Shown here piece by piece: positions 1 to 42,856 of a DNA stretch of 42,856 nt (position 1 is the first letter of the stretch; the number at the start of each line of letters is the position of its first letter). Source of the DNA: a virus; IMG/VR virus record IMGVR_UViG_3300025483_000027, positions 1 through 42,856 of that record. The stretch is one strand, 5' to 3'. The notes beneath the pieces were generated by a model that was given only the letters and a program-made list of their open reading frames with translations, searched no databases and was not told the origin of the DNA. A program made the position numbers and the translations under genes.

Positions 1-3000
1 TAAGTTAGCTAATGCTGCTTCTTCTTCTGCTGTTAGTTCTTCTTTTTGTTCTTTTGAAAGATTTTCTGTTTTATCAATAATACTATTAATAACTATCTCT
101 TTACTTCTTATAGTACCTAATACTCTAGGAAGAAGTTTTTCATAGAAGTCTTTTTCATTAAGATTGTCTACTATTGTAAATAAACTTTTGTCTGTCTTAA
201 TAAAATCATTCAGCATTAAGAATGTCATCTCTTGAATAGTGTCTGATGTTTGTCTGTCACTTAATGTCTTAAGTCTAAACTCAGAGTCTGATGTGGCAAA
301 CGCATCCTCTATATCTATAATACCTTCTTGGGCCATAGAAAGCTGTGTAGAATATGGTATACGTTTCTTGTAATATCCACTACCTATACGCTTAAATAAC
401 TCATCTGTAAAACTTTGTGATTTATCACCAAGTAAAGCTTTTTCAATAAACTTTTTAAGTTGTCTAAATAGTTTAGCAATTCTAGCACCAAGACCTTTAA
501 CACCTTTCTTCTTTTGTATAAAATTTCTAAACTCCTCAGCTAGTTGTTCCTTGGTCTGAACTGGTGTAGCTTCAGTAAACTTAATTGTTTTACCTGTAGG
601 TCTATCTACAAACGTTCCTTTACGTGTTTTGAATTCATTAATTATGTCATTCTGCTCTTTAGAAGTTGTAAACATCTTCCATACAGCTTCAAACACTTCG
701 TGATATACTGTACCAGTTTCTGCATTCTCATATACATAAATAGCACCATCCTTAAACATACCCCAAGCTTGTCTACCATTAGTAGCTTGGATAATGTTCT
801 TAACTCTAAACACAGGAACGTTAGGAAAGTTTTTCTTTAACCAAGATTCTACATCTGTCCAGTTTTCTGATTCAAACATATCAATCTCTTGGTTAATCTT
901 AACACGTAAGTCTTCTGAATTAGCATCAGAGATTGCTTGATTGATTTGATCTTCTAAACTATCTATTTTCTGTTGAGCTTCAGCTTGTTGAGCAGGTGTT
1001 CCTATTACATCATCACCAATAGTAAATGTTGGCATTCCACTATCATCAATTTTTTCTACACTAACTTGTTGTGCAGGAGCTTTAGGTGCAGGTGCATCTT
1101 TTCCAACAATTGTAAATGTTGGGAGGCCACTATTATCAGTTTTGTCTTGATAGGCAGCTTGTGCTTTATTTTTTGTAAGTTGTGGAACAATAGCGTTATA
1201 TATTGTTTGCTTTATTAGTTGTTTGTAATCTTTTCCAGAAGCTTGTATAGTTTTAATTATCTCATCTAAGTTAGCACCTGATAACACTTGAATAGTTTCT
1301 TGGTGATTATCTATTGTTACGTTTGGAGAAGCTTTAAATAATATTTTCTTACCTTGTGGAGAAGTAAATGTGTTAGTTGTGTTGCCATCTAAAACAAATG
1401 ATGTCTTTTGCTTTATAGGAACATTAACAGTTTGTGCCTTTGGTTCTGGTATTACAAACTCATCAGCTGTGTTTGTTACATAGAAGTATACACCCAATCT
1501 ATTAAACTTACCTTCCTCTTTTGGTTGCATGTTTGTAAAGATAGGCAACTCAAAGTCTTCTCTTTTAGATCCATCAGGATTCTTGTTAGATAGAAGATAG
1601 CTTTGGTAGTTAGGCCATGTAATAGATTCAATACCTCCTTCTGAAGAAATACCTGTTATCTGCTCAAAAGATCTATTAATATCCTTTGTTTTGTACGCAG
1701 TGACATTATTGTATATGTTCTCCAGCTCATTAATAATAAGTTCTCTGTTAGCTTCTAATGAGATAGGAGTAAATGTAAATCTTGTACCCTTAGATCCTAT
1801 AATTAAATCAGTTCTTGTAAAAGACACTGGACCTTCTTCAAATTTAACCTTTTCAAAGAATACACTGTTATTACCTGCATCCTTTCTATTATTTTGCTGA
1901 TCAGTTGGTACACCCCAATATGTTACACCTTTTAAAAATTCAAGAGCACGTATAGAACTATCACTAGTTATACCTTCGTCAGGGTTAATTAAGTTTTTAG
2001 AAACTTTTAATATAGCATCAAATATTGCTGTAGCTTCTTTCTTTGTGTGTAGTCTATTTCTAAGCTTTACATACCCATTTGGTGTTTCTAAGAACACAGC
2101 TCCAAGTGGTGTGTTATATGCAACAGTTCCCTTACTAACATTCTTATTAGTTGTTGGAACATATAAAACTAAATCATCTTGTAAATCTACACCATCAACT
2201 AGTCCTGCATCTTGTACAGATGTTCTAGCGTCTTTATCAATCTGAGGAATACCAAAAGATGCTTCAATCTCTTGTGGTATACCTAACGCTGTTTGCTCTA
2301 GTATATTATCTCTTCTTTCCTTGTACTGTTTATTGATTACATCCTTCACCTCTTGAGGAGTGTCCTCTCTGAACATCTCTCCATTTCTAAAACCAGCTTC
2401 AGGTATTGCCTGGAAGATAGCATTCTCTAACAAAGGTTGTCCTTGAGGTATAGGTTGTCCATCAACACCAACTACTTCTCCATTCTCATTAACCATCACC
2501 ATAACAATCATTGAGTCTTTATACTTCTCAATAATTTCAGGATCTCCGTCTAATATGTATTCAATTACACCTGGTAAAAGTTGTTCTTGTGTCTTAGATG
2601 TTATAAATAAACCACGTATCTTGTCTCTGTTTTCAAATGAATTTAAGTCTAGTCCAAATTGGTTAGATCTAATTTGATGATCCTTTCCTGTTTCAGGAGC
2701 CACTGTAGCTCTGTATATAATCTCATTAGACTTTTTAGCTACAGGTTCAAAGTTTGTTTCAAAAGAATTAGTAGGTGTTCCCTTGTCTGCAGTAGCCATC
2801 ACTTGATTAAGCTTAGCTGCTGCTTCTTGCTCTTGCTTTTGCTGTTCAAGATATTCATTCATGACAGAATCAAACCTATCTGTAATAATCTTTCTAGCTT
2901 TATATTCAGTCCTTAAGTCAACTAAGTCTTTTTCTATTTGTTTTACATTATTAATAGACTCTAAAAGACCAGCTTCATCTACTGTACCTTGTTTTGATAA

Positions 3001-6000
3001 ATCAACTGTAAGGGCAAAGTTGGCCATCTCTTGTTTTAAAAGAGGCCACGTTTCTTGTAAATTCTCTCCAGTTGTTATTTGATCTAGTAAATCGCTTAAA
3101 TATTGTGAGTAATCTTGATCAACTATATATGTTTTCTTAAGTGTCTTTCTAAATAACTTAGCTGCTGACTTAATAGCTTTCTCTGCACTCTTTGAAAGTT
3201 TCTTAGCTGCAGATAGAGCGTTGTTTAAGTTCTTACCGTTATCAACTAATAAAGCTACCTGTCTTTTAAGTTCTCTTAAGAACTCTCCACTGTCTTCAGG
3301 AGCATCAGTAATTTGATTAGCAAAGTCTTGGAAGTAGGATATGTTAAGTTCAAGTTCTTCTTTCTGACTATTAAGACTATCAATCTCAGATTCTACATCA
3401 GCTTGCATAGCTGTAAGATTGTTAAGTGCTTTTGTAAACACCTTTGTAGCTTTTGAGAAGTTAAGCTTAATCTTAGGACCAGTTGGACCAGCCTCTTTCA
3501 TTTTAGCTATGTCCTCTAAGTCTTCTTTTATCTTAGTGAGTTTTTCAGTTTGTTGTGCAAGTTTTTTATTTGTCTCTTCTAAACTCTCTTTAGCTTCTTC
3601 ACCTAATTGTGTAAGCACTTCAAGTCTAGCCTCTCTATTCTTAGCAAGTGTAGCTTTCTGTGCCTTTATTTCTGATGGAGACATAAATCCTATTCTAGAG
3701 TCTTCCTGCTGTTGGTTCTCTACAAATTCATCAGTGTTAGATATTCTAGGTTTATCAAAATCTTTTTGTGCAACAAAATGAGAATAATTAAGTTGTATTT
3801 TTGCCACCTTACCTTTTGCTGTTAAGTATACAAAATAAAGTTTACCATCTTGATATTCAAGTCTACCTCTTCTTTCACCACCAAGGTTTTTACCAAAGTT
3901 AAATTTAAAAATTTCGTTTCTATGATTGTAATAATAGTTAGCTGTTTTGTTGTTTTTTAAGGTACTAACTTTACCTATCTTAAAGTTTTCAAGAACATCT
4001 GCAGAAACATTCTTCACCTCTCCATTCTGAGTTTTTATTTCTAATGTTCCATCTTCATTTACCTTCTGTACTACAAATTGAGAAATAGGTACAGGAGCAT
4101 CTAAAGGATCTTTAGCATAATCCACACCTTTACCAACAAAGTATGAAGTGTTTAATTCAACATCTATATCACCTTGTTTAGTCTTAACTGAAATAGTTTC
4201 AACAGGACCTGTTACAGGAGCATCTTCCTCTATTGGGGCTTCTGAGAAGTTACCAGGGTTTTCTTTTATATTTTGATAAGCTTTTAAGAATGATTGTCTT
4301 CTTAATGCAAGTTCTGATATATCTTCTAATGATTGAGCAAGTGTTTCTTTTTCTTCCTCAATAATATCCATTTGTTTTATGGATGTAATAGCTTCATTAA
4401 ATGCTTCTGAGTTACCAGTAATAAGTTGGTCTATAACCTCAGACGTATTAATACCTGAAGCTGTAAGAGGACCCATTATATCTAGTATCCTTTGATCATA
4501 ATCTGCCACTTTAGTAGCAGTATATAACATTTTATTAATTACATCATTACTGTATACAGGTGTTCCATTTTCATCTACTTGTCCTGAATAACGTAAGTTA
4601 AGTGATTGCCATAAAGACTTTACATTATCTGCGGTTTGTTCAAAGCGATTAAGTCTTTCTAAATATGCTTCTCTTGTATCACCTTCAAGGGCTTTACCTT
4701 CAACTTGCAGTTGTGCAAAACCTTCTTCTGTACTAGCAAGTTTTTTATACTCGTTTATGTCAGCTCTTACTAAATCATATCTACCATATTTAATTCTAGG
4801 TGTAAGATAATTAGTAATGTAATCAGCTTCTAAATCTTTACTGTTTAAAATATCACCATCTTTAACAGCTTGTTCTCTTTCTTGTTGTAATACAGTTCCT
4901 CTATTTACAGCATCAATAGTTTCTTTTGTAAAGTCTGACAGGTTAGCATTATTAAATTGATCAAGTGCTTGAGCTGTATTTTTTCTCATTGCCTTGTCTT
5001 GCATAAATCTACCTCTTCCTAACATTAAAGATCCAGAAATTCCACCAATAAGAGCATTCTTAGCACCCTCATCACTAAACGCACCTTTTGTAATACCAAC
5101 ACCAATTGAATTTAGCCAACTAGTAGCCTCGCCATTCCGTGCTTTATTATAATAGTCTTGTGTAGTTACAGTAGCACTATATTGACTCACCTCTTCAAAA
5201 GCTTCTGATATAGAAAATGTATAAGGTCTTATTTTGTTTAATTTAGAAAGAGCTGGATATTTTACTTTTGGTTTTATGAATTTACCTCCTTCATATGCAA
5301 TGTCATCTATCTCTCTAACAAGTCCATTAATAACACCCTTCTCTCCCTTATATGTACTCCCTAATATCTTTGGGAATTGAATGTAGTTTGTAGCTGTAAG
5401 TAACCCAACGTTAGCAAAGAACGTAGCGTTACCTGACTCTTCTACAGTATCATTAATTTCTTGTAAAGCAGAACCTGTTGGTACTATGCCATATTTTTCT
5501 ACATGTTCATCAATAAGCTCTTGTCTAAACTCATTACTACTATGTAAAGCTTCTATACCTGCTTCACCAGTTGTAGCTAACCCAGCAACAACAGCCCTAC
5601 CTGCAGGATTTAATGTATTATAGTTAGATAAAAATTTGTCAGACAGCCCTCTTAGCTTACCGTATGTATCAGCCACTTTACTTGCACCTGATGCAATTCC
5701 AGCTTCTGTAGCAGCAAGTGTTTCTGCACTTTTACCAATAGAAAATAATCTTGATGCATATGGGAGAGACTTTAATATATTTGTATATACACCTCCAGAC
5801 AAAGAAGCACCAGCAGCAAACCCTAAGTTCTTTACAACACCATCCCAAAGAAAGTTTCCTGTCATCCAGTATTTAGGAGAATACCAATTTGCATCTCTTT
5901 CTGCAGCTGTGTAATAGTTTGGTAATTCATCTTCTGCTTCCTTATTTAACTTATCTAACCCTCGATTAAAATCATTATCATAGAATGAAGAAAACTTACC

Positions 6001-6474
6001 GTCTGAAATTGCTTGGTAAGTTCCATTAACAAGTCCTACAGTTGATTGTAAGAATGTTGTACCTGTAAGTAATAATCCTTTACTAACACCATTTACCATC
6101 TTAGCACCAAAACTTTGATCTTGTGCAGCAGCATCTTCATTATCAAAGTTCCCTGGCATAAAATAATCATATCTACCAGATTCATTAGCTGCATATTCAT
6201 CTAAAGTTCTTACCTTCCCACCTCCAGAAGAGTCACGTTTAGTATTTGCAAAGTTTATAAGATTTGCAAGAGATGATGTGTTTTGGTTAGATGGTGCACT
6301 TATGTTTTTATATGGGTTTACATACGGTACATTTGGTAAAGGAGATGTATCAACTGTATTAGTTTTATATCCACCAAATCGTTGTTGCATATATTGCTCG
6401 TCTAATAATGGACTATTAGAAGAAGGTTTTATAGCACTTCCAACTTGAGCCTTTGGTAAATTTTTTTTTGCCAT
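1..6474 (-). CDS. Giant virion protein, partial, with a degenerate zincin site
   Basis: The frame is open from an ATG at 6474 to the window edge (2158 codons, no stop), so the C-terminus is missing. The start lies one base after the TAA of the upstream gene. Residues 7-12 read PKAQVG, a motif shared with two neighbouring giant proteins. Gly/Ala-rich hydrophobic stretches occur near 205-228 and 465-485. Long charged coiled-coil-like segments lie around 950-1200. The peptide D(N/D)SG(L/M)PTFTI appears twice near 1780-1820. At 1925-1929 is HEVFE, followed by LAEEF near 1980. This resembles a gluzincin site (HExxH plus a downstream Glu), but the second His is Glu. In crAss-like phages the giant genes at this end encode capsid cargo, including the virion RNA polymerase. 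I see no DxDxD polymerase motif in the visible part; it could lie beyond the edge. Role as an injected cargo protein is inferred. Confidence 0.85.
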   Translation of the reverse strand, partial: MAKKNLPKAQVGSAIKPSSNSPLLDEQYMQQRFGGYKTNTVDTSPLPNVPYVNPYKNISAPSNQNTSSLANLINFANTKRDSSGGGKVRTLDEYAANESGRYDYFMPGNFDNEDAAAQDQSFGAKMVNGVSKGLLLTGTTFLQSTVGLVNGTYQAISDGKFSSFYDNDFNRGLDKLNKEAEDELPNYYTAAERDANWYSPKYWMTGNFLWDGVVKNLGFAAGASLSGGVYTNILKSLPYASRLFSIGKSAETLAATEAGIASGASKVADTYGKLRGLSDKFLSNYNTLNPAGRAVVAGLATTGEAGIEALHSSNEFRQELIDEHVEKYGIVPTGSALQEINDTVEESGNATFFANVGLLTATNYIQFPKILGSTYKGEKGVINGLVREIDDIAYEGGKFIKPKVKYPALSKLNKIRPYTFSISEAFEEVSQYSATVTTQDYYNKARNGEATSWLNSIGVGITKGAFSDEGAKNALIGGISGSLMLGRGRFMQDKAMRKNTAQALDQFNNANLSDFTKETIDAVNRGTVLQQEREQAVKDGDILNSKDLEADYITNYLTPRIKYGRYDLVRADINEYKKLASTEEGFAQLQVEGKALEGDTREAYLERLNRFEQTADNVKSLWQSLNLRYSGQVDENGTPVYSNDVINKMLYTATKVADYDQRILDIMGPLTASGINTSEVIDQLITGNSEAFNEAITSIKQMDIIEEEKETLAQSLEDISELALRRQSFLKAYQNIKENPGNFSEAPIEEDAPVTGPVETISVKTKQGDIDVELNTSYFVGKGVDYAKDPLDAPVPISQFVVQKVNEDGTLEIKTQNGEVKNVSADVLENFKIGKVSTLKNNKTANYYYNHRNEIFKFNFGKNLGGERRGRLEYQDGKLYFVYLTAKGKVAKIQLNYSHFVAQKDFDKPRISNTDEFVENQQQEDSRIGFMSPSEIKAQKATLAKNREARLEVLTQLGEEAKESLEETNKKLAQQTEKLTKIKEDLEDIAKMKEAGPTGPKIKLNFSKATKVFTKALNNLTAMQADVESEIDSLNSQKEELELNISYFQDFANQITDAPEDSGEFLRELKRQVALLVDNGKNLNNALSAAKKLSKSAEKAIKSAAKLFRKTLKKTYIVDQDYSQYLSDLLDQITTGENLQETWPLLKQEMANFALTVDLSKQGTVDEAGLLESINNVKQIEKDLVDLRTEYKARKIITDRFDSVMNEYLEQQKQEQEAAAKLNQVMATADKGTPTNSFETNFEPVAKKSNEIIYRATVAPETGKDHQIRSNQFGLDLNSFENRDKIRGLFITSKTQEQLLPGVIEYILDGDPEIIEKYKDSMIVMVMVNENGEVVGVDGQPIPQGQPLLENAIFQAIPEAGFRNGEMFREDTPQEVKDVINKQYKERRDNILEQTALGIPQEIEASFGIPQIDKDARTSVQDAGLVDGVDLQDDLVLYVPTTNKNVSKGTVAYNTPLGAVFLETPNGYVKLRNRLHTKKEATAIFDAILKVSKNLINPDEGITSDSSIRALEFLKGVTYWGVPTDQQNNRKDAGNNSVFFEKVKFEEGPVSFTRTDLIIGSKGTRFTFTPISLEANRELIINELENIYNNVTAYKTKDINRSFEQITGISSEGGIESITWPNYQSYLLSNKNPDGSKREDFELPIFTNMQPKEEGKFNRLGVYFYVTNTADEFVIPEPKAQTVNVPIKQKTSFVLDGNTTNTFTSPQGKKILFKASPNVTIDNHQETIQVLSGANLDEIIKTIQASGKDYKQLIKQTIYNAIVPQLTKNKAQAAYQDKTDNSGLPTFTIVGKDAPAPKAPAQQVSVEKIDDSGMPTFTIGDDVIGTPAQQAEAQQKIDSLEDQINQAISDANSEDLRVKINQEIDMFESENWTDVESWLKKNFPNVPVFRVKNIIQATNGRQAWGMFKDGAIYVYENAETGTVYHEVFEAVWKMFTTSKEQNDIINEFKTRKGTFVDRPTGKTIKFTEATPVQTKEQLAEEFRNFIQKKKGVKGLGARIAKLFRQLKKFIEKALLGDKSQSFTDELFKRIGSGYYKKRIPYSTQLSMAQEGIIDIEDAFATSDSEFRLKTLSDRQTSDTIQEMTFLMLNDFIKTDKSLFTIVDNLNEKDFYEKLLPRVLGTIRSKEIVINSIIDKTENLSKEQKEELTAEEEAALANL

Positions 6475-6475
6475 A

Positions 6476-9127
6476 TTATTGCATTTTTTTAGATGCTTCT
6501 TCTAATTCTTTAAGTAAAGAATTAGGAATTTCTTTATTTGTATTATTTAAAAGTTGCCAAATTGCTTCAGTAGAAATTTGTTGTAACGTTGGCACAAGAG
6601 AGGCTTTATCTATTCTAGCTGGAAATAAATAATTTTCTAATACAAATTTTTTAGTTACTGGATCATATACATTTAATTGAAGCTTAAATGAATCAGAATC
6701 TTTAGGGTTTGCATCACTTACAATATTACCACTCAACCCATAGTACTTTACATTTGGAAAGTCAGTTGGACCGCTTAAGAATGAATTATCTAATGTAGTG
6801 TTGTATTCTCCATCTGTAGATGTTGAATAATATGATAGTGGAGTTTTTTGATATATAAGCTCACCTTTTTCATTCGGAGCCTGAAATAAAGGAGATGGTG
6901 TAGACAACATCTTTGAAAGATACATTTGATTAAATGATGATACAGCAGGACTAGCTTCAAATCTATCTCCAAATGCTTCATAATATTGATCTTTACCTAT
7001 TGGAATTGTAATATCTGTATCATCACTTTTTGTAACAATAATATTATAATTACCATCAGAATTTGTAGTTACTAATGCGCTTTCTAATTTATTTGCAGCT
7101 GTCATTATATCGCTAGATGATACATCTAAACCTGTTCCAAGACCTCCACTTCTTTCAGCTATTATAGCTAAAGAATTAAGAACAGGCCTAAACTGATCTT
7201 TTTGTTTTGCATCTTCAAGAGGAATTCTATATGCCTGTTCTTGATTAATCAAATAATTTTGTTGGTAATAATTTTTAATATATTCATTTTTATCTTTATC
7301 AATTTTCTTTGTCAGTTTTATATTTTCATTCTCTAATTTATTAACTAGATTCTTTACATCTGACCCAATTTTATTAAATTCTTTACTACCTTTAGAAGCA
7401 GCCCATATTGTATATAAACCGTAATCTTGATCACTAAGACGACCTTCTTCAAAATCTTTTCTTGCCTTATCTTCACCATAGTCTATACTAAATTTACCTC
7501 CAGTAGGAAGGCCTACAGAACTTCCTCCTCCATCAGCAATTATTGTTGAAGTAAAGTAGTCTCTTCCAAATTTTTTAAACTTTAAAATTGCTTCAGTAGA
7601 ATTATATCCATTTATTTCTAGATTTTTTAAATCTTCGGAAAGACCTTCAAATAATTGCTTATCAAAAATTTTATCAGCTTCAAGATTAGCTCTCGTTATA
7701 ATATCATTCTGAACAGTTAATTGTTTTTGTTGAAGAATATATTGATTTAATTGTCCTCTTTTGTCCCAAGATATTGAATCTGAACTAGTTTCATATGAAA
7801 TTGAGTCTTGTTTAAAAGCATTACTAGATAACTTGTACTTGTTCTTATAATTATTTTTTAGTGAAAGTGTAGAGTTTTTTGTCTTATCTCGATTAGCTTC
7901 CATTGCAGCAATAACTTCTACACTAGTGGCATCTTTATTTGTAGGAAGTGAAATTGATCCGTATGGATCTTTTAAAAGCTTTAACTTATCTTGTTCTATT
8001 TCAAGTCTTTCATCATTATATCTTTGAGACTCAAGTAACTTAGCAGCTTCAATAGATGCATCTTGTGCTATTTTATCTCTTTTCATCTGCATTTGGGCAA
8101 ATGGATTAGTTTCATATGTTCTAATTGAACTTTCAGTAGAAAATGCATTTGCTGTATCTTCAAACCAATTTGTTGTGTATAATTGCACTTGTGAACCTTC
8201 AACGTCTCCACTTTCAAACCCTTTAGATATATTATCATATTCAGATTTTGTAAATTCAATCGCTAAGTCTATTTCATTTATCTGATTTTGTAATTTCTGT
8301 TTTTCAGTTGCACTTGCTGCAGAATTTTTAAGGTTGTTAAGCCTATCTCTTTCTTGAGAATACTTAGTAAATGTAGATGTATAACTTGCGTTTATATCGT
8401 TTGTGTAGCTATCAACTGAAGTATTTGAATATTTATATAATGCATCAGTTTGCATTTGTTCATAATCATCTGGTGACAGTCCTTGTTTCAATGCTGCTTG
8501 TATTCGCTCTTTACTGATTCCCTCAACTCTAACTCTAGTAATAGCATCTACTAGTTGCCCTTTTTCATTAAATGCAACATCATATCCTGTAGTCTTTTTA
8601 CCTAATGTTTTTATAATATCTCTAGCAGAGTTATTATAATCTTTATATGGACGATATGTGGAATTAAAAGAAGCTTCATTATCACCGTCCATCCAAGAAT
8701 TTACTTCCTTATTAAACCTAAAATCGTTAGATGCACTACCCTTTCCTTCTTGAATTAATTTGCCTCTATTTTCTAAAGCTTTTTTATATAATGAAGATGA
8801 CATAACATCTTTTATTACTCTAGGATCTTTGGCTATTTGGTTAGTCATTCCATTAACAGAGTTGACTAACTGAAAATTAGAAAAGTCTCCACCAGCAACA
8901 GAAGATAGCTGACTACCTAGTTGATTAAGTTTTGATTGTAAGTATTCTTTATCTTGAGGCCTAACAACATCAAGTCCAGCAACATTATCAATGCTTTGCT
9001 GTATTCTTTGTACTCCTTGATCATAACGTTGCTGTTTATACATACCAACTTTAGCCATAGCCTCAACAGGTAATGTTTGCACGTAAGGATTAAACTTTAA
9101 GTTAGCTGGGTCTTTATATGATGCCAT
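6476..9127 (-). CDS. Large helical virion protein (crAss-like cargo block)
   Basis: This encodes 883 residues. The N-terminus (FNPYVQTLP, then AKVGMYKQQRYDQGV and a conserved-looking AGLDV) matches my memory of a protein found in the same place in many crAss-like phages. The body is rich in Lys, Glu, Asn and Gln and looks mostly helical or coiled-coil. I see no catalytic motif, signal peptide or membrane segment. It is followed one base later by the giant protein gene. Unlike its neighbours it has a consensus Bacteroidota promoter right before its ATG, so it and the giant gene may be transcribed separately from the genes upstream. Role as an internal virion or ejection protein is inferred from position. 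It lacks the KAQxG motif of its neighbours. Confidence 0.8.
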   Translation of the reverse strand: MASYKDPANLKFNPYVQTLPVEAMAKVGMYKQQRYDQGVQRIQQSIDNVAGLDVVRPQDKEYLQSKLNQLGSQLSSVAGGDFSNFQLVNSVNGMTNQIAKDPRVIKDVMSSSLYKKALENRGKLIQEGKGSASNDFRFNKEVNSWMDGDNEASFNSTYRPYKDYNNSARDIIKTLGKKTTGYDVAFNEKGQLVDAITRVRVEGISKERIQAALKQGLSPDDYEQMQTDALYKYSNTSVDSYTNDINASYTSTFTKYSQERDRLNNLKNSAASATEKQKLQNQINEIDLAIEFTKSEYDNISKGFESGDVEGSQVQLYTTNWFEDTANAFSTESSIRTYETNPFAQMQMKRDKIAQDASIEAAKLLESQRYNDERLEIEQDKLKLLKDPYGSISLPTNKDATSVEVIAAMEANRDKTKNSTLSLKNNYKNKYKLSSNAFKQDSISYETSSDSISWDKRGQLNQYILQQKQLTVQNDIITRANLEADKIFDKQLFEGLSEDLKNLEINGYNSTEAILKFKKFGRDYFTSTIIADGGGSSVGLPTGGKFSIDYGEDKARKDFEEGRLSDQDYGLYTIWAASKGSKEFNKIGSDVKNLVNKLENENIKLTKKIDKDKNEYIKNYYQQNYLINQEQAYRIPLEDAKQKDQFRPVLNSLAIIAERSGGLGTGLDVSSSDIMTAANKLESALVTTNSDGNYNIIVTKSDDTDITIPIGKDQYYEAFGDRFEASPAVSSFNQMYLSKMLSTPSPLFQAPNEKGELIYQKTPLSYYSTSTDGEYNTTLDNSFLSGPTDFPNVKYYGLSGNIVSDANPKDSDSFKLQLNVYDPVTKKFVLENYLFPARIDKASLVPTLQQISTEAIWQLLNNTNKEIPNSLLKELEEASKKMQ

Positions 9128-9134
9128 AATTTAA

Positions 9135-9166
9135 CAAATGTAATGTGATTATATTATTTATCCAAA
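9135..9166 (-). promoter_or_regulatory. Bacteroidota-type promoter, TTTG-N20-TAnnTTTG
   Basis: On the minus strand TTTG (9166-9163) is followed by 20 bases and then TACATTTG (9142-9135). This fits the published Bacteroides housekeeping sigma consensus (-33 TTTG, -7 TAnnTTTG, spacing about 19-21). The -7 box ends only 7 bases before the ATG at 9127, so the predicted transcript would be leaderless or nearly so. It sits in the 80-base gap between the 1206- and 883-residue genes, one of the few real gaps in the minus-strand operon. Activity is inferred. Confidence 0.65.
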
Positions 9167-9207
9167 CACCAATAATTGATTTCGGTAAAGTTTTATAATC
9201 AGTTTTA

Positions 9208-12200
9208 TTATAAATTTCTTATTGCTTTTAGAATATTACTATTCTTATTATTCTTTGTAATTTTCTTTCCATACTTTGCAGAATTAGAATCTTCTTCTTC
9301 CTCTTCTGTGCTCTCTTTCTTCTTTTTAAATTGTTGGGATATTTGACCTAGCACATTAGCCTTATTCTGTAAAGTTGGATTTAGTACATTTAAAGGTGAA
9401 TAACCTGTTGAACCTTGTCCAGGTATATTAAACATAGCAGGTTGTTGAACTTCTGTTTGGTAGTTTTCATTAAATCTAAAAGTTGGATACATATTAGCAT
9501 ACACTTTACGTATTGCATTATCTCTTTTATTTTGAGAATATTTATTACTAATAGAACTTAATATGTCTATATTTTGCGTACGTGTTTTAGATGTGGCTTC
9601 AGCTTGCCTATCTGCTTGCTTGTCAAATATACCTAAGTTCATCATACGTGCCTTATTTATAGTATCTAGGTTTGATGAATAAATATTATCCTTCATTCTT
9701 TGATTTTGAATAAATTCAAACTCGTTAATTTTATTTAATGCTTCATATGTTGGAGCTTGAGCCAACGCAAGTGCTGCTGGGTTATTTTCTAGAACAGGGT
9801 TTCTTTGAAGTGCTCTACTTTGAGCAATTATATCATTCTTTGCAGATTGAAGACTTATATCATAAGGAACTCTTAGGTTAGGTTGAAAACCTTGTGCTTG
9901 TACAGGTTGTACTTGATTGGTAGCTAATGCATAATATTCCCCAAGAAGTTGGTTAGAATCAAGAGGTACATCATCTATTGGACGTTGAAAGTTAACATAA
10001 GGAAATACAGGTTTACTGTCAACAGGTTCAGTTTCAGTTGTAGTTTCTAGATCTCCAACCACCACTCTCGATTGCGTAGGGATAGAACCTTCTTCTGCTG
10101 GAGTAAATCTAGCACTAGCTGTTTGTTCTCCAAATTTTTTATCAACTTTTATTCTTGTAGAGTCACCAGATTCTTCAGCTCTTTTGTTAAACTCCTTTTG
10201 ATAACGTTCTACGTCAGCTTCATTATTTGGATTAAAGTTTTCCCAATCAAACCAAGGGTTAGCTGCTTTAGCTGTCTCAAATTCTTCTTGAGTTACTTTA
10301 CCATATAATCCTGTTTCTTCATCTTTACTTTGTCCTCCTGGAACTTTTTCAAGAGCTTTGATGGACAGTTCAACAGCTTCTTTTGCATCTCCTTCAGTTT
10401 TTATGTAAACCTTCGGATTACTTTTATCTTGGATATAACCCTCTTCCAATAACTTTTCTGGAGTTTTATCTGTTTTAGGAATTGGTTTTTTATTAAAGTC
10501 ATCTTTTTTAACATTACCTGTTATACCTTCTTGGGCTTTAGGTATATCTTTTCCATACTTAGCCATTTTAGAATTTTCTATTCTCATAGGATCTTCTATC
10601 ATTTCACCTTTTTGAATAAACTTATTAGCATCTATACCATATTGGTCAAATGTTTCATTCATTGCATTTTGTAAGTCAGCTAATATATTCTTCTTATCAG
10701 CAATACTTTTTAGCTTCATGTCAGATCCTTTCAGTACAACATCTGCTGTATTTCTTTCAAGTTGTCCAAAAACTGTATCATTTGATTCTAACCCTAACTC
10801 AGAAACTTTCTCCATTCTTTTATTAATTTTAGCTTCATCTTTATTTAAAACATTACTTACGTAACCCTTAAACTTTTTACCTTTTGCTCTATCATCATTA
10901 ATTTCAGCTACATATTCTTCTGGAATTTTCATGTCTCCATATACAACTAAGTTTTCATCTCCTCCACCATCTCTCAGTTTCTGTGCTGGTTCATTTTCCA
11001 CTTCTACAGATGCTTGATTATTATTAACAGCATCTTTACCGTATGCAACACCTATTCCTGTTTGTCCTGTTTTAGGATCACGATTATTATGTGAGTTTCC
11101 ATTAAATTCAATACTCTCGCCACCAGCATAAGGATTGTAAGAAACTGTTTCAGCTTCACCTCCCCACAATGTTTTAAGTTCTCCACCCATCTTCATTGTA
11201 TCTAACATTGATGGATTTGTTGATATTCTACTTCCTCCATTTTTATATGAATTAAGTTCACCTCCGTTTTTTAGGTAAGATGCATAATTTGCTTGTACTG
11301 CTGGAGCAACAGAAGCAAATGCCATCTCATCAGTATATCTTTTAGTAAGTTCCTCTTGTCTATCTATTTTCTTATCAGTTGTATCAAGTAATCCACCAGC
11401 AATAGTTCCAAGAGCACCACCTATCGCACCACCTACAGGACCACCAACTAATGTACCTAATGTACCTCCAATTTTACTACCAACATTACTACCTGCATCA
11501 CTATCAGCACCAAACATTCTTGCAAAATTTGTACCAGCAGCACCAGCTTGACCACCACCATAAACAAAACCACCTCCTTTAAATTGTTTTTGTTGATTAG
11601 GGTCAACTATAGGCATATATTCACCAGTAAACATTCCACCGTGTTCAGCTTTTACATAACCACCATTCTCAAGAGCACTCATACTGTTTACTCTTTTTCT
11701 ATTAAGCATTCTATTATGTTCTAATTTTTCTTGCATGTTTTCATAGTAAGGTTGAAAATATGTAAATTCTCCTTTACCAAGAAGGTCATTTCCTTTTAGA
11801 TTTAAGTTTCTAGGTCCACCAACATTAAACATGTTTAAAAAATTACCTCCACCTTTCGCACTATACATACCTCCTTGTTTAGAAATAGCAGTTGTTCCTA
11901 CACCTTGAACAGGAAACATTGTTTCTCCTGTATATGAAAAATCTTCAGGACGTACATATTGCCTTTCTATTTTTTCAGGAGTTGTCTTAGATGCTTGTAA
12001 AGCAAGTTCAGATAATTGTTTATTTTGTTTTGCTTGAGCTAATTGTTGTTTTTGAGCTTTAAATTGATCTGAAATCTGCATAATATCACCTACTATAGGA
12101 GCTCCTACTTCATATATATCTTGAGCAGTTCCCATAAAGTCAAATTGATTATTAGGTATTTCAGTCATTGTAGGGTTAACATCAACAATATTAGGTGTAT

Positions 12201-12828
12201 CTATTCCAACAGTGTTAGGTGTATCTATTCCAACAGGAGTTATACCACTTGTAGCATATCCAATTTGAGCCTTTGGTGCTTCATGTCCCCATCCTTTTTT
12301 CTTAAGAGCTAAGTGTTCTTTATACGTTTTAGCCTTTTTACCTTTACCAGTTTTTGGATTGTACATCACATGTGGTGAAAACTTTCCACCATTTTTTGAG
12401 GAAACTGCACCTATAGCTTTAGCACTTGCTGATTGAACATTAGAATTAGAACCTAATTCACCAAGTTTATTTTTAGCCATAGATAACGTTGACATCATAT
12501 CACCTTGACTAGATTTTTGTGATTGTCCTGATTTAATAGCTTTTAACATTTCTTCAGATCTAAGTCTTTTCATCATGTCATCATAGCTTTCTTTACCTGT
12601 TAAATCAGCTACATTGTTATATAAAAACTCTTCATCTATACGAATAGGTTTAATATTAGATGTAGGAGATTGTATATTTGGAACAATAGTACCTACCTGA
12701 GCCTTCTTAGTTATAAATTTTTTTACAGCTTTTCCATGCTTTTTCATAAAGGCTTCCTCACTTGGAAACTTCTTGTAAAACTCTGCTTCAGACTTAACGC
12801 CTGCTATTTTTAAAAATTCAGATTTCAT
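9208..12828 (-). CDS. Large virion protein with KAQxG and GG motifs
   Basis: This encodes 1206 residues. KKAQVG (41-46), PKAQIG (185-190) and PKAQEG (763-768) are copies of a motif also seen in the two flanking KAQ-bearing genes. Between about 145 and 620 the chain is dotted with NGG/GGG-centred peptides (NGGKFSP, QGGMYSAKGGG, NGGYVKAEHGG, KNGGELNSYKNGG). Part of this stretch (about 415-475) is a Gly/Ala-rich region with alternating GG motifs. A 24-base tandem duplication gives a repeated VGIDTPN peptide near 199-214. The C-terminal part is charged and helical and ends in a Glu/Lys-rich tail. No catalytic motif is visible. By position and composition I infer a protein packaged in the capsid or tail and released on infection. 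The start is two bases past the 1049-residue gene's reading frame boundary on the upstream side. Confidence 0.82.
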   Translation of the reverse strand: MKSEFLKIAGVKSEAEFYKKFPSEEAFMKKHGKAVKKFITKKAQVGTIVPNIQSPTSNIKPIRIDEEFLYNNVADLTGKESYDDMMKRLRSEEMLKAIKSGQSQKSSQGDMMSTLSMAKNKLGELGSNSNVQSASAKAIGAVSSKNGGKFSPHVMYNPKTGKGKKAKTYKEHLALKKKGWGHEAPKAQIGYATSGITPVGIDTPNTVGIDTPNIVDVNPTMTEIPNNQFDFMGTAQDIYEVGAPIVGDIMQISDQFKAQKQQLAQAKQNKQLSELALQASKTTPEKIERQYVRPEDFSYTGETMFPVQGVGTTAISKQGGMYSAKGGGNFLNMFNVGGPRNLNLKGNDLLGKGEFTYFQPYYENMQEKLEHNRMLNRKRVNSMSALENGGYVKAEHGGMFTGEYMPIVDPNQQKQFKGGGFVYGGGQAGAAGTNFARMFGADSDAGSNVGSKIGGTLGTLVGGPVGGAIGGALGTIAGGLLDTTDKKIDRQEELTKRYTDEMAFASVAPAVQANYASYLKNGGELNSYKNGGSRISTNPSMLDTMKMGGELKTLWGGEAETVSYNPYAGGESIEFNGNSHNNRDPKTGQTGIGVAYGKDAVNNNQASVEVENEPAQKLRDGGGDENLVVYGDMKIPEEYVAEINDDRAKGKKFKGYVSNVLNKDEAKINKRMEKVSELGLESNDTVFGQLERNTADVVLKGSDMKLKSIADKKNILADLQNAMNETFDQYGIDANKFIQKGEMIEDPMRIENSKMAKYGKDIPKAQEGITGNVKKDDFNKKPIPKTDKTPEKLLEEGYIQDKSNPKVYIKTEGDAKEAVELSIKALEKVPGGQSKDEETGLYGKVTQEEFETAKAANPWFDWENFNPNNEADVERYQKEFNKRAEESGDSTRIKVDKKFGEQTASARFTPAEEGSIPTQSRVVVGDLETTTETEPVDSKPVFPYVNFQRPIDDVPLDSNQLLGEYYALATNQVQPVQAQGFQPNLRVPYDISLQSAKNDIIAQSRALQRNPVLENNPAALALAQAPTYEALNKINEFEFIQNQRMKDNIYSSNLDTINKARMMNLGIFDKQADRQAEATSKTRTQNIDILSSISNKYSQNKRDNAIRKVYANMYPTFRFNENYQTEVQQPAMFNIPGQGSTGYSPLNVLNPTLQNKANVLGQISQQFKKKKESTEEEEEDSNSAKYGKKITKNNKNSNILKAIRNL
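12191..12237. repeat. 24-base tandem duplication inside the 1206-residue gene
   Basis: Two adjacent copies start at 12191 and 12215 and match over about 22 of 24 bases (each begins TTAGGTGTATCTATTCCAAC). The unit length is a multiple of three, so the frame is kept and an eight-residue peptide (core GIDTPN) is repeated. The near identity points to a recent duplication. Confidence 0.85.
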
Positions 12829-12829
12829 A

Positions 12830-15800
12830 TTAGTGGTATTTATCTAACCAGCCTCCTGGTTGTGAAGTGTTATAATTCGTAAATTTAGTTAATTTAGTTA
12901 ATTGGTTCAAATCTACCAAAGATTTTCCATCTTTAGCAACTATATTGTTTTGCTGCATTTGTGGTCTAGTAGCAATGGTATTCATTATTTCAATAAAGTC
13001 TTCTTCTGACTCAGTATTTTCCATTAAGTCTTTGAAGTGTCTATTGTATTTTATTCTAGTGTTTTCTTTTGCCTTCTGTAAGTCTTCTTTTGTAAAATCT
13101 TTCTTCTTACTGTCATATATATCTTCTTCTTGTAATAAGTACCTAAAGGGTTGTAATCTGTTAATGTATTCTGTAGGTCTTGTATAGTAGAATGTTTCTT
13201 TGGGTATGTCATAAGGATTTTGTTTCAACTTAGGCATTAAGAAATCTAATGTAGTTTGTGGTATTCTTTTACCACCCTCATCTACAGCATGTCCCATTTC
13301 ATGTAGAGGTATTGTATTATAACTCCAAGGACCTTGTCTACCTTCTGAATATTCAGGTCTTAACATAATCTTACCTGGGTATTCATCAGCATTATGTACA
13401 CCTTGTGTGGAACCTGGTTCAGGAGATATCTTACTTGATTCAGGAAGGAAACCAATAGGTGTACTTCTCATGTTCATCAATCGTACCCATCTCTCATTTG
13501 CTAACTCATCAGCATTCATCTCAGGAAACTCTTTACCAAGTCTTTCTAAATACTTGTCAGATCTTATGTAGCTGTCAAACCATTTCTTTTGCTTTTGACC
13601 TTCTACATTCATTCCTTTCTGAGCCATAGGGTACTCTGTTTCTAGAATTTCATCATTAGTATACAGTTCTTGCAATTGTTTATTTTGCTGCTTATTGAAT
13701 CTTTCAGTTATATTCTTAAGTTTTTTAGTTGCTCGTTTCTTATTTTTTATTGTTCTTATTTTCCCAGCAGGATTTGAAGAGCTGTTTGTAGCTATAACTA
13801 AACTTCCATCATCTTGTAAAGTAGCAGACTTTCTTCTCACCTTATCATTTTTTGTAACTTTCTTAGATATTCTATTATCTGACTCGAAAGTAGCACGACT
13901 TTTTCTTTTTACTTTATTGTTGTTCACTTCCTTTACTGAAGAAGTTGTAACTATTACATCATCATCTCCTATTTCATTCTCACCTTGAGCCATAGGATAC
14001 TCTGTTACAGAGCTACCATCAAACTTGTAATCTTTTCCTGGTTGCATCATCTTTGTGTCACCAGTGTCAGATATTCCAAGGACAGGGTAGTTAACACCCT
14101 TCATTGTTATATTGTTGGAGTTTATTTTAGTTACCTCTCCAGGGTGTGCCCATTGTCCTCTATCATCTTCTATCACACCACCGTTCTCATACTTAGATAA
14201 CCATCCACCATTCTTATTTTGTGAAGCAGCACCAAGTCCTACACCAACAGGGGTAGCTGCAGGAAGAATCTTAAATAGATTCTTAAATGCTTCTTTATCT
14301 TTTATTAAATTAAAGAACTTTTTATCTACTGTTAAGTTACCTGCTTTACCTTCTCTAATAACCTTATCAATCATATTATCAGAAACATCGTATGTGCCAG
14401 GTTTAAAATACTCTGGGTAATTATCTCTAATCTCCATCACCCTTGCATCCACCTCAGTCTCTTTTGCTAAGTAGTTTAAATATTTTTGCTCTTTTTTTGG
14501 AAGCATATCAAACTCTCTCTTACTTAACGATCCTCTAGGATTAATAACTTGTCTTATTTGATCTTTAGTTTCTTTATTAAGTGCTCTATTTCCAGAAGTC
14601 ATAGCATGACGATTCTCATGACCTATTGCTGTATATATTTTAAAATTTCTTTCTGCATCTCCTGGTATTAAATTTTCAAACCTGTCTAAATTTAAGTTTG
14701 CTCTATTATTTAAACCACTATAAAATCCTAAAGTTTTTGGATTTTTTGCATAATAATCAATATCATCACCTATTGGACGTAATACTTCTGTAAATTTACC
14801 AGTTTCTTGAATCTGCCTTAAGTTTGATCTTCCTACATTTGGAGCAGCTATATTTGTATTACTTTGAATTACCTTACCATAATAATTAAGTTCTTTTGTT
14901 AATTGTTGAATTTCATCATCAATACTAGCTACCACATTACTTTTTCCAAGACGCTTGTAGATTTCTTTTGATTCAACGAGATCATCTAACCTTAAAGCTG
15001 TTTGTTCTCCTTTATTCAGTACTTCTTGATTATATTTTTTATATTGTTTAAATAATTTAGGATTTATAGAAGGTTTCATTACGTTTTCATATCTAGCTTG
15101 AAACCCTGGGGTATTTGTCCACTCTAAAGCACGATTTCTTGCAGCAACTACAGGACTTTGTGTTAATTCTGTAGCTAGTCTATATTTTCCAAGATTACCT
15201 CTAATGGAACTAATTGTGCCTTTAGTTAGGTTTTTTGCAATACCTAAACCAACTAAATTAGTTGGATCTGCTATTACATCCATAGTTGTGTTTAAAGAAC
15301 CTCCTAAATCCCAACCAGGTTTATCTTCAAATCCCATTGTATCAGATGGTAATCTTTGTGACTCAGGTGAAATAACATTTAAAAAATTATAATCATTTCC
15401 TCTTATAGCCTCTACACTCTCAACCATAAGAGATTGAGGAGCCTGTAATGCAGATAAAGGTTGTTTAACTAACATACCTGTCACCATATCTATTGTGTCT
15501 TCAGCAAGTCCTCTTTTTGTTTGAGCGGCTCTTCTTACACCTCTACCAATGGAGCCATCATCATTAAAGTATTTTCTTTGCTCTGCACTTAAATCATTAT
15601 AGTAAGGATACTTCTTATAGTCTACCCCTGAGTACATTAGTACTTCATCTAGTTGATTAGGGACATCAGCAAATGTACCTTCCTCATATGCTTTTTTATA
15701 TTCAGGAGTGCCATACATAACTGTACCATCCTGAGCTTTCTTAGGTTCTTCAGAAGATATTCGAGACATACCTGCATACATCATACCTGATGCACCTGGA

Positions 15801-15979
15801 AGACTTCCTCCCATAGCAAACTTATCTAACCAACCACCATTAATCTTTTTCAATGGAATAGCACCACTAGCAATAGTTCCAAAAAACTTCTTTTGTTTTT
15901 CAGTGAGAGGTTTACCTTTTACGTAACCATCTTTAATTATTTTTTTAGCTTTAGTTGCTGATAAACTTTTCTTACTCAT
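12830..15979 (-). CDS. Virion protein with two HExxH zincin-like peptidase domains
   Basis: This encodes 1049 residues. The first site is HENRH (454-458) with a candidate third ligand Glu at 509 in ETEVDAR. The second is HEMGHAVD (893-900) with Glu937 in RPTEYINRL. Both fit gluzincin metallopeptidases (two His ligands, catalytic Glu, downstream Glu ligand). Around them lie GGWLDKF (48-54), GGWLSKY (591-597) and GGWLDKY at the extreme C-terminus, plus KKAQDG (80-85), YPMAQGE (661-667) and YPMAQKG (783-789). The stretch 598-660 (ending in a Thr-Glu-Tyr-Pro context) matches my memory of a segment common in crAss-like virion proteins. Zinc peptidases in this position could process other cargo proteins or degrade cell-envelope or host proteins after entry; the substrate is not evident. 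The ATG overlaps the TAA of the upstream gene by one base. Confidence 0.82.
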   Translation of the reverse strand: MSKKSLSATKAKKIIKDGYVKGKPLTEKQKKFFGTIASGAIPLKKINGGWLDKFAMGGSLPGASGMMYAGMSRISSEEPKKAQDGTVMYGTPEYKKAYEEGTFADVPNQLDEVLMYSGVDYKKYPYYNDLSAEQRKYFNDDGSIGRGVRRAAQTKRGLAEDTIDMVTGMLVKQPLSALQAPQSLMVESVEAIRGNDYNFLNVISPESQRLPSDTMGFEDKPGWDLGGSLNTTMDVIADPTNLVGLGIAKNLTKGTISSIRGNLGKYRLATELTQSPVVAARNRALEWTNTPGFQARYENVMKPSINPKLFKQYKKYNQEVLNKGEQTALRLDDLVESKEIYKRLGKSNVVASIDDEIQQLTKELNYYGKVIQSNTNIAAPNVGRSNLRQIQETGKFTEVLRPIGDDIDYYAKNPKTLGFYSGLNNRANLNLDRFENLIPGDAERNFKIYTAIGHENRHAMTSGNRALNKETKDQIRQVINPRGSLSKREFDMLPKKEQKYLNYLAKETEVDARVMEIRDNYPEYFKPGTYDVSDNMIDKVIREGKAGNLTVDKKFFNLIKDKEAFKNLFKILPAATPVGVGLGAASQNKNGGWLSKYENGGVIEDDRGQWAHPGEVTKINSNNITMKGVNYPVLGISDTGDTKMMQPGKDYKFDGSSVTEYPMAQGENEIGDDDVIVTTSSVKEVNNNKVKRKSRATFESDNRISKKVTKNDKVRRKSATLQDDGSLVIATNSSSNPAGKIRTIKNKKRATKKLKNITERFNKQQNKQLQELYTNDEILETEYPMAQKGMNVEGQKQKKWFDSYIRSDKYLERLGKEFPEMNADELANERWVRLMNMRSTPIGFLPESSKISPEPGSTQGVHNADEYPGKIMLRPEYSEGRQGPWSYNTIPLHEMGHAVDEGGKRIPQTTLDFLMPKLKQNPYDIPKETFYYTRPTEYINRLQPFRYLLQEEDIYDSKKKDFTKEDLQKAKENTRIKYNRHFKDLMENTESEEDFIEIMNTIATRPQMQQNNIVAKDGKSLVDLNQLTKLTKFTNYNTSQPGGWLDKYH

Positions 15980-16851
15980 TATTTATAACTTAATTGTGCT
16001 GGTGTAACAATGAATTGACTTACTAAATGAACTGTTGATTTATTATCAAGGATGTGCCTTACTTTTAAATCTTTTGCTCTAAGTGTTGATTTTTTATAAG
16101 TTTTTGGGCCGTAGTTCATGTTAGCCTGATTAACTTCTTTATCTAGTGATTTAGATGTACAAGGTGTATTAAATAAAGGAAGTTTATTACTTATTTGTAA
16201 GGCCCAAAAAGTATTGTATTGGTAAAAACCATCACTTTTTGTATAAAGAATAGTTTTACTTTCCTCATTTAATATAGGGTATTTCATATAAGCTGACAAA
16301 TTATTATCAGGTTTTGGTAAAAGTTCTAATATACCTGTAGACTGTTGGCCGTTATATAAAACAGCTTTATTGAACCATTCATCATCAACTTCCACTCTAC
16401 GATTGTTATCAAACTGTTCTGTTTCGCTTGGGTAATATGTATATGCTTTAGTATAATCTTTTACATTTTGTAATATCTCATCTTGAAATTTATAAGAAAA
16501 AGGGTATTCAATAATATAAGGTTCTATTATCCCATAAAAATAATTGTAAATAGATTGATTTGTTAAATGGGACCATAAACACCCTGTACCATCTTCTACA
16601 AAATTAGTATTTATCCATTCTTCGTTTGATATATCTTTTAATTCAAATGTAGTTTCAAAGCTACAATTACCTTTTGATTTAATTTTTATAACCGTTTGAT
16701 CATTATCTATTTCAAAAGAGATACCTTGAATTAATTGTTGTCTTGTTACATTAGACAATAAAAGATTATCAAGTAGATCTAATATATCAAAAGGTCCTTG
16801 ATTAGAACCAGATGATTTAAGTTTTATTGATATAGTCTTTTTGTTACTCAT
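15979..16851 (-). CDS. Stabilization-protein companion with N-terminal beta-domain
   Basis: This encodes 290 residues. Residues 1-75 resemble the small proteins at 26311-26848: a G-x-F-D-I start, SNVTRQQLIQG, then a TVIKIKS strand and a Cys. The rest (about 105-290: DEILQNVKDYT, VEVDDEWFNKAVLYNGQQS, then DKEVNQANMNYG and DLKVRHILDN) recalls, from memory, the conserved C-terminal region of the long stabilization (muzzle-type) protein in other crAss-like phages. Here it is a separate gene 11 bases downstream of that protein. I infer a tail component assembled with the 1789-residue protein. No enzyme motif is seen. Confidence 0.7.
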   Translation of the reverse strand: MSNKKTISIKLKSSGSNQGPFDILDLLDNLLLSNVTRQQLIQGISFEIDNDQTVIKIKSKGNCSFETTFELKDISNEEWINTNFVEDGTGCLWSHLTNQSIYNYFYGIIEPYIIEYPFSYKFQDEILQNVKDYTKAYTYYPSETEQFDNNRRVEVDDEWFNKAVLYNGQQSTGILELLPKPDNNLSAYMKYPILNEESKTILYTKSDGFYQYNTFWALQISNKLPLFNTPCTSKSLDKEVNQANMNYGPKTYKKSTLRAKDLKVRHILDNKSTVHLVSQFIVTPAQLSYK

Positions 16852-16862
16852 TCTTTAATATA

Positions 16863-19800
16863 TTATATTGGGCACGGACCTATTAATGTTGCTCCTGGTA
16901 TTGCTACACTTGAGCAAACAATTGAAACGTCTCCAGAAGGTACACTTAGTAAATTTTTATTACCTAGGCAATCAAAATAAATAACAGATCTAGGTCCAAC
17001 TACTGAATACTGATTACAAGCACCAATGCTTGTAGTAGTAGTTGTTGTTGATGGAACTATACTTGTAGTGGTAGTTGTTGTTCCTGAACATGGACTAATA
17101 TCAACTATAGTTCCATTTTCTAATTTAAATACATAATCGTTACCTATGTAAGATTCTTGTGTAGAATACCATCCGTCAGGTGGGAATATACAAGAGTTAG
17201 ATTCGCCTTCATAAACAATTGTACCAATACTAAGTCCATCATCAAAAGAATATTGAACTGTTCTATATATAGGTAAATTTACTGGTATTGGTAGACCTTG
17301 AGAAGCTTCTACTAAACTCCCAGCTAAACAAGCTTCTTTTGCACTATTTGTAGTTATTACAGTAGGGTTAGGAGATCGCTCATAACCTTCCAAAAATAAG
17401 TCTGTAAATAAACCACTAGGTCTTGAACATATAGTTGTTGTTGTCGTTGGTGGAACTGTTATAACTGCAGTTCCTGCTAAATCACAGTAAGTTAAATTAA
17501 AACTTGCTCCTGATAAATTACAATCTGCAACTTGTGTAGTGGTTGTGGTGGTTGTAAATAAAGGTGGAGATGTAGTAGTTGTAGTTGTTGTTATTATTAC
17601 TGGAGGTTGAACTTCTCCAACTATAACTTCAAAATTAGGTATATCGCCATCAAGATCACAACATCCGTTTTTTCCTGAATAGAAGAAAGCATTATCTGCA
17701 ATATAATAATTTGGAACATACGAGTGAAAAGATACCCAACTTTTAATATTAAAATCAAAAGACATAGTCCATGATTTATTACAAAAATACTTTTCATCTT
17801 TTAAGAACACAGTCGTTTCTAACCCTACAGAATCAATTATATAAAATGAATCATTTTCTTTATTATATTTTATGTCCTTTGAAAGAGGTGTGTAATCAAG
17901 TTTAGTAATAATTACTCTTTCAAACTTACTATCATATACACCATGTAGACCCACTCCATTAAAATTATTGTCTGTTTCCATATTAGGAAAAAATCTTAAT
18001 ATATGAAAAGGAAGCTCATCTTTCATAAACTTATTAACTCCAGAGTTAAAAGCTGTTAAATCTATAGCTTTGCCTGAAATTAAAAATACTTGACCTCTTT
18101 TTGCATCAATAGTTATTTGCCCTTGGGGTATTTTAAGTAAAAATTTATTTTGTGAACCTACATAACCAAGGTCTGTTTCAGCAAAATCAACAGGTGGAGC
18201 ACCTTCAAATAATTTAGAATTACCAATATATGCTGCTTGAGGGTTACTTGTATCAATTGTTAAAAGTTTATTATACAATAATGATTTATTTTCAAACCTT
18301 GCAAGTATTGCTTTGTTTTGAATACCATCTAATGATATTAAATTACCATAGTTTTGAGGAAAGTCATGAAAAGATAAAGCTCTATAAACCAACCAATTGT
18401 TTACTTTATTATCAGAATTTATTATGGCTGGATCAGAATAAATAGCTCTAAATGGAAAATTAGTAAAACAAAAATCTTCACTCCAATTTGCAGGAAGATG
18501 TGTAAATGTATTTTCTTTATTTTGCTTAGAAAAAGTTATATTATAATAATAAGTATTATCTTGAGCAATAGGTACGTTCTTTTCTTGCACCCAATCATCA
18601 GGAATACCACTACTTACATGTGGCCAGAAGTCTCCTTCTTTATTATTAAATGCTTGTCGTAAGTCTGTATTGTATGTACTTTCACAATAAAAATTAGGAA
18701 TACCATATGCAAACATATAAATATACCCATCGTAAAATGTTCTAGCAGAACCTCCTCCAACTGGAACAGATGATGGATCGTTAGGGCAATCAAAGTTATG
18801 AGCCTTATATGATATAATGTTTCTCATAGGTATTGTATCTCCATCTTTTTCTACATTAAAGTCTTCTAATATAGATCTTGATGAATGCCAATATTTTGGG
18901 TAGCCTATATTACCTATTTCATCATAAAATATGTCGCTATCATCAGGAGCTCCTACTCTATTATCAATAAAAAAAGGTAGTTTGGTTTTATATGTAAACC
19001 TAGAAATAAAAACATCACCTCCAAAAACAGTTTCTACTTTTGAATTATTAATTAAAGATTGATAACCTGTGTCTATTGTTTCATAAGAATATATTTGACC
19101 CCATTGACTAGGAACAATATTCTTCATGGAAGCATAGTATGATACTACAGAAATATCTTTTTCTTTTTCAGGACCTCCACATAAACCTGCTTCTGATATT
19201 GTAAATCTAGAATTATCTTCAATTACTGATGTTCCAGAATTTAATAAATTAGGTGTCTTATTTGGAAAAGGTATAGCACTTACAGAAGTACCTTCTTTTC
19301 TCTTATCTTTGGTTTTTATGAAAACAGAAGTCTCTCTATTCCAATTATTAATATCTAACTCATTCTTACCTAAAGATTGTACTCCAGGTATTACATATCT
19401 ACTAAAATCTATATCTCTCTGCTTAATTCCTCCATCAACATCATTATCTACAGGTAATGAATAATCATAATTAGCTCTGGAATTAAATGACATACCATAA
19501 TTCTTTCTAGTAATACCATTTACATATATTGTAAGATAAGATTGAAAAGCAGTAAACATTATACCTGCGTTAAACGGATCTGTAAGACTTGCAATTTCTT
19601 CTGAACTAGTTAAAGCGTCTATTTGAGCTTCTTTAGATAATAGTTTGTATTTTGCATTATCTTTCACTTCAACAAAGTGAGCTTTACCTGCTCCAAACAT
19701 TACACTCTCCAACTTTAAAACATCACCTAAAAAAGGTTGCCCAAAGGAAGTTTCAGGAGAATTAAATATTTGTCTATATGTAACATCTTCTCCTTTTTGA

Positions 19801-22232
19801 GATTCAATAGAAGGTTGTTTTCTTTCTTTGTTGCAACCTAAAGGAGATCTTCTAGAACCACCTCTACTAGATGTTCCAATTTGAAATCCAATCTTAACTT
19901 CATCTTCAGTAGGAGGTTCATTGCCAACCTCATCATCCCTTAAATCTATAGTGACATTAGAACATCCTTTAGTTCTACTAGCAAAAGGCACTTCTCCAAC
20001 ACTAACAACTACAGTTCCTGAAGTTGATTGACCAGCACCTGTTTGCATCCACTTAGGATCTCTAATTACCTCACCATTAATATTTTCATCATTGAAAGGA
20101 TCAGACCAATTAAGTTGCCACCCACAACTAAAGAAACCAGAACCTCCTGTACAAAAATATACATCATAATCACCTGGGCCAATAACCATTTTACTACCTA
20201 GTATGTTTGTAGGTCTAGTAATTGAGCATATTTCTAAAACTTCACCTGGTTGAATTATACCTTCTGTTGATTTACCATTAAGTATACTAGTATATCCATA
20301 CCTACCAGGTTCAGTGTTTTCAGGATTAATTGGTAAATATATTAACCATGGTTCTGATTCTTGTGCAAATGCATTATTATTAGCTAATATAAAAGGGTCA
20401 TCAGTTAAATCATTATATGGATAATTAGGGTAGTAGTATTCTTCTTCATCTCTAGTATACTTATTTACATTTCTAAGCATACCTTTTGCAACAATAGATC
20501 TATTTGTACTTCTGTTACCCCTTACTATTTTATACCCAACTATATCATCTTTTTGTTCTGAAGTTAACTCTGAAGATTGAATTAAACCATTTATTTGAGA
20601 ATTATCTATTCTTATACCAATTGGAAAAACAGCATTGTCTTGCATTGATGGTACAATCTTATTACCTTCATAATTAATTTCATTATTCTCTATAATAGGA
20701 CTAACTGACACATCTGGAAATTTATGATGTCTTATTTTTTCTCCTGCTAAATCTCCCCAAACAGTAGAATCACAAGGGTACTCTTCTTTAGACTCCCAAT
20801 AAGCTAACTCACCATATTGGTAAGGTCCTTTATAATTTTCATCATTTGCATCATATTCTGAACTAAAGCCTATTACAGATGCTGTATTGTAAATTTTCCA
20901 CCAAGGTGAGTATCCAAGTTCTCCAGATTGATAATCAGGTTCTCCTATAAAATCATCATTTGAGTCAGGTACATCAGGATAACTTTCATTACTATTTTTT
21001 ATTCTACCTGGAATGTGAAAACTATCAGTTTGCTTTCCGTTTTTTAGTAGAAAAACTATTTCAAAAGCATACACTTCATCACGCATGTACCCACGTAAGT
21101 TTGTAGCATTTAACTCATCTGAATAATCTTCTCCTGGAGGAATTCTATATGTTTCCCATCCTAAAGTTATTTTACTTGCAACCGATTGATAATTAACTCT
21201 ATCAATAGATGTAAGATTATTCCATACAATAATATCCTGTACAGCTGTAACATCGTTAGCTATATCGTAATATGGAAACTTTTCAAATATATCAGATACT
21301 GAAAGTTTTATTGCTGTCTTGTCTGTTCCTGAATAAGTTATTTCTTTGAATGATTCTTCTATGTTATAAGTTCCTATTAACTCGTAAGAAGAAACATTAT
21401 TTATTGTTTTTATTACAGCTATATTAAAATATTGAAATTGACCAGTTAGGTCAAGATTAGAAACACCTAAAATAATAGACTTTCCTACAGGAGAATTAAA
21501 ATTCACTGTAGTATTAAATTTATCAGAAATTGGAGTTGGGTTGGTTATTGAATAATATGAACTTAATTCATTACCACTAGAATCTGAATATTGAATTGTA
21601 AATTGATAGGTCCCAGAAACTAAATCACCAACACTACTTATTTTTGTTATATTTAATTGAGGAATTGAAAAGTTTGGTTGAATTTTAAGTTGATTACAAT
21701 CTAACTCATCTCCATATACAGGATCACAACTAGGTGTGCCTGATATAAGTTTGTAAGGAATATTTTCAATATCTAAATATCTTCTAGGATTAACACCATC
21801 TGTCCAGTATATTTCTGTACTACAATTAGTTATTCTATGTACAACTTTAGGTATAGGGTGTTTTATATCAAAATTTAAACAAGAGGAATTAATTAATGTT
21901 TGATATTGACAATCATTATTATCCATATAACCAATTTCACTTGCATTTTGCTTAGGGTTAGATAAGAAAAATATATGTTTTCTTTTTTCTGGAATATAAT
22001 ATTCACCGATAAGTTTATAACCTGTTGGAAATGTAAGACATAATTCATTACCTAACTCGTTCTGGTAACTTACAGAATTGTCATCAAAGTTCTCAATAGC
22101 AGCATTCAAAGCATAAGTCACCTTACCTTTACCAACTTGACTAATTGAACTATCAAGATTTAATCCTGCTTGAGCAGAAGCTGGATTTATTCTAATATTA
22201 CTTAGCTTTTTATTATCTTTTTCTTCGGCCAT
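16863..22232 (-). CDS. Tail stabilization (muzzle-type) protein with poly-Thr C-terminal modules
   Basis: This encodes 1789 residues. The N-terminus (INPASAQAGLNLDSS, then VTYALNAAIENFD and a DGVNPRRYLDIENI stretch near 145-160) matches what I recall of the crAss-like 'stabilization' protein, which forms the distal tail muzzle in the solved phicrAss001 virion. The body to about 1540 is beta-rich. After it come at least five Thr tracts (roughly 1546-1552, 1560-1567, 1595-1600, 1718-1723, 1728-1734) separating small Cys-containing modules. One of these ends in a GNDYVFKLENG...SPC pattern typical of surface-exposed Bacteroidota phage modules. The extension may be host-facing. The immediate upstream neighbour is a ring protein, as in other family members. 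The exact position in the virion is inferred. Confidence 0.78.
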   Translation of the reverse strand: MAEEKDNKKLSNIRINPASAQAGLNLDSSISQVGKGKVTYALNAAIENFDDNSVSYQNELGNELCLTFPTGYKLIGEYYIPEKRKHIFFLSNPKQNASEIGYMDNNDCQYQTLINSSCLNFDIKHPIPKVVHRITNCSTEIYWTDGVNPRRYLDIENIPYKLISGTPSCDPVYGDELDCNQLKIQPNFSIPQLNITKISSVGDLVSGTYQFTIQYSDSSGNELSSYYSITNPTPISDKFNTTVNFNSPVGKSIILGVSNLDLTGQFQYFNIAVIKTINNVSSYELIGTYNIEESFKEITYSGTDKTAIKLSVSDIFEKFPYYDIANDVTAVQDIIVWNNLTSIDRVNYQSVASKITLGWETYRIPPGEDYSDELNATNLRGYMRDEVYAFEIVFLLKNGKQTDSFHIPGRIKNSNESYPDVPDSNDDFIGEPDYQSGELGYSPWWKIYNTASVIGFSSEYDANDENYKGPYQYGELAYWESKEEYPCDSTVWGDLAGEKIRHHKFPDVSVSPIIENNEINYEGNKIVPSMQDNAVFPIGIRIDNSQINGLIQSSELTSEQKDDIVGYKIVRGNRSTNRSIVAKGMLRNVNKYTRDEEEYYYPNYPYNDLTDDPFILANNNAFAQESEPWLIYLPINPENTEPGRYGYTSILNGKSTEGIIQPGEVLEICSITRPTNILGSKMVIGPGDYDVYFCTGGSGFFSCGWQLNWSDPFNDENINGEVIRDPKWMQTGAGQSTSGTVVVSVGEVPFASRTKGCSNVTIDLRDDEVGNEPPTEDEVKIGFQIGTSSRGGSRRSPLGCNKERKQPSIESQKGEDVTYRQIFNSPETSFGQPFLGDVLKLESVMFGAGKAHFVEVKDNAKYKLLSKEAQIDALTSSEEIASLTDPFNAGIMFTAFQSYLTIYVNGITRKNYGMSFNSRANYDYSLPVDNDVDGGIKQRDIDFSRYVIPGVQSLGKNELDINNWNRETSVFIKTKDKRKEGTSVSAIPFPNKTPNLLNSGTSVIEDNSRFTISEAGLCGGPEKEKDISVVSYYASMKNIVPSQWGQIYSYETIDTGYQSLINNSKVETVFGGDVFISRFTYKTKLPFFIDNRVGAPDDSDIFYDEIGNIGYPKYWHSSRSILEDFNVEKDGDTIPMRNIISYKAHNFDCPNDPSSVPVGGGSARTFYDGYIYMFAYGIPNFYCESTYNTDLRQAFNNKEGDFWPHVSSGIPDDWVQEKNVPIAQDNTYYYNITFSKQNKENTFTHLPANWSEDFCFTNFPFRAIYSDPAIINSDNKVNNWLVYRALSFHDFPQNYGNLISLDGIQNKAILARFENKSLLYNKLLTIDTSNPQAAYIGNSKLFEGAPPVDFAETDLGYVGSQNKFLLKIPQGQITIDAKRGQVFLISGKAIDLTAFNSGVNKFMKDELPFHILRFFPNMETDNNFNGVGLHGVYDSKFERVIITKLDYTPLSKDIKYNKENDSFYIIDSVGLETTVFLKDEKYFCNKSWTMSFDFNIKSWVSFHSYVPNYYIADNAFFYSGKNGCCDLDGDIPNFEVIVGEVQPPVIITTTTTTTSPPLFTTTTTTTQVADCNLSGASFNLTYCDLAGTAVITVPPTTTTTICSRPSGLFTDLFLEGYERSPNPTVITTNSAKEACLAGSLVEASQGLPIPVNLPIYRTVQYSFDDGLSIGTIVYEGESNSCIFPPDGWYSTQESYIGNDYVFKLENGTIVDISPCSGTTTTTTSIVPSTTTTTTSIGACNQYSVVGPRSVIYFDCLGNKNLLSVPSGDVSIVCSSVAIPGATLIGPCPI
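17031..17596. repeat. Poly-threonine codon tracts
   Basis: Five short ACN tracts, seen on the plus strand as runs of GTT/GTA/GTG, lie at about 17031-17050, 17063-17082, 17433-17450, 17534-17556 and 17572-17596. Codons are mixed, so these are degenerate rather than pure microsatellites. They act as linkers between C-terminal modules of the stabilization protein. Confidence 0.75.
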
Positions 22233-22237
22233 AGTTC

Positions 22238-23206
22238 TTAGTTATTGCGTCTTCTACCATATCTATTAGAACGGTTAGGAAGTTTATACTTATTGAACCT
22301 ATTTAAGTCTTTTTTAATTCTTCTCTGTTTTTCCCAAGGTGTTTGCTTCTTAACTTCATTACTTGCCATAATAAAAGCTTCATCGTGTAGCTGTTTATAA
22401 TATAGTAATTTTTGTTGAAGTTGGTTAAAAGTCTCATCGTTAGTTTGATTAGTAAGAGTTTCAAACACTTTGTACTTAATAAATGCCTCAACATATTCTG
22501 AAATTCTAAAATTATCAGGAATCAATTGATTTCCACCATCATCATAATTTGTGGAATAAAATAGTAAATGAATAGTAGCATTTCTAAAATTTGTTACAAT
22601 TTTATTATCTCTAATGTCAAAACTATCATATGTTGATGACCCTGGAGTAAAATTTCCTACAGGAGGTGCAAAGTTATTCCAATCTTGCCTATATGAAACA
22701 TCACACTGACTTCTTGCAGATATATTACCAGGTTTAAGTAGGTAGTCATGTCTATAAGATCTTGCAATTTCATTATTTGTTTTATATACAGCTTGGACTA
22801 ACTCAGGCATACATGTACCATCACAACTTGGATGTTGACATTCAGAATTATTACAAGGTGTACCACCTATTGTAAGTGGTGATATTTGTATAGTTGTTGC
22901 ATTTGCAGCTTGAGAATAGAATGATGTTGAAGAAGGGTAAGGGTTTCCTGGAACTTCTGCACACATCCAAGCTTCTCTAACAGCATAAAAGTTATCAGGA
23001 AGTCTTGCTTGAAAATCTTCTACAAACAAAACTTGTTCATCAATTTTATATGTTGTTTTACCAAGCTTATTTAAACATTTATTTAAATAAGTTGGAAATA
23101 ATAAATCGTCTACTGCTCCTGTATCAAAGTAGCTTTTTAACTCTTCTTTTATAGTAGCGTATATAGGCTCTGGTGATACAAAATTATATTTATAGTAATA
23201 TGACAT
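22238..23206 (-). CDS. Tail ring protein (crAss-like, probably ring protein 1)
   Basis: This encodes 322 residues. The N-terminal half (SPEPIYATIKEELKSYFDTGA, then LFPTYLNKCLNKLG and LPDNFYAVREAWMC) matches a highly conserved crAss-like virion protein as I recall it, annotated as a ring protein of the portal-tail junction. A Cys cluster (CNNSECQHPSCDGTC, about 118-132) may bind metal. The C-terminus is basic (Arg/Asn-rich). It lies five bases before the stabilization protein and three bases after an IHF-like gene. Assembly role is inferred from family and position. Confidence 0.75.
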   Translation of the reverse strand: MSYYYKYNFVSPEPIYATIKEELKSYFDTGAVDDLLFPTYLNKCLNKLGKTTYKIDEQVLFVEDFQARLPDNFYAVREAWMCAEVPGNPYPSSTSFYSQAANATTIQISPLTIGGTPCNNSECQHPSCDGTCMPELVQAVYKTNNEIARSYRHDYLLKPGNISARSQCDVSYRQDWNNFAPPVGNFTPGSSTYDSFDIRDNKIVTNFRNATIHLLFYSTNYDDGGNQLIPDNFRISEYVEAFIKYKVFETLTNQTNDETFNQLQQKLLYYKQLHDEAFIMASNEVKKQTPWEKQRRIKKDLNRFNKYKLPNRSNRYGRRRNN

Positions 23207-23208
23207 TC

Positions 23209-23694
23209 TTAAAATCTTTTAGTCCATTCATTGTACATGTATTGATACTTTTTATCAGTATTTACATAATGTGATAATAATCTAGATGTGGTTCTAGTAG
23301 GTTTAAAAAACCAACAAATTGAGTGTCTAAATCTTGCAGTGTTTTTAAACCAGATCCATCCAAAGAAATAACCTTCTGTGTGGTAGTTAAAGTTATAAAT
23401 ATGTTTACCTTTTTCTCTAGTTTTTTTCCAGTCAATAGGTAAATTTACAAACTCCTTTTCACCATTACTTTTTATTCTTTTTCTTTTCTTTTTGTTTATT
23501 GAAAATTCCCCAAAGCCAAAAGGTAATTTCTCTTTTTCTCCAGTTTCTAATATATGATATTTAAATTGGTCATTAAATTCATATATAATATTTTTCCAAT
23601 CAGTATAACTTAATTTTATAGATTTATAACTTTTACAAAAATCAGAGTAATTTTTTTTACTTGTACTTCTCCAATCAACTTTTACTCTTGGCAT
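23209..23694 (-). CDS. IHF/HU-like DNA-binding protein in the tail cluster
   Basis: This encodes 161 residues. The segment 49-66 (LETGEKEKLPFGFGEFSI, followed by a basic KKKRKR) closely follows the HU/IHF pattern 'G-x-x-V-x-L-x-GFG-x-F', with the preceding helices at about 28-48. The C-terminal 80 residues (TEGYFFGWIWFKNTARF, then SRLLSHYV) are aromatic-rich and outside the HU fold. CrAss-like phages carry two IHF-related genes in the structural region; this and the gene at 40914-41273 are the pair here. Because it lies between two ring-protein genes, a role in the virion or in DNA packaging is possible, but this is not shown. Confidence 0.65.
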   Translation of the reverse strand: MPRVKVDWRSTSKKNYSDFCKSYKSIKLSYTDWKNIIYEFNDQFKYHILETGEKEKLPFGFGEFSINKKKRKRIKSNGEKEFVNLPIDWKKTREKGKHIYNFNYHTEGYFFGWIWFKNTARFRHSICWFFKPTRTTSRLLSHYVNTDKKYQYMYNEWTKRF

Positions 23695-23697
23695 TTT

Positions 23698-24423
23698 TTA
23701 ATTTGTTGGTTGAGAATTAGGAGCCTGACCGTCAATTCCTTCATTGCTCATGTCTGACTTTAAATTAAAATAAGTACTTAATAGTTTCGCTGATACCATT
23801 CCTAATGTTTGTTGCTCTAAATACCCAGGTACAAATGATTCTTCATCCAAAGGATTCATACAATAATCATCAATGTTATAATTTTTATTACATTCACAAT
23901 CTGGATACATTATCTCTTTGGGTATATTTTCTTCAAATAAAGCAGATATTCTAACTGACTCAACTAAAGAGTCACTCAAATATAAATATCCGTTAGATAT
24001 CCAAAAATAGCTTTCTTTTTTAATCATAGGAAGCTTTAATAAATTTAAATATCTATTTATAGTTATTTCTTTTATTTTAGTCCCTGAACCTCCCATAGCG
24101 TTTATTGAATAAACACCTTGTATTACATATTGATAATTACCTTCAGATATTTTAGGAAGTTTGTATTTTGATCTTGCTACAGTATAATTGTCAACATAAT
24201 TACAACATTCAGAAATAGGAACTTCACACATTTCTAAACAAGGTATTGTAGTAAATAAAGTATCACTAGCCCATAACTTTCTTAAATTAGTTTCTCTTTT
24301 AATTAAAAGTAATGCATTAGTTTTAATTTCAGAAGCTATTGCTCTGTCAGTGATCAATGCGTCAGTAGACAATATTTTATGTATTGATCTAATGTCTGAA
24401 ATTAATTTTCTGTATGTTGACAT
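23698..24423 (-). CDS. Tail ring protein (crAss-like, second type)
   Basis: This encodes 241 residues. The N-terminus (MSTYRKLISDIRSIHKILS, ITDRAIASEIK, RETNLRKLWASD, then IPCLEMCEVP) matches my memory of a strongly conserved crAss-like protein annotated as a ring or neck protein. A central beta-rich part is followed by a Cys pair (PDCECNKNY) and a short helical C-terminus. It is tightly packed: three bases before the IHF-like gene and two bases after the phosphoesterase gene. Which ring it forms cannot be decided from sequence alone. Confidence 0.7.
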   Translation of the reverse strand: MSTYRKLISDIRSIHKILSTDALITDRAIASEIKTNALLLIKRETNLRKLWASDTLFTTIPCLEMCEVPISECCNYVDNYTVARSKYKLPKISEGNYQYVIQGVYSINAMGGSGTKIKEITINRYLNLLKLPMIKKESYFWISNGYLYLSDSLVESVRISALFEENIPKEIMYPDCECNKNYNIDDYCMNPLDEESFVPGYLEQQTLGMVSAKLLSTYFNLKSDMSNEGIDGQAPNSQPTN

Positions 24424-24425
24424 AA

Positions 24426-25667
24426 TTATATTCTTTTTTCAAATTCACAAACTTTACCCTCTTTTTTATCGTAACCTAAAAGTAAAGCTGCTCTTATAGA
24501 GTGTACATATCCACTATCTCTATGCCATTTATCAGAATCTGATAAGCTAGGCATTTGTTGAATTCTACACCCTTTTACTTCTTTTGCCATATAGTGATGT
24601 TTGTCACCTGTATGAACTTCTTGATATTTTGAATCCCCAAACATTTTCCCATAAACTGGATGTGTTGCAAACAATAAAGGTAATTGTTCTATTTTGCAAT
24701 TACCGTGATGATAACCAAGAAAAGTATTACCTAAAGTTAAAGCTTTTATTGGAGAACTACTTCTTATAAAACTTACATCTTTGTCATGTTTAAAGTAAAT
24801 TTCTAAAGCATGAGCTAAGTAAAATGATTTAGTTTTATCATGATTACCTGGAACAAGTACAACAATCACCTTATTAGAATATGTTCTTTGAATATTAATA
24901 GAGTCTATAAGCATTGCAAAGCCTAATTCATATTCTGAATCATACTCCATAATAGTATCTTGTGGAGTTCCTTGTGTAGTTTGGTTCTGATAGTTATCTG
25001 TATGGAAGAAATCATTTGATATTGGAAATACAACTGTATCTATATTATAGACCTTTGAGGTTTTAACCATTAAGTCTTCAGTCATGTCGTGAAATAACTT
25101 AACACGTTTACCTATATCATTGTTTCCTTCAATATATCTTTTAGCCAAGTGGAAATCAGAAATAGAAAGTTCTACGTCTATTGTATCCTTACCTGACTCT
25201 AATTTAGTTTTGTTTATTTCTATCTTCTTAGGTACGAAGTTTTTTAGAAATATTGAAAAGTCTTCAGCTGTATAATCTGATGGGCCTTTTCTTTTTGAGA
25301 ATATAGAAGATGTAAACTTACCACTAGGTAACATCTTAGACCAATAGTTTGTAATTATATATTCATCTAAATTTATCTTATGAAGATTGGCTAACTCTAT
25401 ATCATTTTTAGGCTCAAAGTTAGATGTAACTGTACTCTCAACGAAACCTTTAATTTTATTAACTTTTTTAATGCATTCTTCAGCAACTTTCTCATTTGCT
25501 TTTTTAAAGAACTCAGAATCATCAGAGTTTTTATTATCTCTAAGTTCTTTTAGAAGATCATTAACTTCTTCTTCTGTAATTTTTAATTTTTTAGCGTAAA
25601 ACTTTTTACTTTTCTTCCACGCTATTAATCTTTTTAATTCACTAAGTTTATTTGAGTGGTTTATCAT
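24426..25667 (-). CDS. Calcineurin-like metallophosphoesterase
   Basis: This encodes 413 residues. All blocks of the metallophosphoesterase fold are present in order: SDFHLAK (Asp171, His173), NDFFH (Asp219), PGNHD (Asn275, His276), GYHHGN (His330/331) and HTGDKHH (His362, Asp365, His367). These coordinate a two-metal centre that cleaves phosphodiester or phosphomonoester bonds. The first 100 residues are helical and charged and contain a possible helix-turn-helix (WKKSKKFYAKKLKITEEEVNDLL, 17-39). It sits among tail genes rather than with replication genes, so it may be a virion-associated or late nuclease or phosphatase. Substrate unknown. It is the first gene after a terminator and an AT-rich gap. 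Confidence 0.85.
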   Translation of the reverse strand: MINHSNKLSELKRLIAWKKSKKFYAKKLKITEEEVNDLLKELRDNKNSDDSEFFKKANEKVAEECIKKVNKIKGFVESTVTSNFEPKNDIELANLHKINLDEYIITNYWSKMLPSGKFTSSIFSKRKGPSDYTAEDFSIFLKNFVPKKIEINKTKLESGKDTIDVELSISDFHLAKRYIEGNNDIGKRVKLFHDMTEDLMVKTSKVYNIDTVVFPISNDFFHTDNYQNQTTQGTPQDTIMEYDSEYELGFAMLIDSINIQRTYSNKVIVVLVPGNHDKTKSFYLAHALEIYFKHDKDVSFIRSSSPIKALTLGNTFLGYHHGNCKIEQLPLLFATHPVYGKMFGDSKYQEVHTGDKHHYMAKEVKGCRIQQMPSLSDSDKWHRDSGYVHSIRAALLLGYDKKEGKVCEFEKRI

Positions 25668-25768
25668 AAAATTAAATTAAAAAATATCGTAAAGATATAT
25701 AATTTATCTTGTATATTATAAATAAATTTAGTAAAGGCGTTTATTTTTATAACTAAGTTAATTATAAC

Positions 25769-25801
25769 AAAAAACTCCCAAAAGCTTAATGCTCTTAGGA
25801 G
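25769..25801 (-). terminator. Rho-independent terminator after the fibre-like gene
   Basis: Reading the minus strand, CTCCTAAGAGC and GCTTTTGGGAG (25801-25791 and 25785-25775) pair over 11 positions, counting G-U pairs, around an ATTAA loop. Six T's follow (25774-25769). It lies 36 bases after the TAG of the 156-residue gene. The next 101 bases to the phosphoesterase start are AT-rich; I see no convincing promoter box there. Confidence 0.75.
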
Positions 25802-25836
25802 AAACCTTGTAAAACCAAAAAAAACAAGATTTTATA

Positions 25837-26307
25837 CTATGTTGACTTTGCTTGTATGATTATCCACTCTGAACCATCAGACCAAACAGTTACACCATTG
25901 TATGATTTATTTAATGTATAAAAACCAGGGTTGGGAACTCCATCTATAGATTCTCCTTCAGGTGCGAGTATGTGAACTTTGTTATTGGCAGATAAGGTTC
26001 CGTTTGATATAATCTGAATTTGTCTTTTATTAATTGCAGCAGAAGGTAAGATTAAATTATGTATACCAGAACCTCCAGACCACTTTAAATATATTTTACT
26101 TTTGTCATTTGTATAATTTGTAGATCCTCCTGGAGATACATTTAATATAAAAGGGTCTAATATATTTATTTCTTTTTCTATATAACTAAATAATGTACTA
26201 GCATCTATAGATTTAGACTCTTGGGTTACATCCTCAACAAAATACATTAAGTCTTTACCTTCAATGCTGTTTGATTTAATAAGTTCTGTTAGTTTTTGAG
26301 AAGCCAT
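25837..26307 (-). CDS. Small fibre-like virion protein
   Basis: This encodes 156 residues. The N-terminus (MASQKLTELIKSNSIEGKDLMYFVED...SKSIDASTLFSYI) has the look of the attachment segment of phage fibre proteins. The C-terminus ends in a beta-rich stretch, GVTVWSDGSEWIIIQ, common at the tips of such proteins. It is the last gene before a terminator and ends in TAG. It is probably a head or tail fibre. The receptor or partner is unknown. Confidence 0.55.
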   Translation of the reverse strand: MASQKLTELIKSNSIEGKDLMYFVEDVTQESKSIDASTLFSYIEKEINILDPFILNVSPGGSTNYTNDKSKIYLKWSGGSGIHNLILPSAAINKRQIQIISNGTLSANNKVHILAPEGESIDGVPNPGFYTLNKSYNGVTVWSDGSEWIIIQAKST

Positions 26308-26310
26308 GTT

Positions 26311-26628
26311 TTAAAGTTTTATAAAGTTATTATTTTCTAATTCTATTGGATCTGATGTTTCTAATAATAAAATTGAAATTGTTGTTGTTGTTGTTGTTGT
26401 AACAGGTATCTGTAAATCTATAAGTATTTCATTTTTGCACTTATCTGTTGTAGATAAAACTTTAACTTTTGTTGTACCATCAGGTACTTGATCAGTTGCA
26501 AAACCATCTATTAAAGATTGTCTAGAAACATTACTTTCAAATGCTGAGGTATAACCATCTAAATCTGAATATATTAAAAAATTATCAGCATCGATACCTA
26601 TATTTGTTATTTGTATTATTGCTGTCAT
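26311..26628 (-). CDS. Small beta-domain protein with poly-Thr tract (paralogue A)
   Basis: This encodes 105 residues. Residues 1-76 show the pattern GI-x4-FLIYSD, SNVSRQSLIDG, PDGTTKVKVLS, a Cys and a closing strand. The same pattern is in the next gene upstream (71 residues) and in the N-terminus of the 290-residue protein. About seven consecutive Thr follow, then a hydrophobic and acidic tail. The module is probably an exposed beta-sandwich decoration; function unknown. It starts four bases after the stop of its paralogue. Confidence 0.65.
   Translation of the reverse strand: MTAIIQITNIGIDADNFLIYSDLDGYTSAFESNVSRQSLIDGFATDQVPDGTTKVKVLSTTDKCKNEILIDLQIPVTTTTTTTISILLLETSDPIELENNNFIKL
26379..26400. 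repeat. Pure (GTT)n triplet repeat
   Basis: About seven perfect GTT units (AAC on the coding strand phase, read as ACA codons) lie in the 105-residue gene and encode its Thr run. A pure triplet tract can change length by slippage without breaking the frame. Confidence 0.85.
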
Positions 26629-26632
26629 TTAT

Positions 26633-26848
26633 TTATGTCAATGTTATATCTATATAATTAACACAACCTCCTAAAGATTGAACTCTAACTTCTGTAGAAT
26701 TATCAGGAATGTTAACATTAACACCAGATAATAAACTTGCTACATCTACATTAGAAATGATAGGTGTTGTAAAATTATCAGAATTTGAATATATATCAAA
26801 TAAAGATGTGCTTATACCTGCAGTGGTTAATGTTACTGTTGCTATCAT
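26633..26848 (-). CDS. Small beta-domain protein (paralogue B)
   Basis: This encodes 71 residues and consists of a single copy of the beta-domain: GISTSLFDIYSNSD, SNVDVASLLSG, PDNSTEVRVQS, then GGCVNYIDITL. It aligns over its full length with residues 1-76 of the following gene, which suggests tandem duplication. It has no Thr tail. Function unknown; probably a minor virion protein given its neighbours. Confidence 0.65.
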   Translation of the reverse strand: MIATVTLTTAGISTSLFDIYSNSDNFTTPIISNVDVASLLSGVNVNIPDNSTEVRVQSLGGCVNYIDITLT

Positions 26849-26854
26849 TAAAAT

Positions 26855-26956
26855 TTAAGGTTTTATATAAATTGTTTGACATCCACATGGCCAATTTAAA
26901 ACCACATTATTACATTCAGGATTCACTGGTAAAAAAGCATCTTCATTATTCTTCAT
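26855..26956 (-). CDS. Very small Cys-containing protein (33 residues)
   Basis: ATG at 26956 and TAA at 26855-26857 encode 33 residues with PEC (Cys15) and PCGC (Cys24, Cys26). The frame fits exactly between the collar gene (one base upstream) and paralogue B (6 bases downstream), as expected in a packed operon. The CGCQ peptide recurs in the 37-residue gene at 28372-28485. Real expression is not proven. Confidence 0.5.
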   Translation of the reverse strand: MKNNEDAFLPVNPECNNVVLNWPCGCQTIYIKP

Positions 26957-26957
26957 C

Positions 26958-28037
26958 TTATGGTATATAAACTATATAGTAAATTCCTGTTCCAGGTTGA
27001 TAATTTAAGTGAGGTTCGTTTCCTCCTGTATTACTATTTTGAACAATAGTATCTACAGTAATTCCTGTTGTACTTGAATTTGTAGATAATGTACCAGTGT
27101 TACCATTCTCTCTTCTAAAGTTTGGACCATTGGGAGCATCTGTACTACCTGCGTCAGCATTTGCTGTGTGAGTATGTCCAGGGTCATTTACATTATTTGT
27201 TACTGTTGCAAGGTGTGTGTGACTAGGTATTTGACCTACAGTTAAACCAACTTGATTTATTCCAAAATTAGAATTTAATGTATAATTTGGATTTCCTGAA
27301 ACCGCAGGATCTACATCAGAAGACATTGAACCTCCACCCATTCCAGAAGTTGCTCCTACTAAAACTCTACCTCTTAAGTCAGGAGTTCCATTACCACCAT
27401 TACATAAATAAACTTTATCCCAATCACCTATACCTGCTCCAGAGGAATCAAAATTACTTAATGGTCCTGTGTATCCCACTACAGCATAAGGAGCCATTTT
27501 ATTACTAATTAATGTTTGAGAAGGTTGAGAAGATAAATAGTTTGCTATATATGTATTTATATCAGCTATTTTTACATATGTAGAGTCTACAAGGCTTATA
27601 AACGAAGTTAACTCAGTATCAACAGCGCAAAGTTTTTTTATTACAGCTTGTAAGACAGCATGTGTGTTTGTATTGTCTGAAACAGTTAAACATTCTAATG
27701 TATATTCCGTATTTGGGTTTTCGTTTTCTAGTACTGTTATCTTATTGTCAATCTCACACAAAGATTTAACTAATCCAGTTATATATTCATTTAATGTAAA
27801 AGGGGAAGTTCCAGGAATATTTGATTCTATTATAGTGCAAACATCACTAGATGAAATTATAGGATAGATTCCTGAACCGTCTAAAGTTTTTATTAAATAT
27901 TGAATTATTTTTTCTTCAACGCTAAGTAAGGAATCTCCTTTACTTATTCCTAATTCAGAGATATCCTCACCTGTGTATCTAACGCACTTATCTGATGTAA
28001 TTTCTGTACACCCATTAAAGCAATTTTGACAATACAT
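26958..28037 (-). CDS. Tail-collar fibre-tip protein
   Basis: This encodes 359 residues. The C-terminal half is a phage tail-collar type domain: PDLRGRV (219-225), a Gly/Ser-rich loop, IPSHTH (270-275), GHTH (287-290) and HLNYQP followed by a YYIVYI end strand. The His-x-His pairs are those that bind metal along short tail fibre tips. The N-terminus has a Cys cluster (CQNCFNGC) and a segment (CVRYTGEDISELGISKGDSL) that I recall from crAss-like proteins, probably the attachment part. It is likely a host-contacting fibre tip on head or tail. Confidence 0.75.
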   Translation of the reverse strand: MYCQNCFNGCTEITSDKCVRYTGEDISELGISKGDSLLSVEEKIIQYLIKTLDGSGIYPIISSSDVCTIIESNIPGTSPFTLNEYITGLVKSLCEIDNKITVLENENPNTEYTLECLTVSDNTNTHAVLQAVIKKLCAVDTELTSFISLVDSTYVKIADINTYIANYLSSQPSQTLISNKMAPYAVVGYTGPLSNFDSSGAGIGDWDKVYLCNGGNGTPDLRGRVLVGATSGMGGGSMSSDVDPAVSGNPNYTLNSNFGINQVGLTVGQIPSHTHLATVTNNVNDPGHTHTANADAGSTDAPNGPNFRRENGNTGTLSTNSSTTGITVDTIVQNSNTGGNEPHLNYQPGTGIYYIVYIP

Positions 28038-28049
28038 ATTTTTTATATT

Positions 28050-28385
28050 TTATATTGGGTTTGTTGTTGTTGATGTTGTTGTAAAAGTAATACTTTTGTT
28101 AGAGCATTTTGGATTACAACCTGCAGTTAATCTAATTACCTTTCCAGAAATATCTTCTAGAGAATAATCTTCTGTGGACATCTGTAAGTTAACTTGTTTA
28201 TCTATTAATATATTTCTATACATTAATAATTGAGTAATCTCAGAACTAGGTACATTTATATTAAGCATAAATGTAATATTATTATACATGTCATAACTTA
28301 ACTCTGATAACTTGCAATTTATTCTATTAAGTAAGTCTTGTATATTCCCACCTTCTTTACAGTTTGTTAACTTAGATGTTAGCAT
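28050..28385 (-). CDS. Small protein with C-terminal Thr tract
   Basis: This encodes 111 residues, not recognised. The N-terminal 70 residues look helical (IQDLLNRINCKLSEL); Cys residues are at CKEGG, INCKL and CNPKCSN. It ends in FTTTSTTTNPI, a Thr tract encoded by a short GTT repeat at about 28060-28082, like those in two other genes of this block. Its first codons overlap the end of the 37-residue gene by 14 bases. Confidence 0.6.
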   Translation of the reverse strand: MLTSKLTNCKEGGNIQDLLNRINCKLSELSYDMYNNITFMLNINVPSSEITQLLMYRNILIDKQVNLQMSTEDYSLEDISGKVIRLTAGCNPKCSNKSITFTTTSTTTNPI

Positions 28386-28485
28386 GTTTATTTTTATTTA
28401 AATTACCATTACAGTATGAACACAAACCATTAGTTAATTGACATCCACATCCAACCTGTGATCCACAATTTGCACATTGAGCCAT
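28372..28485 (-). CDS. Small zinc-ribbon-like protein (37 residues)
   Basis: ATG at 28485 and TAA at 28372-28374 encode 37 residues with CANC (Cys4, Cys7), CGC (13, 15) and CSYC (22, 25), which is enough for a small zinc knuckle. The frame fits directly after the TGA of the 185-residue gene and overlaps the next start. I recall similar tiny Cys proteins at this position in other crAss-like phages, without a function. Confidence 0.6.
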   Translation of the reverse strand: MAQCANCGSQVGCGCQLTNGLCSYCNGNLNKNKHANI

Positions 28486-28486
28486 A

Positions 28487-29044
28487 TCATCTAAAGTTTA
28501 TTAAATAGTTAGTACTAGAACATCCACAATTACTAATATGAGTTAACATCTTGTTAGCTTTATTATACAATTTAATTGCTTCTTGTTCTGCACAATTATT
28601 TGCAGCAGCAACGCACCCTTCTATAAAAAATCTTATAGTATTAAGATTTACACTAGTTTGTTTTGCTAAATCTTGATCACATTGCATAAGATCTAATTTT
28701 AAAAAAGCATTATTAAATTTATCCATTAAATCATCAACACGCATTAATGTTTTAGATACAGATGCTACTTTTTCACCATTAATATCTTCTATACTATATT
28801 CTAATCTATAAATTCCATCTGGTAACTTTTGCTTAACTCCTGCTTCTGATAAACCTAAATCATCAGACCCATAAACATTTGTACTATTTATTACAAAAGG
28901 TAAACTTACAGCATCAAAACCTGGAACAGTAATATTAATGGTTGGATTATAAGGTGGGTTAGTTGAATAATAAGAAGCATCTGTAATAACAAGATACAAA
29001 ATATTATTATTACAACCTGCTATTAAATCTAAATTATCTACCAT
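28487..29044 (-). CDS. Conserved crAss-like structural protein
   Basis: This encodes 185 residues. The first half is beta-rich and ends in LPDGIYRLEYSIED. The second half (LMRVDDLMDKFNNAFLKLDLMQCD and an alanine/Cys-rich helix EGCVAAANNCAEQEA) is helical and ends in NCGCSST. The layout fits a conserved crAss-like protein of unknown role near the auxiliary capsid gene. It is the first gene after a strong terminator and ends in TGA. Confidence 0.6.
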   Translation of the reverse strand: MVDNLDLIAGCNNNILYLVITDASYYSTNPPYNPTINITVPGFDAVSLPFVINSTNVYGSDDLGLSEAGVKQKLPDGIYRLEYSIEDINGEKVASVSKTLMRVDDLMDKFNNAFLKLDLMQCDQDLAKQTSVNLNTIRFFIEGCVAAANNCAEQEAIKLYNKANKMLTHISNCGCSSTNYLINFR

Positions 29045-29052
29045 TTTAAGTT

Positions 29053-29107
29053 TTATTTAAAAAATAAAATGCCAGAGGATTGCAAGAATCCTTCTTACCC
29101 TCTGGCA
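29053..29107 (-). terminator. Strong Rho-independent terminator after the 369-residue gene
   Basis: TGCCAGAGG (29070-29078) and CCTCTGGCA (29099-29107) form a perfect 9-base-pair stem. A nested GGATT/AATCC hairpin lies inside. On the minus strand the stem is followed by ATTTTATTTTTTAAAT, a good U-rich tail. It sits 29 bases after the stop of the 369-residue gene and only 9 bases before the next ATG. It probably limits transcription into the downstream genes. Confidence 0.85.
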
Positions 29108-29135
29108 CTTGTTTATGTATAATTAGTAACTAATG

Positions 29136-30245
29136 TTAATATAGTTTTCCGCCATTAGCTTGCACTACTTCATTTATAAGATTACCACTAAACGAACTTT
29201 GAGGTATTGCAATGATTACAGTTTGATCTTGCATAACATAGTCACCCCATTGATAAGCTGATTTATCATACTCGTTAAATTTAATAACAATAGTATCATA
29301 AGTAACACCTGGAGTTACATGTGATTCAAAATTTTGATTGAATCCTTTCATTCTCAATAATGACTTTAAGTAACCAGCTTGGTAACTATAATAGTTTTTC
29401 TCTAATTGTTCAATTTCTTCAGAGGTTCCTGTTGGATAAGAAGACTCCGCAATTACATTAGAGGTAGCAACAATGTCACAGTTATCCGCTACTATAAAGT
29501 CTGAAGTAGTTGCAGGTCCTGAATATACAAACGTTTCAAATGATAATTTATCAAATTCATGTGGGTTTGCAGCAACGTCACAAGGTTGACCATATTTCGT
29601 TAATGGTTTACCTTCAATTACTAATTTTGCACTTGCATCATTACCTGATCTAGAAAATGTAAAGAAAGTATTAAAATTAATATTCTCTGGGTTTGTTCCG
29701 TCAACACCTTGTCCTAATTTTGCAATAATTTGATCAATTAATGCTGGTACATCAACATCTGTACATGGATCAGCTCCACAATCACAACATGGTGCGTTTA
29801 CAGTTACTGAACGTGTAAATCCATTAAAGTAAAGAGTATCAATGTAAGATGAATGAGCTCTTAATGTTAAAGTTACAACTTCACCACATTGTACATTCCA
29901 CCCATCTACTTCAGTAGCTTGATTAGCTGAAATAGAAGATCCCTGAACGGCATAAAGTTCAGTCACGTTCTTTACGGTAGAGTTAAAGGTTGATGATGTT
30001 GAGGATTTAAGAGAAATTTTACCTGATCTTTTCGATCCTTGAAGATAAGTATTTTCTCTACCTTGAGCGATATAAAAATAATCACTACTTGCAAGTTGGG
30101 TTGTAACTGGAGACGATAGATTAGAATAATTGCTATCAAAAAATCCTAATTGACCTGGTGTAAGGTCTTGTGTTGATCCAGAGCTAGGGAGGTCTGTCTG
30201 CCCTACTGGGACTACAAATAATGTAGTCAATGAAAAATCCGCCAT
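29136..30245 (-). CDS. Probable auxiliary capsid protein
   Basis: This encodes 369 residues and is beta-rich. The N-terminal third (MADFSLTTLFVVPVG, GQLGFFDSNYS, SSDYFYIAQGREN) reads like a capsid or tube subunit. There is a Cys cluster, CCDCGADPC, near 154-162. The gene follows the major capsid gene by two conserved genes, where crAss-like phages encode an abundant auxiliary capsid protein. The strong terminator right behind it is also typical of an abundant protein. The assignment is inference; a tail component is the main alternative. Confidence 0.6.
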   Translation of the reverse strand: MADFSLTTLFVVPVGQTDLPSSGSTQDLTPGQLGFFDSNYSNLSSPVTTQLASSDYFYIAQGRENTYLQGSKRSGKISLKSSTSSTFNSTVKNVTELYAVQGSSISANQATEVDGWNVQCGEVVTLTLRAHSSYIDTLYFNGFTRSVTVNAPCCDCGADPCTDVDVPALIDQIIAKLGQGVDGTNPENINFNTFFTFSRSGNDASAKLVIEGKPLTKYGQPCDVAANPHEFDKLSFETFVYSGPATTSDFIVADNCDIVATSNVIAESSYPTGTSEEIEQLEKNYYSYQAGYLKSLLRMKGFNQNFESHVTPGVTYDTIVIKFNEYDKSAYQWGDYVMQDQTVIIAIPQSSFSGNLINEVVQANGGKLY

Positions 30246-30268
30246 TTTATTATATATTTAAGGGGTTA

Positions 30269-31000
30269 TTATTCGTTTGTTTGTATTCTAAATCTAGAAT
30301 TTTGTACAGCAGATAAATTTTCTGTATACATTGCTAAATTTTGAACCGTTAGATCTAAAAGTTCATCTTCTAGATATTCGTTTAGTTCGCAATTTATATT
30401 TGTTGAAGGTGTACCATCAAATTGGACATAACCTTCTTTATTAATGTATATAGGATATCTCATATACATTACATTAAGGGTTTTAGGAGTAAACGTACCA
30501 TCTGTATAGATGCTTATTACATTTGAGCTAATAGAGTTTATTGTCTCTTGATACTCAAAATTTGGCTTGTAATGGTCATTATTTAATAATAATGCTAAAT
30601 CTCCGTGTTTACTGAGATCTTTATTAATCCAAATCTTACGATCTTTACATTTACCTTTATCTGCTATAACATAACTATCTACATAAAACATGTATTTAGG
30701 TTTTAATACTGTTATATCAGCATCCCATTTATTTATTTCTGCATTAGCTTCTTTTAAAACTAGTGGTTGATTCTTATAATCTATAACTAGATTTTGTAAA
30801 TCTTCATATCTCTTCTTAAAAGAATCCATTCCCAATCTGTTTGGGGTTGCAAAGCCATCAACTTTTTGTTTTATCAACTTAATCTGAGCCTCATTCAAAG
30901 CTAAGATTTTATCTTCTAGTTGAATTTGTTGATGCTCATTAGTCGATAGTTTATTTAGTCTTTGATCTATTTTATATAATAAACTATCTACATATATCAT
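30269..31000 (-). CDS. Conserved crAss-like virion protein, coiled-coil N-terminus
   Basis: This encodes 243 residues. The start MIYVDSLLYKIDQRLNKLSTNEHQQIQLEDKIL, quoted here in part, has a regular hydrophobic pattern and matches a conserved crAss-like protein I recall near the capsid gene. The rest is mixed alpha/beta (MRYPIYINKEGYVQFDG near 183-199). Probably a connector or neck protein between portal and tail. No enzyme motif is seen. Confidence 0.6.
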   Translation of the reverse strand: MIYVDSLLYKIDQRLNKLSTNEHQQIQLEDKILALNEAQIKLIKQKVDGFATPNRLGMDSFKKRYEDLQNLVIDYKNQPLVLKEANAEINKWDADITVLKPKYMFYVDSYVIADKGKCKDRKIWINKDLSKHGDLALLLNNDHYKPNFEYQETINSISSNVISIYTDGTFTPKTLNVMYMRYPIYINKEGYVQFDGTPSTNINCELNEYLEDELLDLTVQNLAMYTENLSAVQNSRFRIQTNE

Positions 31001-31029
31001 ACCTAATTTTTTTTTAGTAAAACTAGATA

Positions 31030-31998
31030 CTATATAGCAGCTAGTTTTTTAGATTTAAGCTTTCCTTCTAACACTAATAACTCATCTTGGTTATCTTCGT
31101 CAATTAAAAACTTTACTAATTCATCTTCATCTTTTGCTACTTCATATTCTCCTTCATAGACTGTACCACTTGGCTTAACTCTATAAATTGAATGTTGAAT
31201 AGCTTGCTTAACTAAATCTTTAATATGGAGTAAATCTTCTTTCATTTCAGCAAACCTATTAAATACTTCTACAGGATTTAATCCCTTAAAATTACCAGAT
31301 TTAACTTCAGATTCTTTTAACATACTATCTACTTGATTGTATATAACCTCTTCTTTAGTTTCACTGCTTATAGGAAGTCCAAGTAACCTTGCAACTTTTC
31401 TTTTTTTCTCAGGACTCATAAGGTCAAACTTGATCACAGCCTTATTAATTAATTGCTTTTTCTTGTATACAATTGCAGTTTCAATTTCATCATCTACAAC
31501 GTAATATTGTGTATCAGCAGGAAATTCACCTTGTTCCCAAGCTTGATAACTAGAAGCTATTGTTGGATGCACTCTTAGCCATGAAAAAGCTAACTCTTGA
31601 AAAGTCTGATCTAAATCATATAAATTATCACCGTCTAATAATTTAACAGGTTTTACATGTAAATCATCATTTGTACCAGTTGATTTTCCATAGTTCCAAA
31701 ATTGAGCTCTTGGCCCTAAATCAATATCTCCAAGCTTTGATTGTAACTTATCTTTTAATTTTGTTACTCTTTCAATTTCAAGTTCTTTTTGTATTGGATC
31801 TTGAATGCGTTTAATATAAGAAGCTGTAGGATCTAACCCTGTTCTATATTTTCCATCTAATTCTTTGTAAGGATATTTAAAAACTCCTGTTCCAGGAATT
31901 CTACTCATTCCTTTAGAAGCCAATCCGCTATCCATAGTTTGTAATTGAGAACTGTTATACTCTCTTTTGATTGTAGATATCTTTCCTATTTTACCCAT
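31030..31998 (-). CDS. Conserved crAss-like structural-block protein, unknown role
   Basis: This encodes 322 residues. Stretches such as GMSRIPGTGVFKYPYKE, RTGLDPTASYI and GPRAQFWNYGKS, followed by a helical, charged C-terminal half, recall a conserved protein following the capsid gene in this family. The end is Lys-rich and the stop is TAG. The gene is separated from the capsid gene by a 194-base gap holding several hairpins. I cannot assign a function. Confidence 0.6.
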   Translation of the reverse strand: MGKIGKISTIKREYNSSQLQTMDSGLASKGMSRIPGTGVFKYPYKELDGKYRTGLDPTASYIKRIQDPIQKELEIERVTKLKDKLQSKLGDIDLGPRAQFWNYGKSTGTNDDLHVKPVKLLDGDNLYDLDQTFQELAFSWLRVHPTIASSYQAWEQGEFPADTQYYVVDDEIETAIVYKKKQLINKAVIKFDLMSPEKKRKVARLLGLPISSETKEEVIYNQVDSMLKESEVKSGNFKGLNPVEVFNRFAEMKEDLLHIKDLVKQAIQHSIYRVKPSGTVYEGEYEVAKDEDELVKFLIDEDNQDELLVLEGKLKSKKLAAI

Positions 31999-32035
31999 AA
32001 TGTAGTTTAATTAATAATTTGGTTTTACTTTTGTT

Positions 32036-32100
32036 GAGTGTCCTGATCGAACAGATAAGAACTTAATCTAACACTCTATTTATTTTATAGTGCAACACTA
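32036..32100. other. Two small inverted repeats in the capsid downstream gap
   Basis: GAGTGT (32036-32041) pairs with ACACTC (32071-32076). TAGTG (32088-32092) and CACTA (32096-32100) form a tight hairpin with a three-base loop. Neither has a T-run that would make it an obvious terminator for the minus strand. Together with the larger hairpin next to the capsid stop they give this short gap unusual structure. Confidence 0.5.
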
Positions 32101-32132
32101 AAGCGTAATGAATAGCTAGGCACTTTTTCAAT

Positions 32133-32181
32133 GAAGTAATCCCCTCTAGGGAGGAGGGAGCATGATTCGAGGGGACACTTC
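32133..32181. other. GC-rich hairpin just after the major capsid gene
   Basis: GAAGT plus CCCCTC (32133-32137, 32141-32146) pairs with GAGGGG plus ACTTC (32169-32174, 32177-32181), giving an 11-pair interrupted stem with a 22-base loop rich in GGGAGGAGGGAG. It begins 12 bases past the capsid stop codon. The minus-strand side is followed by A-rich sequence, so it is not a normal intrinsic terminator. RNA stabilization or processing of the capsid message is a plausible role. Confidence 0.65.
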
Positions 32182-32192
32182 TTGAAATATTT

Positions 32193-33746
32193 TTAGAATT
32201 GTGGAATCTCTTCGATTAATACAGTTTTAGATAAATCCTCAATGAAAACATCACAACGATCTTTCATCCAAATTTCATATCCTGGGAATTTGTTAGCAGA
32301 ACTCATACCTTGAGACTTAGCAAATCCTAAGTGATGGCGAGTTCCATCAATATAACCCCAAGTCATTGAAGGAGCACCTTTCATACGCACTTCACGTATG
32401 TTGTTAATTGTTGAACCATCAGATTCAGGCGATACATCAAATACCATAAATACAGGAGTAGACTTTTTATTTTGCCCAAACTCTAAGTTAGTTTGTGGTA
32501 AGTCTAATTCTTTCAAGTGAACAAGTTCTACTTTACCAGTCTCTCTTGTAACCATTGCATCAAATGCAAAGTTATAAGTGATGTTTTGTCCTTGTCCTTG
32601 TAAGTATCTGTCTCCAGAATCAGCCATGAAAGTTAATCCAGAGTTTAATGCGTCATCTTTTAAAGCTTGTTGGAATACATCGAATCCAGCTTCATTAGTA
32701 TACATTTTAACTCGTCTATCTTTAACATCCACTCTTCTGTAGAATAAATCTCCAAATACTGAACGTATTAAGTTAGCAGAAAACTCTCCACGGTTATACT
32801 GTACTAAGTTACCGTTACTTCTCATTCTGTGGTACACACCAGCAGAAGTTCTTTTTACATTTTGTTGTGAACCATTAGTCTTAACTGTTCCAGGCTTAGC
32901 CCAAATCATTCTCTTAACTTTTAATTCAATCATAGACTTACGCATCCAGAATTCAACAAAAGGTTCCCATTTAACATCATTACGAGTTAATGGTAACTGA
33001 TTACGTCTTTGCGGTGCATATACTAAAATATCTAAAGGTTTACCTGAAGAATCTCTTAACATTTTGTCATCAGCCCATTCTGTAATTTTATGCTCATAAC
33101 CATATCCAGAACCTAATGATTCAAACATTGTTATTTTTTCACCTAATCTAGGAAGACCTAATAAATCTTGATCAAATTCTCCAATTGCAGCATCAATTAA
33201 TTCTAATTCAACACCTACTTGTAAGAATGTAGAAGAAATAAAATCTACAGTTGGGTTATCGCTAACTAATGTAACTGTGTATAACCAACCTGCATTCCAA
33301 GGTTGTGGATCTTTTATTACATATAGACGTGGTCCATATTGACGTGTTCCTACAGAAATGATAGCATTTTTAGAGAACTCATTTGTATCTATTACAATTT
33401 GAAACTCTTGACCATCAATTCCAGGTTTCAGCAACACCCCTGTATCCGTAGGTATGTTAATTATTTTTGGAAATTTGTAAGGAACTGAAATATCCCATTT
33501 CCAAGAATCACTATTGTTATCAATATAGTAAGGTGTACTTTTATTGATCATGTCTAAAAAATCATTGCTGTACAATGAAGATTGAGTATACAGACTAATA
33601 ATTTTTTTATCGTAATCTGCAGGCTCTGTTGAATGAAAACTTTCTAAATGATTTGCATCTGTAAGTTTTCCTACAGCACGCTTATCCATAGAAGCTACTC
33701 TTGCGTACTTAAAACCAGTTACACCTGGTATAGTTTGAATTGCCAT
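32193..33746 (-). CDS. Major capsid protein
   Basis: This encodes 517 residues. The N-terminus (MAIQTIPGVTGFKYARVASMDKR, quoted in part), the SLYTQSSLYSNDFLDMI segment near 50-66 and the YKFPKI motif match the crAss-like HK97-fold capsid protein as I recall it. Length is typical for the family. It lies two genes after the portal, behind a probable scaffold. It should be the most abundant virion protein. The 44-base gap before its ATG is AT-rich with short ATTTACT repeats and no Shine-Dalgarno. The end is followed by a GC-rich hairpin. Confidence 0.85.
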   Translation of the reverse strand: MAIQTIPGVTGFKYARVASMDKRAVGKLTDANHLESFHSTEPADYDKKIISLYTQSSLYSNDFLDMINKSTPYYIDNNSDSWKWDISVPYKFPKIINIPTDTGVLLKPGIDGQEFQIVIDTNEFSKNAIISVGTRQYGPRLYVIKDPQPWNAGWLYTVTLVSDNPTVDFISSTFLQVGVELELIDAAIGEFDQDLLGLPRLGEKITMFESLGSGYGYEHKITEWADDKMLRDSSGKPLDILVYAPQRRNQLPLTRNDVKWEPFVEFWMRKSMIELKVKRMIWAKPGTVKTNGSQQNVKRTSAGVYHRMRSNGNLVQYNRGEFSANLIRSVFGDLFYRRVDVKDRRVKMYTNEAGFDVFQQALKDDALNSGLTFMADSGDRYLQGQGQNITYNFAFDAMVTRETGKVELVHLKELDLPQTNLEFGQNKKSTPVFMVFDVSPESDGSTINNIREVRMKGAPSMTWGYIDGTRHHLGFAKSQGMSSANKFPGYEIWMKDRCDVFIEDLSKTVLIEEIPQF

Positions 33747-33790
33747 GTTAATTGTTTATTTGTTATTAATTGTTATTTACTATTTACTAT

Positions 33791-35047
33791 TTATAGAAAC
33801 CACTTTTTAGTAGATTTACTATTTTCAGAACTTGAAGGTTTCCTAGATTTGTGTTTTGTAACCTCTTCAAATAATTTGTTGGTTTGTTTAGTTACACCTT
33901 TTCTTTGTATAGTAGACAACGTGGGATCTTTTTCTAATGTTTTCATTAATAACCCAACCTTTACTTTCATTTCATGATTTTCAGGTCTTTTTAAATCTAA
34001 AATAGCACGATCAAAGTCAGTAAGATTTTCTCCAGCAGGAGTTCTCCATTTATCCACTAATAGGAAATCTTGTAGTTCATTTGCTAAATTAGAATTTAGT
34101 GGTATACCGTCAAATTCTTTTTCTTTTAGCTTGTTTGATAATATTGTTTGAACATTACTTATGTAATGTTGTTTAATTTCATCTTTTTGCCGTTTAGTTT
34201 CTTCAGCCTCTTTATTGATTTTATCAAGTTTCTTTGCTTCTTTTCTTACTAAAACTTTATGATGTTTTACAGCAACACTATCTAAGTCACCGTAATTTTG
34301 TAATCTTTCTATTTCTGTATCTATGTCTTCAGGATCAAACCCTTGGTCAGTTAATGCTTGTCTCATTACTGATATTTGATTTTTCTCCTTAGATAAGTCC
34401 ATTTCTGAAAAATTCACAACGTTGTTGTACGTTTCAAAATATTCTTTTGGATCTGCACCTTTTACAAATATAGTATCAAATGCATTTTGATAATCCTCTC
34501 CAAATTGACCAATAAAGTTTCCAAGTATTTCATTAGCTGCTTTCTTTTTTTCAGAATTAAATCTTTCTAAAAACTCTTCTGCAGTATTAATAGAAACTTC
34601 CTCATCCTCTTCTTTATTGAATACGCCTAAATTAAATAGGTCATTTGAAAGAGCATTAAATTTATTATCTTCATCATCATCTTCATCATCATTATCATCA
34701 TTAACATTTTCAACTTTTTTAGTTGTAGTTAAATCAGGGTCTACTGTTGGTAATTTTTTATCATCACCTTCGTCACCATTGTCATCATCATCATCAAAAT
34801 CGTTTAAAAAATCAGAAATCATTGAATTTCCTTTACTATCGTCACTTGAAGTATTTTTATTTTTTTCTAATAAATCATCATTTGGTTCAGGAGGATTAGT
34901 TTCTTTTACAATAGGTTTAACATCATCGGGATTACCTGATGCGTTTTCTGGAGTAAATAAATCATTCAATAGTTGAGTGTCCCCAACACCCATTTCTCTC
35001 GTATTTTCTATACCAAAAGAATTGCTATTATCTAAGTTATCAGACAT
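33791..35047 (-). CDS. Probable capsid scaffolding protein
   Basis: This encodes 418 residues. It is highly acidic in its first third, with Asp/Glu runs near 84-91 and 116-128 encoded by GAT/GAA triplet repeats. A helical, charged middle (about 245-290, KLDKINKEAEETKRQKDEIK) and a basic, Ser-rich C-terminus (KSRKPSSSENSKSTKKW) follow. Acidic, helical proteins with a basic tail between portal and capsid are usually scaffolds, with the tail contacting the capsid. No protease motif is seen. The assignment is inferred from composition and position. Confidence 0.6.
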   Translation of the reverse strand: MSDNLDNSNSFGIENTREMGVGDTQLLNDLFTPENASGNPDDVKPIVKETNPPEPNDDLLEKNKNTSSDDSKGNSMISDFLNDFDDDDDNGDEGDDKKLPTVDPDLTTTKKVENVNDDNDDEDDDEDNKFNALSNDLFNLGVFNKEEDEEVSINTAEEFLERFNSEKKKAANEILGNFIGQFGEDYQNAFDTIFVKGADPKEYFETYNNVVNFSEMDLSKEKNQISVMRQALTDQGFDPEDIDTEIERLQNYGDLDSVAVKHHKVLVRKEAKKLDKINKEAEETKRQKDEIKQHYISNVQTILSNKLKEKEFDGIPLNSNLANELQDFLLVDKWRTPAGENLTDFDRAILDLKRPENHEMKVKVGLLMKTLEKDPTLSTIQRKGVTKQTNKLFEEVTKHKSRKPSSSENSKSTKKWFL

Positions 35048-35186
35048 ATGTAGTTGTGTTTATATAATTTGGTTTTCCTGCAATAAAATTAAGCCAATAA
35101 CCACTAACAAAAAAGAAATTTTATAATATTTAATAAATTTTAGTGTATAATATAGCATTAACTTTTTTTATTGCTAATTCAATTAG

Positions 35187-37766
35187 TTATTTTTTTCTGC
35201 CTTTTGCATTTATTTTTGCAACAGCTAAGTCATTAGCTTGATTGTCTCTAGCTAATTTAATCTTTTCTCTTTCAATTTGTAATTTCTGTTGAGCTAAGCT
35301 ATTTTTAGAATTTATATCAGCCATCTTGCTCTCATAATTCTTTTTAGCTGCAGACCGTTGCGTTGCTAATTTTTCTATCTCTAATGAATCAGGTGTACCA
35401 GAGTTATCTAAATCAGCACTTGCTGATCCCTCTTTAGACATTGCATTTATAATTGCAATCTCTTTCTTGTTTACACGATCAAGTTCATTCTGATAGTTTT
35501 CATTAGCAGTTTTCTGATCAGCTATCTGTTGTGCTTGTTGCATTTGAGCTTCAGCTATTTTGCCTTGTTGCTCTATTTGAGTTTGTTGTTGTTGTTCAGC
35601 TACTTGTTGCTGTTGTAATTGTCGATCTTTTAAATCTTTAAAAGTTTTTTTCATTTCTCTCATAGACTTAGTACTATAAAGTTCAATTACATCATATAAA
35701 CTTCCACCATTTTGAATAAGTGCTTGAGATAATTGTCTAAGTTCGTTAAACATTCTTGTATCCTCTGGCCTATTAGTTGGAAAGACTTTTAAGTCTCTAA
35801 GTTTTAAATCTGAACCATTAACTTGAACAAATGCAGATTCACCTTCTCCTGTTATATAAGATAATGTAGATTGAGGTTTAGCACTTTCTACATATAAAGA
35901 TGCATCTATAATTGCTTGATATAATTGACCTGTAACGTATTCATGTGCCACAAATAAAGGTTCTGTTTGAGAATAACTTTGTTGAATGGCAGTATTTGTA
36001 CCTGTAGCTGTTTCTGAGGCAGATATAGATCCCATACGCTGCTTAGACATACCTACAAGTTCCCAACATTCTAATTTCATTTGTTGAGCTAATGTATATC
36101 TTGATTGGATTTCTTGTGTACGTGTTAAATCTAAAGATGTAAATTGATTAAAACTACTTGGTGCTTTTAAGTTTTCTGGACTATCATCAACAAATACGAC
36201 ACCACGTTCACGAGCTTCCATTTCCCATACATCTAAAGCGTCTTGAGCATCGCCATCTTTAGGAATTGGTATATGCCTAAGTGACATTAATTGAACCTTA
36301 CCAACTTCTTTTTCTAAAAGTTTGTATAACTGATTCATACAAACATTATATATAGTTTGAAAAGGTTTCATTAAATCTACTACAGATTTTGCTTCAGTAT
36401 TTTTTACTTCATAAGTAGTTCCTATAATTGGACAATAATCTAAAAGTTGGTAAGGCTTTACATGGTAAATATCTGGCCCTATTTTAGTACCTTGATACCA
36501 TTGGTTAACCCAGCCCCACTCTAATGATATTTGTGTAGGTATATCTCCTGATTTATAGTCTTCGGTTACTAAAGTTGATTGTTCATTACCTAACTCATCC
36601 TCGTACATAAGTTTACCTATTTTTCTTTTAGATACCCAATAGCTTTGTACAACTACATATTTATAACCAAAAGAAGATACGTTATCTGACAGGCCTAAAA
36701 AATCTGTAAGACTGTCATTATTTTCTTTTATTTCACCCTCTATAATCATTCGTGTTTGTAGAACTAGCGGGTCATAATTGTCATAATTTATAGAATCTAT
36801 ACCAGGGTCAATATTTGGATTATTAAGATTTGACTCTCTAGCGTCAATAAGTCCGTAATCTTGTAAAGATGTTCTTAGATGATCTATTTCGTCTTTAGTT
36901 AAATATGGAAAAGCTTCTATAATTTCTGATATTTCCATAACTTTTACAGTACCAGCAGCATAAGCTCCTTGCTTTCTACCTGATGGATCAGAAATGTATT
37001 TTTTATCTGGTGTAGTAAGAAACCAAGTGTTCTTTGGATTACAAACTTCTACGTTAAATCCTGTTTTAGAATTATCTTCATAAATATGATAAAACTCTCT
37101 AGCAGATATAGTTAAATCCCTAAAAGCTTCTTCGCTCAACTCTTTTAATTTAAATTCTGCCTTATTGCACGTAAGTGTGTGATTAGCCCATTTTTCAGCA
37201 ACAGATGTATAAGAATCTAATTCTTCTTTAACTTGCTCCATTGTAATTTTTTCAATATCATCCATTGAAACTTCCTGACCAGACATAGCGGCCTTAACCA
37301 TAACCTGCTGTTTAACTTGATTAATTACATAAGCTTTTAACGTGTCAGTTTTAAATTGTAACTCTTGAGCTTTACTATCATCATCAAAAGCTTTCACTCT
37401 ATAACTATCAGGCCTTTTACTTATTTCACCAACAAGTTCATTTATTGGAGTGGTAATGATTGAATAGTGTTTTACATATGCAGGAAGATTTATATCTTGC
37501 TCTAACATATCTGTAAAACTTTTCACTTCAGGTTCATCAATTGCAAAGTCCTCCCTGCGTAATATACCTTTCATTAAGTCATAATTCTTTACAAAAGTGT
37601 CTCTGTTTTTAATATATTCTGCATAAGCCTTATTTGAAAAATAGTCCATTGTTTGCTTTATCCAACCATCTTTTCCTTTTTGTTTTTGTGTCTTAAATTG
37701 GTCAGGAAATATATTTAAATACGAATATTTAACGTTATCTTCTTTTGTATGTCTTATAATAGCCAT
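35187..37766 (-). CDS. Portal protein
   Basis: This encodes 859 residues directly downstream of terL (two bases apart). The N-terminal half (NKAYAEYIKNRDTF, INLPAYVKHYSIITTPINELVGEISKR, quoted in part) and the segment QTIYNVCMNQLYKLLEKEVGKV near 470-490 fit the long crAss-like portal. The C-terminal 170 residues are a coiled-coil with a Gln-rich run near 718-729 (QLQQQQVAEQQQQ) and many Ala/Lys heptads, which could form a barrel reaching into the capsid. The portal is the dodecameric ring through which DNA is packaged and leaves. A 139-base AT-rich gap without a clear promoter follows. Confidence 0.85.
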   Translation of the reverse strand: MAIIRHTKEDNVKYSYLNIFPDQFKTQKQKGKDGWIKQTMDYFSNKAYAEYIKNRDTFVKNYDLMKGILRREDFAIDEPEVKSFTDMLEQDINLPAYVKHYSIITTPINELVGEISKRPDSYRVKAFDDDSKAQELQFKTDTLKAYVINQVKQQVMVKAAMSGQEVSMDDIEKITMEQVKEELDSYTSVAEKWANHTLTCNKAEFKLKELSEEAFRDLTISAREFYHIYEDNSKTGFNVEVCNPKNTWFLTTPDKKYISDPSGRKQGAYAAGTVKVMEISEIIEAFPYLTKDEIDHLRTSLQDYGLIDARESNLNNPNIDPGIDSINYDNYDPLVLQTRMIIEGEIKENNDSLTDFLGLSDNVSSFGYKYVVVQSYWVSKRKIGKLMYEDELGNEQSTLVTEDYKSGDIPTQISLEWGWVNQWYQGTKIGPDIYHVKPYQLLDYCPIIGTTYEVKNTEAKSVVDLMKPFQTIYNVCMNQLYKLLEKEVGKVQLMSLRHIPIPKDGDAQDALDVWEMEARERGVVFVDDSPENLKAPSSFNQFTSLDLTRTQEIQSRYTLAQQMKLECWELVGMSKQRMGSISASETATGTNTAIQQSYSQTEPLFVAHEYVTGQLYQAIIDASLYVESAKPQSTLSYITGEGESAFVQVNGSDLKLRDLKVFPTNRPEDTRMFNELRQLSQALIQNGGSLYDVIELYSTKSMREMKKTFKDLKDRQLQQQQVAEQQQQTQIEQQGKIAEAQMQQAQQIADQKTANENYQNELDRVNKKEIAIINAMSKEGSASADLDNSGTPDSLEIEKLATQRSAAKKNYESKMADINSKNSLAQQKLQIEREKIKLARDNQANDLAVAKINAKGRKK

Positions 37767-37768
37767 TA

Positions 37769-39784
37769 TTAGAATATTTTATGTTTTGAGCTGCTAAATA
37801 CACCTCTAGATTTTGTAAATAATTTATTTTTTTTGTTATTATGCATAGATGTTAACCTAATGTCTTCTTGAGCTCCCACTTTACCTATAATTGGATCAAG
37901 TTTCATAGCTAACCCTATAGCTAATTCTGCTGCAATAATTCTATCAAAGTTACCAGAATCATTATATTGAATCATCTCTTCTAATAACATAGGGTCTAAT
38001 ATCTTTGCCATACCTTTTGTACTTGATATCACCTCACCATCTTCATTAGTTTCAGAAGCTATTATTTCCTCTGAATACTTTTTAAGACAACCATGTAGAA
38101 AGTCTCTAATCTTTTCTGATGATCTGTGTATTCCAAAATCACGCCTTACAGTAGTGTTAGGTACTATTTCTTTTAACCAACTAGGTTGTCTTTCTAAATA
38201 TTGACTATCTCCTTTACTAATCATATGGTCTATAAAAGATATCTCATCATTTTCACATAATGTTCTTGCATTAAAGTATTTAATAAGGTAGCGAGCTTGG
38301 TTTTCCCAAGTTTCTTTTTTATCAGGACGTGCACAATAGCTTGCTACAAACATATCTTGATATTTTTCACCAGATATAGCGTGCATACGTTTGTATATGT
38401 ATACAGATCCTAATGAACTACTATATGCAGACTTTCCTTGTCTATATGGATCTACACCTGCAACATATAAGCCATATGGTGGATTATCTACAGGAAATTC
38501 ATATATTACTACAGGAGCATCTTTTAAATCTGTGTGTTTTAGTGGAAAGTTACTTATAGGCATTTTGTCTGTAAAGTCATGCTTTACGCCTTTACCATCA
38601 TCGTACAATATAACAGGTGTACCTGTTCTTTCACCTTGTAACAGTCTTGTTTTTTGACGTTTCGCAGCTTCTATATCAAATATATTTGTATCTTCATTTA
38701 AAAATATATCATCTACTTCTTGAGGATAATACATTTTTTCTTTTAGATACGCAAGTCTATCACCAGCTTTCTTTAGTCTTTCTAGATTATCATTTGTAAT
38801 TTTATCAGCCTTTTCTTTATTAGATACCATCATAGGTATATTATGTAAAGGTGATTTTTTTGGTTTATTTAGAAATGCGCCAAGCGAAGAGTTTTCTTTT
38901 GCTTCCATTCTATACTCATGGCCAATAAATAGACCATGTATACGCTTTTCATCTTTTGCATTATTATATGTAAGAAAATTAAAATTTTCTACATCAAACA
39001 TTAGACTTTTTGCATCCATGAATTTCTTCATGTCTCCACCTGTACCTGTAAGTATAGGACTACAACCCCAACCAAACGGTGTTGTAAATCCAGGTATTGC
39101 AGCCTGTAACCCACGTAAAAAAGATCCTTTACCTATCTCATCAATAATAAGTCTTCTAGGTTTTGTACCTGCAATGGCTTCTTCGTTATTACCATCATCT
39201 AAGTTACGAATAAGTATTTGAGAGAAGGGCATTCTTTCACCAGCTCTAGTTTTAATACCTAATGTAACTTGATTTTTCCAATTATCCTCTACTCTTTGCC
39301 ATCTCCAAGCCTCTGGTAAAAAGTTAAGTCCTTTGTCTATTTTATCTGTAATAAGTTTTATATCAGGAGCATTCAATCCTGCAATAACGTTTTGTGAATT
39401 TTCATCAAACGTAGCACCATGACCTATATAACTCGCCTCTATAACAGATTTAGCTAAACGTCTAATCCCTAATATAACTAATCCCTTCTTTTCTTTTTGA
39501 GCTCTGTCTATTTCATTTGTTACAAGCCATTCATTATCTCTTAATAATGGATTAGCATATTTTTGGTTAATTCTACCATATTCATCTATAATATCTACTT
39601 CTGTGTGCCAAGCATTTAAATGCCAGTACAAAAATGGATTTATATACTCTCCATTTACAGTGCAGCCATTCATACAAAGTTCCTTATGAAAGTTAAAAAA
39701 TGTTTTATATTCTTCACTTTCTTTATCTGGAATTCTTTTCTGATTTATAAACCAGTCTTTGTAGTCTACACTATGTAATTTCAT
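37769..39784 (-). CDS. terL: Terminase large subunit
   Basis: This encodes 671 residues. The ATPase has a Walker A variant GIRRLAKS (106-113) and Walker B RLIIDE (211-216). The RNase H-like nuclease has Asp445 in VAGVDPY, an acidic cluster at ENDE (511-514) and Asp614 in NFDRIIAAELA, the expected three acidic positions. The protein pumps DNA through the portal and cuts the concatemer. The start directly abuts the TAA of the 110-residue gene, and the portal gene follows after two bases. Length and gene order fit crAss-like phages. Confidence 0.95.
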   Translation of the reverse strand: MKLHSVDYKDWFINQKRIPDKESEEYKTFFNFHKELCMNGCTVNGEYINPFLYWHLNAWHTEVDIIDEYGRINQKYANPLLRDNEWLVTNEIDRAQKEKKGLVILGIRRLAKSVIEASYIGHGATFDENSQNVIAGLNAPDIKLITDKIDKGLNFLPEAWRWQRVEDNWKNQVTLGIKTRAGERMPFSQILIRNLDDGNNEEAIAGTKPRRLIIDEIGKGSFLRGLQAAIPGFTTPFGWGCSPILTGTGGDMKKFMDAKSLMFDVENFNFLTYNNAKDEKRIHGLFIGHEYRMEAKENSSLGAFLNKPKKSPLHNIPMMVSNKEKADKITNDNLERLKKAGDRLAYLKEKMYYPQEVDDIFLNEDTNIFDIEAAKRQKTRLLQGERTGTPVILYDDGKGVKHDFTDKMPISNFPLKHTDLKDAPVVIYEFPVDNPPYGLYVAGVDPYRQGKSAYSSSLGSVYIYKRMHAISGEKYQDMFVASYCARPDKKETWENQARYLIKYFNARTLCENDEISFIDHMISKGDSQYLERQPSWLKEIVPNTTVRRDFGIHRSSEKIRDFLHGCLKKYSEEIIASETNEDGEVISSTKGMAKILDPMLLEEMIQYNDSGNFDRIIAAELAIGLAMKLDPIIGKVGAQEDIRLTSMHNNKKNKLFTKSRGVFSSSKHKIF

Positions 39785-40117
39785 TTACTTTCTACTTTTG
39801 GCAAACTCTTCTGCCATTTGCCCTAAGCTTTGACCTCCTCTTGTTTCTAGCTTTTTCTTTTCTTCTTTTTCACGTAGCTTATTTACCTGGTCTAACAATG
39901 CTAAATAATTCTTCATCATATCTTGAAGATATTTACCTTGTTGTTCAACCGTTGCTACAACTGAAGGAACTGATCCAGATTTAGTTTCTTTGTAAGTGAT
40001 TCTATCCTTAAGTTCATGTAAAGGATTGTCTTCAATATACTTTTGCCAGTTACTTATTTGATTTTCAGCCCAATCAAGTTCTGCATTAATATATGTAGTT
40101 TTCTTTGGTATTGCCAT
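39785..40117 (-). CDS. Small coiled-coil protein upstream of terL
   Basis: This encodes 110 residues, helical with heptad-like pattern (WAENQISNWQKYIEDNPLHEL; YLALLDQVNKLREKEEKKK) and a short tail GGQSLGQMAEEFAKSRK. It immediately precedes terL without a gap. By position it could be a small terminase subunit, but I see no helix-turn-helix, so this is only a possibility. Confidence 0.65.
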   Translation of the reverse strand: MAIPKKTTYINAELDWAENQISNWQKYIEDNPLHELKDRITYKETKSGSVPSVVATVEQQGKYLQDMMKNYLALLDQVNKLREKEEKKKLETRGGQSLGQMAEEFAKSRK

Positions 40118-40120
40118 ATT

Positions 40121-40390
40121 CTAATTTTCGTATTCATCAAAACCTAAATTATATAAATTCTTCCCATCTATAAGTATATTTTCTATGTCATCCTCATGAT
40201 GTGAAACATCCATATCTAATTGAATTTGATAATTGTTCAACTTTTCATATAACTCTTTATCAGAAATACCCCAAAGATCATTAACCTCTAAGTTATCTAT
40301 GGCCGTAGCTATGTGCTTACCTAAATTACAATTAGGTTTTGATTTTTTTAAATCTGATAATACTTTTATACTTTTTTTATAGAAACTCAT
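40121..40390 (-). CDS. Small conserved crAss-like protein (89 residues)
   Basis: Recognised only as a short protein often seen upstream of crAss-like terminases, with LWGISDKELYEKLNNYQIQLDMD and a closing GKNLYNLGFDEYEN. It is acidic and helical, ends in TAG, and its ATG overlaps the TGA of the preceding gene by four bases. Function unknown. Confidence 0.65.
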   Translation of the reverse strand: MSFYKKSIKVLSDLKKSKPNCNLGKHIATAIDNLEVNDLWGISDKELYEKLNNYQIQLDMDVSHHEDDIENILIDGKNLYNLGFDEYEN

Positions 40391-40641
40391 AATTCATCTG
40401 ATAGTTTATCTATGTCGTCAGTTGTTAACTTTATATCTTGTTGTTCAATAGGTTTAATTTCTATTATATCTTCATCAGAATAGTAATCAGGTTTTACAGT
40501 AACCTTAATTATATCTTGATCGTCATTGGATCCGTCACTTTCTATATCTATATAATCTGCACCTTCTTCAAACAGCACAGTCAATATACGAATTAAATCA
40601 ACTATTGAAACTTTATTAAGTTTTAATTTTTTCTTAGACAT
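40387..40641 (-). CDS. Small acidic protein, unknown
   Basis: This encodes 84 residues from the ATG at 40641 (MSKKKLKLNKVS). An upstream ATG at 40668 would add nine residues but overlap the zinc-ribbon gene by 35 bases, so the inner start is preferred (8-base overlap). The basic N-terminus is followed by ILTVLFEEGADYIDIESDG and an Asp/Glu-rich beta segment. No known motif. Confidence 0.55.
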   Translation of the reverse strand: MSKKKLKLNKVSIVDLIRILTVLFEEGADYIDIESDGSNDDQDIIKVTVKPDYYSDEDIIEIKPIEQQDIKLTTDDIDKLSDEL

Positions 40642-40924
40642 TGTCTTTGTATTCTTTATCCTGCTCATCTGTCAATACTCTATCCCATTTTCCTGTAGGG
40701 CATTCACAAGATAAACATTTTGTTTTTGCTGAAAGTGTACACCCACAATTTACACAATGTGCATCTGGCCTTAAACTTTTATAGTTTTTTGAATGAAACT
40801 TACAACTCTCACAAATATATATTCTTCCCTTAGATATTTTATCTATTTCACGCTTAATTTTTGCTGGAGGGATTAAATTGTTTCTCCATCCTTCAAATAT
40901 TTGTAAAAATTTATTATTTTTCAA
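40634..40924 (-). CDS. Zinc-ribbon protein
   Basis: This encodes 96 residues. Cys pairs at 38/41 (CESC), 57/60/62 (CVNCGC) and 70/73/75 (CLSCEC) suggest one or two bound zinc ions. The N-terminal 35 residues are helical and basic. Such proteins occur next to the terminase and IHF genes in crAss-like phages. DNA or protein binding is likely; the target is unknown. It overlaps the IHF-like gene by 11 bases. Confidence 0.65.
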   Translation of the reverse strand: MKNNKFLQIFEGWRNNLIPPAKIKREIDKISKGRIYICESCKFHSKNYKSLRPDAHCVNCGCTLSAKTKCLSCECPTGKWDRVLTDEQDKEYKDNV

Positions 40925-41273
40925 CTTCTTCTAATTTTAAAGACAAGGATTCTATACTAGACGACAATGTACTAATTTTATTTTTAATAAAGTTTTCTTT
41001 CTTTTTTTCTTCTATCCTATTATCAATTTCCTTTTCATAAAACTTTTTTAATTTTATTAGTTCCTTTAACCTAACGTTAGCTTTTCGTTTATTAAAAATA
41101 AATTTTCCAAACCCACTTAATTCAACTGTATTATTATTATGTAATGCTTTATTTGCACTATTGAACTGATGAGAAATAACTTGAGTTATCACATTCTCAG
41201 GGATCACTTTATCTATAGACAACCTTTTAATTATCCTCTCCTTCAACGTTAACTTTCTCAAACGTCTCTTCAT
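40914..41273 (-). CDS. IHF/HU-like DNA-binding protein at the head of the late cluster
   Basis: This encodes 119 residues. VITQVISHQFNSANKAL (28-44) followed by NTVELSGFGKF (48-58) and a basic strand (NKRKANVRL) fit the helix-pair and beta-arm start of HU/IHF. The C-terminal third is a charged helix rather than the usual arm and end helix. It overlaps the preceding gene by 47 bases in another frame, so a later start is possible but no later ATG precedes the fold. It may bend DNA at packaging or at the nearby divergent control region. Confidence 0.6.
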   Translation of the reverse strand: MKRRLRKLTLKERIIKRLSIDKVIPENVITQVISHQFNSANKALHNNNTVELSGFGKFIFNKRKANVRLKELIKLKKFYEKEIDNRIEEKKKENFIKNKISTLSSSIESLSLKLEEVEK

Positions 41274-41619
41274 GTTCTAATTTTAAAATTAAGTTTAAAT
41301 TTTTTTTGAAGTCAACAACAATTGCTGGATTAATACTAATCTTCTTGTCATACTTCTTAAAGATTTCCATCTTCTTTAGCTTTGACACAATGTTATTAAT
41401 CGTAGCTGTTGTTGTTTTGTATTCTCTGCAAAACTCTGTTCTAGTGTTAGCATAAGATATATTGCCCTTAATTGCAGTGAATGCTATTAATTCTATTTCT
41501 CTTTTTGTAAGAGATAAATTATTTAGAGCAGACAAAATAGAGTAATACTTTTCAGCTAATTCATACTCATTACCTAAGCTTTTTTTTACTGTCTGGACTA
41601 CTATAGACTGATTTTTCAT
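41227..41619 (-). CDS. Probable helix-turn-helix protein, first gene of the minus block
   Basis: This encodes 130 residues. The middle (about 38-90: SLTKREIELIAFTAIKG, TEFCREYKTTTATINNIVSKLKKM, then a short beta wing ISINPAIVVDF) looks like a winged helix. The gene is first on the minus strand after the divergent region, where regulators of the late operon are often placed. Similar proteins precede the IHF gene in other crAss-like phages as I recall. Target DNA unknown. Confidence 0.6.
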   Translation of the reverse strand: MKNQSIVVQTVKKSLGNEYELAEKYYSILSALNNLSLTKREIELIAFTAIKGNISYANTRTEFCREYKTTTATINNIVSKLKKMEIFKKYDKKISINPAIVVDFKKNLNLILKLEHEETFEKVNVEGEDN

Positions 41620-41880
41620 AATTTAGTTTACTTTGTGTTAACTTGAATATGATATCATTCTTCAGGAGATATGTAAAAAGAAGAACAACATCCCACCCAC
41701 CGCCAAAGGTAATAAAAAAAATCAAACAATTTTAAAATTTAAAAAAAACTTTTTTCAAAAACACCCCAACCCCCATGTATGTAGTGAAGGAGACCCCTCC
41801 CACCCAAGACCCCACGTATAAAATGCAGGGTCAGGGTATCCCCCCTGTAAACTAATGTATAATCCATAAAAAAACAGAAA
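41620..41880. promoter_or_regulatory. Divergent intergenic control region, G-rich on the minus strand
   Basis: These 261 bases separate the minus-strand structural block from the plus-strand genes and so must serve both directions. C-runs on the plus strand occur at 41691-41704, 41763-41774 and 41794-41813, and a GCAGGG/CCCCCCTG patch lies near 41825-41848. Between them is an A/T stretch (41730-41760). A minus-strand TACCTTTG at 41711-41704 fits the -7 box, but I find no TTTG at the right distance, so the promoter is only a candidate. Nothing coding is seen. Confidence 0.55.
41794..41813 (-). other. Canonical G-quadruplex motif
   Basis: The minus strand reads GGGG-TCTT-GGG-T-GGG-A-GGGG, four G-runs with loops of 4, 1 and 1, which fits the standard G3+N1-7 pattern. 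Two more G-runs (GGGGG-TT-GGGG) follow about 20 bases further in the minus direction. In so AT-rich a genome this is unlikely by chance. Folding is predicted, not shown. Confidence 0.7.
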
Positions 41881-42288
41881 ATGGAAAATTTATTAAAATT
41901 TGAGAAAAGAGCTCAAACAGAAAGAAAAGTGTTAGGTACAATTGCAGAAGTTGCAGGACAAGGTGCAACTATTAATTTTATTAAACACAATTTCTTTAGT
42001 GAAAGACGTTTGCACGTAGTACTTAAGCGTCCAGACGAAACATCAGCATCTTTTAATTGCTCACCTGCAGTGAGTAAGGGTGTGAGAAGCAAAGAGATTA
42101 CAATGTCTCAACTTGCAGGATTTCCAATCGTTGAACACGTTGTTGGTGATGAATATCCAAATGCAGGAGCAGTAATGGCAATAATATCAATGCCTGAAGG
42201 TGAAGGATTATTAAGTGCAGGTGAAGTTCCTGTTGTTGCTGAATTCGTTCCTGATACTTTTTCCATTGAGGACGCTGTTGCTTTCTAG
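41881..42288 (+). CDS. Unknown protein, first gene of the plus strand block
   Basis: This encodes 135 residues, not recognised. The N-terminus is basic (MENLLKFEKRAQTERK), the middle mixed (INFIKHNFFSERRLHVVLKRP) and the C-terminal part acidic and beta-rich, ending FSIEDAVAF. The leader is A-rich rather than Shine-Dalgarno, as in Bacteroidota. It ends in TAG followed at once by TAA. A perfect terminator follows 13 bases later, so it appears to form its own one-gene transcript, perhaps strongly expressed. An acidic tail ending in Phe is loosely like single-strand DNA-binding proteins, but the fold is not visible to me. Confidence 0.75.
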   Translation: MENLLKFEKRAQTERKVLGTIAEVAGQGATINFIKHNFFSERRLHVVLKRPDETSASFNCSPAVSKGVRSKEITMSQLAGFPIVEHVVGDEYPNAGAVMAIISMPEGEGLLSAGEVPVVAEFVPDTFSIEDAVAF

Positions 42289-42301
42289 TAACTTAATTAA
42301 T

Positions 42302-42329
42302 AAAAGGAGAGGAGAAATCCTCTCTTTTT
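42302..42329 (+). terminator. Rho-independent terminator after the 135-residue gene
   Basis: GAGAGGA (42307-42313), a GAAA tetraloop and TCCTCTC (42318-42324) form a perfect stem followed by TTTTT. Flanking A's and T's extend the pairing by up to five bases. It is a strong intrinsic terminator. Confidence 0.9.
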
Positions 42330-42655
42330 ATATATAGGGCGGGAATGTTTAAAATAGGGTTGGGCTTTAATAAATTATACAAACCTAAACTATTGTTAAT
42401 CAATTGTTTATGTTTTTATGTACATTAAAGATAATGCAATAAATAGCTACAAATACGTAGATATATTACATTATTCTTAATAGTGCTCCGAGAAAACTTT
42501 TTACATTCGCAATGAAATATGTATTTTACTGATAATTCAATAAATATACATGTTTTATGTGTGTAAATGGGTGGTAGTGTAACCCTTCACAGCTTATTCC
42601 TTCTATTTTCACACTCTAAAAAACAACAATTAATCTAATATAAATATAGCATTAA
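42330..42655. other. 326-base intergenic gap, nothing clear
   Basis: AT-rich between the terminator and the 54-residue gene. It starts with a short G-rich patch (GGGCGGG, then GGGTTGGG, up to 42363). I see no full Bacteroidota promoter box, no tRNA and no open frame of useful size. A promoter for the next gene is expected but not recognised. Confidence 0.5.
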
Positions 42656-42820
42656 ATGATATCAGAGTTAAAGGTATTAAAGTCAGCAGCAGGATATTAC
42701 ATTGGTCGTACACAAGATGGTATGCCTTATAGTCGTAAGTCAATGTACTTTAAAACAAGAGAAGAGGCAGAGGAATTATTAAATTCAAATAAGTCTTATA
42801 ATAATTATACATATCATTAA
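42656..42820 (+). CDS. Small conserved-looking protein (54 residues)
   Basis: ATG at 42656 and TAA at 42818-42820 encode 54 residues with GYYIGR, PYSRKSMYFKTREEAEELL. The pattern YYIGR...PYSR.S.YF.T.EEA recurs, as far as I recall, in short proteins of Bacteroidota phages, where the last part looks like a small alpha/beta fold. No Shine-Dalgarno is seen. Function unknown. Confidence 0.65.
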   Translation: MISELKVLKSAAGYYIGRTQDGMPYSRKSMYFKTREEAEELLNSNKSYNNYTYH

Positions 42821-42856
42821 TATATCTTAAAGCTGGAGAGCATTGTACTACAACCT

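Follow-up and report, generated by a model that had tools for sequence, protein, structure and literature searches.

In phage T4, the internal proteins IPI-III and Alt, some of them basic, carry a short N-terminal capsid-targeting sequence that directs their packaging and is then removed by the prohead protease, so that the mature internal proteins are trimmed. In SPN3US, the A-x-E motif of the gp245 system is cleaved C-terminally and is found in head and ejection proteins, with multiple copies in the propeptides (PMC10052503). Within the phiCrAss001 tail, short helical segments, of which one is still unassigned, hold the cargo in place, and the cargo protein gp45 was modelled as a single chain running unbroken from the capsid to the tail (PMC10172136). 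Polyvalent proteins, known from phages and conjugative elements, carry several disparate, widely swapped catalytic domains per polypeptide, and their processing by zincins has been predicted; the portions of that account available to us name no junction or tag motif (PMC5512222). How crass-like phages select the proteins that enter the capsid and tail is an open question, which a short, searchable, cargo-predicting peptide would make testable.

The T4 capsid-targeting peptide and the SPN3US A-x-E site would be the nearest functional precedents for the AQxG peptide described here, although neither matches it in sequence. As in T4, a short N-terminus is common to otherwise unrelated small proteins, which here are presumably packaged. 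Unlike the T4 sequence, AQxG also occurs in internal copies, and no S78 or ClpP-family prohead protease was found in 12 contigs. Like A-x-E, it is short and keeps a small residue at a fixed place, and in SPN3US it is likewise ejected proteins that carry the motif (PMC10052503). Unlike A-x-E, which is also present in capsid and scaffold substrates, AQxG was absent from the scaffold-like p418, the major capsid protein p517 and the portal protein p859 analyzed here.

Phage group and gene order

The window, i.e. the whole 42,856-base virus record IMGVR_UViG_3300025483_000027, belongs to the Crassvirales or a sister group. Its major capsid protein matches PF23898 Crass_capsid (5e-33), another protein matches PF25702 CrAss_Ring_2 (2e-18), and the genes follow the crassvirus order of terminase, portal, scaffold-like p418, capsid, rings and tail tube, continuing with the muzzle-like p1789, p290 and then the 1049-aa, 1206-aa, 883-aa and giant proteins (Table 1). 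The terminase was closest to those of Leptolyngbya phage Lbo-JY46 and Cellulophaga phages phi17:2 and phi4:1, with gut crassviruses next. Downstream of the muzzle protein, the order is the one that phiCrAss001 shows for its C1/C2 and RNA polymerase proteins (PMC10172136). The phi4:1 relatives of the giant, 1206-aa and 1049-aa proteins are virion proteins according to an MS/MS-based annotation. The motif is confined to families with such relatives, in agreement with the earlier view of its carriers as virion cargo.

Identification of the 1206-aa protein as the crassvirus cargo protein C1 by homology was rejected, as its position alone agrees: no homology to crAss001 gp45 was detected by hhalign (probability 41%, 16 columns only), and no PDB sequence or fold matched. 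The 883-aa protein was likewise rejected as a crAss001 gp46 homologue, no homology being detected. Similar to phiCrAss001 cargo proteins, the 1206-aa protein contains a glycine-rich, membrane-segment-like stretch, which would fit an ejection protein that forms a channel.

Table 1. Coordinates of the genes, motif copies and related loci discussed in the text (aa, amino acids)
Feature	Sequence	Position	Strand	Remark
Giant protein	Window	1..6474	-	Open at window edge; N-terminal motif copy
PKAQVG, giant protein residues 7-12	Window	6439..6456	-	N-terminal copy
AQEG, giant protein residues 2048-2051	Window	322..333	-	In SMAQEG; unlisted by the earlier note
1206-aa protein	Window	9208..12828	-	Relative of phi4:1 gp40 / phi17:2 gp41; gene position as for crAss cargo protein C1
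KKAQVG, 1206-aa protein residues 41-46	Window	12691..12708	-	Site 1
PKAQIG, 1206-aa protein residues 185-190	Window	12259..12276	-	Site 2
PKAQEG, 1206-aa protein residues 763-768	Window	10525..10542	-	Site 3; AKYG just before
Glycine-rich stretch of 1206-aa protein, GSNVGSKIGGTLGTLVGGPVGGAIGGALG	Window	11389..11511	-	Membrane-segment-like
1049-aa protein	Window	12830..15979	-	Mosaic, multidomain, polyvalent-protein-like; two HExxH motifs
KKAQDG, 1049-aa protein residues 80-85	Window	15725..15742	-	
PMAQGE, 1049-aa protein residues 662-667	Window	13979..13996	-	Degenerate copy; PMAKDG in relatives
PMAQKG, 1049-aa protein residues 784-789	Window	13613..13630	-	Just N-terminal of last HExxH module
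AQxG, 1789-aa muzzle-like protein residue 20	Window	22165..22175	-	Sole window AQxG outside the three large proteins
Mosaic member of 1049-aa family	L004	5,560..9,996		
Mosaic member of 1049-aa family	L072	10,312..16,011		
1246-aa protein	L003	10,001..13,738		Insert at about residues 740-800
Lys-rich cluster	L113	17,675..19,066		Beside DUF6321 and RGLWDNIRANKGSGKK proteins
Lys-rich cluster	L121	6,138..9,123		Beside DUF6321 and RGLWDNIRANKGSGKK proteins
Lys-rich cluster	L127	4,493..6,266		Beside DUF6321 and RGLWDNIRANKGSGKK proteins
Lys-rich cluster	L135	12,492..14,720		Beside DUF6321 and RGLWDNIRANKGSGKK proteins
Lys-rich cluster	L144	16,213..18,468		Beside DUF6321 and RGLWDNIRANKGSGKK proteins

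Recurrence of the motif

All copies of the (P/K)(K/M)AQxG peptide named by the earlier note were found at the residues given there. The pattern [PK][KM]AQxG occurred six times in the three large window proteins and was absent from the 23 others; shuffled sequences contained 0.02 copies on average, and none of 2000 shuffles reached six. Because this pattern was picked after the data had been seen, the relatives served as the independent test. In 110 loci from related contigs, KAQxG was found 96 times in the 1206-aa family (3.4 in shuffled sequences), 64 times in the 1049-aa family (1.6) and 13 times in the giant family (1.2), and not once in seven neighbouring families (p1789, p290, p883, p413, p322a, p241 and p161), among them the muzzle-like proteins with 158,515 residues and the 883-aa family with 40,274 residues. 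The enrichment in putative cargo proteins, proposed earlier as a check, was thus observed far above shuffled sequences, and the 883-aa neighbour lacked the motif, as had been claimed, both in the window and across its family. Under a stricter null model, in which non-redundant sets were shuffled inside 40-residue blocks and local composition was kept, AQxG was counted 87 times in the 1206-aa family against 20.6 expected and 114 times in the 1049-aa family against 11.8. FQxG, YQxG and MQxG were likewise raised in the latter. The giant family showed a small excess (14 against 8.1) resting on the N-terminal copy. The recurrence of the motif is real and not due to chance.

Form, conservation and position of the motif

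The residues flanking AQxG vary widely, as in WLDKYDVAQDG, EIPMAQNG, KTMASAQNG, YVPQAQEG and FKKAQIG, which defines A-Q-x-G as the core; FQxG, YQxG and MQxG occur as variants, and in some copies Q is replaced by N, K, M or E. The pattern first reported was therefore real, yet too narrow, also because small basic proteins turned out to be tagged. Site 1 of the 1206-aa family has K in 35/35, K in 33/35, A in 34/35, Q in 29/35, a variable residue and G in 32/35 aligned sequences, followed by an aliphatic residue three positions after the motif; the spacer in front of it differs in length by several residues while the motif is kept. Site 2 is common to close relatives and weakly conserved across the family, and site 3 retains A in 25, Q in 19 and G in 28 of 34 sequences. 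In the 1049-aa protein, A82, Q83 and G85 of KKAQDG are nearly invariant in 14 relatives. An N-terminal LPKAQxG or similar is present in one clade of giant-protein orthologues and absent in others, indicating that this copy is not essential for the giant protein. The internal SMAQEG copy recurs as TQLSMAQEG in the relative G009.

In an AlphaFold model of the 1206-aa protein, the three sites all map to low-confidence linkers that join ordered regions, or to the edges of such linkers: site 1 at the end of a predicted helix and site 3 in a low-pLDDT linker flanked by two ordered regions. The model of the 1049-aa protein was poor and usable only for the low confidence at its motif sites. In six related contigs (L111-L146), the Ala, Gln and Gly codons at KAQxG match the background, which points to selection on the peptide.

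Motif at module junctions of a polyvalent-like family

The 1049-aa family is mosaic, with stretches 70-90% identical between otherwise different members. Its modules include an ADP-ribosyltransferase (ART-PolyVal, PF18760), an amidase, LysM and HExxH; ART-PolyVal scored above the cut-off in one member (L004) and Amidase_2 together with LysM in another (L072). Both serve as examples of the mosaic structure, and recurrent NGGWLDK(Y/F) linkers were seen at module starts. The window copy contains two HExxH motifs (HEMGH at residue 893 in the C-terminal module), and no Pfam family scored above the cut-off there. Judged by its predicted domains, which are disparate, catalytic and widely swapped, the family is polyvalent-like. 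The likeness extends to ART-PolyVal and HExxH modules encoded beside virion genes (PMC5512222).

Among 359 module ends in this family, 42% lay within 5 residues of an [AFY]QxG, compared with 5.8% of random positions and about 4% for two control patterns at the same ends. Unlike in the polyvalent proteins as described in the portions available (PMC5512222), the junctions here share one short motif, which non-polyvalent proteins carry as well. For polyvalent proteins, AQxG might be the junction signal that has so far been missing.

An N-terminal tag on small basic proteins

Six related contigs of 112-119 kb, chosen independently of the pattern, were scanned in full. They revealed a second concentration of the motif, in small ORFs starting with M-A-x-[I/V]-K-K-A-Q-x-G. 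Of the 29 ORFs of 60-300 aa that are very basic and rich in Lys, ten begin with this tag, and KAQxG occurred 33 times in these contigs as opposed to a single copy of the mirror sequence GxQAK. A search of the whole collection for the N-terminal tag retrieved 111 stretches encoding about 110 distinct small proteins with a pI of about 10-12, nearly all at 10 or above; 98 of the 111 contigs were recognisably related to the phage group of the window. The sequences right behind the tag formed 42 groups, i.e. at least 42 different sequences, which indicates one short N-terminus on many different bodies. When the bodies were grouped by any homology, only 6 groups resulted, as distant stretches were often common. 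The observation is accordingly broader than the earlier note, as many small basic proteins of related genomes are tagged too. G009, which resembles the window most among the relatives sampled, has no cluster of small tagged proteins, and the window does not span that region.

Clusters of small Lys-rich proteins, several with an N-terminal KKAQxG, were seen beside a DUF6321 protein (PF19846) and RGLWDNIRANKGSGKK proteins in five contigs (Table 1). The proteins of these clusters are possibly DNA-condensing and packaged.

A possible docking tag or cleavage site

By its placement, the motif is found where one would expect a signal for sorting or processing, and AQxG has the look of an address label, or else a cutting site, on packaged proteins that has so far gone undescribed; no description of it was found in the literature searched. 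Of the earlier reading as a packaging tag, docking site or cleavage site, the real and selected short motif was upheld, whereas the neighbouring zincins did not hold up as its protease. We tentatively favour a docking or sorting tag for cargo over a cleavage site. AQxG, typically [I/V/F]-K-K-A-Q-x-G, would then be a portable short linear motif marking proteins carried in the particle, present as a single N-terminal copy in the giant and small basic proteins and repeatedly at the module edges of the 1206-aa and 1049-aa proteins. Some internal part of the procapsid, portal or tail that occurs in repeated copies, e.g. the acidic p418 or a ring, would bind it, and binding would load each protein or module ahead of DNA packaging. 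We infer the presence of the tagged small proteins in the virion, the binding of the tag and the identity of the binder. This proposal draws on the enrichment in three families with zero counts in seven others, the lack of the motif in the scaffold-like, major capsid, portal and terminase proteins of the window, the conservation of KKAQxG despite varying spacer length, the same N-terminus on so many different small proteins, its share of the basic ORFs with the strong bias over the mirror sequence, and the selection at the peptide level. Multiple copies per protein fit avidity, the basic tag would suit the acidic p418, relatives of the three large proteins are found in the phi4:1 virion, and the segments that hold phiCrAss001 cargo in the tail offer an analogy (PMC10172136). 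The N-terminal copy missing from many giant-protein orthologues, the replaceable Q and the lack of AQxG clusters in cargo proteins of two Suoliviridae genomes speak against it.

The placement at junctions makes proteolytic processing a serious rival, which we regard as possible though somewhat doubtful. A phage or host protease, acting during maturation or after injection, would take a short propeptide off the N-terminus of the giant protein and the small ones and cut the 1049-aa and 1206-aa proteins into their modules, comparable to the trimming of T4 internal proteins or SPN3US ejection proteins. Copies close to module ends and in low-confidence linkers at domain edges would suit such a site, N-terminal cuts would free propeptides of about 10 residues, and the SPN3US site is similar in having small residues a fixed distance apart (PMC10052503); processing was also predicted for polyvalent proteins (PMC5512222). 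However, 38 of 65 members of the 1049-aa family have no HExxH, and their AQxG density is no lower than in the remainder (2.99 vs 2.26 per 1000 aa), so zincins were rejected as the dedicated protease. The lack of S78 and ClpP-type proteases in the 12 contigs also counts against cleavage; the controls of a search for S77 proteases gave no match. A head-maturation protease between the portal and capsid genes was rejected, since p418, which lies there, is acidic and scaffold-like, and both its position and its composition are similar to those of crAss001 gp31. Moreover, the classic substrates, i.e. the scaffold-like, major capsid and portal proteins of the window, have no motif, phiCrAss001 gp45 was modelled as one unbroken chain (PMC10172136), and Q can be replaced.

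Sites at domain edges and module junctions, the helix that ends at site 1 and a fixed Gly suited to a helix cap would also be compatible with a passive hinge, neither bound nor cut, that allows swapped modules to fold on their own and to pass through the tail. We consider such a helix-capping linker improbable, because it would have no use for one and the same peptide at the very start of dozens of unrelated small proteins and leaves the retention of K, K, A, Q and G across changing spacer lengths unexplained. Least credible is a DNA-level relic, in which short homology promoted module exchange by recombination. Copies do lie at mosaic breakpoints, but this reading is largely refuted by codon diversity: the Ala, Gln and Gly codons are at genome background and the copies differ in sequence, about 12 shared bases with variable codons are a poor substrate, and N-terminal tags require no exchange.

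Returning to the docking tag, a universal cargo code would be its furthest extension, and a rather unlikely one: a single phage-encoded receptor for K-K-A-Q-x-G would load the giant protein, channel-type proteins, swappable effector modules and protamine-like small proteins into the same particle. If so, carrying the tag would by itself be enough to have a protein delivered into the next host cell. A cargo-predicting peptide would also flag many small proteins as likely packaged and injected.

Distribution in other phages and minor observations

Unlike the proteins described here, the cargo proteins of the two Suoliviridae genomes (gut crassviruses) showed no AQxG clustering, so the motif is not general in Crassvirales. 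The only three AQxG of phi14:2 all lie in a single virion protein of 420 aa, and the phi17:2 relative of the 1206-aa protein contains four [FY]QxGG; with such small numbers, both are no more than suggestive.

The Lys of KAQxG is coded by AAA in 97% of the copies in the six related contigs (L111-L146), compared with 68% in the background. In the 1246-aa protein of L003, a short insert (IEIKPENRGKFTAWAKERNMSVAAAAKM...) resembles, by eye only, a segment of crAss001 gp45 (IKIKEKNKGKFTAYCGG...), and the inserted segment ends in KKAEEG at the position of the PKAQEG of the window.
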